Assembly: GCF_011397635.1 (NCBI RefSeq)
Contig: NC_064756.1
Location: forward strand, 34,896,996 to 34,960,995
Reading direction: 5' to 3'
DNA: 64,000 bases
DNA from: Epinephelus fuscoguttatus
Taxonomy: Eukaryota > Chordata > Actinopteri > Perciformes > Serranidae
The notes under the pieces were generated by a model, which ran no database searches, had not been told where the DNA came from, and was given only the letters and a program-made list of their open reading frames with translations. The translations under genes and the position numbers were made by a program. This document shows, piece after piece, positions 1 to 64,000 of this stretch. Positions within the stretch are counted from its first letter, which is position 1, and the number at the start of each line of letters is the position of its first letter.

Positions 1-876
1 CTAGAATTTTGTTTATACATGTATACACATCGCTGCTATTGGGTAACACCTCTGACACACATGCCAAATGAGAAAGAGTGTACATCAAAACCTGTGGTTT
101 CACATGGCTTCAAGGAAATTTGTTCTGTAACCTGGAAAATGTGCACACTGTAGCAAAACAGTGCACACTGTTTTCAGATTGAGTATGCCCCAGTATTTTA
201 GTGCAGAGATACATTGGTGTGAACATGAAACCTACAGACACAATTAAATCGTGCTATTTTAGTCAGTTTTCTATGTTAACAAAGAGTCGCTCACAGTTTC
301 CTCCCATCCTCTCCTCTACAATAGTCAGTGTGGAGGCAAACAGGTGTAAAAGTCTCTGTTGACTTTAAATAACATGAACTTCATAGTGAGTAGAGATAAT
401 TCCAGTAGCTTTTTGTTTTGTTTGCTTGTCAGTAGTGTGTGTGGGGGATTTGACGTTGTCTTAAGATGCCCAACTACTACTCCGATTTTAAATTAACACA
501 GCAAAGAGCCTGTTTGTGAAAATGACTGGACATAATTTAATCATTTGCTATAGGTCATGGTCTTGAGCTGGTTTCAGGACCTTTGAAGTGGCTGTAACTC
601 CATCCAATAACCCCATCCTTACTGCAGGGAAATCTGCATATGAAAGCGTGATTTCTGAGAACAAAACCAAGGCATTGTTTAGAAATGAGTGCCACTCCTC
701 TGGCCCTGGGAAGAGGAATCTTGTTTGGCCAGAAGAACTCACCTGACGACGAGACAGCCTTCCTCCTGCACATTCTCTGACAAACATCAAGCGAGAGAGC
801 TGTGTCACTCTGAAAGAGGACCAGACCTGAACCCTGAAACGCTCCTCTCTCCTGCCGCAGACAAAGCCTCTTCACC
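1..876. other. Upstream region of first claudin; no gene seen
   Basis: No open reading frame here resembles a known protein. The last 30 bases before the claudin ATG contain a pyrimidine-rich run ending in gccgcag (about 846-860), which could be the 3' splice site of a 5'-UTR intron. No clear TATA box was identified. Confidence 0.5.
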
Positions 877-1632
877 ATGGGAAGGATTGGCAAGGAAGTG
901 GCAGGTCAGGTCATAAGCTTCATAGGTCTTGTTGGGGTGGCGGTGACCTGCGGGATCCCCATGTGGAGAGTGACCTCCTACATCGGTGCCAATATCGTGA
1001 CGGGCCAGATCGTGTGGGACGGCCTGTGGATGAACTGTGTGATGCAGAGCACCGGGCAGATGCAATGCAGGCTGAATGAGTCTGTTATGAGGCTGACCCC
1101 GGATCTACAAGCCGCCCGAGCCCTGGTCATCATCGCCCTCGTCTTCGGCTTCATTGGCTTCATCATCACCTTCATCGGAGCCAAGTGCACCAGCTGCCTG
1201 AAAAAAGATTCATCAAACGCCAAGGTGGTGATCATAGGGGGCTGCCTTCTCATTCTTGCCGCCATCCTGATCCTCATCCCTGTCTGCTGGTCTGCAGCCA
1301 TCACCATCACAGACTTCACGAACCCCCTGACCATTGACACACAGAGAAGGGAAATCGGAGCCTCCATCTACATCGGCTGGGCCTCTGCTGCAATTCTTCT
1401 GATCGGTGGGATCATCCTCACCACATCCTGCCCTCCTCAAAAACCCATGTATGGATACCCAGGCTACCCACCAGCACCTATGTACCCTTACGCAGGCCCA
1501 GTGCCAAACCCGGCAACATACGGCCCTGTGTATGCTCCCCCATCCAGCCGACCGTACACAGGCACCGGATCATACATACCTGCCAAACCGTATGCAGCAC
1601 CGACCACATACTCTCCCAGGCAAAACCTCTAA
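877..1632 (+). CDS. Claudin with a long Pro/Tyr-rich cytoplasmic tail
   Basis: This is a four-transmembrane tight-junction protein of 251 residues encoded without introns. Claudins polymerise in the lateral membrane of epithelial cells and set paracellular permeability. The family signature is complete: W30, G49-L50-W51, C54 and C64 in extracellular loop 1, followed by the LQAARAL segment that leads into TM2. TM segments lie at about 8-28, 80-100, 116-136 and 160-182. After the CPP motif the C-terminal tail runs about 60 residues and is rich in Pro, Tyr and Ala. It ends in RQNL and not in the usual Tyr-Val PDZ ligand. It is the first of five claudins in the same orientation, and its loop 1 resembles the claudin-3/4 group. 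The ATG at 877 follows a possible 5'-UTR splice acceptor. The exact orthologue among teleost claudins cannot be fixed by eye. Confidence 0.95.
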   Translation: MGRIGKEVAGQVISFIGLVGVAVTCGIPMWRVTSYIGANIVTGQIVWDGLWMNCVMQSTGQMQCRLNESVMRLTPDLQAARALVIIALVFGFIGFIITFIGAKCTSCLKKDSSNAKVVIIGGCLLILAAILILIPVCWSAAITITDFTNPLTIDTQRREIGASIYIGWASAAILLIGGIILTTSCPPQKPMYGYPGYPPAPMYPYAGPVPNPATYGPVYAPPSSRPYTGTGSYIPAKPYAAPTTYSPRQNL

Positions 1633-2066
1633 AAACTGAATGGACTGAAAGAGGATACAGACTGATATTTCTGTCTGAGACTTTCAGCTACAGGAACTTG
1701 TTATGTGATTAAATAGCAAAATTGCACCAAAATACAGATTGTATTTCGAAAGAATGGTATGTATTCCAATACACTGTTAGGATTTAAAATGAATTCACTT
1801 AAACAATCACTAAAACATTTTGATTGTCATCAGTAACATGTTTCCACTTTGGATTTTTGGGCTGTGAAGTAGAAATCTTTATGAAGTCTTGATATTAGAG
1901 GAATATTGTATCAACATGGCTGTGTGCACTGAGAGTTGTTTTTCATAAGGAAGTCACTGTCGATACATATATTTATTTTTTTTTCATACAGAGCACATTT
2001 TGTATATAGTGATGATTTGTTTGTTTTTTGTGAATGCAACTTTATTTTTGAAATTACTCAATTTTC

Positions 2067-2072
2067 AATAAA
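2067..2072 (+). promoter_or_regulatory. Poly(A) signal AATAAA of first claudin
   Basis: An AATAAA hexamer lies about 435 bases after the stop and is followed by a T/G-rich stretch (gtgtctgtttgtgg), the usual arrangement at a vertebrate mRNA 3' end. Confidence 0.7.
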
Positions 2073-2933
2073 ATGTTTTTAAACATATTCACGTGTCTGT
2101 TTGTGGAGTCATTATCACAACATACTGTTTCTATTTTATGCAATATGATGAAATTGTATCTGGCATCTTACAAGGTCAGAGCCCTTGTGTGTGTCTGGGT
2201 GAGTGAGAGGCAGAAAAAAAGCCAATGTCATTTTTTTCCTTATATCTATAAAAATTAAAATTAAGGATTTTACAATCTTATTATCACTTTATTATTTCAC
2301 TGTAAACCTCTGAGGAACACAAAGAGATAAACCTTGTGAAAATAAAAGCAAAATGTGATTCAATCAACTGCGACACTGATCAACGTGAGTACTGTCATTC
2401 TGATGGGAAACAAACGCAATCACTTCCTAGGATGATACAATAAAATAATACATGGTGTTGATTAAACAGACGTAATGAGTAAAACCACAAATTGAGGCTT
2501 CTTTCGTCATCCGGTGATACCTCCACCCACGTCGGTGTGTTTTTTTTTAAACCTGAAACCAGTGACTGGACCTGATCATCCAGTAACGGCCCAGTCAAAG
2601 GTTGGCCACTGGCAGACCATTGTTTCAATTAGGAATGCGGTGCCTCTTTACAAGCCTCTTTTACATTGAGGCTGATGTTCATCTCATCGAAACTGCTCCC
2701 TGTCCGCATACAGATAATGTGAAGAATCTGGTTGGGCGGGTAAGTCACTGATGGCACTGGTTTCAGGTCAGAGGGAAGGACATTCTGACTCCACCTTCAA
2801 GAGAGACATCCTTATAACCAAAGGAAGTGAGCCACAGACTTTATTCAACTTTACATCCTGAGCTGAGCTGACCTGCTTCCTGAAAACTACTACTCCTCTG
2901 CTTCTGTTCAAGTGACTCGAACAAGACCTCATC
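2073..2933. other. Intergenic region between claudins 1 and 2
   Basis: No gene or recognised repeat was seen. The part next to 2934 must hold the promoter and 5' UTR of the second claudin. Confidence 0.5.
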
Positions 2934-3566
2934 ATGGTGTCAATGGGACGACAGATGCTGGGCTTCGCCCTGGCCATCATTGGCTTCCTGGGGACCATCA
3001 TTGTGTGTGCCCTGCCTATGTGGAAGGTCACGGCCTTCATTGGAGCCAACATTGTGACAGCGCAAGTCATTTGGGAAGGCTTGTGGATGAACTGTGTGAT
3101 GCAGAGTACGGGCCAGATGCAGTGCAAGATTTATGATTCTCTGCTGGCTCTACCCCAGGACCTCCAGGCCGCCAGAGCTCTTGTGGTCATCGCCATCATC
3201 GTCGCTGCCTTTGGGGTCATTTTGGGCATCGCTGGAGGCAAGTGCACCAACTTTGTGGAGGAGCCACGTGCCAAAGCTAAGGTGGCCATTGCTGCTGGAA
3301 TCGTCTTCATTTGTGCTGGTGTTCTCATCCTCATCCCCGTCTGCTGGTCTGCCAACACCATTATCAGGGATTTCTACAACCCCATCATAACCAACGCCCA
3401 GAGGAGAGAGCTGGGAGCTGCACTCTACATCGGCTGGGGTACAGCTGCTCTTCTCATCCTGGGTGGTGCCCTCCTCTGCAGCTCCTGTCCACCCAAAGAG
3501 AGCCCAGAGTATCCAGTCAAGTACGCTGGTGCCAGGTCTGCAGTCTCCAGCCGAGCCTACGTCTAA
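2934..3566 (+). CDS. Claudin, claudin-3/4-like
   Basis: This intronless tight-junction membrane protein has 210 residues, the usual claudin length. Loop 1 has W30, GLW 49-51, C54 and C64. It is followed by the [11 protein letters not shown] segment, and loop 2 contains FYNP and the [12 protein letters not shown] motif at the start of TM4. The tail is short, has a Cys-Pro-Pro motif after TM4 (a palmitoylation-type juxtamembrane Cys cluster), and ends in Ala-Tyr-Val, a PDZ ligand of the type bound by ZO proteins. It is the closest in this window to the classical CLDN3/CLDN4 type. The start is the first ATG in frame. An alternative ATG at codon 4 would remove only three residues. The neighbouring claudins share orientation, so the cluster probably arose by tandem duplication. 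Confidence 0.96.
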
Positions 3567-4042
3567 CAGGTCGATTCTTCTGAGAAAGACTAATTATTTA
3601 CGTTTCTTGAGTAACCCTCCTTTGTTGTGACTTTCTGACAGCACCACAAGTTGTGTCTCATTTTCTCTGAGTGAAACACAGTGAGAACTGGTTTTCTGAG
3701 GAATTCAGATTTCTTGGGTGGAGGCAAGAGAGAGTGTTTCTTGAGCAAAGAGAAACACAGCACAGAAGATGTGGTATGAAACTGTTGTACTGGCAAGAAA
3801 ATCTCCCATCAGCATGATGACTGGACTGAATGAGAGTTATACTATATAAAGCTATTTTCCTCTGAATGTAAATCTAAGCTGTGCTAGAAGGATGCTAATG
3901 ATTAACAGGAGCTATGATGGAAGGACACTTGTACAGTACCCTTGATATGTTGTGAATTTACTGTAAAAAAATATTTTACAAACATCTTTGTTCAAATGTT
4001 ATATCCAAAGACTGTTTTTGTTTACTGAATTCACTGATTTGT

Positions 4043-4048
4043 AATAAA
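4043..4048 (+). promoter_or_regulatory. Poly(A) signal AATAAA of second claudin
   Basis: AATAAA lies about 480 bases after the stop and is followed by a GT-rich segment (tcttttgtgtgcc). Confidence 0.7.
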
Positions 4049-4079
4049 ATATTTACTGAAATGATGTTCTTTTGTGTGC

Positions 4080-5440
4080 CTATTTTTTTGAGTTTGTTCT
4101 TTGGTCTTTTTTTGCTGTTTACATTAACAATTTTGGTTCAAAGATGGCAGTCCAGAGCAATGAAATGAGCACAATAAAATAATATAGATCAGCGAGATTA
4201 TGAGTGAGCAGAGAGTCAGAGACATAAAACTAAATATTGTCTGTTGGAAATGTTTGTCAGACAGGTTCAATATAAGGACAACCCGGGGAAAAAGTTCAAA
4301 GGAATAAAAAATACAGTGGATTTAATATTTGCAAACTCAAATCAGCTCAAGAGCAGAGATGCGAGCATGACATATTTCAAATGTTGGTCTTGCCAGCCTG
4401 AAAGCAAATCTTTCACCTTGATCTTATCTACAAGGTTGACTAATGCAGTGATGACCCAGCTTCTCCTGCTGGCTGACAGAAAGGTAACTGACGTGCACGT
4501 GTCCAACTGATTGCATTTATTTTTACTGTTTACGGGAAATAAAACTGTCATTGTTTTAAATTTAAATGGGTCAGAAACCAGAATGTATAATGAAGCAGGA
4601 GAGAGTGTAACAGCAACATGTATTCAAAAGCATTCAGCAGTATGTTTGAAATCTTCATGCAGACAAACCGGCTGAACCGGTTTTCCAGAGTTGAGTGCCA
4701 GTCTAGTGTTTTTCACAGAACTGGCTACAGTGTGCTAGTTTCAACAACATGTAAGAGCCGTGCCCACACACCACCAGCATTTAAACAATCTGAATTCAAA
4801 CGTACTTGCTTTGACTTGGTTAAAGAAAAGATTAAAGATTAAATACATGATTGATAGCAGTGAAAATCAACGATTACAATGAGGTTTGAGGATTGACTGT
4901 TAATTTTAATGGATAAGACTGAAGTGTTCTGCATTTTTTTTAATTGTCAACAAATCCCATTAAAAAAGGCTTAAAACAACACTATCAATATTTTCTTCCT
5001 CTGTCTCCTGGACTGAGGTCCAATCACATTGGTTTCTATTGTTCATCTTTAAATGTCCAGTATATTTTGATCTTAAAAAGGCTAAATAATGTCCTTGCTG
5101 AGCACTGTAGCATTTAGCAAACATTATAAAAACATGAATAAATTCTGCGTTCATTGGGGACTATTTTCAGCTGTGCAGTTTTTATCCATTTGGTGCTCTA
5201 GTGATTGCTTAAAGCAGCAGGCCAGTGTATAGAAGAAATCACAGTGTTTGCTTACAGTAACTTTCAGGGGGAAAAAACCTTGTGTCACATATATAAAATT
5301 AAACTGCACTGAGCATCTGCTGCTCGGTTTGAAACCAACCCCACCAAAAAACAGTATCTGTTCAATATTTTCACTTCCTTCTGCCACACATGCCTTTCCA
5401 ACAGGGAAGTGAAGCCATAACCTCAGAGCCACCAAGACTC
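4080..5440. other. Intergenic, AT-rich, no gene seen
   Basis: Short ORFs here have no recognisable domain and no splice context. No clear repeat family was identified. Confidence 0.4.
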
Positions 5441-5442
5441 CA

Positions 5443-5796
5443 TTGGCAAAACCAGTAATTTTACTTTGCAGAACCAATGGAGCTGCTATGGAAGTCCTCA
5501 GCAAGCCATCACTCCTAGATGTGTCTTCGATTGCCCCTTGTACACATGAGGAAGCCAACAGTCGCATTTTATTACATGTTGACCATACAGCAAGAAATGG
5601 CCATCAGAAAATCATGATTCAAACGGTTGATACTGATGTTGTGGTGCTGGCTGTGGCAGTGGCTCAAGCCCCTTTTACACTGCCAGATTTTCCGCGAATG
5701 TTGGGCCGTTTTGCCGGCAAGCTGCAAGCGTTTAGACACACAGAGCCGGATTGGCGAGTTGATCCGAGGTGCCCAACTTTCCACCTTGTAGGGTAG
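5443..5796 (+). pseudogene. Fragment of a transposon-type protein with TVDTDVVVLAV motif
   Basis: A 117-codon open frame contains CTHEEANSRILLHV and QTVDTDVVVLAV. These blocks recall ones seen in multicopy uncharacterised proteins of fish and invertebrates that appear to be carried by mobile elements. Only this short block is recognisable. No complete gene, terminal repeat or downstream exon was found, so it is best read as a decayed fragment. The first 15 codons and everything after VAVAQ look like unrelated sequence. The family name is not known to me. Confidence 0.35.
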
Positions 5797-5900
5797 ACAT
5801 ATTGGCGGAACCTTTTTTTGGTTTAAAAAGACAGAGGCGGCCTTCCACAACAAGCAGCTAGTAGCAAGAGGGAAATGCAAACCTGAAAGACACTGTAAAG

Positions 5901-6059
5901 ATGAGCAACTGGGGAGACAAGGAATTGCACGCCCTCCTTGCCCTCGCAAACGAAGAGGCCATTAACCGTCAGATGACGGGGACGGTGAAGGACAGGCCAA
6001 CTTACGAGAGAATTTCCGAAGGACTGACCAGCCGCGGCTTCCCTCGGGTACATCACTGT
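5901..6059 (+). pseudogene. Myb/SANT-like DNA-binding domain fragment (PIF/Harbinger or MSANTD type)
   Basis: Translation from the ATG at 5901 gives a Trp-x-Asp-Lys-Glu start, a Leu-Leu helix, the INRQMTGTVKDRP block and an ISEGLTSRGFPR end. This is the pattern of the trihelix Myb/SANT-like domain found in the second protein of PIF/Harbinger transposons and in MSANTD host genes. About 50 residues are clean. Right after the last Arg codon comes gtacat, a possible splice donor. The third helix with its Cys/Lys pattern is missing, so this is a first exon or a fragment. No partner exon or nuclease was found nearby. Confidence 0.45.
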
Positions 6060-6445
6060 TTGATGTGTCACATGCTGAGCTACACGTTTTGTTACTTGTT
6101 CACACCCCCCATTGCACTGAAAAAGGCGCATTCTGTATAAAGAAAAGTAGGTAGGCGGCATTTTGCTGCACTCCCCAATTTTGCTTTTATACTCCCAATG
6201 CTGAAAAAAGACTGATTGGGCTTTCCTGCAAATTTGCACAATTCCTGTTTAAAAAGGGCATCAGACTTTACACTCAGAACATGAGCTTTGGTTGGCATAT
6301 GGAACTGGAAAGAACTTTCAATACCTTGCAGCCCATGAACTTGCAGCAGGGCTAGGGCCAGAGTAAAAGCACATGCACTATTAATGTTCCATACATTGAC
6401 GGGCTGTGACACTGTATCAAGCTTTCTTGGCCTTGGGAAAAAGAC

Positions 6446-6634
6446 TGTATGGGCTGTGTTTCCAGAGCTTACACATGCCCTGTTGAAACTCTTCTGCCCC
6501 AAATGACATACCACAGGAGGTAATGGCCACAATAGAGAGGTTCATTATACTACTCTATGACCGAACCAGCACATGCACAGATATAGACATGGCAAGGCGA
6601 AAGTTATTTGCAAAGAGGCACAATGTGCAGTCAC
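6446..6634. repeat. Interspersed repeat, copy 1 of a local pair
   Basis: This stretch (from 'tgggctgtgtttccagagc' to 'cacaatgtgcagt') recurs in direct orientation at 8337-8515 with scattered substitutions and a gap of a few bases near 'cttctgcccc'. It has no coding capacity that I recognise. Confidence 0.75.
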
Positions 6635-6845
6635 CCCCCTGGTCTATCCCTGCTTTGATCAGTTAGCGTGTAAAATAAAGCAGAGAAAATAGATTTCAAA
6701 TATAGCGTATACTTTCTTCAATATATACATGTTTTTTTGGGTGAGTCTTCAGGTGGCTAAAATATGTTTTGCTGTGGCCTCTGTCCAGAGCCACACAGTA
6801 TGTAAAGTATGTAAAGTTTTTTTTTAATGATTATTGTTGTTGCTC

Positions 6846-6869
6846 TATTATTATTATTATTATTATTAT
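6846..6869. repeat. (TTA)n microsatellite
   Basis: About eight uninterrupted TTA units in otherwise AT-rich intergenic DNA. Confidence 0.9.
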
Positions 6870-7938
6870 AAAATAACAACGGAAATAAACAAGTTTGCAA
6901 ATTTGACATAACTCCGCAATTCAAATCAATTGCCAGTTGTCTACCCAGAAATGATGGTTGCTGTTACCATTGTTGTTTGAGTGGCGTTGCAGGGATTTCT
7001 TCCACTGATTCAAAGTAATTCAGCCAATGAAGGCACCATTAATGTTTACATCATGCACTTTCACAAGCACGAGCCCGTTTTCCATGAGTAGATGTATGCT
7101 TCCTTCTGCACAGTGATATGGTTTGCAGGTGTTTTTCGGTAGAAAAAAAATAGGTAGTTACAAACAGTGTGTTTTGTCACCTCATTTAGTGGATTTGTCT
7201 TCAAACATAGGCACAGAATTCAGGGGACACATTTGTCTTAATATTTAGAACATGTGCCTTTGCCCCCCCACACTGAAAACATGATAGTAGCAGAGGACTT
7301 TTATTTTGACAAAAGTAAAGACAAACATAAATTGCTGAATAAAGTCACCAGAATGCAGGAAATTAAGTGTCGGATGCTACTGGGGGAGGACCCTCTCCAA
7401 CCCAGTGTCAAAACGAAATCTATGTCCTTGTCTATAAATACATGTCACTGTATGACATTCAGGAAATGACCTCTCTGATATTCCACAGACATCTAATCAC
7501 AAACATAATGTCAACACAGCATGACAAGGTGTTTCACTGGTGTGAACACACCCTGTTGTGTTGTTACATTTTACCTGGTTTCACATTCCTGAGTCGTCCT
7601 CTGTCATTACAGAGAGAGAGAATCTACCTGAACCTGTTATGGGTTAATGATTGTGTGCCAAACTCACTGATGTCAGAGAAGACAATGGAACAAATCCATC
7701 ATGGTCTGACAAAGCTTGATTGAAAAAAGGGTTTCAGTAAATGAATCATTGAAAGTGGAAATTATTTTCCTACTTTCAATGATTCTGAAATGTCTCAGTA
7801 TGTCACACCTGATACACTTTATTTTTAGCCTTTTAAAATCTTGTTGTAAGCACTGAAGGATATATTTACATGAAAAATTCATACCATGTGGCACAAAATC
7901 AGAAACTAAAACTAAAAGAATCCCACTTGTTTTATTAA

Positions 7939-8336
7939 AGGTACAGTGTGTAGGATTTAGAGGGATATATTGGCAGAAAAGGAATATAATATAAAAAGGA
8001 TGTTTTTTTTAGTGTATAATCACCTGGAAATAAGAGTCATTGTGTTTTATCACCTTGGAATGAGCTGTTTATATCTACATAGTGATCAGGTTCTTGTCCA
8101 CAGTGTCCACCATGTTGTATTGCAGTGTTTCTACAGTAGCCTGGAACGGACAAACCAAACACTGGCTCCAGATAGGGCCATTCACATGTTTGCATCAGCT
8201 ACCATCATTAGCAGGTCCTCAGCAATGAGGGCGTTAAAGAAAATACTGATTTTTTTTTTTTTAACATGAAACTGCTTTATGTAGTGTTTTTACCAGTTTC
8301 AATCACCTGGTCTGTTTGTTTTGGAGAGAAAGAGAC
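7939..8336 (+). repeat. Interspersed repeat family A, left part (interrupted copy)
   Basis: It starts with the family end 'acagtgtgtaggatttag' and runs through the characteristic 'aaaccaaacactggctc' block to 'ggtctgtttgttttggagag'. The element continues at 9517. Family A is a teleost-type non-autonomous repeat with inverted 'agtgtgtaggattta' ends. It is also seen here at 18511, 19255, 30733, 46077 and 53885. Confidence 0.7.
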
Positions 8337-8515
8337 TATGGGCTGTGCTTCCAGAGCTTACACTTGCCCTGTTGTCTTCTGCCCCAAATGACATACCACA
8401 GGAGGTAATGGAAACAATAGAGAGGTTCATTATACTACTCTATGACTGAACCAGCACATGCACAGACATAGACATGGCAAGGCAGAAATTATTTGCAAAG
8501 ATGCACAATGTGCAG
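8337..8515. repeat. Interspersed repeat, copy 2 of a local pair
   Basis: Direct copy of 6446-6634, located at the left edge of the sequence that interrupts the family A repeat. Confidence 0.75.
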
Positions 8516-9516
8516 TAAAGTCAAAAACCAAACAAACAAATAAAAACATTTCAATATTTTACTGTACCTGTATGGAGTAGAAAGAAATTAGAAACACTTC
8601 ACAATGTGGATAGTAAAATATTTGTTTTAATGTTTAGGGTGCTGGCATGTATGAAACCTTAATGAACACTTAAAACCTTGCACGTCATTTTTTTCTTTTT
8701 CTCTTTTCCTCTTTGCCTATTTTTCGTTGTATAAAACATTGATCAACATCTGCAATAAACTCAATAAACTATTTAAATATTTCCTATTTAAATCACGCTG
8801 ACAGCGTTTGAGCCAACCATAAAAATGTGTGGGATTCGTTGGTTTTATTTATTGTTTGTCCTGTCCCGGTGCAAACGGCATTTTTTGACGTCCGTGGTCC
8901 AGTTGTGGAAAAATCAAACGTCCCAGTACAATAAATCAAACACACCCTAACCACTGTGTTTCGGAAGTAGATGCGCATGCGCAGTCACGTACTGCTGAGA
9001 GTGAAATCCCTGATCGTTAGCTCACATGCAGCTTGTTCAAGCTGTTCTCTGTGTTGTTGAAATTAAACAAAATAGCATGGAACATATCTGCTTATTATGC
9101 TACTGATTTTAATTGGGATATTTTTTGATGAACTGAATGACATTTACGGAGTGTTGCACGTCTCTAATGCTGAGCTCATAGGAGACCACCGGACTTTCTG
9201 CCAAGGGGGGCTGTGGGAGAGAGGGAGATGTCTGGGCAGCAAGGCTCCGTGACCGTCCAGCATGGACCAAAACACAGCATGGACGGTTCAGAAGCAATTC
9301 GGAACGAGTTAAAAGCAATTAATAAACAAACAAAGTGGTGTTTAAAACTGCATGTATTGCTAGCAGATCTATTTTCTGGCCTTAAGTGCGGCCGTCACTG
9401 GTTCTGAATCTGGGCTTTAGCAGGCAGCTGCTCTCTCCTCTTCCTGGTACTGCGTACCGTCAATGAATCTTTTAGTGGTACGCAGTACCGGACCATACCA
9501 GCTTACTTTCACCCCT
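8516..9516. other. Unassigned sequence inside interrupted repeat
   Basis: About 1 kb with no recognisable gene. Near its right end is a short perfect-looking palindromic pair (9446-9489). The block sits between two halves of a family A repeat that share about 30 bases ('cctggtctgttt...ttttggagag') at the two junctions. Confidence 0.45.
9446..9489. repeat. Short inverted repeat (stem 13 bases)
   Basis: ggtactgcgtacc at 9446 faces ggtacgcagtacc at 9477, so the region can form a hairpin with an 18-base loop. Each arm is itself nearly palindromic. Possible subterminal repeat of a decayed transposon. Confidence 0.6.
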
Positions 9517-9702
9517 GCCTGGTCTGTTTCTTTTGGAGAGGAAGAGACCTCTGCAGATTATGCAGCTCCCGGTAAAACCCTCCTGAACAATGAATGCTGA
9601 AAGAATTCTAACCAGGAGAAGATTCAGCTGGTTGCAATTGGCAATCCTCACCACTAGATGCCACTAAATCCCCCTAAATCTTACACACTGTTCCTTTAAG
9701 AA
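9517..9702 (+). repeat. Interspersed repeat family A, right part
   Basis: Contains the family A segments 'aagagacctctgcagatta', 'ggtaaaaccctcctgaac' and 'cctcaccactagatgccac', and ends in 'cttacacactgttccttta', the inverted form of the family terminus. Confidence 0.7.
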
Positions 9703-10601
9703 GACAATAAAACTATACCAAATCTAAATCAAAATCTCAAACACATCTTCATCACCTTTTTAGAGGTGTTTTGAAATATGTCAAACAGACAGACGACCTT
9801 GCAGTACTGCAGCATCTAATAAAGACCCACATGAGCAAAGACAAAAGTTTATGGTGTAACATTTTGCTGCAGTGGCCACAACAGCAAGCTGAGGACAATA
9901 GTTTCTACCTGGCGACGACCAGAACCGGACAAGTCTCATAAAGCACTATATGTCAGGAGGTGATAAAAAAAATCTTGATTTTAATTAAACAATCTCAACA
10001 TTGAGCTGATTTCTGTGGGTAGGTCTGTAGGTACTGTTCTTTCAATTTGGTCCCCAACAATGAGGCATTGCCTCTCAAAGTTTGTTTCATTCACAACCAG
10101 CAGGGATTTATTTTCAGTGTACACACATAGATGCAGGTATGTATACATGTGGAGACAAATCTCTGTTTGCCTTGACACTGTGTTGTGAATGGCAGGTTGG
10201 ATTTATTTAACTCTCACTGTTTGCAGACTCATGGCCCTTGTGTCATTGATACTGCAAATGCTGTCTCTCTCACTCCTCATGCTCTCCACTCTGCAATCAA
10301 ACTGCCGACATTTTCAAGTTGGTGCATTTTCTGTCACATACATCCTTTTCTTTGTTGAGAGTACCAACAAAACCTTGTGTAACACGATCCTCATCTCCAT
10401 CCAAGAAGAATGAGCGAAACCCCAACCTTTATTGTTCCTTAACACAAAGAATCCTGCACGGCTGGTATTCTTTGGCAGGGCCTTGAATGTGTCCTTAATA
10501 GTCTCTCACGCCTCCCATTCTTCACTCTGCTTCAGATGAACATAAACACCTGATCAGCTGTTAATATTCTCTCAGAGACACTCAGAGAGAGAGAGACGAC
10601 G
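9703..10601. other. Intergenic region upstream of third claudin
   Basis: No gene or clear repeat was seen. A run of GA repeats (10574-10594) lies just upstream of the claudin ATG in the presumed 5' UTR. Confidence 0.45.
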
Positions 10602-11267
10602 ATGGCTTCCATGGCAATGCAGATGGCGGGATGCGTCCTGGCCCTTTTTGGCTGGATCGGGGTGCTCATTGTCTGCGGCACACCCATGTGGCGGGTCACT
10701 GCCTTCATTGGCAACAACATAGTGACATCCCAAGTCATGTGGGAGGGCATCTGGATGAGCTGCGTGGTCCAGAGTACGGGACAGATGCAGTGTAAGGTGT
10801 ATGACTCCATGCTGGCTCTGAGCACTGACCTGCAGGGGGCCCGCGCTCTGGTGGTGGTTTCCATCGTCGTAGGCCTTGCGGGGATCCTCATAGCTTTTGC
10901 CGGTGGAAAGTGCACAAACTTCATACCAGAGGAGAGGGCCAAGGCGAGGGCTTCTGTGGCAGCAGGTGTGTTGCTGATCATTAGTGGAATCCTCTGCATC
11001 ATCCCCGTTTCATGGACTGCCAGCATCATCATAAGGAACTTCTACAACCCTGTAGTAGTGGATGCCCAGAAAAGAGAGCTCGGGGCCACTCTTTACATCG
11101 GCTGGGGGGCCGGGGCGCTGTTGGTCTTGGGAGGAGCGCTTCTGTGTGCCAACTGTCCCCACAAAGAGGACGAGGCCCCCTCTGTGAAGTACCTCCTAAA
11201 CCAGCCTGGAGGATACAGCAAAGATGACTCATACCGGTCTAACACCCCGACAAAGACATATATTTGA
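10602..11267 (+). CDS. Claudin, claudin-3/4-like, ending in Tyr-Ile
   Basis: Intronless tight-junction four-TM protein of 221 residues. Loop 1 has W30, G49-I50-W51, C54 and C64, so the central GLW is GIW. The LSTDLQGARAL segment leads into TM2. Loop 2 has FYNP and the KRELGATLYIGW motif before TM4. The cytoplasmic tail contains Cys-Pro after TM4, a Ser/Thr/Tyr-rich stretch and a Thr-Tyr-Ile terminus, a hydrophobic PDZ ligand variant of the usual Tyr-Val. It is closely related in sequence to the gene at 2934 and lies in the same orientation, which suggests tandem duplication. The start is the first ATG, after a GA-rich leader. Confidence 0.96.
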   Translation: MASMAMQMAGCVLALFGWIGVLIVCGTPMWRVTAFIGNNIVTSQVMWEGIWMSCVVQSTGQMQCKVYDSMLALSTDLQGARALVVVSIVVGLAGILIAFAGGKCTNFIPEERAKARASVAAGVLLIISGILCIIPVSWTASIIIRNFYNPVVVDAQKRELGATLYIGWGAGALLVLGGALLCANCPHKEDEAPSVKYLLNQPGGYSKDDSYRSNTPTKTYI

Positions 11268-11616
11268 GAGTTCTAAAGGGACAAAGAGAAGTCTGGTGGA
11301 TGTTTTTGTCTCTGAGAAGTGAAGGAAGCTTGGACTTTAATCAGCTGCTGTGAAACGTCAAGAAAAAGGACATACACACAGAAGCCCACAATGAAGGAAA
11401 TATGCACTTTGTCCTATAAGAGCAACACAATGTTGTATAAATATGCTCTCTGTTTGAATATTGATGTTACTTTTGGAGATGAACATCTATAAGGTGATAG
11501 TTTATTAAATTATAGAAACTGTGTTTTACATGTTTGGGAAAGTGGTTGAAAAATCTTTTTGTAATTGCACTTTGCACCGTTTTGTCCTTTGATATTTGTG
11601 ATTTTGTTTTTTTCAC

Positions 11617-11622
11617 AATAAA
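11617..11622 (+). promoter_or_regulatory. Poly(A) signal AATAAA of third claudin
   Basis: AATAAA lies about 350 bases after the stop and is followed by tgacct and a T/G-rich downstream element. Confidence 0.7.
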
Positions 11623-11639
11623 TGACCTTCTGTTGTACG

Positions 11640-13525
11640 ATTTGCTTCTGTCACACCTTGTGTTTATGTATATTTAAAAAATGCACAAAGGACCTACAAA
11701 ACCTGTTTGTCAGGGACTTACCAAAGATCACTGCACAGGGAACAAAGATGGTGACTCAGAGACTTGTAATGCTGTTGGCTGATCACTTTATTAAATCATG
11801 ACCTGCCTTAGTATGTTTCATACATCGCTGTCGTAAATACTTGGGGAGAAACTAGATTACAGTAATTAAAGATAACGCAAATGTGTCACAAAAGTTTTTC
11901 TCCTGAGGCTTTTAAATGATTAGGCTTTAAACTGATTTTGAAAGATGTTTTGATTTGAAGTGTTGCTGTTTTAAGTTCACAGTCGCACCCACCTGATGGG
12001 GCTATTCTCATGTTACTGTATCAGGCTGCTGATCAGAGAGAAGGGAGGGTCACATGACCCACAGGAAATGTCTGAAAGGCTTCAAATGCTCAAAATTTCC
12101 CCACTAAGTGTTCCTGCTCTCTCAGCAGTTTACTTTCACATTACTCACATAACATTCACAGTTGTTCGATTCAGTCTGGCTCAGATTTGGACTCAGACAT
12201 AAATCCCCTTTTATGATGAAATACCCTACATTTCCCTTTTTCCAGTTGGACAGCTCATTTAAAAAGAAGCAAAGATTAGTCTGAATAGGTTATTTTTTGG
12301 TAAAAATGTTTTTATGTAAAAAATAAAATCATTCTGTTATTTTGTATCTTTTCAATGTGCAGGAATGTCGTCTTTTGCCATATTTTCTTCCAAGCAGGTC
12401 AGCAAAGCCACAAGAACAAACAAGAGTAACATTTATGCACTTTCAGGACTTCTCAACTTTATTGCCTCATTTAAAACATTTGGTAGAAGATTAATCAAAA
12501 AGTAATCAAATGTTATAATTTACATTACTTTGATGGAATGATTTAAAGTTACATCACTTCTTAGATATATAACAGGGTAACTTTCAATCTGTAACCTATT
12601 ACATTTCAAAAGTAGCCTTTCAAACACTGTTAATTCATAATAAGATTTTTTATCAAAAAATGGGTGGAATAAATGCACAACTCTGTCGGTAAAAGGTGTT
12701 TTTCCTGGTGTCAGACAGTACTCTGTCTTTAGCTTTGGTCATGAAACATTTTGACAAGTTAATGACAGATCTAAAATATGTATGAGATCTGTAAAAAAAA
12801 ATCTTAAAGTGTGATTAAACTCTTGCAGATGAGAGTAATTCTGCAACACCACATAAACATTCAGTTTAAAGGAAAAATAGCTGATTACACCCAGCTATTT
12901 AAAATCACTTCAGTAGCATATTCAAATTCCAGGCCAGCATTTATCCTGTAACAGAAGGTAACCTTTTCTATAAATGTATTTTTCTCAAATTCGAAAACTG
13001 AATTTTAAGATGCATCTTATCAAATTTACATCCCAGACACTTCACTGGAATTTGTTGCCTCCAGTGATCAGCAATGACCCAATTCCTTGTCATTGTGTTT
13101 GTCTTTTGTGACACACTGCTCCCTGGTGGCCATTTGCATCCATGGCTAGAAAATCCCTGCATTTTTGTCAGATGACATCAGTTTCAGGGAAGACGTTGTC
13201 ATCTTTATGAGAAAAGCATCTCTGCGGTTACATCTGCTAACAGTGAACACAGTTTATCTGCATGGTGACACTTTGTATCTAATGTCTATCTATCTTAGCT
13301 TTTCTTTTCTATAATTCCTTGTTGCAGGATGAAATAAAAAGCCATACATGAACATTATGTTGATCTGATCCAGAGGGACACATTTAGGTTTTATACTAAT
13401 GAAAGAAACATATCACAAAGCAAAATACTGCACAACATAACATGTGATAAAGGGAGGTTACAGGTGTCCATTCTGAATAATAACTACATGTTTTTGTTGC
13501 TCTGCTCCCTCTGTGTTTCCCAGCA
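11640..13525. other. Intergenic and probable 5'-UTR intron of fourth claudin
   Basis: No protein-coding segment was recognised in this 1.9 kb AT-rich stretch. Its right end has a pyrimidine tract ending 'gtttcccagcag' at 13526, a good 3' splice site just before the fourth claudin's start. Part of the stretch is therefore probably a leader intron. Confidence 0.45.
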
Positions 13526-13553
13526 GGGTGTGAGTGACTCTGCACAGTGTCCC

Positions 13554-14189
13554 ATGGCTGTGCAGGAGCTGGGCATCAGCCTGTCCATGATAGGTGTCGC
13601 CGGGACCATCCTGATCTGCGCTCTGCCCATGTGGAAGGTGACAGCATTCATCGGCACCCACCTGGTGGTCATGCAGGTGTTTTGGGAGGGTCTGTGGATG
13701 ACCTGTGTCAGTGAGTACACAGGTCAGCTGCAGTGTAAGCTCTATGATGCCCTGCTGGACCTGTCACCAGACCTCCAGGCGGCCCGTGGTCTCATCTGCA
13801 TCAGCCTGTTTCTGGGATGTTTGGGATTCCTCATCTTCCTCCTGGGAGCACGCTGCACCAACTGCCTGAGCCACCCGAGGATCAAGGCTCGGGTGGTGCT
13901 GAGCTCTGGGGCCATCTTCTGTTTGGCAGCCCTCACCACCATAGTTGCTGTTTCCTGGACAGCCAATTCCATCATCCATGACTTTCACAACCCACGCGTC
14001 CCCGAGGTGCTGAAGAGGGAGCTTGGAGCAGCCATATATATTGGCTTTGTGACATCTGGTCTGCTGTTCCTTGGAGGAGCCATTCTGTGCACAAGCTGCC
14101 CACCACAGAAAGCCAGGTTCCCCTCCACCGGGTACACACTGGCCAGGACACCCACACACAGCAGCTACGCCATCAAGAACTATGTGTGA
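13554..14189 (+). CDS. Claudin, 211 residues, ending in Asn-Tyr-Val
   Basis: Four-TM tight-junction protein. The frame is open from 13464, but the start is placed at the ATG at 13554 because MAVQELGISLSM matches the usual claudin N-terminus. A splice acceptor (cccagcag, ending 13526) lies between the upstream ATG and this one. Loop 1 has W27, GLW 46-48, C51 and C61. The DLQAARGL segment enters TM2. Loop 2 reads FHNPRVPEVLKREL, the NPxVPE form common in claudins of the 3/5 type. The tail has Cys-Pro-Pro after TM4 and a terminal Asn-Tyr-Val PDZ ligand. It is more diverged than the genes at 2934 and 10602 (for instance His-Leu-Val-Val-Met in loop 1), but all structural residues are intact. Confidence 0.95.
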   Translation: MAVQELGISLSMIGVAGTILICALPMWKVTAFIGTHLVVMQVFWEGLWMTCVSEYTGQLQCKLYDALLDLSPDLQAARGLICISLFLGCLGFLIFLLGARCTNCLSHPRIKARVVLSSGAIFCLAALTTIVAVSWTANSIIHDFHNPRVPEVLKRELGAAIYIGFVTSGLLFLGGAILCTSCPPQKARFPSTGYTLARTPTHSSYAIKNYV

Positions 14190-14365
14190 AGTGAGGAGGG
14201 CTTAACATAAATATAAATGTACTGAACTGTGTGACATAATGCAGTTGGCAACATACAGATATTTACAGACTATATAAAGATATTGAAAACAAAGCACGTT
14301 TAAATATGTGAGGGGACTCTGATGTTGCATTTTATTCTAATATGTTGTGAATTTTCTCTCCTTAA

Positions 14366-15546
14366 AGGATACCTTTGGTATTTTCCAACCTGGACCTTCA
14401 TTTCCCATGCGTTGTGTCTAAGTGACCAATAGGAACAACAATATTTGAAACTGGTCTTGTATTAAGCGATAGGGCTGCAGCCCGCAGCCATGAAACAGAC
14501 TGCAATGTAAACACTCAGGGCAATTGAGTACCATCAATTTACATCCATTATAGGTGCTTGTTTTTGCCACTGACAGGCTCAGATTATTATTCTGAAAACA
14601 TTATAGAAAGGATCCCCATGGAGACCTTTCTGTCAAAGAGTAAGATCCTTTTTATGTAACCTGTAAAAGCCTAGAAATCGGCATTGGCAAACCCACCAGA
14701 CTCCATTTAAAAAAGCACAAATTTTAGCATATATAGAGCCGGCATATTTTCACATCGAACTGGGTTTATTTCACTTAAACCAGAGTTGGTGATTGTTGGA
14801 ACAGTTGAGAGATGCACCAGGACAATATTTGAAAGTTGTATTTAATTTCTGTCAGCTTCAATTGAAGTGTGTTTTATGATGATAGAATTACTGTTTGTTT
14901 AAATGTAGTCTGGTGGGTTAAACAAAATGGTCCTTTGTGTTGAAAATGCTCCTTCCTGTCCAGTGCTGATGGGCGGGACTCAACCTCAACCTATCAGGCC
15001 ACACCTGAACTGATAAGAGGCCTGGATCAGAGGCCCGCCCAGCATCTCCTTTGATTTGCATACGGTGCTTTCCACGCTCTCCAGCCGACTGTGCATCTGA
15101 TGCATTATTTGAGTACGTTGAGGATATTGCTTTTAGTTATTGCTGTTTAAGTGTTTAATGGGGAATGAGTTCTGTGAATTTTTTCAGATTTGTTAGAGTA
15201 CCTTTGTTTATTGATAATTATTCATTTAACATTAAGCCATTAAATCATCTGTGTCAGTCATCTGTTTAAAGAGGAAATCCTATGAAAGAACAATAAACTG
15301 TCGAATGGCTCTCATCTCTGGTCCTCATGCTTTAACTGGTGTGCCGCTGCAGAGGTCTGTAAAGAACCCAGCTACCCCAGGGACAAGTTTCTACACTTTG
15401 CATAATGTTGTCAGACACTTATTTCAACAATTCGAGCCTGTAGGTGGCAAAAACAAGCACTTTTATTGGATGTAAATTGTCTGTGCATAAATGCCATGAG
15501 TGAAAGGGAAAATAACATCCAGTTTAAAAAATACTGAGGTCTCTCT
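14366..15546. mobile_element. TTAA-flanked non-autonomous DNA element
   Basis: TTAA precedes 14366 and follows 15546. The two ends match as imperfect inverted repeats (left aggatacctttggtatttt, right complement agagagacctcagtattttt). A longer internal inverted match pairs 'aatttacatccattatagg' near 14537 with the complement of sequence near 15475. It has no transposase. TTAA target duplications fit the piggyBac or Kolobok superfamilies. The centre (14950-15060) holds a GC-rich gggcggga/cccgccc pair and an ATTTGCAT octamer. Confidence 0.45.
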
Positions 15547-15685
15547 TTAAGACACTTTGTGTGACCATTATCAATACTTTAATTCTCTCCGCAGAGGTAT
15601 CAATACAAGACATATACAGAGTCAGTCTTTGGATGACATGAAACATGCAGTTGAATTTCTAGATCTCTATATATGGGGAATATAT

Positions 15686-16433
15686 ACAGATCAGCCACAA
15701 CAATTAAACCACTGACAGGTGAAGTGCATATCTTTAATCTTCTCATTACAATGTAATGTTCTGCTGGGAAACGCTGGGTCTTGGTATTCAAGTGGATGCT
15801 GCTTGACACGCTCCACCCACCATAACACTGTTAAAGGCCCCCCCATGGCAGCGGCGCCCCCAGCAGGACACCACACTATGTCACATCACATAAACAAATG
15901 TGTAGAACATGAAAAAGAGCATAAGGCATTGACATGGCCTCCAAATTTCCCCGATCCCAATCCATCCACCATCCGTGGAACATGCCGTAACAAGTCCAAT
16001 CAATGGAGGCCCCACCTCACAACCCACAGGACTCAAAGGATCCCCTGCCAATGCTCTGGTGCGAAACACCACAGAACACCCCCACAAGCGCTTTCCCCAA
16101 TGATCAAGAGCCAAGTCCGATCCATGGTGGGGCCCCCTTGGATCAGACTTGTTCTGGCACATCCCAAAGATGCTCGCTCGATTTGGGTTTGTCACATACC
16201 TCAGGCCATTCCTGAGCAGTTTTAGTGGTGTGGCATGGAATGCTGTCCATCTGCCAGTGCCATCAGGGGACATACTTGGTCTGCAACGGTGTTTAGGTGG
16301 GTGGAGCGTGTCAAGGGGCATCCACATGAATGCCAGGACCCAAGGTTTCCCATCAGTACATCACATTGTTATGAGATTATCAGTGTTATTGACTTCACCT
16401 GTCAGTGGTTTTAATGTTGTGGCGGATCAGTGT
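15686..16433. mobile_element. Degenerate mariner/Tc1-type transposon with long inverted arms
   Basis: The left end 'gatcagccacaacaattaaa' plus the 'accactgacaggtgaagtg' block is mirrored at the right end as 'cacctgtcagtggttttaa'. Inside, a decayed frame still shows LTWPPNFPDPNP, the end of a DDE transposase catalytic block, with the expected Glu lost. The two arms share the 'gggaaacgctgggtc' type block in opposite orientation. No intact ORF remains. A single arm of the same family is at 25163-25320. Confidence 0.65.
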
Positions 16434-17230
16434 GTTTCACTGTATGCCTGATACAGCTATGGGACATCTTTTGAAACACATGCAATCTGTCCAAATTAAT
16501 GTGGTTTTTCTTGGTCTGATGAAGAATTTAAAGAGAAAGCAAGAGATGTGATTTGTACCCTTGTAGATGAATCTGCATGCATTTTTAAACCCTAGAAAGT
16601 TACACTGATCATGTTTAGGCCACCATTTTGAGTAAAATTATAAACAGAGCTTGTGTGCTTGTGAGCTACATCTTAGAATTCAAAATAAACACAGTGGAGT
16701 AAACACGTTCCAGTTGAATCAGTAATCCGCAGTGCAAAGTATTGTTTTCGAATGAGGTTAAATGAGGTGTCATTATTCTCCTCCCGGTAGCTCCACTGCT
16801 ACTGTCAGAACACAGATCACTGAGAACTTGTGCTCTTTAAATCAAATTCTGTCTGAGGAGCACGACACAGTGGCTGAATAATCAGAGCACAGTGGAAGCT
16901 TTGTCTTTGCCTCTGCACAGAAACTGGGAGAAAGGGATTGTTTTGAAACCATGGCAGAGAAAACAGAGGGATTTCCCTCCTCCACCCAGCTGCAGCGAGG
17001 CCGTGCCTTCTTTTCATGAATACCAAAGAACTGGTTTCCCCTTTCTGAACTGACATGCAAACCAGACAGGCACACACACTCACACACACACACACACACC
17101 TACACAGAAGGTCTCTCCCTCACACATGCACACACGTTTAGAAAAACACACACACCCCACCCCGCCGCCAGCTGTTTCTGGTTAGGCAGTCGGGCCTACA
17201 GTAAAGAGGAAGAGCAGGCAGGCCGTGGTC
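16434..17230. other. Intergenic region upstream of fifth claudin
   Basis: No coding sequence was recognised. It contains an interrupted (CA)n tract (17071-17099) and further CA-rich DNA up to 17160, close to the start of the next gene. Confidence 0.5.
17071..17099. repeat. (CA)n microsatellite
   Basis: About 14 CA units with one interruption, 130 bases upstream of the fifth claudin start. Confidence 0.9.
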
Positions 17231-17908
17231 ATGGAGCAGCAGCTGGAGCTCGCTGCCCTCGGTCTGGCCTTCACCGGGTGGCTTTGTGCCATTCTGACTC
17301 GCTGCCTGGCTCTGTGGACGGTGAGCGGCACCGTGGACAACACCACCGCTACTCTGCCAGCCTACTGGGATGGGGTGTGGTTGCAATGGGATCACTGGGA
17401 CTTGGCCCAAGATGGCAGCCTGCACTGCTCCTTCTACCAGTCTCTCATGTCTCTGTCTGGAAGTTTTCGGACGTGGAGAGCCCTCATCATGGCGGCCATT
17501 GGAGCCGGGGCTTTTGCTGTGGTGATTGGAGCAGCGGGGTTAGTGTGGTTCCCCAAGCGTGGCCAGATCAAAGTGTTTTCTGGTGCTCTCTTTGTTTTGT
17601 CTGGAATCCTGCTGCTAGTTCCCACAGCCTGGACGTGCCATCACACCAGTCAGCCACTGGAGGGTGCTACACTGCTGAGGAGAGACTGGGGACCTGCACT
17701 ATACCTCGGATGGATCTCCTTTGCTATGATGGTGATCGGAGGGGTGTTTCTCACCACCAGGTGCCCCACCACTGAGGGGCAGGTGCAGCCACCTGAGCAA
17801 AGCAGGTATCCAAACCTGGAGGAGGGGGAGGCTAACCACCCACTGAGCCGAATCAACAGGGCTGCGTTCACAAGCAGCCAGTATGAACGCAGATCAGAGC
17901 CCATCTGA
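17231..17908 (+). CDS. Divergent claudin lacking the first loop-1 cysteine
   Basis: Predicted four-TM protein of 225 residues, intronless, starting at the ATG at 17231. TM1 is at about 8-28, then W29 and G48-V49-W50 of the signature. At position 53, where claudins have Cys, the codon is TGG (Trp). The second Cys is present as C66, so the spacing is 12 residues and not 9. No other Cys is available in loop 1, so the conserved disulfide cannot form in the usual way. N37-T-T is a possible glycosylation site in the loop. The FRTWRAL segment before TM2 and the GPALYLGW motif before TM4 keep the family pattern. The tail ends in Ser-Glu-Pro-Ile, not Tyr-Val. It lies at the end of the claudin cluster in the same orientation. 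The overall fold assignment is firm; the subtype is unknown. Confidence 0.85.
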   Translation: MEQQLELAALGLAFTGWLCAILTRCLALWTVSGTVDNTTATLPAYWDGVWLQWDHWDLAQDGSLHCSFYQSLMSLSGSFRTWRALIMAAIGAGAFAVVIGAAGLVWFPKRGQIKVFSGALFVLSGILLLVPTAWTCHHTSQPLEGATLLRRDWGPALYLGWISFAMMVIGGVFLTTRCPTTEGQVQPPEQSRYPNLEEGEANHPLSRINRAAFTSSQYERRSEPI

Positions 17909-18510
17909 GGGAACTGTGGTGTAATATTTAACTGAGTGATTAAACTGGAAAATCAACATGTGAATAGGCTGTGGACAGACTTAACAGCAGAGGAAGAACT
18001 CTAGCTGCACATGTTGAGTAACGATGCACTGTAGTAGAAGCACAGCCATGTGTCATGTCTTAGATTTATTAGCCAGGATGTGGGTAGGACTTTGAATTTG
18101 CATCTTGTTTTGCATCCATTTCTATTAAAGTTAACACACAGTTTACACAGTTTAGTATCATTTTACATGCAGGCCTCATTTCTACAGTTAAATACCACTG
18201 TAAAATTGTAGTTGTGTCTGTTTGCTTGACTTGAGGCCATTATTGGTACTAGCATTATGAAATCACAGCCCTCTGATACTTCTAATTCACTGTAATGCCT
18301 TAAACATGAAAGTGTTAACATTGATGTTAAAACTTAACCCTGTACTGCACAGGTACATTGCCCTACATTAGAGTAATGCCTTTTCATATTTGTTTTTTTG
18401 ACAGAGGCAAAAATGTTTACATGTGAGATGAACTCTTCTGCACAAAAGGACACTGTGGAATAAATTTCATTACAAATGAAATATTTGTTTACATGAGTTA
18501 TTTGAGTTTA
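17909..18510. other. 3' UTR of fifth claudin and flank
   Basis: No gene was seen. An AATAAA hexamer at 18459-18464, about 550 bases after the stop, is the likely poly(A) signal. Confidence 0.5.
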
Positions 18511-18964
18511 AGGTCCAGTGTGTAAGATTTAGGGGGATTTAGTGGTATTTAGCAGTGAATTATCCACAGAGGTCTCTTTCTTACCAAAACAAACGGACCG
18601 GGTGATTAAAACTCGTGAAAACACTGAATAAAGCAGTTTCACGTTTAAAAAAAAAAAAAAAAAAAGTGTTTTTCCGACTCTTGTTGCAGAGGGGCTGCTG
18701 ACTACGGTGGCTGACATGAAATATGAATAGCTCTATCTGGAGTCAGTGTTTGGTGTGTCCATTCTGGGCTTCTGTAGAAACATGGTGGTGCAACATGGCA
18801 GACTCCATAGATGGGACCCACTCCCTCTGTAGACATAATCAGCTCATTCTAAGGTAACTAAAACACAGTGATTCCTATTTTCAGGTGGTTATACACTAAA
18901 GAAAACATTTTATTATATTCAGTTTCTTCTAATATATCCCTGTAAATCCTACACACTAAACCTG
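18511..18964 (-). repeat. Interspersed repeat family A, near full-length copy
   Basis: Begins 'aggtccagtgtgtaagattta' and ends 'taaatcctacacactaaacct', which are inverted repeats of each other. Relative to the copy at 7939 it is reversed. It contains a 19-base A run near 18647. It has no coding capacity, so it behaves like a MITE. Confidence 0.75.
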
Positions 18965-19254
18965 TAAAGATCCACTGCGAAAAATTTCATGGCATCTGCC
19001 GTTGAGGTTGCAGGACTGAATTTTCTTATCGTTGCCGAGCATGTAGGAGAACTAAGGTGTCAAACACAAAAACGCAAGGGGTCCATTTAAAGCCACAATT
19101 GTAAGTTTAATTAATTTTATTTTGTTTTAAATTCAGTTTAGTTTCAGCTGGTTCCCAGAGGGTTTGTTTATTTCACTTAAGTTGTTACTGTTTAAAACTG
19201 TTTAGATTTAATGTAGTTTTTATTGGGTGCAGTATCAGTTTTAGTTTTATTATA

Positions 19255-19346
19255 CAAGTGATTACACACTAATGAAAATATAGTTATGAATATGATAATC
19301 CATTTCTGCCAATATATCATCCTAATCCTACACACTGGACCCTTAA
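19255..19346 (-). repeat. Interspersed repeat family A, end fragment
   Basis: Matches the last 90 bases of the 18511 copy ('attacacactaatgaaaat' through 'cctacacactggaccct'). Confidence 0.6.
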
Positions 19347-19799
19347 ATTGGGCATTAGGTTGGGTTTAATTTGCTTTGCCACAGAGCACTTGAGGTGATA
19401 TGGTTACACGATATGACTGGAAACATGATTTCTGTTTTCTTTTAACTTTGAGGACTTTCTGATTTACAGACGATTCTACATCTTGATCTCTTTTAAAATG
19501 TGAGAAAAACAGTTTAGTCAAAATCCTAAAATAACTGAGTATCAAAACATTTCTTTTAGCGATGTGATTGTAACATATTTCTGCAGTTATACCCCCAAGG
19601 ACTTTATTTTGTGTTTTGACCACAATTTTACAAATAAAAATCCTTTAAAGTATTTCAAATCAAAACTTGTTTGATATACTGCCCCAGTTCACTACATGTT
19701 TCTGTAAAAACAAAAGAAAATGTAAAAAAACCCAAAAACATTTCATTTGTTAAAAAAAAATGGATATAAATCAGGGTACAATATTCAAGATAATATCTA

Positions 19800-20263
19800 C
19801 AGTGCATTCAGAAAGTCTTCAGACCCCTTCACTTTTGTCATTTTGTTATGTTGCAGCCTGATGGTAAAAATCATTTAAATTCATTTTCCTCTCATTAATG
19901 TACAGTCAGTTTCTGATAATGAAAAAGCAAAAAGAGAACTTCAGAAATTTCTGTATTTTCTTTTAAAAAGGAAAAACTGAACTATCACATGGACAGAAGT
20001 ATTCAGACCCTTTAGTCAGTACCTAATGAAAGCATCTTTGGCAGAAATTACAGCCTCAAGTCTTTTTTGTATGATGCAGCAGGCTTTAGCACGTTATACC
20101 CAGTTTTTCCTTTTCAATAAATTTTCAAATATTTCTAAAATCCTGTTTTCACTTTGAGTGTAGAGTGATGAGAGAAACAATGAATTAACCCGATTTTAAA
20201 ATAAGGTTGTAACTTAAAAATGTGGAAAAAGTGAAGGGATCTGAATACTTTCTGAATGCACTG
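19800..20263. mobile_element. Tc1-like MITE with 'cagtgcattcagaaagt' termini
   Basis: A 464-base element. The left end, after a TA, is cagtgcattcagaaagtct. The right end is its near-perfect inverse, actttctgaatgcactg. The subterminal blocks 'cagaccccttcacttt' and 'aaagtgaagggatctga' are also inverted. The right flanking TA is mutated to TG. No transposase remains, as is usual for this common teleost Tc1-derived MITE. Confidence 0.75.
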
Positions 20264-20990
20264 TGAATACTTCCATAATGTGCTCTGTGCTGCACCTCTT
20301 CATTTTCATTTTCAGGGGTACAACTGATGGGAATGTTTTATATATCACTGATATGGAGGTGATTCTTTTCTGTTCTTACAGCTGCAACATATTTCTGCAA
20401 AAGGTCCACAAAACTGATTTGTTTCCAGATCAACTGTGTGTGTGTATCAGGAAAGTTGCCGTGTATACACAAAAAAATAAAATATTTTGTTTAATATTTA
20501 TTTGCAACAGAGCAAGGTCATTCATTATAACAAAATATAAGTTACTGGGTTAAAGTAATTATCCACTAAATGGAGATGCTGAGCTGGACTACATGGCACA
20601 CAAAGTGCAGCTGGGAGACATTTGCACATTTCTCCCATGTACACACAGTCTGATGGAAGGCAGAAAAGTTTGGTTAATGGTACAGACGTGCTTAAAAATA
20701 AAACCTGAATAAATAAGTGAGTGCAGGCCAGGACTGTTTACTGACCTGCAGGTGTGGGTATAAATGCACAAATTAATTTTCGAAAATCTATTCCACCCAG
20801 CATGTACGTCTGGCAAAATGTTTTTTCAGTTAAACTACTCCTTTAAACACAGAGAGACTCAGGAACAGGAATGACTGAAATTAGAAGGAATCTCTTCAAA
20901 AATATAATCTCATAAATGAGTTTACAGTTTGTGTGCCGCAGTGAAGCATGTTAGTGTGGATAAGGTGCAGAGTCCTGACTCGCTGGGTTA
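20264..20990. other. Flank 3' of sbds
   Basis: No gene was seen. On the minus strand an AATAAA (complement of 20497-20502) could serve sbds, about 490 bases after its stop. Confidence 0.4.
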
Positions 20991-22645
20991 CTAGAATTTC
21001 TCGTCTCCCTCCTCCACATCCTTCAGACTGAGAACCTCCAGAGTGCCTTTCCCTTTAGTCTCACAGCGGATCAGCTCATCGATCTCCCTGAAGCAGCCGG
21101 GATCCACCAGACACACCTGAGGAGGAGGAAGAAGAAGGAGGCGGCACGGGAGAGAAATTAAGACATTGGCAAATGAAGACAGAATGGATATTTCACAAAA
21201 CAGAAGGCAGAGAGAGTCAAAGTGTGCACCAGCAAAAAACACAACTTTTAAATCTTTTCTCCTCACCATCTCCAGCTCCTCATCAAAGTCTTCACTCTCC
21301 ACAACCTGCAGGAGCGGCTTCAGCTTCTCCTTCAGCCTCTTGGCCTCCTTGGCTGGCAGCACCAACCGGAGCCTCATGTGGGCTCTCTGGATCTCCATGG
21401 ACTCCTTCAGCTGCCGAATCACTTCCAGAGCCTGGGGACAACAGCACAGATGAGGATCATCAGTCCAGGATAAAGAGAAGAAAAAAGTACATTTCCACAC
21501 CTACTTTTTGAAAGCTATAAGAGCTGTCACTATAAGAGACACAGACACGGTGAGCATTTTTAAATGACAGTTGAAAACCTATTTATTTAGTTTGGCTTTT
21601 AATTGTCATCATTCTTATTATTTCTTCTGTTCTTTTACTGTCTCTTATATATTTTTTTGATCATCTAATGTCTTTTTTTATTGTCTAATCTCATCCTTCT
21701 TGCTATTGTGTTGCATCTATATTGTGAAGCACTTTGACTAACATCTCTTGTGATACAAGTTCTCTATAAATAAAGTTTATTATTATTATTAAATGATAAA
21801 ATAAATCTTTGTGTGATGGCAGTTCAAATATATTCTAGGTCTGAGAGGAAGCTTTGTGTTGTCTATAATCATGAGGAAGCAAACAAAGTGTTACGTCTCT
21901 CTCCTCACCTGCTGTTTGGTGCTCTTGTTGGCTTTGACAGAGTAGTGGATGTCTTTCATCGCCCGCTCAATCAGATTGACTGTATATGGCCTCTTGGTCT
22001 CAGGGTTGACACACTTCTCCGCCACAGTAGTTGCAATGTCCCTGAACATGGTCTCCAGCTGAGACTGCCTCTCCTTGTCTGACACTTGGAGCTCTCCTTT
22101 GGCCAGGATCTGTCCCAGAGAGAGAAATGAAAGGACGGGACGTGAAGGTGAATGATGATGACGCAGTGTGAATAAGAGGTGGGCAGGAAAAGATTTCCTA
22201 CCTGTTTACAGATTTCTGTCTGATCATCTGTCCCAAAAGCTTTGGTCAAGTCATCCTTCTTAGCCACCTGACCTTTGGACACATTGACGAAGACTGAGTT
22301 TGTCTGCAACACCTCATCCAGGTCTTTCTCTCTGAAAGACAACACCATGTTAGACAGTCACAGACGGACAGTGAGGCACCGAGGAGCTTTCATATGACAG
22401 TTATAGAGTGGAAACAACAAATGTCAGCTGACTTTAAGAAATAATAAATAAGATATTCTGGTAACTCTCTAGTCAAACACTGAAACTTTGCGGGTGTTGA
22501 CAGTGAACGATACTCACGCTCCTGCTCTCCAGTTCATAACTTTATTCTTGTAACAGGCGATTTCAAAGCGCTTCCCTCCTTTCTTTATCCTCACCACCGC
22601 CACGTTAGTCAGACGGATTTGATTCGTTGGCGTAAATATAGACAT
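20991..22645 (-). CDS. sbds: SBDS ribosome maturation factor, five exons
   Basis: SBDS works with the GTPase EFL1 to release eIF6 from late cytoplasmic 60S subunits. Loss in humans causes Shwachman-Diamond syndrome. Exons on the minus strand are 22645-22518, 22331-22202, 22109-21909, 21431-21267 and 21116-20991, all with GT/AG borders and correct phases. They give 249 residues; human SBDS is 250. The start [19 protein letters not shown], the FYSH-domain [11 protein letters not shown] block, the [10 protein letters not shown] block of domain II and the C-terminal [19 protein letters not shown] are clearly conserved. Introns are short (92-186 bases) except for the 150-base intron 4 and the 477-base intron 3. 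The last intron is GA/CT-rich. The gene is divergent from eif3k. Confidence 0.98.
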
Positions 22646-24225
22646 TTTTATGTTTAATACGACAGAATTTTCAGCCCGAAGCAGCTGTCAACACGACGAT
22701 TTTGCTAACTGCGCCGTTTGTGTTATCAGAGTCCGTTTCCGATAAGTGTCCGCTGTGAAACATCGACGTGAAAACAAGAGTTCCGCTCCCTGTGTTTTTC
22801 GTCAGACTCTTTATTTATTTATTTATTTATTTATTTATTTGAACATATGATAATTAAAAAATAAAACATAATAACATAACATGAAAGCGGTTATAAAACA
22901 AAGTAATGACAAAATAATAGAATAATTTATACATTTCAGGAATAGTTCCTGTCATGTAATGTCAGTGTCACGTTATTAGCCACATTGCATGTACGACTTT
23001 AGAAGACTTATTTTTAAAGTAAGTAAAAAAAGTAACAATAGGATTATGTTTAGTAATGCAACATTAGGGACATTATAACCCTCTTAATTTGCATGTGTGT
23101 ATTTATTTATTTATTTTACAAATTACAGTTTTATTTCTGCTTGTATTTTATTAGTTTATTGTATTTTATTTATCCCAGTAGGCCACTCCCTGTTTTGTAA
23201 TTGTTTTGTATTGTGTTGTTTGGGGGATAAAAAAAAAAAAGATGCCCCTAAAGTGGTCCTCCGAAACAGATTTAATATAGGCTATAGAATATTATTTCTT
23301 TAGAAAGATTAATTAATTTATTTATTTATTTATTTAGTTAGTTAGTTATTTTTCTTTTCTTTTTTTACTCTATATATTTCATTTTTTCCCCACATAGAGC
23401 GACTAACATCTGTACAGTTCAATTCTCCTTTTCAGACAAATAAATCCTCCCTCCCATTTGGCAAAGCAACATGCATGTTGAAAGAGCCTTGTTACAATGA
23501 TGATATTGTTGATCAGAAATTCAATGGATTTGTCCTTCAAAATTACTTTGAATGTTTTTAAAGATTCAGTAGTCAATATCTGTGGATTTGGAGAGCAGCC
23601 AGTTGTGCACAGATTTTCTATAAGGTGTTCTGTGGTTTCTACATTGGTATTAATATGTGACAGTTGCCCACCTTTAATTTAAATCCTGCTCTGATCATTT
23701 CATTTGATGGATGCATATCATTTACCATTTTAAAGTGTATTTCTTTATGTTCAGAAGGGATTAAGAATTTGAGAATTTTGTCCTAATATCACTTACTCTT
23801 TGTTGATGATTTTGTAGATAGACAGTCCTCCTTAAACCAGGATGCACAGTATTTACTAGGCATTGTTTTAAAAAGTTAAAATTGCAGCTTTTGTGTTGAA
23901 AAAAAATCCAAGTAATCCTTTTTAAGTTATGTAATTTCAGTGTTGGTACGTTACTTTGAAGTACTCTTGCAATGGTTAGGCCCTGCTGTTTTTTAAAGTC
24001 ATGATGTTACACACTCCGGTCAGTAGGTGGCGCTATGTATAATGTTAGTGTTGGTGGTTGAAGTTTGTGAAAGTAAAACCGAAGAAGAAAACGTTCCGTT
24101 TGTGCGTTGCCGTTTCCGGTCCGACCCTTTTCTCCCTCCGCTCCGGTGGCTTTTCTACTTTGCGGCCCACGTGCGGATTTAATTCGGTTTTTCGCCCTAA
24201 AGTTTGCTGTCAAAGTCTGGACCAA
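22646..24225. other. Divergent intergenic region between sbds and eif3k
   Basis: 1.58 kb without a recognisable gene, very AT-rich between 22800 and 24000, with (TTTA)n tracts near 22810-22842 and 23310-23340. The eif3k side (24100-24220) turns pyrimidine-rich and GC-rich. It contains ccctttt-ctccctcc and a CACGTG E-box near 24168, typical of housekeeping and TOP-like leaders. Whether one promoter serves both genes is not clear, given the distance. Confidence 0.5.
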
Positions 24226-27200
24226 ATGTCGGCGTCTTTCGAGCAGATGAGGGCGAACGTGGGGAAGCTCCTGCGAGGAATTGATAGGTATGAATGATCC
24301 TCTCAATTAAGTAATGTCCCGACGAACAAGCTAACTGTAGCTTAGCCTGTTGGCTAATGTTTGAAGCTAACTATTGCTGAGTTCAGAAGCAGAATCAATT
24401 TTAATGGCCCAATATGTGAACACATAAAAGGATGTTTGCATTGCTCTCAATGAACTTACACATTAAAAGTCATAACAGCTTAGAGCAAGGACAACACGGC
24501 AGGACACATGAAGGCAAAACACAGACAGGACCATGTACACAAGCGGCAAAACGTATCTTGGATTTTATGAAGCGATATTGAATCATTCAATTGAAGATCA
24601 ATTTGAAAAGGTTGAATCAAGTATGCCAACCCTACTTTATTAGATTAATTTAATAATTGACATACATAGTATACATTTAATACTCTCAACTAATATTATA
24701 AAGACAGTGACTAAAATAGTGAGTAGTGAATACTGTATTGAAATAAACGTATAGAATAATAACATAGTATACTATTTCAGAATATAATAATATATAATGA
24801 ACACAAATATAAAAAACGTCTGTGCTGTATTCTGCAATTATACTTTGAATGTTGCAAGAGCCAGTCCTCAATATGATATTGATTTAAACATGAGCAACTA
24901 AGTGGTTAAAACACTGGAATTGTCCATTTTATTTTTTAATTTAATAGATTATAATATTGGATACAATATGTTGACTGCCAAACTGGTATTATCTCTGGTT
25001 TCATTTTAGAAATCTGGTCATCTTAAAATACTACCACTGACCTAATAAAATTAAAATAAGACATCTTTATGAAATTCAAGTAAGTTGTTAACTATATAAT
25101 TACTGCAAAGAATTCAACACTTAATGAATAAGCATGGACTGGATGATTATGTGCATGTGTACACCGATCAGCCAAAACACTAAAACCTCTGACAGGTGAA
25201 GTGAAAAGTCTTTAACATTGATCATGTTGATACAATGTAATGTTGCGCTGGGAAACCTTGGGTCCTATCATTCATGTGGATGCCACCTGACACACACCAC
25301 CCATCTTAACACTGATGTGACAAATGTTATCTGCTCAAGACTGATTTATTCTCCTCCAAGACAAGACAGCACCTGATGTTCACATACAGTACAGAGGCTT
25401 GCTAACCTGGTTGATCTTTCCAATGAGCCTGTATTTAATAATGCAATGATAAAAAATTTTGTTAGTATTTCCAGCTCATGAGGCTTGAAACAATATTAAT
25501 GACTTTGCAGGAACAGCATGGGCACAAATATGAGCACAAAAGAGAAAAGACAAGTGCAGAAAAAATGTCCGACAGAGAAATTTCAGCATCAAATCACTTG
25601 CATGGTTATACATGGCACAATCACTGCCTTGAAGAACATTTAACCAAACATGCTGAATTATAAGGTGCTGAAAATATCTGACCTGCAGTGCAGCATATCT
25701 GTATCCACTGCACAGAAACACTGATCGATCCATATCTTGATTCATAGGTGATGCTCTTGACTCTCCTCACAGGTACAACCCAGAAAACCTTGCAACGTTG
25801 GAGCGCTACGTGGAGACACAAGCTAAAGAAAATGCCTACGACCTGGAGGCCAACCTGGCTGTCCTGAAGCTGTAAGTTCCACCAGCCACCATTTAACATA
25901 CATTCAGATAATTTCAGCTGACACAGGAAAGTTTGTTTAATCAGCTGATCTGGATCTTGAAAACACTGAGCCTTGTTTGCTAATATGTGTGTAGAAACGT
26001 TGTTACTGTGTGCATAAAAGAAGTGTGTGTACACAAACTCACCATTGGATTCATCACATATACACACCAGCCAATTTTGTTCTTACCACAGTGTTTGTGT
26101 TGGTGAATCAGTCATTCTAAATGACAGGTGCGTGTCCGCTATGAGCAGTCAGCATACTGCCACACGTCTACATTTCTCTATACAAGGAAATATATATCAC
26201 CTAGAGGTCTATCAGGAAGAAAGCAGCGGAGTTGTTTCTATGCAAATATTTAGGCTCTGACGCACAAATGTTGGACGTCAGTGAGCATGTGAGTGTAATG
26301 GTAGTCAGAAACGGTTGATAAGCTGTTTGTCACTCTATTCAAACATGTTCAAACATGTCGGTCTCTGATGCACACTCTCCTGAACGTACAGTCTGCAATA
26401 TCTAAGGTTAGATAGTCCATCTGAACAGCTGCTTGGAGGTCGATCATAATCTTTGATATACTCGGTATGCCTGTTAATGGGCTACCAATGCACCATTTGT
26501 AAGTATGTTTTAGTGTATCATCAAACTTGTTCTGTAGTTTTTCGGTGATTCTTGTTCACTGTAGCAAGGATTAAAGCCAAGTTATCCTAACATTTAACAG
26601 TCATGATACAAATGTTATATGTTAAAAAAAATCTCTACCTCTGCAGGTACCAGTTTAACCCAGCCTACTTCCAGACTCAGGTGACATCACAGATTCTGCT
26701 GAAGGCTCTGACCAACCTGCCACACACCGACTTCACTCTCTGCAAGTGTATGATCGACCAGACACACGTATCCTTTTGGTGCTGTTTCATCCATCCAATG
26801 TCATTTGATTGTTGCACCATTAGCTCCCATTCGCTAATATGTGCGAAGTTTACAGTCACAAGGACGATGTTTACATAAACAAAATATTCTGTTTTTTGCT
26901 CTTATTCCGAAAAATCCCCCAATACTAAGCTGTTTACTTGGCTTATGAAAATAATTATTACACAAATATTACTGTTTACATGCAGCCATGCATACTCTGA
27001 TTAGTGTGCCTTAACATGTCGTTCATCACGTTAAAATAAGGAAAAGTTGAAAGGGTATAGCTGCTTGTGCCATTTTGCGTCTTTACATCAGAATAGGGTT
27101 TTTTTTTTTTTTCCCCCCCCTCAGAGTTCTCCAGTCATGGCAAACACAGCCTCTTTCTTTCATTCCTCTGAACACCTTCTTGAAAATTTGGCGTTGTGAT

Positions 27201-27755
27201 ATCTGCTCATATCCCAAAACCTGTTGATATCCATGTCTTTCATAAAGTTTAACTGTAGGTGTGTTTCTCTGTCACACCAGAATGTGGCCTTTTCTTTTGA
27301 GCATGCATCTTCATCCAGCCTTGCAAACTGTTGGCGAGTTGGTTTGTGTACAATATATCCATAACAACGCACAGAACTGACTGTAAACAGACAAGAGGCT
27401 GTGTGTTGCTGCAGTAAAAATGCACCCTATACATGTCCAGGGTGGTGGGGGTGGGGATGACGTTAACGTTACAGGACTAAAGCTGGCCAACAACTGTGGA
27501 GAGAGAGACAGGGGGAAAAAACAGCAGTAGAACCTGAACATTTTTAAATCTAACTCTTGAGTTTTTATGAAGTGTGTTTTACAATGAGTTTGGTCTCTGT
27601 TCGGTAAGGAGGGGAACAGGCAAACTCTGTCTTGGGGTTGGGGGGCATTTCCTTGACTACAGTGTCGCAGCAAGAGGAGCGGCCCATCAGACAGATCCTC
27701 TACCTGGGGAACCTGCTGGAGACGTGCCACTTCCAGAGCTTCTGGGTATGCACAT

Positions 27756-27802
<47 letters not shown>

Positions 27803-30552
27803 AAATGACATGATGTGGCGACTTTAACTTTTAAAGTTTTACACAGCACGTCTTTCAGTTAAACTTCACCGTACCTGAATCCAAAGTATCGCCATGTAAT
27901 AGATGTTGTGTTTTTTTCACCACCAACTCAGCCTGTTCATGGTCGTGCTCATGCTCTTCTTCAGCGTCTGTGTGATTGATATGAGACAATATTATGTGTC
28001 CATGTAACACAAGAAGCTGCCACTTTATTGCTTTAGGACACAAAAGATAAAAACACCACATAAATAATGTAAGTAGTTGAAACCGCCTAGGTGCAGTGAA
28101 GTTTCCTTTAAACTGACTTCACTAACTTACATAAAAACGCCCATGGGATGAGTTAACCTTTCTGCCAGTAAGATCTGTCTGGTAAAAATTGGTTCTTTTT
28201 AACCCAAATTGTAATCTTTTCTATAAAACATGAAAGCAAGCTCCCGAAAAGAGCCATGAAACATGGATTAACAGCAACGCCATTGTCATTAAACAAAAGT
28301 GTAAAATGTGGCTCAATGTTAACTGTCAAGGTTCATAGTCAAAACAATTGGTTTCTGCCAGTCACCCATTATTACCTTAAACATGTTTACATTGCACAAA
28401 TTAGCCTGGCACCTAGCAGACTCTTCCTCTCCTCAGAGTTTAACAAACTACATATTACTTACACTCCTGTATTAATGCTCTGAATGTCACACAGCCTTTA
28501 AATTGCAGGTTGCCTCTCATTAATTTTTTTTCACTCTGTGGTTCACCTGCGCACAACGCTGTGTTACCGGGATAAACAAAGGACCGGAAATGGATGGGGC
28601 TTAATATTGCTGACTCATCCATACTTGTACACATTTCTTACAACATCTCTGCCCTTCCTGTTCTAAGACCTTTTTGTTTTCTTCCTCTTTTCCAATCTTG
28701 CGAAAGAGTTTGTTCCCTCAGTGTCATTAAATCATGACCTTTTCCTCTTCTTCCTGGCAGACGAGTCTCGAGGAGAACCGAGAACTCATTGATGGGATTA
28801 CTGGTTTCGAGGACTCTGTTCGCAAGTGTGAGTGTCATGTTCTGACTCATCTCAGTGGACATTATAATCTTACAATAAATAGGAACAGTCTGTGGGAAAC
28901 AAGCACACCCAAACGGAAAAGATGCACGTTAAACTTGTTTAAACATGATCAACAGTGTCTGTTGTTTAATTGATCATCCTCCTCAGTTATCTGCCATGTT
29001 GTGGGCATTACCTACCAGACCATCGAGCACCGGCTACTGGCTGAGATGTTGGGAGACCCACTGGGTAAGAAGTGCAATAAAGCACAGACCTGCCACAGTG
29101 ATCAATGCACCAAATGTTAGATAGTGTGCCAGTTAAAGCAGTCTCTAGACAATAAAATGATGCAGGGACAAACGTGACCAAACCTTCCAGCATTAACCCC
29201 TCTCTCTGTGTGTGTTTGTCCAGACACGCAGGTGAAGGTGTGGATGAACAAGTACGGCTGGACAGAGAACGAGGAAGGACAAATCTTCATCTTCAACCAG
29301 GAGGAGAGCGTCAAGCCCAAGAACATTGTGGAGAAGATTGACTTTGAGAGTGAGTGCTGCCGCTCAGACTGACAAATAACTGAGTATTATATGCTAGAAA
29401 CTGAATTAAATTAGAAAACAAAAACTAATACATGTATAACATGGACTTTTCCAGGTTCTTTAGGTGAACCAGTTCTAATATTTGTACCACATAATACTAC
29501 ACTTTATCACCAATGTAACACGATGGGTTGCACTTGTCATGTGTGCTTATGGGTTTCTGACTCATTGTGTCTTATTGTTAGTGCTACAAGTTGCAAGCTT
29601 TCCCATCAGTTGATGAGAACAGTCTCATCTGAATGTAGAAGTTCAAATATGAGGATTTGCCCCCTTTCTTTGTTTCATGTCATTATCTTTGTCAGGCGAT
29701 TAGTTGTGTGTGTGTGTATCTGTCTGTCGGCAGCTAATCTGGCAAACTACTGGACTACAATCAGCCTTTTGAGAGTGTATGCTCATGGACCTCTAGTGGT
29801 TGCGGTGATTCATAATCATTAAAAATCTGTTTTATTCACTGTTTTATAACATCAGTAACTGCTGACCCCTCACTCCTCTTAATCAGTCGATCCGGTCTGC
29901 AAGTTTTCCGGAATCTGCTTGGCTAGAAACAACAAGCCTTGCTGTCTGTTGCAGGCCTCATTTTGAACCAGAGCATTTGCAAATAAATTCCATGCTCAAT
30001 ATGTTATGATTCGCTAAAGTAAGGCACGATACGAGTTGGAAAAAAGTCCTGTTTTTGTTACCTTCACCACCATAGTGACTGTAAGAGAGTCAGGAGGGAC
30101 AATTGCACTGGCCGCATCTGCTTCCTGGCATTTTGCCTGCATGATTTTGTAGACTGGCAGATTTTGTAAATTTGGTCATTTTTCCTCAGTATTTGTGCTT
30201 CTACAATAAGTAACTAAGTAAGCTACTTAGTTGTAAATGATTTCTTTCTTTTTTTTAAGTTGTGTTTATTGTGCTGTAACCTACAGACAAAGTTAATGCT
30301 GTTCAAAGTCCATGTATGAAAGACATGGATCAAAGATATCTGGGTGTGTTTTAGTCATTAAAAATACATTTGTTCTCATAATGATATCGTATCTATATTC
30401 CACACTGAGTGAAATATTTGTTTCCGTGTTGTAGATTTACTGGAAGTTGAAGTTTAATATTCTTTCTCCTCTTTTTTTCTCTCTTTCTACACATCTGCCC
30501 CTATTTTTTTCTTTTTACAGGTGTATCCAGCATCATGGCCACATCTCAGTGA
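24226..30552 (+). CDS. eif3k: Eukaryotic translation initiation factor 3 subunit K, eight exons
   Basis: eIF3k is a small non-core subunit of the eIF3 complex on the 40S subunit. It has a HEAT-like N-terminal part and a C-terminal winged-helix PCI domain. Exons are 24226-24287, 25773-25871, 26647-26767, 27671-27745, 28761-28827, 28987-29064, 29224-29349 and 30521-30552, all GT/AG and in phase. They encode 219 residues against 218 in human. Conserved blocks include [82 protein letters not shown] and the C-terminal VSSIMATSQ. Intron 4 begins almost directly with a (CA)n tract. Introns 1 and 3 carry transposon remnants. A poly(A) signal AATAAA lies at 30640. The calpain gene follows 1.4 kb downstream in the same orientation. 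Confidence 0.98.
25163..25320. mobile_element. Solo arm of the mariner-type repeat (eif3k intron 1)
   Basis: 'caccgatcagccaaaacact' plus 'ctctgacaggtgaagtg' and 'gctgggaaaccttgggtcc' match the arms of the element at 15686-16433. Only one end is present. Confidence 0.65.
27160..27372 (-). pseudogene. Decayed Myb/SANT-like fragment in eif3k intron 3
   Basis: On the minus strand a short frame reads [20 protein letters not shown] followed by [15 protein letters not shown]. The Trp-x-Asp-x-Glu-Thr start and the Arg-Tyr-x-Asn-Ala block resemble the Myb/SANT-like domain carried by PIF/Harbinger elements. Flanking DNA (26900-27130) contains repeated 'tgtttacatg' segments typical of a decayed element. 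No nuclease ORF was found. Confidence 0.35.
27754..27798. repeat. (CA)n microsatellite next to eif3k exon 4 donor
   Basis: About 22 CA units starting within ten bases of the 5' splice site of eif3k intron 4. Confidence 0.95.
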
Positions 30553-30639
30553 TGCAAACACACACATACACACACATATACTCATATTAAGCATGACAGA
30601 TTGAACCAGGTCATTTGTTTTCATAATCACTCTTTTCTC

Positions 30640-30645
30640 AATAAA
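30640..30645 (+). promoter_or_regulatory. Poly(A) signal AATAAA of eif3k
   Basis: AATAAA lies 88 bases after the eif3k stop and is followed by a gttgtctgtgtttgctg GT-rich element. Confidence 0.8.
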
Positions 30646-30732
30646 AATAATTTATCAGTAACACCAGTTGTCTGTGTTTGCTGCTCTCTTTACGGTCTTG
30701 AAAACTTCCCCTCCCTTGCTTCATTATTTAAA

Positions 30733-30893
30733 GGTTTGGTGTGTAAGAGTTAGGGGGTTTCAGTGGTGAGAACTGTAAATTGCAACCAGCTGAAACTTCT
30801 CTTAATTATAATTCCTACAGTATTCATTGTCCAGGAGGTTTTTAGCAGGAGCCAAATTATCTGCTCCTACACACTGGACCTTTAAAACTTTTG
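30733..30893. repeat. Interspersed repeat family A, internally deleted copy
   Basis: Starts 'aaggtttggtgtgtaagagttag' and ends 'ctacacactggacctttaa'. The two ends are inverted, with only about 110 bases between them. Confidence 0.65.
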
Positions 30894-31963
30894 TCACAAC
30901 ATGTTAAAAGAGGAAATATTTTACTTCCTTGTATGTATTTTATGGTATTGGGGTGTTGGCTATACACTGTTATTGGGCAAAATAAAAACCCAGCATGAAT
31001 CAGGGCAGCCACATGTGAAGCTGCTGCGTAATCATCATGTGAGGCTGTTCTCAGAAATGAGCCCGTATTCCATGAAATAAGAACATTTCATGTTAAAGCC
31101 TTTAACACAAAAAGGGTTAATTTTTGTAGTTAATAAAAGTAGTAATACCACAGTGTGGAAATACCCTGTTATAATAATAATAATAATTAACAGTACAATA
31201 GTATCAGCATCTAAATATTCTTGAAGCTCTAATCATGGAGGACTTATTACACACAACTACCCATTCCAGAGTAATAAATATTATAGTATTGGATCACACT
31301 TATTGATGTGTTTATGACTGTGATGTTGCAGCTGGTGAAGGTGGGTCTCATTTTAACTGTAACTGTTGGGTATCTTGTGAATATTCCCCCAATGCATAAT
31401 TTATTTTGGTAATATTTTGTATCGATAATCTGAATCTGCAAATTAACCCGTAACTAAAGTTGTAAAAAAAATCAATAAGTTATGAGTAAGATTTCAAATA
31501 TAAGTTGCAGAAAATTAAAATATTCAAGTAAAATACAAGTACTTGAGAGCTGTAGCCTACATGAGTACACTGCTAGAATAAACCTACTTAGTAACGTTCC
31601 ACCTCTGACTCTGGTGTGTGTCTTTGGGAATGGAAAGCTTGTTGAAGTGGCTCTGATATCTGGAAGAACTTTACATAAAAAGATATCGGAACCTTTGATT
31701 TATTTTTGGGTGGCTTTGTATTTGTTGAATCTGTAAACTGAGGTGGAGAAACGCGGGGGCGCCTGGCTGACGGGGACTGAAAAAACCATGCCGCAGTGAA
31801 CTCAGCAGCAACAGCCACCCGCACCTTCCGCCCAGGTGAGCATCTACCTGTCTACAGCTCCCACAGGGCGTGGTTACTTTGTATTTGTTGACAATTTAAG
31901 CGAGAGGCAGAAGTTAGAAGCTCAGTTCAGATTGCTGAAGAGGCAACACAACACATCTCCAAC
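30894..31963. other. Intergenic region and presumed promoter of calpain gene
   Basis: No separate gene was seen. Near the calpain start lie a GC-rich patch (31750-31770) and a four-codon upstream ATG frame (31788-31799), which would be an uORF only if transcription starts above it. Confidence 0.4.
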
Positions 31964-34900
31964 ATGTTTAAGTCTATGAGTTTGTCCTCTGAAGGCTCCT
32001 TCGAAGATGCGGACTCGGTCAGCTCCGACGAGCTGCTCGGCTCTCAGTCCCGCCGCTGGCTCAATGACCTCATGGCCAGGGACATGCCCGTGGAGGACGG
32101 GCACGTCAACTCGGTCGGCGTGGACGGACTGTTCGTGGACTATCACTTTCCCCGGGGAGAGCTGGAGATGAAGTCCGGGGTGGAGTGGAAACGACCAAAG
32201 GTAAAGAAAGGGTGAAACCTTTTAAACCTCCTCTGCTGTGGTGCATACAAACTTAAATACATTTAATTAAAGGTAATAAAGTGTGAGCTACATTTTCAGT
32301 GGGTTTTTTTTTTTGCATGCAACAGGGCAGGTCATTTTCAGTTATCACCCTGTGTGACACAATTCTCCAGGGGGTCTGGGGTGAATAAACCTGAGGGGAA
32401 ATTTTTAGAAACTAAACGGCTGAACAATTAAGCCAGGGAATCTAAAAGTTCTGATGACTGGATGGCATTTTAGGGGAGACAGCATATTACTGAGTGCTGC
32501 ACAGGAAAGATGCACACTATGACTTTGTAATTACTTTATCATCATGACATACTAACTTTTCACAAAAACTATAACTATAGACAGATATAACACCTACATA
32601 ACACTCCCATTACACTCTAGTTTTCCACTTTTTAATAATTTGACAGACATGGGCAGATGAAGAGGTAATGAGCCCCTGGGCACAGATATGCAAAGGACTC
32701 CACCATCTCATAGGAGCAAGACACAGACTTTGTGATGCCTTTGCATGTCTTTTTTGCAGTTATGCATCTTTTTTGTGGTTGTTTGGGTCTCAGAGGTATC
32801 TGTGTGACTTTATTGGTGTTTTTGTGTTGCTTTGTAGTCCTGTTTTGTCCCATTGTGGTTGTTCTGTCCATTTTGTAGTTCTTTTGTTTCTCTTTTCCTC
32901 TGCATCTTTTTGTAATCATGTTGATTCTCTTTCTGGTCTTTCTGGTCTGTATGTGTTATATTGAGTGACATTTTGCAAATAAAGGCCAGGGAGCCCCCTG
33001 ACACTTCGGGCCCCTGGGCCTGTACCCAGTAGGCCCTTTTATAGTAATCCACCCATGTTGAAAGTAACACAATAGAGAGGGAGATCAGTGTTTGTACAGT
33101 GTTTTGACATTGATTGTTCACACAGTAGTCAAGCAACGGCTTCTGCTGAAGTACGGCAACATAACTTGGACAAACCACACACAGTTCTGCAGTAGCTACA
33201 CCGTAATACTAACACCAAGAGTGAAAATAATGACAATTTGTCATGCTTATTTATGATTATGATTACATTTGCTAATGATTACTTTGGGTGGTGGTGTGTT
33301 GTTGCTTGTTGCTGCATAACAAAAAATATTTATATATTTTTAATCAATATACTGGAGGGAATATTTTGAGCATATTTGAATACATATTATAATTAGTGCC
33401 TGGGCATGCATCAGCTGAAAGATATGTCAGTGCATTAGCATGTATGTTGTACCTGGTCAAGGAGTTCATCTTACTTTTTTATGTTGGACCATGGTGAATT
33501 AATTTAGTACAAGCTCTGCACCTAAGCATAGTTTTGCAGCACTTGTTTCTTTACTTCAATATTTTCATTTAATGCTACTTTGTAATTCTACTGTACTTTG
33601 ACAGCTGCATATATACACTCTGGACAGGTCGCCAGACTATCACAGGGCTAACACATAGAGACAGACAACCATTCACACCTACAGCCAGTGTAGAATCACC
33701 AATTGACTTGTGTGTGTGTGTTTGGACTGTGGGAGGAAGCTGGAGTACCCAGAGAAAACCTACATTGACCTACATTGACCTGGGGAGAACATGCAAGCTC
33801 CGCACAGAAGGGCTCTTTCCTGGATTCGAACCAGGAACCCTTTTGTTCTGAGGCAACAGTGCTAACCACTGTGCCACTCCAGAATTATTCAGCCAATTTA
33901 AATTTGTTATGGCACTTATATATGTGTGTATGACTTTATTGGATTTACCTCTGCCTTCTTTTACTTTCCCCAAAAACAATTTCCTCAATTTATATTTCCA
34001 TAAAACTGTGAAACATAAAGCACAAATACACACAAATGAGATGCATTTCGTCCTGGGCATGCATCAGCCGAAAGATAAGTCAGTGCATTAGTATGTATGT
34101 TGTACCTGGTCAAGAATGAGCTCAATAATAAATTTGTTTTCACAAGACTTAACAGGTCAGTCAAAGGTGTCAGTATTGTGGGTTAGAAAGAGGTATGTCT
34201 AGGTAAACACATTGTTCCTGACGGGGGAAGAATTGTTCAAACCAATTATGATCATATCTTGGGCGATGTATTAATCAGTAGAAAGATGGTCTAATACTGG
34301 TATCCTATTGTACCTGTTTCACAATATTCCGCTGCCCCTGCCATCATCGCATTTCACTAAATCAAAGAAAATATGTTTGTATTTCATTTGGAATGGCAGA
34401 CAACACAGGTTACGTCTGACATTATTATACTTACTGTTTGTCAGAGGGGGTTGTAATATTTGAATGTCAATGGACACTGAAATTCAAAATTCAAATAGAA
34501 AATGGTCGAAACATTCAGGCTTGATTTCCTATCCTGCCCTGGGTAGCCCAGATGTTGCTATTTGAACTAATAATAAGGATTTTCTGAAAGTTACAAACAG
34601 AACCTTTAAACTTTGCCTCCAGGTGCTATGTAGTAGGCCTACACTCAGGTGCAAGTTTATTTCTATAGCGAACGCAGTCTTACACAGTGGCCCTGCATCT
34701 ATCCTTCACGAAAGTTATTATGTTTTCCAGAGACGCTGTAGTTTATGTTGCTGTTGGATTGTTTATATTAACTTGAGATTGTCATAAATATGTTTAGAAT
34801 TATTAATCGGACATCTACAAAAATGATGATTATCATACACTTTGCAATACTGTATAAACTAATGCAAATCTTCCTGTGACTCTGAGTAAGACTGTTGAAG

Positions 34901-37900
34901 AAAGAACAGATACTGTGCCAAGTTTATGTCACATGTTCTGATTAAGTAAGTAGCTGACACTCCCTTTTGCCTGGTGCTGTTCGCGTTAAACGTGCTAAAT
35001 CCTGTTTTGTTTGTCCTCGTGTTACTGTTTTCCTTTCCATTGTCTCTCTTCTTCTTCTTTGCTCTGAGAAGAATACAGAAGATTACAGAAAAGTAAACAT
35101 CAACCCATATCAATTTATGGGTTAAACTTTGCCTTCAGGTGCTACTGAATAAACTGGATATCGACAAACAAGTTAATATATGTGCAGAATGTCTTGGTCT
35201 GTCTCATCTGTAGCTGGCAGACATACATAAAGACATTAGATAGTGCATAAGTTGAAAATAGAAAGAAATATAAAATAGAATACTGTGGTTGACAGGTGTA
35301 CAGTAGTGATAAGGAATGAACTGTAATATAGACAGGATTAAATAAATATATATGTCGACTTCAGCATGAGCAGGTATAAACAGGTAGCAGGAGATAGTAT
35401 GAAGGTAAAAATAGCCTGTGTGATTAAAGTGGCGTTGTTGCATCCTGTTTGTCTCTTAAAGTGACAGTTCACTCCAAAATACGTATTTGTTGCTTTGAGC
35501 ATCACAAGCCGAGTGCCATCCAGTTTCATTATGTTCAAGAGAAGGCAGATATCTTTACAGCTGATATCTCCAACACTCGGCAACTCACACCAAAACAATC
35601 TAGATTATATAAATAGCACTACGGCTATGAGGGAAAAATATGTAATTTAGATTTGGGGGTGAACATGATTCCTCAACAAGAATGAAAATGACAAAATCAA
35701 ACAGATAAAACGTCATAAAGTTTAGTATGTAAAAAGAATCAAGGCACCTCAGAAAACCTTAGACTTGTTGGCTCAAAAAGAAAAATGTTGTCAGGCTGTA
35801 TGAAAGTGTCATCATCATTTCATCAACACACGGTGAGGTTAAACAAGGGCGCACTGGAGGAGAGAGCACTTGTTGCTCTGTCTGCTTGTCTAACATCAAG
35901 TGAACTTTCAAGACACAATAAAGACACACTAAAATGGACATTCAGTTAAAGACTACCCCTTTTATCTTTTGGTATATGTATGTCAGAAGGTTGTCAGTCC
36001 TAAGTTCATCAGTTTATTGTCATAGCCTGGCATCACCAGACCAAATCGCAAAGGCCAGTAGTATCTGCCAGAGCAAATAAAACCTGATGTCACAGATTTG
36101 TTTGGCTCTCAGGCCGGTGGTTTGACACTTGAACAGTTAATGACCAGGATATACCAATCCTGTTTGACTGGTACTGTGGACTCTCCCTCATATTTACATA
36201 CTGTACAGTCTACTGAGTCCATAATGAAATATTATCTCATTATTTCTGTCACATTTCTGTTTCAGCTGGCTAGACAAAGTGTTGTCAGTCAGTTCATTTC
36301 TGAGTAATTATGCATCAAAGCATGTGAATTATCTATTATGCATACATCCAGCCATCCATATTCATCTGCAGCAGGCTGAGCAAGGTGTTTCAGACACCCC
36401 TCTCCTCAGCGGCTCCAAAGGGGCAACAGCTCTACTCCAAGCTCCCTCCAGATGTCTGCGCTCCTCACCCTGTCTCTAAGGTTGAGCCAAGCTTCCCTAC
36501 GGAGGAAACTCAATTTAGGCACTTGTATCCTCAGTGTCATTTGTTTTGGTCACTACCCAAAGCTCATGACCATTATAGGTAAGAGTCAGAACATAGATGG
36601 ACTGGTGAGTCGGGAGCTTTGCCTTCTGGTTCAGGTCCCTCTTCACCACAACAGTCTGGCTTTATTTATACAGCCCTTTCCAATACTGTGTTACAAAGTG
36701 CTTCACTTGTTTGACCAGGTCATTCATTTAACGGAAGATCATTGGTTCAATCCCTGATTCCTCCTGTCCACAGTCAAAGTATCATTGGGCAAGATACTGA
36801 ACCCCAATTGCTCCCACTCTGGCACCTTGTATAGTAGCCTTGGCCACCAGTGTGTGTGAATTCTGCACGTTAGTTTGGCTTCATCTGTCTCTTGAAAATG
36901 GTGTGACCTAATGTTTCAACAGTTAAGGAGTCCTTGCCACAAAAAAGGTTGAAAACCACTGTCCTGGGGGAAAGTCCTGTGTTGTTTGACCAATCCACCA
37001 CCCCAACCTGCATCCTTACACAGACTTGGGGTGTTTATACTGCTTCCTTCTGTACTCCCGTGAGTGCATTGGTCATGTGATTCCAACCTTCCTGATTACT
37101 TGGATTATATACAAATCATGGTGCATTACTTTTCACGTACGAACCGAGCATTAGAACAGCCTGATTAAAATGGTAATTATCATATACCTGGCAACACTGC
37201 AAAGATATGAAGCCAATATCAATCCTGTCGTGTGACCATATGTAAGACTGTTGAAGTACTCCTTCAAAAAAAACAAATATTGCGCCAAATTTATGCCACT
37301 TTGCTCTGATAGCTGAACTGTAATAATTTGCTGCCACTCACTTTAGCGTTCTAACGCCCTAAATCCTGTTTATTCTCATTTGACTGTTTCCTTCTCTATC
37401 CTTTCTCTCAGTTGCTTTCTCTTTTTTTCTCTGGCTCCTCTGCCTTCTCCTTTTGGTCAACTAATCATCAAACTCCCTGCTGTTCCCAGGAGCTCTGCAC
37501 ATCACCTCAGTTCATAGTAGATGGAGCTTCTCGTCTGGATGTCCGCCAGGGAAACCTCAGTAAGAAGACAGCTGACACGTAACGTTATTATTTTTCTCAC
37601 TCACCGTTGCATCTCTCGACAGAACAGCACAGTTGAGTTTCAGCCTGCATGCACGTTTTTTCAGACTGTCATTGATGAAACAGAGAAGCTAATGTTAAAG
37701 TTAACTGAGTGAGATGCCGGTCTAGACAGCTAACATTATGTTGTGTTTTATCTGATAACGTAATTGTTCACAAACACCATACACCTGTTGACCTGTATTT
37801 TCTCTGAAATCCAAAATATTTCCACACTGGTAATTTGTTCCCAAGTAAATAATGTTGTCCTCATCGTCTTTCTCTTGGCTGCTTGCCGTCTGCCTGCTGC

Positions 37901-39631
37901 TGTTTGACGGTAACACAGATGTTCAAAATAAGAGCGTATCCCAAAGATGATGATATTGATCATTGTTTTCATTTTGCATCGATGAGATTGGATCGTTGAT
38001 CATTGAATCGATTTATCGATTTGGATCGATGGATCATTACACCCCTATAAATGGTAGAATTTCAAAATACACCGTCCTTCTTCAGTTCTCTTCTCTCTAT
38101 CCTAAGCCCCTCCCACCAGACGACCATGGGCGTTTACACGTGCTTTAAACTGTGACCCAGTGTTTCCCAGATACTGGTTTATTTAATCTTGTTTAAGTGT
38201 AGATTTGCCTGCAGCTCATCTGCTCAGCCAAGAGATAAGAGAAGGTTCAAAACTCTAGTTTGCTCAGACTTTATTATGGGATGTTTGCTCCAATGAAGCC
38301 AAAATTAAACTGCCTACCCCAGCTATAAATCAAAAGAATCACAATCACATACACTGTTACTGAGTGGGGTTATATTAGTTTGTGTGTCAAGTAGCAGTGT
38401 TTGTTAGTTATTGAAGAGTCTGACAATCAGCACTTTGATGTGGCCTGCAAAACAACATAATGCAGCTCCACGGAGGTGAAATCATCTGTGACAGATCTGC
38501 AGGTGCATGAATAAAACCTGATGCACCTGCAGCTAATGAAGAATTACAGCTGCTGCTGACACAAATACAGACTGTGAAGGGGATGAGTCAGCAGGAAGCA
38601 GTGTACTTAGCTGCCCAAACTGTAGATAATATTATTCAAATATGGTATTTGATATTTGTGTCGCAGTACCTTTGTTAGCCTTAGAGGCAAATTGGCATCA
38701 AAGATGACTGGTCAGCTCCCTTTGTAGAGCTATGGTCCCAACTTAGAACATTTCTATAATGTAAACTGTGTTTTTCACAACTATTTTACACATTATTGTG
38801 GACACGATAGTCCTCTCTATTCCCCACCTTTTATTTAAGTCAAATTCCTTGTACTGTATGTGCTCACATAGTTGGCCTATAAAGCTGATTTTAATTTTGA
38901 CTTGCGTTCTCCTTCAGGTTACTTATACCTGTTAAACCCAATGCAGTCATTTGACACTTTCTGAATGCATATCATGAAACAAGTGGCCAGCAAACAATGG
39001 ATTATGGGAGAATGAGGGCTGAAGAGGATGCACCAGTTTGTGTCAAATTTGGGCAAAAGACGACTGCATATGGAGGAGAAATAGGGCTTCTAAACAGGGA
39101 CTGCCAAATGTTACAATGGCAATGGCAATGGCATGGCACCTTATAAACAGTTCATGACATTGTGTTGAAATGCAGAATTTAAATCATCACCTAACTTATT
39201 TCTCAACAAGGCTGTGGTGCTTTCTGCCATCATAACTGCATCACTTTCTGCTGAGAAGTGACACTTTCAGAAAGAAACTCAAATGCCTCTTGGACAGGGC
39301 TTCCAGAAAGGATACAACGGCTGCTTCATGTTCAGGGTAAATACCTGAAAGCTGTTTAACATGTTTTCTGCGCAGAGCAGACGTCTTTGTTTTACAAGGT
39401 GGAATTCTCAGTCTGGGGTTTAAAATACAGGGACAATGACACAAAGGAACTTCAAATCTTTCTTGTCTTGGTCTGTCTTTGTGTTGACAACAATGGAATT
39501 TTCATCTAGATAACAATTTCTGCATGATAGCAGATTCTGGAAAATGTTTGAAACTATCATGCTGACTTTTTATGGCCATTGTAAAAGTTGATGTCATTTT
39601 GTTACACTGGCATTGTAACAAAATGACACCG

Positions 39632-39686
<55 letters not shown>

Positions 39687-42600
39687 GTTCTGGCAGTATG
39701 GTCAGTGGGAGGAGGTGAGGATAGACGACTTGTTGCCAACTCGGAACAACAAACTGATCTATCTCAGCTCCCCGGACAGACATGAGTTCTGGAGCTCCCT
39801 GCTGGAGAAGGCCTACGCCAAGTGAGTCCCTGTGCATCAGTGTGCACGTCAGTGAAAATCATTATCTTACTTAGATCTAACTGCTGAGGTAATGTGAGGG
39901 TAATCACATCCCATGAACTGGGACACTTTTTACAATCAGCAACTCATCAAAAGTGCTTCTGATGTTTTTGTGTGGACCCTTTGACTTTCGCCTTGCACCA
40001 CTATCAGGCCCTGGCTTGTAAGAGGATTTTTTCTTGTTAGAAACATGTAAACTTGTTGCCGATGTTGTAAATTTCTACCTGATTTCGGATCATATTCCTG
40101 CTGGAGCATGTCTGGGTGTGTTTAGAAGCTTTTATTGGTGATTTTCAGCAGTAGAAATTGTAGCTATTCTCCATAAAAGTACATCTCCAGCTGCAATGAC
40201 ATTGCAAAGATGCTGAGATATGGAAGACCTGGAAACACTGACCAATCAGAGCAGACTGGGCCCTTTCTGAAGGGGGCTTTAAGAGACGTTAAATAGAACC
40301 ATCTCAGACAGAGGGCGAATACAGGTGTTCCAGCACAGAACACCCGGTTGCTTTCCTAACGTGTCAAATACAGATGCTTATTCAGTGACCTTGGCATCAG
40401 ACACCAACGCACAGAGGCACCCTTTAGCAACTGTATGAGATGCGGTGGCCTTTTCTGATGTTTCGGCCAAGTATGGTGGTAAAAAGAGCTAAAAGTGTGC
40501 ATAGGGTGAGAGGAAGTAGAAGTGAATGGGTCAAACAAACCCCAGATTTTCACCCAGGAGACGTCTGTTTGTTTCCTCTGTGAAACCAAAAGTCATTCAA
40601 GTTATTTTAATAACTACCTAGTGCGCTAGTATGCTTAGAATGCTATGCGATATTATGCAACATATGTCACATCATGTTACATCATGTCAGTGACAAACAT
40701 ACTTATTTGAAGTTTTTTTCTAAAAGGAAGTAAACCTAAAAAACAAAGTGTTCAAACTAAATTCCAAATTTAAGTTTGAAAAAGACTGTATGCATTTAAC
40801 AAGTAGAAATTCACACGGTCCCTGAATATCCAGAACACATACAGGAAGGTACTTAGAGCATCATATTTTGATGTGACAGGTCAATGACCAAGCATCAGTA
40901 CTTGGTGAGATGGGAGAGAGAATGTGTTGGCACAGACAGTGAGAGGGACCATTAAAACATGTAAACATGTTCCAGCAGAAACCTTAAGACACAAGTATGA
41001 ACCTGAAAATGAGCATAATGTCTGTGGGTGTGTGAGCGAGCATGCATGTGTGCAATGAGGGCGACATCACCCTCAGAATGAACTTAAGGAAGCAAATTTA
41101 TCAGGATGCTGACTGTTTGGCTCGATACTGTCACGTTGAGTGCACTGAACATTACAGCTGGTAGGGCAGAGATGTAGTCTGCCTGTTACTGACATTTCAT
41201 GTTCATGTTATGCTCCTTTGCAAAAAGTCTGTAATTAGTGGCTTTTTAAAAATAATTATTGTTGCTTCATCCAGTTACAGGTAGCACCAGAAATATCCTC
41301 AACCAGAATAACAAACATGGAAACATGTTGTCTGTGGAACCTTTTGTACACACTGTGCAGTTGTTTTGTCTGTCCAGCTAAATTGAAAACTTTCACAGGT
41401 CTCCCTCAGTCAGTCTGCCTCCATGTTTGTGGAATAAAATGTATGGGACCACACAAACATACTGGAAAGAACATCCTAAATACTGAAATAGATTTTCTGA
41501 TTTCTAAAACTGAAAATCTCTTTATTTGTTCATTTATTTACCTGTCACGTTTTTTTTTAAAGGAAATTAATTTCTCTGACAAGACCTTGTTTGTTCAGCT
41601 TTTTATCTGTCTGGAATCTGTCTGATGTGTTAATCCTCCTCGTGTCTTTTCTCCCTAGGGTGAAAGGTGGCTACAGAGCTCTGGACATGGGCTATCCTCA
41701 TGAAGCCATGGTTGATATGACGGGTGGGGTGACTGAGGTTTATAGCGTTGGCACAAAGAGAAACCTGTCGTCCTTCCTCAGAAACCAGCTGGCTAAAGGA
41801 GCACTCATCAACTGTGCCAACTGCCAGGTACAGTGAGGAGGATCGCGGTGGCGTGACATGTGGGGGAACGGACTTGTTAGGTCTAGTTTAAATCGCAGAA
41901 CATGTCATAGAACATGTTCCTATTGAAAGTTTACTTGTATGAGATGAGTCACCTAAGTGTTATACCTTTTCCTTCTGTCCTGACTGTGGGTGGATGTTTT
42001 TTTCCTCCAGGGTTCTTTGGAAAAAAAGAATGAAATGGGGATCATGTACAAACACGCCTACTCTCTGACTGCAATAGAGAAGGTAAATAGAGATGCCTAT
42101 TGACAGGTTACATAGTTTACACATTTCTGTGATAAATTTGTAGACACATAACAGCTAGACTGACCATTTAAGAGCTTTTGAAATTAAATCTTGGATCAGA
42201 TGTTTCAAATGTTTGATGACTGAGTGACATTTTAGGGAGCCAGCTTATGATTAAGGGCTGCACAGGAAAAGTGCACACACTATGACTTTTATGACAAACT
42301 TGGACTTTTTATATGACATTTTTATTTGATATTTACCATGATATTTTTATGATTTTTTATGAGATATTATACCACAACACTTTGTGACTTTTTACATGAG
42401 ATTTATACTATGGCATTTTATGAGATATTTTACTATGACTATTTTATGAGATTTTTTAATGAAATATTTTACTACGGCATTTTGATGAGGTTTTTTTTTA
42501 TTTTTTAAGAGATATTAGACTATAACATTTTTGTGACGTTTTTCATTAGATATTACATGATGACATTTTTGCGACATATTATACCATGACATTTTTATGA

Positions 42601-44273
42601 AATATTATACTATGATATTTTTACAAAATATTTTATTATGACATATTTATGAGATTTTATATCAGATATTGTTACTACAACATTTTTTTTAGATATTTTT
42701 TATGAAATATTTTTAGTGCGACATTTTTATGAAATTCTTATGAGACTTTCAAGAGATATTAGACTATAACATTTTTGTGACATTTTTATGAGATATTTTA
42801 CGAGACATTTTTATGACATTTTTTTATGAGATACTTTACTGCAACATTTTTATGAGACTTTGAAGATATATAAGACTATAACATTTTTGTGACTTTTTTA
42901 ATGAGATATTAAATGATGACATTTTTGAGATGTTTTACTATGATGTTTTTATGACATTTTACTATTACTACTACTACTATTTTACTAGGATATTTTACTT
43001 TTACATTTCTTGACATTTTTATGACATTTTTATGAGATATTTTACTATGACATTTTTATGACATTTTTTATAAGATACTTTACTACAACATTTTTATGAC
43101 ATTTTTATGAGACTTTTAAGATATATAAGACTATAACATTTTTGTGACTTTTTAAATGAGATATTAAATGATGACATTTTTATGAGATATTTTACTATGA
43201 CGTTTTTATGACTTTTTTTACAAGACAATTTTATGACATTTTACTATTACTACTACTACTACTTTACTAGGATATTTTACTTTAACATTTCTTGACATTT
43301 TTATGACATTTGTATGAGATATTATACTATGACATTTTTATGACAATTTATGTGATTTTTTTACGAGATATTTTACTATGACATTTTTATGAGATATTAC
43401 ACTATGACATATTTTTATGACTTTTTAGGAGATCTTTTACTACGACATTTTACGACATATTACATTATGACATATTTTATGAGATATACTGTGGCATTTT
43501 TACGACATATTACAACATTTTTATGAGATATTATACTATGACATTTTTATGGCATTTTTATGACAAAGTATTGACACGACAGTGATAAAGCCTACATAAA
43601 ATATTATATCATAGTTTTCCACTATTTAATACACTTGAAGGTAATTTCATAAAAAGACAGTACAGTGTTTGACATTGATTGTACCACCAGCAGTCGATCA
43701 ATGACTCCTAATGGGGTATGATAGCACAACTGTACAAACTACACGTAAACTTGCAGTAAACCATAATACTTGAATCAGTAATAACAATTGCAACTTGTAA
43801 GATGTAGTCAGTAGATGATTTGTTCACCTTTAACACGGAAGATGGATTCATCTTGGCCCTCAGAATATTAAAACCTCTTAAAATATATTTTATTGTAAGG
43901 GCCTAGATTTAAATGGAGGATTTGAAGACATTCATCATGGCCTGTCCTTACTACTGCTCTAACCTTTTCTTTCTGTCTGTTTCTTTCCTATGCCAGGTGA
44001 AGACGGCAAACGGCACCCAGGAACTGATCCGAATCCTAAATCCCTGGGGCGACACTGAGTGGGAGGGGCCCTGGAGTGACTTGAAAGGGTCGGTACACAC
44101 AGGTTTTCAATTTATTTTATAACTGATGAATGAAAATATAAAAGAAGTCAACTTGGAAGATAAAAAGAATTTACAAATTTAAATTATTCATGCATTTGCA
44201 TGTGTCTTCCTCTCTCAGTCTCTCTTGTGTTAAAGTAAATATATCGCCATGTGCACAACATTACAGTGCTCTT

Positions 44274-44320
<47 letters not shown>

Positions 44321-44367
44321 TATATATACATATATATGTATATATATATGTGTGTATATATATACAT

Positions 44368-44414
<47 letters not shown>

Positions 44415-46865
44415 GAAAACATAAATTAGTGCATAAATATAGGGATGAATATTAAAAGCACTATTAAATAAGGTAATCAAGACTATGTTGTTTTCCTGAA
44501 TCAGTGATAACATTTGGAAAAACATATTTTACACTTTTTAGGGGGCAAAAATATAAAAGTCTTCTCTCTTTGTTTATGTGTCTGTGTGTCTCTCTGTGTG
44601 CAGTCCAGAGTGGAACACAGTGAGCATCGAGGAGCAAAAAAGACTGGGTGTAGTCAGACGGGAGGACGGAGAGTTCTGGTGAGTTTGTGCGTCTGAATGT
44701 CCCTCTGTGACATACATCACTGCTGACTCTGACTCCTAATGTCCGCCTTCAGTAAACATAGAAGTTGATGAGACTTTTTTTTCCAACAATTTAAATGACC
44801 ATGTGAACAGTTTCAAAAACTAAAACTGGTCTTGCAGAATGGAACTTGATATAAACCAGATATTTGTACGGCAGCCCTGAGAGTACAATGTGCTGTGCAA
44901 ACAAGTAAAAACACAATCAAAATGTTTCCCAGGGGACACTAAAAATTAATGCACACTGCTGAACCTAACCTGGCATCAGCCTTTAGTTTATCATGAGCCT
45001 GCCAATTCAAATAATCAGACAAAATACACACATGTAACTGTGAAACAGGCTAACATTACATTAGCTGGCTATAATGTCTCAGAACCTGTAATATGGGACG
45101 AGCATATCAAAGCACTACAGGAGGAACAAAATAAAACTTGCAGCATGCCTAAAGGACTCCAGATGGAAATTAGCCCCGGGCTATACTCTGGCATATGTAC
45201 GTGTACTGCTGTGAATGTTCATTAATATGCATTGTCCTGATTTTCTAAATAAATAAAAAAAAATATTTGTGTTTCTCTATTAGCAGTGTGTTGAGCTCTC
45301 TGGGCCTCTGTATATTCGGGCAGACTGGCCTGTAAGTGAACTCACCAGTTTCTCTCTCCATCAGGATGTCGGTGTCAGACTTCCGACAGCACTTTGAGTT
45401 GATGGAGGTGTGTCACCTGACTGACGGTCTCAGTGATCAGGGGTCCAGCGTGCTGCCGTGGTGCTGCACAATGCATCATGGGAACTGGGTGCCACGCATC
45501 TCAGCAGGGGGTCCTCCCTCAGGGCGTAAGATACATGATGATACATGATCAAACGTGTGTTTTTTTTATTGTTCTGTGTATGGTAACTTGTGTTTGGACC
45601 ATTAACTCTCAAACGGTGATCATTATTTACTGAAGGGAGAACCTTAAGTAGAGATGTTTTGATTGTCATATTTGAATAAGGGACTGTACTTGATGGTTTG
45701 TTGCACATGATGTGTGTAAGGGCAGGGACCGTTTCTGGCCAAATACATGATGTCTCTGTCCAACTAATGTTTGCTGGGTTAACATAAGAATACTGGAGTC
45801 ATGCTGCCTGCTGAGGTCTGTTTGTACAGTGTCAATGATCCGTTCTGCATCAGGATTAGCTGTCAACACATCAAGTTTATTTCTGCCTGTCTTTAACAAC
45901 AGTGCCAAAGGGGTGCCACAGTGCAGTGTATTTCATCTCTGCAACACTCAGTAGGTGTTCCAAAAAGAAATGTGTTTTTGTTGGCAGTCCCAGCAACTGC
46001 ATAAAAAGCTGTCAATGGAGAATGCTGTCAGGTCAGTTTCAACATAGAAAAGATGTTCCAGGAGGTTTATTCTGTAAAGGTCCAGTGTGTAGGGTTTAGG
46101 GGGATATACTGGCAGAAACGGAATATGATAAGTATGTTTTCTTTAGTTTATAATCACCTGGAAATAAGAACTGTTGTGTTTTCCTTACCTTAGAATGAGC
46201 CATCTATATCTACATAGGGAGCAAGTACTCCTCCATGGAGTTGGCCATGTTGCACCATCGTGTTTCTACAGTAGAGTGGAAAAAAACAAACACTGGCTCT
46301 ACATAGGGCTATTCATGTTTTAGCAGCCCCTCTGCAATGAGCAGCATCAGAGAAACATTTTTTTTTAAATGTGAAACTGCTTTATTCAGTGATTTTACCA
46401 GTTTGTTTCTGAGAGGAAGAGACGTTTGCGTAAAACTCATCTCTCAATAAAACCCCCCTAAACATCTTGATCTAGAGTTATTAGAGAAAAAAGAGGATCA
46501 CACATTAGCTGGTGCTGGACTAGCAGCCCGATGAGCTGAACAGTGTCGGAGAAACACTGAGTTTTAGTGTGAAACTGCTTTATTTCAGTTTTAATCACCT
46601 GGTCCATTTGTTTTGAAGAGGAAGAGACCTCTGCGGATAATTTGGCTCCTGGTAAAAAAAAATGCAGTAAGATGTAGTACTGATAGAGAGTGTGTGTTTG
46701 GTTCCAGGTTTGTTCTGGCAGAACCCTCAGTTCTACTTCACCCTGTCGGAGGTGGACAGTGGCGCAGACGAGTCTCAGAAGACCTGCTCCTTTATTTTGG
46801 CTCTGTTGCAGAAACACCAGAGACTCAGGGGTGTTGACCTGTCCATAGCCCTGGATATATACCTG

Positions 46866-46914
<49 letters not shown>

Positions 46915-49900
46915 GACACGAGATGGCAGTTATTTATTAATAAATGATCAAAATACTCACCTACTGATGCAGACTAAAACCAAACAAGATCCAACTATCT
47001 CAGAGACAATAGTGGGTAGTAGCTAAGTACTTTTTAATTTATACTCCACTACATTTTAGAGCAGCAGTTGGGAAACAAATATAGTTGCAGGAAGTTAAGT
47101 TTGATTTTGTGGCTCATTAGTTTGTTGTATTAAAAGTGTGTGTGTTGTCACTCCAGGCCAATCCTAATACAACATACCTGTCACCTGAGGACTTGAGTGT
47201 GCTCCAACCAGTCCTCTGCACCTCCCAATACTCCTCACGTCGAGAGGTCGTCCTTCGCGGCTCCCTTCCACCAGGCCACTACATCATCATCCCTTCAACC
47301 TGCAAGGCCAATCAGCAGGGAGCATTTCTCCTGCGGGTGCTGACAGAGCCGGGTAACACTGCCATGTGAGTCAAGCATCAGTCTGTTGCAGAGAGAGTTT
47401 ATGAAGTAAAAATTACCAACCAAGCACCGTCAAACTGTGTGTTTCAAGTGCAGAAAGGTAAAGAGGCAAAACAATGTCCTCCAATCTGCAGATGAGATAA
47501 GCTTATGATGGCATGCTGTATTCAGAATAAAATCAAAATACGAAACTGTCTAACTTGACAGAATTAAGTGTACACAGCCTGTGCTGGACCGAGCAAATTC
47601 AACACCTCCAGTTTTATCCAATTTTTTAGTACAGTCATCAGTGTCACAGAGGAACAGTGTGATTCATGGTCATTTACACCATGATGATAAAACTGTGAGG
47701 ACTTGTGATTATGATTCTAATATGTTTTCATGTTTTTTTTTTTCCAGTCCAGCCAGCAAACCATCGCCACATGACATCTCTTCAGGAAAAGAGGTAGGAG
47801 TTAAATCAGCTACGGAATAAGCAGGCAGGGCTAAAACTAAATCCATCAATGCTGAACCTACAAGTCAGACAAGTTATGATGTGAGAGAGTCCCAGTAAAG
47901 CCTGGATAGTTCAGTCAGGGTTCAGCTGGTAAAATAGTCAAATATGTTAGCAACTCACATTGAAGTGGTCTGTGGATGTAAACTTTTGTCCCACAATGCA
48001 ATGCAAACTCGAAATAGAGGAGCCACTAACCCTGCGTTCACTTGTAGTCACAATAATCAAAAATTAAGTTCCTGACTGAGAATATTCATGGAAACACGCT
48101 GGCAAAAATGTTAGTACACGAGTTGCTGAGTTATATATGCAGAAACATGGCATATCAAAGTAAATGTTCTGTTGATGGTTTCAAAACTTTTTTATTAATT
48201 CACACATGATTGTAGGAGCATAAAAAAAATAAAAATAAAAAAAAAGTACTGTGCAATTCTTCTTTCTTATTGTTGATAAGTGTTCTCAGAGCCTGGATAG
48301 CTCAGTCGGTAGAGCATCAGACTTTTAATCTGAGGGTCCAGGGTTCAAGTCCCTGTTCAGGCGAGCCTAGTTTTAAGACACTTGAAGTGGTGATCAATGA
48401 CAGGAAAATCATTCATCAGCTATAATATGATTTCAATTACGTACCTCAAACACTTCTACATGTCAAACAGTTCATGGTTATACACAGTACACAGATGGGG
48501 TGTTGTTTGCAAGTGAAGTTAAAATGCAACATGAAAGCATCAGTAGTGATGTAGACAATGTGTCAGACTGTTGAGTCACAGAAAGAGGTGAGCTGGAAGT
48601 CAAAGCTCTTGAATTAGGTTAGGTTCTGACCCTCACCTATGGTCATGAGCTTTGGGTAGTGACTGAAAGGATGAGATTGCTGATGCAATAGGCTGAAAAG
48701 ACTTTCCTCCATAAAAGATACTGTGAAGGAGACAATTAAGGGAGTAACTCTACACAGTGGTTCATTTCTCTTGCTGTGAATAGTTGCAAATAGAGCCTGG
48801 ATAGCTCTATTAGTAGAGCATCAGACTTTTGACCTGAGGGTCCAGGGTTAAGTCCGTGTTCAGGCAGGATGAGTTGTAAGTTTCCTTGGAGCTGATCACA
48901 ACAGGAAAGATGTGTATTAGCTGCTGCAGAGGTTCAGTCACTGAGCACATAGTTTACCTCAGTCACATAAGTGAACTACACCACAGTTACCATTTGTGCC
49001 TCAGTTCCATGTTATGTCCAAGTATTACGTAGAGTAATAGTAGTACACTATTGTCCCATAATGCAATGCACAAAGAAAATATAACTCACAGTTGCAAAAG
49101 ATAAAGAAGAAGTGGTGGCAAAGAAGTAAAAAGGTAAAACAACAAAAAAATCATAAAAACTGCACCTTGCTGCAAAAGTGGACGAGATCAGGCGGCAGCA
49201 GCAGGGGGCGGTGAGAGCCGGTCAAGTTGGACAGTTTCCTGCAACCTTCAGGCTGTACAGGAAGTCACTGAAACACTCACACCCTGTTAGATCTGATTCC
49301 TCTTTGATGAAATGTTATCAGACACGTATATCAGTTTGTTTACAGTCTCCAGTTGTTTTAATTATACCAGAGTAGGCTAATGAAATGCCTCACAGGAGAT
49401 CTGCAAGTGTGTTCATGGTTCAGCCTCCATTTTACAGGAATTCTCATGTAAATCAGCATCATATCAGTTTGCTGCTGTATGTAAATCAGCTGAGCAGACC
49501 TGTCACCATCACGCACACAAATGAATTTATGACATATATAGTCAAACACAGAGGAAAGAAACACAAGACAACAGCTTTCTTTAAAGATCAGTCAGATATA
49601 GTCAGGGCTTCACATCTGTACAGATGTCATTTTAAGAATCCTCACATCTTACTTACCACAAGTCTTGGTGTTGCTACATTAAAACAGTCCAATGTTAATA
49701 CACAATAGACTGTAAAGTTCAAGAGCTGTGATATGAATGTATTCAGTCTCTTTGACTACTAAACGTCACTATCAGCAACAAGTATTCTGGTAACACTGTA
49801 AACCCCCCCCTGGGTCTGGAGAGAAATTGCTGCTACATTAAGCTTGTGGCCACGATAAGTGGAGTGAGTTGGGACAAGTTCGGACACAAATCTGACCGGC

Positions 49901-52900
49901 TAGCACGCATTGTGCAGAAATCAGTAGTGTTTGATCCTGTGTGGCCCTCATTGTTCAGGACTATTAGCTACTGAATGATTTTCCTGTCTTGCTGTCTGCT
50001 TCCATTGACTTAAAACTCTTCTTGCCTGAACAGGGACTTGAACCCTGGACCCTCAGATTAAAAGTCTGATGCTCTACCGACTGAGCTATCCAGGCTCTTC
50101 TTATAGTATATCGCAGTAAGATCAAAGAACCACAGTAGACAGTTACTCTCCTACAGTCTTCAAACCTCTGCCTCTGTCAAAACTTTACCAGGGTATCAAT
50201 ATTTTATAAGACATTTTGCTTCTTTTAACTTTGATCAATAAGTCAGGAGGGGGAGTTTTAAGTTTGGAACTTGAATCCAAAACAGTACAAACATTCAGCA
50301 GGTGATTAAAGTGAGGTATTGGCTTTTCTTAGACTTGTTGCTGCACCTGTACACCTTCTAAAACAAAGAAAATATGCTTTACTTGACTAATGCTAATTAA
50401 TATTTTTTTTTAACTAATAAAGGTCTCTCTACAGTTACTTCAAATTACACGTAAGCTAAATATGTAAGTTCATATAAAGTTTATAACCACCAACCGAACA
50501 TTTACTTTTGTACACCGTGTTTCTGTATATACAGTGTAACTCTGCAACTCATGGTTTTTCACTGAATTTCAGAGTCGTTGTTCTGACTTGAAGGGGTGTT
50601 CACATCATTTTTAACACTCAGGAAGTTATTTTTCTGCTTATTCTGAAATCACATGAATGCAGGGTTAGTGGCTCCTCTGTCTCATGTTTGCATTGCATTG
50701 CATTGTGGGACACTGGTTTACATCCACAGACCACTTAAGGAAAGGAGGTTGCTAATTTATTTAACTATACCTAACTTTCAAGTCGTGATCACAGTGGACA
50801 CACATTTACTCAGCATGCAGTGATTGTGTTGAACTGATTTTCCTGTCATATTTGTCCACTTCAAGTTCTTTAAAACTTTTCTCGCCTGAACAGGGACTTG
50901 AACCCTGGACCCTCAGATTAAAAGTCTGATGCTCTACCGACTGAGCTATCCAGGCTCTTCTTAAGCGTACTTACAGTAAGAAGAAAAAATTCTCGCATTG
51001 TCTTCAAAACTGAAGACGTCATATTTTGAAAACATACTGATGTTTAAAAACCTCTTGTGGTGTTGCACACATGCTTGGTTCTCTGAAATTGACATTGATA
51101 ATGTATCAAGAAAGCAAAAAAGTTGGCCCTGTGATAGCTGAGCTGTTAAAAGCCCTGGTGACAGGCTCCAGCATGCACTGGGCTTTGTTAATTGGTGGAT
51201 AAATGTAAAACACCCAGAGGATTAATCTAGTTTATTTCTCTGTGACACAACTTTTTTTTGCAAGATGCATGTTAAAAAAAACTGCAATGCTCAATATATG
51301 GATAAAGTATTTTATATTAGGCATCTGTTTGTGGAAGTTGAGAATTGAGTCTCTGTATTTTCTTCCTGCAGCTTACATACCCTCACCGGGCTGCTCTTCC
51401 TTCACTTGCAACCATCAGACATCTGTTCAAGAAGCACTGCAACAAGGTAAGACTTGCTTACATAGAGCTGCTGTACAAGCAGGTTTGAACTGAAGCCTAC
51501 TTTAAAGATGCCACATGGATGTTTTCAACACTGGAATACACATTTGTTCCCACACTCTTCAGACTATCACAATAATTAAAAGTGCTACTGATAACATTAG
51601 CCACTAGATGTTGCACTCTCCCTTCCCCCTTCCATTGCAGTCATGTCACCACACTGCCCACTGCTGTTAGTAGAGCAACAAGTGGTTGTCAGTTTGTTGC
51701 ACGACCTGCATATTTCAGACAGACAGAGTCGTGAAGAGTGATAACTTTTTTGGCAGACTAATGTATGAAGAGGAGTGTCTCTGTGTGTGGCACTGACCCT
51801 GATATCTTGTGTTGTGACTGTTTCCTGCTTTGTGTCATCAGAAAAACCATTGCAAACCAGTGCACCTCCACAACCTGCTGACTGAAGCCTTACAGGGAGG
51901 AGGTTAGTGCCGTCTCTCTTACTGCTTTAGTGGGTGGATCAATAGACTAGTTCAGTCTTGTTTCCTCCCATTGATTTTTTTATAATTCCTTTAATGATAG
52001 TGGGAACAAGTTAACTGTCATCCTTGAAGGATTCTCACAGGAACAACAAAACAAAATAATGCCTCCAGTGGTTACATGTTTGGTGGGTGTTTATCTGGAA
52101 TCAAGTTATACCACAAACATCTAACTACTACAAAATGTACAGAGGCGATGCCTCGCTGCAGCGGTCGCAGGTTCGACTCTGGCTTGCAACCATTTGCTGC
52201 GTGTCACCCCCCGCTCTCGCTCTCACCCCATTTCACTCTGTCCTGTTCATTAAAGGCAAAAGCCCAAAAAAATAATCTAAAAAAAAAACAAAAACCTGCT
52301 TCTCAAAGTCCTTCAAGTTTCAAGTATACGTATATGCACAACAATTACAGCAGAGCAGCCGTAGCAGTAGTTGTTTTCAGGTTCCCTCCAACAATGCAAC
52401 TACAAGATGCATAAAGACAGAAACATGCAAGTATAGAAGAGAATTACATAAAACATTAAATAGTACAGATGTTAAGGTGAGTGAATAAAATATTAGAAAT
52501 ATAAAACAGAATGATGAGCATGATGACCAACTGAATTATCTCCCCAGATTTTGTTTTGATTACTGTAGTGCATAAATGTATGTAGAACTTTACATCAGAT
52601 CATTATTTTTACCATACATCACCACACTAAATAGTCAGTCAGCCAGTCGACCTCAATAGTTTCTGCTCTCTCTGTCTCCATCTAGAGGGAATCAAAATAA
52701 AAGAAAAAACTAGATTTCTTCTCATCAAGTCATGTTGTGTTCTCAGATGCTTTTTAACAGGGAGGGCATCAAGAGTGTGAAGGATTTAGTACAGCATTGT
52801 GCTGTAAAGGTGGTGGAGACATTGGGAGAAACTGGGAGGGGGATGTACTGCGGATTTTTTGGTTCATTGTCTGTCCCAGGGACCCACACCCACCTCTACT

Positions 52901-55900
52901 GAAACAGGCTATGTGAGGGTCATTAACATAACAAAATCAAAATTCATGACACTGATTGGAGTGGAGATGCCGACCCCACCACAGCCATGATAACGACAGT
53001 ATTCAAACCTAGAAAAACAATCTCTGCCTCATGCTTTAATAAAGTTTCTCACTCTTCTTGTGTATGCAATGTATGCATGTTAAAATGTCCACTAATGATT
53101 GTACTTGTTTTGCCCAGTGTTGGCCGGCAGTGAGAAGTACTTGGCTCTGGAGCACTGCAAGAGCCTGGTGGTCCTCATGGATGTATCCTTACAAAGCAAT
53201 ATCATGTCAGTTTACTATATCTGCCTCTCTGTTATCTACCTATTGTGTCTGAACAGGCACACACAGTAGATTGAAAAACATTCAAGTTTCGGTATTAGCA
53301 GACAGATCACTGGACCATGAGAGTGAATGAAAGAACAGGTAAAGAAAAATAATGAGATCAGTATCATGTTAAAGCTGGAGCTGAAAATGGTGTAAAAATA
53401 GTGATACTGTGCACAGAGGGAAATATCTTTTAAAGACTGCACGTGATTGGTAGATTGTGATTCTTGTTTCTTACGATTTCTTGTTCAGTCAGAGCCTGGA
53501 TAGCTCAGTCGGTAGAGCATCAGACTTTTAATCTGAGGGTCCAGGGTTCAAGTCCCTGTTCAGGCGAGACAAGTTTTAAAATAATTGAAGTAGTCATCAT
53601 ACAACAGATAGCAGTCTTGAACAAAAAGAGTCGTGTTTGCACAGAATCTAGAACCACTGATTCCCCCTCAATGCACGCCAGTTAGTCAGATTTCCGGACT
53701 TGGTTCCAACGTGCTCCACCTGTTGTGGACAATAAAAACCTCACAAGATCAATGCAGCTGCATTTTCTCTCCACCAACTGCAAGACCCAGAGTATGATGG
53801 GAAACACAGTCGATAGGTTTAAATGTTGACTCAACAATGACATTTAATAGAATCTTTTGATTCTGATTGACAGCGAGTCCTCAACCATAAAGTCCACCAT
53901 GTTGCAACACCATGTTTCTGCAGTAGGCCACAGCGGACAAACCAAACACTGGCTCTAAATGGGGCCATTCAGGTTTTTGCATCAGCCACTGTGGTTCACA
54001 GCCCCTCTGTGACAAGCAGTGTCAGGAAAACACTGATTTTTGAATGTCAAATTGTTCAGTCCACCTATGCTGCGGTAGTTAAGCTCCAGGTAAAACCCTC
54101 CTGAACGACGAACCATGAAGGAATTCTTACTAGGACAAGTTTCAGGTGGTTGCAATCTGTAGTCCTCACCACTGGATGCCACTAAATCACTTCATATTTT
54201 ACACACTGTTCCTTTAAAACTTTTCTCGCCTGAACAGGGACTTGAACCCTGGACCCTCAGATTAAAAGTCTGATGCTCTACCGACTGAGCTATCCAGGCC
54301 CTATCAATGTTAGTGTAACAGTGAAAAGAAAGAATCATGTTACTGTTACTCTCCTGTAGTCTTCAAATCTACTTCTGCCATGGTATCAATATTTTTAAAA
54401 CATAGACATAACTGCAGTACTTCAGTAAATGTACTTTCCACCACTGTGCGTACTTGATTAAAATGTTGGTTACTACTGTGACTCTGCAAAAGAGGGCCAA
54501 CAGGTGTTACTATTATTTTGTCCAGCCCTTTTTTATGTGAGTAAGGGAGGACTACATAACAGAAAGACCTCTCTGTGAAGTGCAGCACAAATCAACACAC
54601 AAACTGCAGCCTCTAAAATAAAGCTGAGTCAACACTTTAAACAGTTCCAACACAAATTGATCATCATAGAGTGCATTTGTTTTGGCTAGGTGTATCTAAT
54701 AAACTAATAACCAAGTGTATCGTGTTATTTGGATTGTTGATGTTTGTGCGGTTCATTTCCTTGACCTCAGTGTTTCCTTCAGAATACCGGCAACGCTCGG
54801 CTGAACTGGGATGAGTTCCAGAGTCTGTGGGACAAGATCAGGAGGTGGACGGTAAAATTCAACACACCAGTGACAAGAATAAAACTGGCGACATCATAGG
54901 TGTAGATTTCAGGGGGGTTGCAGGGATAAGTTAGATTCATTATACTGGCTAAAATAATCTTATTTTGCTCAAAAGATTGTCACAAATCTGTCATGTGAAG
55001 CAAAAATAATTGAGCTAAATTTGCATTACAGATATAATTCAAATTTTGTAGCATACTTTGTTTTTATTTCATCATAAGACTTGTGACTTGTGTTCATCAG
55101 GACAGGTCAGGTTGCTGCAGAAATTGGTCCATAATTGAGTTTATGTATTTAGTAAAGGAAGAATAAGTTGTTGTCACAGACATTATGTCAGTACATGCAG
55201 TGTTTCATGCATTCAGTAAGTTGTGTTCCATCTTTTCTCAGGATATCTTCCTGGTGTATGACAAGAACAAAACAAACCACCTCGAGTATAAAGAGGTCGC
55301 CCCCGCTCTGAACGCAGCAGGTAGGACTGAGGACACATCAATAAATAGATAGTTCATTCACACTGGAAGTACTTCTCAGTCAGGAGCGGAGAAAAATAAA
55401 AAATATTTATGAGGTGGCAAGAGGGGGGCAGGAATTTTTGAGGGGTGGCAACATATGTCAGATGTACAGTACAGGCCAAAAGTTTGGACACACCTTCTCA
55501 TTCAATGCGTTTTCTTTATTTTCATGGCTATTTACATTGTAGATTCTCACTGAAGGCATCAAAACTATGAATGAACACATGTGGAGTTATGTACTTAACA
55601 AAAAAAGGTGAAATAACTGAAAACATGTTTTATATTCTAGTTTCTTCAAAATAGCCACCCTTTGCTCTGATTACTGCTTTGCACACTCTTGGCATTCTCT
55701 CCATGAGCTTCAAGAGGTAGTCACCTGAAATGGTTTTCCAACAGTCTTGAAGGAGTTCCCAGAGGTGTTTAGCACTTGTTGGCCCCTTTGCCTTCACTCT
55801 GCGGTCCAGCTCACCCCAAACCATCTCGATTGGGTTCAGGTCCGGTGACTGTGGAGGCCAGGTCATCTGCCGCAGCACACCATCACTCTCCTTCTTGGTC

Positions 55901-58900
55901 AAATAGCCCTTACACAGCCTGGAGGTGTGTTTGGGGTCATTGTCCTGTTGAAAAATAAATGATCGTCCAACTAAACGCAAACCGGATGGGATGGCATGTC
56001 GCTGCAGGATGCTGTGGTAGCCATGCTGGTTCACTGTGCCTTCAATTTTGAATAAATCCCCAACAGTGTCACCAGCAAAACACCCCCACACCATCACACC
56101 TCCTCCTCCATGCTTCACAGTGGGAACCAGGCATGTGGAATCCATCCGTTCACCTTTTCTGCGTCTCACAAAGACACGGCGGTTGATTACTGCTTTGCAC
56201 ACTCTTGGCATTCTCTCCATGAGCTTCAAGAGGTAGTCACCTGAAATGGTTTCCACTTCACAGGTGTGCCTTATCAGGGTTAATTAGTGGAATTTCTTGC
56301 TTTATCAATGGGGTTGGGACCATCAGTTGTGTTGTGCAGAAGGTTAATACACAGCCGACAGCCCTATTGGACAACTGTTAAAATTCATATTATGGCAAGA
56401 ACCAATCAGCTAACTAAAGAAAAACGAGTGGCCATCATTACTTTAAGAAATGAAGGTCAGTCAGTCCGGAAAATTGCAAAAACTTTAACGTGTCCCCAAG
56501 TGGAGTCATAAAAACCATCAAGCGCTACAATGAAACTGGCACACATGAGGACCGACCCAGGAAAGGAAGACCAAGAGTCACCTCTGCTTCTGAGGATAAG
56601 TTCATCCAAGTCACCAGCCTCAGAAATGGCAAGTTAACAGCAGCTCAGATCAGAGACCAGATGAATGCCACACAGAGTTCTAGCAGCAGACCCATCTCTA
56701 GAACAACTGTTAAGAGGAGACTGCGCGAATCAGGCCTTCATGGTCAAATAGCTGCTAGGAAACCACTGCTAAGGAGAGGCAACAAGCAGAAGAGATTTGT
56801 TTGGGCCAAGAAACACAAGGAATGGACATTAGACCAGTGGAAATCTGTGCTTTGGTCTGATGAGTCCAAATTTGAGATCTTTGGTTCCAACCGCCGTGTC
56901 TTTGTGAGATGCAGAAAAGGTGAACGGATGGATTCCACATGCCTGGTTCCCACTGTGAAGCATGGAGGAGGAGGTGTGATGGTGTGGGGGTGTTTTGCTG
57001 GTGACACTGTTGGGGATTTATTCAAAATTGAAGGCACACTGAACCAGCATGGCTACCACAGCATCCTGCAGCGACATGCCATCCCATCCGGTTTGCGTTT
57101 AGTTGGACGATCATTTATTTTTCAACAGGACAATGACCCCAAACACACCTCCAGGCTGTGTCAGGGCTATTTGACCAAGAAGGAGAGTGATGGAGTGCTG
57201 CGGCAGATGACCTGGCCTCCACAGTCACCGGACCTGAACCCAATCGAGATGGTTTGGGGTGAGCTGGACCGCAGAGTGAAGGCAACCAACAAGTGCTAAA
57301 CACCTCTGGGAACTCCTTCAAGACTGTTGGAAAACCATTTCAGGTGACTACCTCTTGAAGCTCATGGAGAGAATGCCAAGAGTGTGCAAAGCAGTAATCA
57401 GAGCAAAGGGTGGCTATTTTGAAGAAACTAGAATATAAAACATGTTTTCAGTTATTTCACCTTTTTTTGTTAAGTACATAACTCCACATGTGTTCATTCA
57501 TAGTTTTGATGCCTTCAGTGAGAATCTACAATGTAAATAGTCATGAAAATAAAGAAAATGCATTGAATGAGAAGGTGTGTCCAAACTTTTGGCCTGTACT
57601 GTATATATACTGAATTTATAGTAGTTCACACTACATAAGGGCACGGGCTGCCATTTACAAACTCATACAGACAAACTTAATCTCATGCAATCAATATCTT
57701 GCATTTGAGGTTTCATGTGAAACAGTTCATATTAGGAATAAGTGTTGAAGGAGGTTCAACAGACTCTGAGTCTAACCCTGAACTCTGAGTTGATTTACCC
57801 TGAGATGGGAAACTCTGAGTTACCGGTTCCAGAACAGCTGATTTGAGTTAGTTCAGTCAACTCTGAGTATGTTCACTCTGAGTTAAGCCGACAATAAAAA
57901 GCCATCATCAATGGAGCTCCGACTCCACAATTCACCATGGCAACAGGTAAATAAAAGACAGCGGCTCCATTTTAATCCAGTGGATATAGAGATATTAATG
58001 CATGTGTAGCAGACGGTGCACGTTTATCTTTAAAAAAAGAGCCTGAGTCAGAGCAAGGAAAGTGTAAATAAGTTAACCATAAAGTCAATAAAAAAGTTTA
58101 TTCATCATTTATCAGACTTACATTTCCTTAATGAAGATAAAGTGGTGGAATCTGACTGTGTATCAGGCTGTAGATACATTACATTATATTAATAATATAT
58201 AATAATATATTTGTTCAGATTTAATCTGATGGGGGAAAACACAGGAGCCAGCAACTGAAAAATAGGAAGATTTAAAACATATAGGCTAGGCTATAGATCA
58301 AAGACATAAAGACATGACTGTAAACTCACAGTCTGACCCAGTAATAATATGTTTGGTGATTTGCACTTGAAAAGACGTTGAGGTTAAAATACAGTAGATT
58401 TTAAAATGTTGCACATCTATTTGTATCTTGACTCAACAGCATTCAGTGACTTTATTTCAGCTACAAATGTAGTAAATTTAAAGACACTGAAATGCTGCAC
58501 CATTGCTCACTCAGAAATATGAACATATAATCCCCAATATTAGGCTATAGGAATTATGTTCCATCAGTGCGACCAGTGACATCAGTGACAGAGATCATTA
58601 GTCATTGATACTACATGTCTAAAGCTTCATACCGATTTTTAAAATTTAAATAATTAGACCTACACATTATGTGCAACAAACATTTGGGAGCTGCTCTAAC
58701 AGACTGACAGCCTGATCCTTGTGCAGTGTTATAAAAAAATAATAAATATAAAAAGGACAGAGGTTTGATTCTGAGCTGAGGATGAATTCTCGCTGTGTAA
58801 TATTTGAATGTAAAGACAAAACCAATGTCCAAAGAAATGATTGATGTGCATAAATTCAGTAACTTAAGACAGTCCTGAGTAACAAACTAATATCCAGCAG

Positions 58901-59410
58901 GATTTAGACTGTGACAGACGGTAAATCTCCGCTAATTAACGCGCTTCCATACAAGCTTTGACACGGACTGAATGAATGAGGAAATGAAACAGCGTGTAAG
59001 AGGGAGGAGACAGAGAAAAACCTAACCAGCGAGCAGGTTAGGTTCACAGACTCAGTTGCCATGGTGATTGACTCAGAGTTTGATTTACCTCTCTTTCTGG
59101 AACTGAAAACCCAGAGTTTCCCTCATTTCAGGGTTAACATACTCAGAGTTTTCACTAAACCTGCTTTCTGGAATAGGCTACCCCTCTGGCTCCACTCAGT
59201 TTTCCAAACAAAGCAGTCTCTTGCCGCTGTGGCGTTATCTCGTGCTGCATTCACAGCAGTTGGACATTGGAGATTCGCGTTCATAAATGTTAAATTGGCC
59301 ATAACTTTTCTTTGAATTCGTTGCTGCCAACTGGGGTGGCAGCAGGGGTGGCATGGCTTTCTCTTAGGGTGGCACCCCGGTAGATCCACCCATGCTCTCA
59401 GTTCATATGC

Positions 59411-59443
<33 letters not shown>

Positions 59444-61095
59444 CCATTTAAAGTTCAGGGTCCACGTCTGTCAGGAAAAATTATCTGACCAACAGGGGGA
59501 GCCAAACCACCTCTCTTTACCTCTTCTCTGCCTTTTAACTTTGTTCAGTCATACTTGTGGAAGTAACCTTTTATATTTACTCTTATATGTAGTGACGTAT
59601 TAAATTATTAGATCAAGAAGTGATTTACTCTAACCTGGGTTTGTTGGTCTTGTGTGTCTCTGCTCCAGGCATTGTAGTGGATGATTTGGTAATGCAGCTG
59701 GTCGGACTGAGATACACAGAGCTGGACATGACCATCAGTTACCCCGGCTTCCTGTACCTGCTGATGAAACTGGAGAGCATGATCCGTAAGGAAGGGACAT
59801 CCACAGGGGGGGTAGCACATTATGACAATATTCATGACAGAGGAGCTGCAGTTAAACCAAAATCTGGTGCCAAAACAAACTCTCAGGTTTCAATTTTAAA
59901 AACTTCATACGTTTGTTTTGGCTTACATCAGAGCCAGTCAGCCGATCAGTTTAGAGAACTAAAACAAATGTAAGACATCTTAAGTAGACTCTAGTCTCCT
60001 GGTTTTACAGGATGGACAAAATATTTGCCATCACAGTTCAAATATTTCTTGATTGTTCATTGTCTTCATCCTGTTTTGCAGAAGTATTTCAAGCATATGA
60101 CATGGCGGGTATGGGACGAATAACTCTCGACTACAAACGGGTATGAACCTCTTTTTCTGCTTTACATACTTTGAATCAAAATTGAAAGAAATAAAGGTAG
60201 CAGGTGTGATACATTTGCTATTTATTTTATTTTTATAAAAATGAATGACATATCTACATTTGGCAGGTTCTTTCTTTCTCTGTTAACCAGGGATGCACAA
60301 TATACAGTACATCAGGCTGACGGAGTATCGGGTAATAATGGGAAATTTCGATTATTATTATTATACAGAAAATAAAATTATAGTTAGAGGCGATAACACA
60401 AAGCCAAATTGCTTATATGGACTGTGACAATAAACGCAGAGAAGAAGAGGAGCTTGCACAGCATGCTAACAGGAGAGCCAAACAAGCTGTTGCCAGTGTG
60501 GACATTTTTCACAGTTTTAAAGAAAGACAACGCGATTGTGCCAAGGTCTGTTCCCCTTTAGCTGCCATTTACACTGCTTAGATGCAGCGCTGAAGGACCA
60601 TCGGTGGAGCCACTGCCTTCCCGGTGAAAGATTAGGTCAATGTGTGCCCGGCTAGTGGCTAAAATCCAACACCGAGCTGTTAAACAGTCCCAACAAACCA
60701 CACCGACACTGTTAGCCATGCGAGGCTAACAGTTAGCCCTGTATGTATTGAATTCAGCCAGTGCTAAACCCCAGCCCCTGGGTCCACAGAGGGGTCTAAT
60801 CCGTGTAACTGCAGCACGTCACATACTTCGGTTTTTGTCTGGAAAATCTGTCCTTACTCAAGTCCTTTACATAGAAGTCAGTCTGTAGGCTGTCACAGGC
60901 AACTGAGAAAGGCAGGCAAGGTCTCAGTTTTCAGTAACATTACAACCTGTTCACCCACTGGCAGTAAGAAATTATTAATACACGTTTAAGGTTACATACA
61001 GTACATTTAACGGTCGTCATTAAAGGTGAGTTTCAACTAAATGTTTTCTGTTCTCTGATTGGTTCCAGTGGCTCCACATGACCATGTACAACTGA
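31964..61095 (+). CDS. Classical penta-EF-hand calpain, CAPN12-like by position; catalytic-Cys exon 3 broken
   Basis: Calcium-dependent cysteine protease family. Exons: 31964-32200, 37490-37559, [3: remnant, see 39206], 39688-39821, 41659-41827, 42011-42082, 43997-44088, 44604-44678, 45365-45525, 46708-46865, 47157-47365, 47748-47793, 51372-51446, 51842-51902, 53118-53182, 54783-54851, 55242-55320, 59669-59785, 60082-60140, 61069-61095. All borders are GT/AG. Exons 2, 4, 5 and 9 have the typical calpain sizes of 70, 134, 169 and 161 bases. Landmarks: [31 protein letters not shown], catalytic His in YKHAYSL (usually GHAYSV), catalytic Asn in LNPWGDTEW (usually RNPWG), domain [17 protein letters not shown]-hand loops [12 protein letters not shown] and [12 protein letters not shown], and C-terminal WLHMTMYN. 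With a normal 119-base exon 3 the total would be 2094 bases, exactly 698 codons. Human CAPN12 lies close to EIF3K, which supports that name, but orthology is untested. No AATAAA was seen close after the stop. Confidence 0.85.
32430..33245. repeat. Interspersed repeat family B, copy 1
   Basis: The left part ('gatgactggatggcatttta' to 'cacactatgacttt') and the right part ('tgttttgacattgattgt' to 'aataatgacaattt') match the two flanks of the minisatellite at 42190-43830. The centre (32645-33060) is different: T-rich degenerate sequence ending 'gggcccctgggcctgtaccc'. Confidence 0.6.
33402..33466. repeat. 65-base direct repeat, copy 1
   Basis: 'cctgggcatgcatcagctgaaagatatgtcagtgcattag...' recurs at 34054-34118 with four or five differences. 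The 590 bases between contain the repeat at 33620. Confidence 0.8.
33620..33882 (-). repeat. Abundant teleost interspersed repeat (SINE-like, with tRNA-like motifs)
   Basis: Contains 'ttcacacctacagccagtgtagaatcacc', 'ggactgtgggaggaagc', 'ggggagaacatgcaagctcc', 'attcgaaccaggaaccc' and 'gctaaccactgtgccac', a series found in very many fish introns. The minus strand carries a B-box-like ggttcgaatcc. The tandem 'tacattgacc' is duplicated. Confidence 0.65.
34054..34118. repeat. 65-base direct repeat, copy 2
   Basis: Partner of 33402-33466. Confidence 0.8.
34650..35060. repeat. Diverged local duplication, copy 1 (calpain intron 1)
   Basis: Shares ordered blocks with 37120-37430: 'gattatcatacactttgcaa', 'aagactgttgaagaa', 'tgccaagtttatgtcac', 'ctaaatcctgttttg' and a pyrimidine-rich end. 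The second copy ends just before calpain exon 2, but the exon itself is not duplicated here. Confidence 0.5.
35460..35680. mobile_element. TTAA-type MITE fragment
   Basis: After TTAA (35456) comes 'agtgacagttcactccaaaat', then 'agccgagtgccatccagtttc' and 'acactcggcaactcacacc', known to me as a frequent fish repeat. The right end was not found. Confidence 0.5.
36380..36640. repeat. Retroelement-like fragment
   Basis: 'cctgtctctaaggttgagcc', 'cggaggaaactcaatttagg' and 'ctacccaaagctcatgacca' are recurrent fish repeat blocks. A short antisense piece of the same family lies near 48610-48680 ('ctatggtcatgagctttgg'). Confidence 0.45.
36655..36905. repeat. SINE-like interspersed repeat
   Basis: Contains 'gttcaatccctgattcctcc', 'attgggcaagatactgaacc', 'ccaattgctcccactctgg' and 'ccagtgtgtgtgaat', blocks of a common fish repeat. 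Confidence 0.5.
37120..37430. repeat. Diverged local duplication, copy 2
   Basis: Partner of 34650-35060. It ends about 60 bases before calpain exon 2 and includes part of that exon's upstream pyrimidine-rich region. Confidence 0.5.
37560..39205. other. Calpain intron 2; no intact exon 3 found
   Basis: I read this stretch and the next 480 bases for a Gly-Asp-Cys-Trp coding segment (tgctgg or tgttgg after gac/gat) with a nearby AG and found none. Confidence 0.6.
39206..39336 (+). pseudogene. Degraded calpain exon 3 (catalytic cysteine exon)
   Basis: In the frame that joins exon 4 this reads VVLSAI near the start and [17 protein letters not shown] at the end. The latter fits the calpain VVPLDQxFQxxYxGxFxFQ segment, and a good donor (AGG/GTAAAT) follows 39336. 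The upstream part is broken. Where Gly-Asp-Cys-Trp is expected the DNA reads aaggctgtggtg, so Cys and Trp are gone. A TGA lies in frame at 39259-39261. The nearest AG (39210) gives a 126-base exon, not 119, which shifts the frame from exon 2 and meets another TGA at 39250-39252. Position, donor and tail leave little doubt that this is the exon 3 remnant. Assembly error is the main alternative. Confidence 0.75.
39634..39683. repeat. (CT)n microsatellite forming the exon 4 pyrimidine tract
   Basis: About 25 CT units run directly into tgcag at the 3' splice site of calpain exon 4. Confidence 0.95.
39822..41658. other. Calpain intron 4
   Basis: 1.8 kb; no gene or clear repeat family recognised. 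Confidence 0.5.
42190..43830. repeat. Interspersed repeat family B, copy 2, with AT-rich minisatellite
   Basis: From 42290 to 43570 the DNA is a degenerate tandem array built from 'gacatttttatgagatatt' and 'ttactatgacattttta' type units, about 20-45 bases each, with subrepeats such as (tac)n at 42966 and 43250. The flanks match copy 1 (32430-33245). It fills most of calpain intron 6. Confidence 0.75.
44277..44411. repeat. (TA)n / (CA)n compound microsatellite
   Basis: Near-continuous TA repeats with short CA and TG interruptions in calpain intron 7. The array is close to self-complementary and could form cruciform DNA. Confidence 0.95.
44679..45364. other. Calpain intron 8
   Basis: No gene or repeat recognised in 686 bases. 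Confidence 0.5.
45526..46076. other. Calpain intron 9, left part
   Basis: Short ORFs without recognisable domains; nothing supported. Confidence 0.45.
46077..46665 (+). repeat. Interspersed repeat family A, rearranged copy (calpain intron 9)
   Basis: Starts 'aaaggtccagtgtgtagggtttaggggg'. The 'gtgaaactgctttatt' to 'aagagac' block occurs twice (about 46371-46424 and 46569-46628), so the copy is internally duplicated or is two overlapping copies. It ends about 40 bases before exon 10. Confidence 0.7.
46868..46911. repeat. (CA)n microsatellite starting at calpain exon 10 donor
   Basis: The 5' splice site is GTACACACAC, so the repeat begins inside the donor consensus. Confidence 0.95.
48291..48363 (+). 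tRNA. tRNA-Lys (TTT), copy 1
   Basis: 73 bases. The acceptor stem GCCTGGA/TTCAGGC has one G-T pair. The D arm is GCTCAGTCGGTAGAGC, the anticodon loop CTTTTAA (anticodon TTT) and the T arm GGGTTCAAGTCCC (B box). The discriminator is G. A TTTT terminator follows at about 48371. It lies inside calpain intron 12 on the same strand. Confidence 0.95.
48795..48866 (+). pseudogene. Decayed tRNA-Lys (TTT), copy 2
   Basis: Same acceptor stem, but the D arm reads gctctattagtagagc (the conserved GG is lost), the anticodon loop is cttttga, and the T loop lacks one base (ggttaagtcc). It is 72 bases long. A and B boxes are damaged, so it is probably not transcribed. Confidence 0.8.
48867..50022. other. Non-coding spacer in tRNA cluster
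   Basis: No gene seen. The 'gtcccataatgcaatgca' block near 49052 is another direct copy of the tRNA-unit flank. Confidence 0.5.
50023..50095 (-). tRNA. tRNA-Lys (TTT), copy 3
   Basis: Identical body to copy 1 on the minus strand, with discriminator A in place of G. The downstream flank (lower coordinates) has a TTTT terminator, aagagttttaag. It is antisense to the calpain transcript. Confidence 0.95.
50883..50955 (-). tRNA. tRNA-Lys (TTT), copy 4
   Basis: Body and discriminator G as in copy 1, minus strand. It is followed by agaaaagttttaaag with a TTTT terminator. Confidence 0.95.
52140..52275 (+). repeat. tRNA-derived SINE fragment
   Basis: 'gcagcggtcgcaggttcgactctggcttgcaacc' holds a B-box (GGTTCGACTC). 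It is followed by 'tttgctgcgtgtcacc', a CT-rich tail and 'aaaggcaaaagccc'. This is the 3' portion of a common teleost SINE. The A-box half is not recognisable. Confidence 0.6.
52276..53117. other. Calpain intron 14, right part
   Basis: Nothing recognisable beyond A-rich DNA following the SINE tail. Confidence 0.45.
53494..53566 (+). tRNA. tRNA-Lys (TTT), copy 5
   Basis: Identical body to copy 1, discriminator G, followed by acaagttttaaa with a TTTT terminator. Located in calpain intron 15. Confidence 0.95.
53885..54217 (+). repeat. Interspersed repeat family A, 5'-truncated copy
   Basis: From 'accatgttgcaacacc' through 'aaaccaaacactggctct' and 'cctcaccactggatgccac' to 'cacactgttccttta'. The end abuts the tRNA at 54227. 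Confidence 0.7.
54227..54299 (-). tRNA. tRNA-Lys (TTT), copy 6
   Basis: Minus strand, identical body, discriminator G, followed by agaaaagttttaaag as for copy 4. Located in calpain intron 15, antisense to the calpain. Confidence 0.95.
55630..56256 (-). pseudogene. Inverted duplicate of transposase C-terminal region
   Basis: An open minus-strand frame of 208 codons. It repeats the transposase from RRVFV to the terminal GGYFEETRI, preceded by a second copy of the [15 protein letters not shown] segment. It retains the [10 protein letters not shown] block that the plus-strand copy has lost by a five-base deletion. It lacks the DNA-binding part and first catalytic Asp, so it cannot be an active transposase alone. 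Confidence 0.85.
56392..57438 (+). pseudogene. Tc1-like transposase, two frameshifts
   Basis: It starts [20 protein letters not shown] with a helix-turn-helix. The frame breaks by one missing base near 56486 (KTL / VSPSGV). It then stays open to 57299 through a second [12 protein letters not shown] (first Asp), [10 protein letters not shown] (second Asp) and [11 protein letters not shown] (Glu). A five-base deletion near 57285 puts a stop after KATNKC, and the final segment to GGYFEETRI is in another frame. Counting from the Asp of QDND to the Glu gives 38 residues between, against 34 in classic Tc1. The three catalytic residues remain, but the copy is dead. Confidence 0.9.
57745..59190. mobile_element. 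Non-autonomous Harbinger-like element with 'actctgagtt' termini
   Basis: The left end carries five or six copies of 'actctgagtt' (57765-57885) and the right end carries inverted 'actcagagttt' copies (59070-59150). 'caccatggcaac' near 57934 is mirrored by 'gttgccatggtg' near 59054. There is no intact ORF. This architecture is typical of fish PIF/Harbinger non-autonomous elements; the superfamily call is from memory. Located in calpain intron 17. Confidence 0.55.
59411..59442. repeat. (CA)n microsatellite
   Basis: About 16 CA units, 230 bases upstream of calpain exon 18. Confidence 0.9.
60283..60990. mobile_element. hAT-like remnant in calpain intron 19
   Basis: Starts with 'cagggatgcacaatata', the typical end of many hAT elements. 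It includes a fragment translating as [14 protein letters not shown], reminiscent of the start of a BED-finger transposase. No matching right end was located. Confidence 0.4.
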
Positions 61096-61137
61096 CCTGG
61101 TCCACTCTGATGGATTCTTCAGGATTTGCTTCGTTAA

Positions 61138-62658
61138 AGGGATAGTTTGACATTTTGGCAAATTTGCCTATTGCCGTAATCCCTATAGTCATATGAGTAG
61201 GTACATTACCTTTAATTGTCAGTGCGTGCTGTTCTGAGATCGGTGGGGCAGAGGTGCCCACTGAAATGGAGGTGAATGGTACAGGTCCCTCTCTACCTCA
61301 AAACTAATCAAATACACCATCATATGACTCCAAAACGCTCTTGTGGACAACTTGTAGCTTACACATTCACCACGCTATGAAATAATAATGTAATACTACG
61401 AGACAGAGTTGTTCTGAAGCCAAATGCACAGCCGGAACTACATTCCAGACATACAGTACTTGCTGGGCGGAGTGATTTCAAACAGCGTATGTTTAGTGCA
61501 GTTACTTCCGTCATCAAAACAACAAGTTTGTTGAGAAGAAGCCAGAATATACAGAGGAAGAGTTACAGGTTTTGGAAGAAGAGAGAGCAAGAAGAGAGGC
61601 TAAGGTAAAGGTGGGGCTTACTGGCCACTTTATTAGGTACACCTGTGCAATATAAATATAGAGTACACCTCAAAATAATCACTGGAACACGAGGAGAACA
61701 TGCTAACTCCACACTCATAAATCACCACAACTCCTGAGGGAACAACAACATAAAATGTTCCCTAGCAGTCTGTTTATTCCCAACAATAAGAAGTAATGCC
61801 ACTTAGTCACTTCACTATATGCTCTGGGCAGCACTTATCCATAACATAACCACAACAACATTTGCATTTTAGCCTTATTTACCATGCTTGGGTTGTAGGC
61901 TAATGTTACTCAACATGAAGGTAACGTTACAGCAGAGAGATTTCTGAGCAAAATACACAACGATCACTTACCACGTCTGCTCGTTTTGTGATGCCGACAG
62001 ATGGTATGACAGTATCTTTCAAGAAAAGCGTTTGAACCATTGCTGAGCTTCTGCGCTCCATCCTTTCACTGTAGTCCTCCGGTAAAAAATGGCAGGAGCA
62101 CACAAACATTTTCCGGACCGTTTCCACAGGCGTGTTGGGGTCGATGTCCAGCACAAATAGCCATTGTTTCATCCTGTCCGTATTACTGGTTGGAACTACG
62201 TGAAACTTCACTTTGCTCCATGTCTTCGGCTTGTTACTGCAACCTTTTAAAATACACGTGTAAACCATGATTTACAAAAACAAATGGCTACAAGCAATAA
62301 CAACGGCAGTGTCTCAGGTACGCACTGTGTCACTCCGCCCAGTGGTTTACTCAAGAAAGTAGTTCCGAGTATTTGCTTCATGTGTCGTAATGTTACTTAA
62401 TTATACATTATTATTTCATAGCGTGGGGAATGCGCAAGCCATGTGTTGTCCACTAGAGCCTTTTGGAGTCATTTGATGGTGTATTTGATTAGTTTTGAGG
62501 GAGAGAGGGACCTGTACCGTTCACCTCCATTTCAGCAGGCAGCTCTGTCCCGCTGATCTCAGAACAGCACGCACTGACAATTAAAGGTAATGTACCTACT
62601 CATATGACTATAGGGATTACGGCAATAGGCGAATTTGCCAAAATGTTGAACTATCCCT
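61138..62658. mobile_element. TTAA-flanked element with long inverted repeats and THAP ORF (Kolobok-like)
   Basis: TTAA at 61134-61137 and 62659-62662. Both ends read agggatagtt inwards. The inverted repeats extend about 260 bases (61138-61395 against 62415-62658) with roughly nine in ten bases matching by eye. Examples are 'ccctatagtcatatgagtag' against its complement near 62600 and 'cttttggagtcat' against 'atgactccaaaa'. Kolobok transposons use TTAA sites and carry THAP domains, so the assignment is likely. The internal 1 kb has only a THAP fragment and a 'tggccactttattaggtaca' repeat, so the copy is non-autonomous. It starts 43 bases after the calpain stop. Confidence 0.75.
61927..62268 (-). 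CDS. THAP-type zinc-finger protein fragment
   Basis: 113 codons on the minus strand. The THAP C2CH pattern is visible: C5 and C10 in CILKGC, then C58/H61 in FVCSCHFLPEDY. The Trp of the KQWL motif, the Phe-His-Val-Val-Pro (usually FHRFP) and the closing LKDTVIPSV (usually LxxxAVPT) are also present. THAP domains bind DNA. After residue 90 the frame continues without a domain and stops, so this is only the N-terminal module, either a first exon or a truncated gene of the surrounding transposon. A short host-type gene is possible but less likely inside long inverted repeats. Confidence 0.6.
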   Translation of the reverse strand: MVYTCILKGCSNKPKTWSKVKFHVVPTSNTDRMKQWLFVLDIDPNTPVETVRKMFVCSCHFLPEDYSERMERRSSAMVQTLFLKDTVIPSVGITKRADVVSDRCVFCSEISLL

Positions 62659-62662
62659 TTAA

Positions 62663-64000
62663 GTCTTTTCGTGTTCATTTCTGTTTTTGCATGACTGTAA
62701 TTTGTTTGTTTTTTCACATGTATTAAAGTAGATGCATCTACTGTACAGTTCAATTATAGAAATATTTAGCAAAGTAACACTTGGTGGTGAACTACATGTA
62801 ATTAAACTGATAGCATGATAGCATAGTGATTCAAGTGGTTAAATGACTTTTTAGCCATTTTAAGTGTACTGACACTATAAACATTTTTCATGGAGCTTTG
62901 AAAGGGACATGGAGTTGGAAAAAAAATAAGATGTACTTTATGAGATCATGCAGAACATCTGCTGACTTTGCTTGCACTTCCCCATCAATAGTGGGTGTAT
63001 TGGGGTATTTTATTTATTCATTTTTTTTTTTGGTTCATATATGACCTGTGAACAAGCAGGCACACAAACTCAATTGAGAGGTATTTTGTGGCATGTGACT
63101 TCTTTGTATTAGGCCCCAAATTTTGTTTTAATTTGGTATCACGTGTACATTGTCAATTTGATCATTTTTTACCAAGTAGTTAAAACTACTTTTTCGAAGT
63201 AGCTTTAGTAAACCAAACTAGATTTCTCCCCGGGGTAGTGGTGCTGTAGTTCAGCTTCTTCCAGAGTGAAGTAATAAGTCAAACAGTAGCAATGGAAACA
63301 TCTTCAAGAACTCTCTTCAGTCATGGAAACATTTGGGGTCAAAGGTCCGAGCAAGATTTGCTGCTATGTTACTGACACTTTAACAAAGGTCACCTAAATG
63401 ATTTAATGAATTAAACTTTATAGTTTAAGATGTTGCCTCACTCTGCTCCCCTTCAGTTTAAAATGAATATATATATATACACATATACACACACATATAT
63501 ATGAATATATAATGAACAATATCCAGCTATGTAAAATAACTACCTAAATCTCCTGTAAGTAAACACAAGAGCTGGTACAGCTGGCTCCAGGTCATCTTTT
63601 TACTGGCCACTTGTTGCAGCTTCTGCCACATTACAAATCACTGAGATATTTTATAAATTTCATACAGCTAATTTTAGATAATAAAATATTTTGTGCACAA
63701 TTTTGTGTATTAGGTCAAATGTAGGCTTTTCATGAGGGGCTCAGACAAACTAGTTTTACTAGTATTAAAACTAGTGTAATCATTACTGAGAATTTGTTGG
63801 ATAGCACTCAAAAGTTAAAGTCACAGTGGCACAGAAGAAAATGCTATTTGAAACCTTCTTTATACCATTTGAAAGAAGTAGATTCATGTATTTATTTTAA
63901 ATTGAACTTTATATCCAGGCTAGTTCATGTAGACCTTTTCTGACTGCACAGATGTGATGGATGAATGTATCTGCACTAGTATCCATGGATGACCTCATCG
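62663..64000. other. Right-hand end of window; no gene seen
   Basis: AT-rich DNA with a short (TA)n/(CA)n patch near 63468-63505. No ORF resembles a known protein, and nothing is clearly cut by the window edge. Confidence 0.5.

Follow-up and report, generated by a model that had tools for sequence, protein, structure and literature searches.

An otherwise open classical calpain gene, probably capn12, that lacks the catalytic-cysteine half of exon 3 in an Epinephelus fuscoguttatus assembly

How can a calpain gene lack the segment that encodes its catalytic cysteine while the rest of its reading frame stays open? This question is raised by a locus of the perciform fish Epinephelus fuscoguttatus. 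In a 64-kb stretch of DNA (64,000 nucleotides in all, free of Ns, and referred to here as the window), a calpain gene of the classical type with 20 exons occupies positions 31964-61095 on the plus strand. Exons were placed from the sequence, and their borders and phases were checked by script (Table 1). This revealed that exons 1, 2, and 4-20 (n = 19) have open frames, GT/AG at every junction, and agreeing phases, upholding the preliminary description, which had called 19 exons intact, while exon 3 is unreadable. Exons 1-2 contribute 307 nt of coding sequence and exons 4-20 a further 1668 nt, with the stop codon at the end. The borders of exon 1 and exons 12-14 rest on splice sites, phase, and position, with no part played by homology, and as these four exons were fitted to splice sites and phase their openness is partly a matter of choice. 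Only the last residues of exon 1 match calpains, with alignment to CAPN1 and CAPN2 chains beginning at residue 71, and exons 12-14 match poorly (2 of 20 residues in exon 14 are identical to CAPN1). Splice scores were built from the gene's own 18 acceptors and 18 donors, which were themselves scored leave-one-out, while candidate sites were scored by the full matrix. The exon 10 donor, CTG/gtacac, runs into a CA microsatellite (46863-46911), and the exon 10/11 junction shows a five-residue gap relative to CAPN1 and CAPN2.

Table 1. Exons and exon 3 remnant of the calpain gene, in window coordinates.
Feature	Position	Strand	Remarks
Exon 1	31964..32200	+	ATG start, ends VEWKRPK; only the end is calpain-like; PF00648 reached jointly with exon 2
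Exon 2	37490..37559	+	Oxyanion Gln; last base A, phase 1
Expected site of exon 3 5' half (GDCW, catalytic Cys)	39205..39282	+	Barely above intron; credible acceptor absent
Surviving 3' half of exon 3	39283..39336	+	18 codons, the first an in-frame ATG; good donor
Exon 4	39688..39821	+	Core Ca ligand Glu
Exon 5	41659..41827	+	Borders, phase, CAPN1 alignment
Exon 6	42011..42082	+	Catalytic His, KHAYS
Exon 7	43997..44088	+	Catalytic Asn, LNPWG; donor weak, gtcggt
Exon 8	44604..44678	+	EDGEF, Ca site 2
Exon 9	45365..45525	+	Borders, phase, CAPN1 alignment
Exon 10	46708..46865	+	Calpain_III; donor abuts CA microsatellite
Exon 11	47157..47365	+	Calpain_III
Exon 12	47748..47793	+	Splice sites and phase
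Exon 13	51372..51446	+	Splice sites and phase
Exon 14	51842..51902	+	EF-hand 1 region; splice sites and phase, match poor
Exon 15	53118..53182	+	Donor GAT/gtatcc, weakest in the gene
Exon 16	54783..54851	+	EF-hand
Exon 17	55242..55320	+	EF-hand
Exon 18	59669..59785	+	Borders, phase, CAPN1 alignment
Exon 19	60082..60140	+	EF-hand
Exon 20	61069..61095	+	WLHMTMYN, then stop

The domain content of the translation is that of a classical calpain. The CysPc domain is present, with Peptidase_C2 (PF00648) scoring 36.0 bits over exons 1-2 and 247.5 bits from position 39283 onward against a cut-off of 23.8; the latter score compares with 331.5 for the matching stretch of CAPN1. The C2-like domain III (PF01067) is present at 106.8 bits (cut-off 21), as is a penta-EF-hand (PEF) domain, which aligns to the PEF chains of CAPN3, CAPNS1, and CAPN13 and reaches 25.3 bits with EF-hand_6 (cut-off 25). 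Two other EF-hand models and a CAPN13-like model fall below their own cut-offs, the region of EF-hand 1 matches poorly, and none of the NCBIfam models matched. Identity to CAPN1 is moderate, for example 24 of 44 residues in exon 4 and 20 of 69 in exon 11. We do not favour an identity as CAPN13, as the C-terminal CAPN13-like model stayed below its cut-off and the CAPN13 PEF chain scored 48.8 bits versus 89.1 for that of CAPN3. No CAPN12 or CAPN17 sequences are among the PDB matches of the translation. Pieces of EIF3K lie upstream of the calpain gene at approximately 24-29.4 kb on the plus strand, with the last EIF3K open reading frame (ORF) ending about 2.6 kb before the calpain ATG, and on human chromosome 19 MAP4K1, EIF3K, ACTN4, and CAPN12 fall inside about 150 kb according to Table 3 of PMC10149284. 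Given this arrangement, the gene is probably capn12, an assignment made from synteny with one gene, EIF3K. In zebrafish, capn12 has been placed on chromosome 18 in a trap paper (PMC4482254), in which skin and fin are sites of the capn12 reporter. The remainder of the window includes part of SBDS on the minus strand, recognized by Pfam, and, upstream of SBDS and EIF3K, a series of five long single ORFs (838-17908) that look claudin-like and share the plus strand; Pfam confirmed both of the two that were examined.

The 3' half of exon 3 is well preserved. The stretch 39283-39336 gave an ungapped score of 57 against rat CAPN1, versus a best score of 23 among the 63,917 other plus-strand positions, and was recovered by tblastn with an E value of 6.8e-4; its donor, AGG/gtaaat, is good. 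The recognizable 3' half and good donor that had been described at this locus are thus borne out. Directly upstream of 39283, in the same frame, none of seven residues matches CAPN1. In CAPN1, 40 residues separate the final complete codon of exon 2 from exon 4; given the phase of exon 2, exon 3 is expected to be 119 bases long, and its 5' half, which would encode Gly-Asp-Cys-Trp, should fall in 39205-39282. When this stretch was aligned in a frameshift-tolerant manner, anchored at 39282, between 21 and 277 of 700 intron windows scored as well, depending on the reference and the frameshift cost. Without the anchor it scored 15, between the 95th (13) and 99th (18) percentiles of 1000 windows; the windows came from the calpain gene's own introns, and some overlap. 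The stretch may therefore be intron rather than worn exon, with a faint likeness to calpains possible.

These results alter how the lesions first ascribed to exon 3 are to be read. The seven-base length discrepancy claimed for the remnant hinges on an acceptor before 39211, and the AG there (39209-39210) has a score of -2.1, lower than any of the gene's 18 other acceptors (3.2 to 14.1); the bases concerned may be intron. A TGA at 39259 is indeed in frame with the 3' half, as had been noted, but may likewise be intronic, as the stretch around it hardly differs from intron. The claim that the Gly-Asp-Cys-Trp segment had been destroyed stands insofar as no GDCW half was found, while the 39205-39282 stretch assigned to it can barely be told apart from intron. 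The simplest description is that an acceptor and approximately 60 bases encoding Gly-Asp-Cys-Trp are gone, with an edge near 39275-39283.

An intact exon 3 elsewhere at the locus would change this picture, and none was found between 37560 and 39687 by three scans, in agreement with the preliminary description. A motif scan of the interval from exon 2 to exon 4 detected nothing DCW-like. In tblastn searches with CAPN1 exon-3 peptides, only 39283-39336 rose above chance in the window, with all other matches at E values of 0.16 or worse. An in-frame cassette scan of the exon 2-4 interval, with thresholds of at least 3 for acceptors and at least 2 for donors, the latter too high for an exon whose donor is like the weak one of exon 15, yielded two candidates, neither of which resembles a calpain by eye; the seven control stretches gave 6, 3, 2, 0, 1, 1, and 9. 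The best ungapped match to the 5' half on the plus strand between 32000 and 61000, at 51816, was rejected as it spans the exon 14 acceptor. A strong, acceptor-like AG before 38918 (score 10.6) is followed by a weakly similar stretch scoring 21, versus 15 for the stretch at 39205; however, a score of 21 was also attained in 3 of the 809 control windows, and 10 of the 1869 AGs that are not splice sites score at least 10, so this candidate was not favoured. Thus the catalytic-cysteine segment is missing and the remainder of the gene is open, confirming the central observation of the preliminary description: we found no cysteine-bearing half, no good acceptor, and 19 open exons. In the assembly as given, this intron-bearing gene carries a disabling lesion of the kind by which unprocessed pseudogenes are recognized.

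The remaining active-site residues point to an enzyme that was apparently active until lately. Of the Cys-His-Asn triad, His and Asn are kept while the exon bearing Cys was not found; by alignment, the oxyanion Gln, the catalytic His, and the catalytic Asn with its Trp are kept. Also kept are Val, Gly, Asp, and Glu of the first calcium site and, at the second, the acidic ligands. At one residue of this second site Arg takes the place of the Met of CAPN1, while His is preceded by Lys rather than Gly, and Asn by Leu rather than Arg. Retention of Gln, His, and Asn favours recent activity, as a long-standing dead protease would not need them. Two further features may be early signs of decay, and either may be natural in this lineage. 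The exon 15 donor (53180-53188) has a leave-one-out score of -2.8, versus 2.0 to 9.7 for the others, and carries four of nine consensus bases by a generic donor table. The split codon after exon 2 encodes Gly in five CAPN1-type chains and cannot do so here, given the A that ends exon 2, provided that the intron position is conserved.

We consider it probable that the gene, itself probably capn12, is a recent null allele or young pseudogene knocked out by a single event. A deletion or local rearrangement would have removed the exon 3 3' splice site together with approximately the first 60 coding bases, including those for Gly-Asp-Cys-Trp, thereby joining intron 2 sequence to the surviving 3' half, and the transcript would be degraded or would yield an N-terminal stub only (134 residues if exon 3 is skipped). 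That there was one event, and that it was recent, we infer from the bounds on divergence. The 675 codons examined, including the 18 of exon 3, contain no stops, and 4.1% of random substitutions would create one. This places the 95% upper bound on neutral divergence since the loss at 0.8-1.1% with assumed frameshift rates, the indel ratios being assumptions, and at 1.9% without indels; when exons 1 and 12-14 are left out, the bounds become 0.9-1.3% and 2.2%, respectively. If neutral, the gene broke recently, at about 1-2% divergence or less. At that age about one substitution and no indel are expected in 63 bases, which makes piecemeal decay of the 5' half alone implausible and fits one event. 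A repeat insertion or template switch at the break was rejected, with four 9-mer matches and otherwise weak matches in the window. Open exons 1, 2, and 4-20 would also be expected under selection, which tempers the argument for recent loss, and the 21 of 700 control windows that score as well in the most favourable setting leave a hint of an old 5' half in decay, which tempers the argument for a single event.

An assembly or sequencing fault, in which the genome holds an intact exon 3 whose 5' half was dropped or garbled by a local misjoin without Ns, is unlikely but deserves weight. It would account for a gene that is otherwise open and consistent and has kept its other catalytic residues, and repeats that can trouble assembly are near: intron 3 contains a near-perfect palindrome of 37 bases (39592-39628), closely followed by a CT run that starts at about 39633 and continues up to exon 4, and GGCAAT is briefly repeated around 39115-39135. 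Against such a fault, the window has no Ns, the repeats all lie away from the edge, and apart from them the sequence of introns 2 and 3 finds no more than short or weak counterparts in the rest of the window.

The preliminary description had offered a choice between a recent loss and a protease-dead product under selection; the stop-free 675 codons and the kept catalytic residues support the former, while the reading frame weakens the latter. Skipping of exon 3 is ruled out as the source of a dead protease, as the phase at the end of exon 2 (1) does not fit that at the start of exon 4 (0); the frame shifts and a stop follows 32 residues on, giving 134 residues in total. Inclusion of the 126-nt remnant gives a product of 116 residues in all. 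An open frame lacking the Cys is available only through a new start or a poor cryptic acceptor. From the ATG at 39283, which would belong to a new first exon, the frame is open to the final stop, and use of the AG at 39273-39274 would create a 62-nt exon, beginning at 39275, that restores the phase exactly. The conservation edge falls at that ATG and near that AG, and Cys-less, non-proteolytic calpains exist, as PMC3731218 documents for CAPN6. On the other side, the acceptor before 39275 scores -8.4, at approximately the 40th percentile of 1867 non-site AGs, versus 3.2 or more for the 18 others, and a third route, an acceptor before 39311 giving a 26-nt exon, is worse still at -9.8. A new start would leave exons 1 and 2 unconstrained, yet both are open, and a dead product would not call for retention of the catalytic His, Asn, and Gln. 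Its stability is also doubtful, as the PC1 lobe would lose its core helix with the missing stretch. The weak donor of exon 15 is a further point against it. On balance, we judge it quite improbable that a protease-dead product is still made and selected by either of the first two routes. The fuller proposal, that a classical calpain has become a Cys-less calcium-binding scaffold, still under selection with exon 3 shrunk to its 3' half by one of these two routes, strikes us as very doubtful.

Decay of exon 3 by several independent small lesions is highly improbable: when the whole exon is aligned with frameshifts allowed, the alignment spans 39209-39336 or 39215-39336, takes one to seven frameshifts according to the penalty set on them, and shows some remaining likeness, but that likeness hardly exceeds the intron background, and several lesions in about 63 bases versus none in 675 codons would need selection elsewhere in a gene that offers no easy in-frame product.

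A recent null allele or young pseudogene, which we favour, can be set against known calpains. The gene resembles CAPN12 of bony vertebrates in its Peptidase_C2, Calpain_III, and EF-hand parts and in having EIF3K close by, but it is without the exon half for the catalytic Cys and the acceptor of that half, and orthology is drawn from synteny with one gene. CAPN12 is described, in PMC4043111, as conserved across bony vertebrates without duplicates and as third among nine classical calpains in strength of purifying selection. Eutherian CAPN6 likewise has no catalytic Cys; according to PMC3731218, however, its Cys is substituted in a translated protein, while the fish gene retains His and Asn, and the frame of its canonical splice product is broken. 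The same paper holds that, among vertebrates, placental CAPN6 is the sole calpain that is non-proteolytic by structure. Calpains of other eukaryotes have partly or fully lost their active-site residues, the catalytic Cys within the calpain domain included, as PMC3563603 reports; there the residues are substituted or missing, whereas the fish gene, a classical vertebrate member, lacks a splice site together with half of an exon. Young unprocessed (unitary) pseudogenes share with this gene the kept introns, a gene-breaking lesion, and an open remainder. Among the literature matches listed we found no report of a Cys-less fish calpain or of a capn12 or capn17 pseudogene, which does not prove that none exists. 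If the gene is truly a clean natural null in a fish, the loss of this conserved protease could be dated and would put the need for capn12 to the test, and if a Cys-less product is maintained, it would add another non-proteolytic calpain to those of vertebrates, with its breakpoint known. As it stands, this is most likely one young broken gene.

Several other elements lie in or beside the calpain gene. Intron 17 holds a Tc1-like element (55462-57606) with two inverted arms of approximately 720 bases at 98.3% identity, whose ORFs run in opposite directions with a common transposase end, and the one that was tested matched DDE_3; the insertion is palindromic and apparently young. Five tRNA-Lys(TTT) genes lie on both strands in calpain introns 12 and 15 (48291-54299), four of them identical and the one at 50023-50095 different, with a sixth, weaker copy at 48795-48866 recognized by Rfam only. 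A THAP-domain ORF on the minus strand (61927-62271) is flanked by similar ORFs at 61037-61297 (minus strand) and 62499-62726 (plus strand), and these two look like copies of one repeat.
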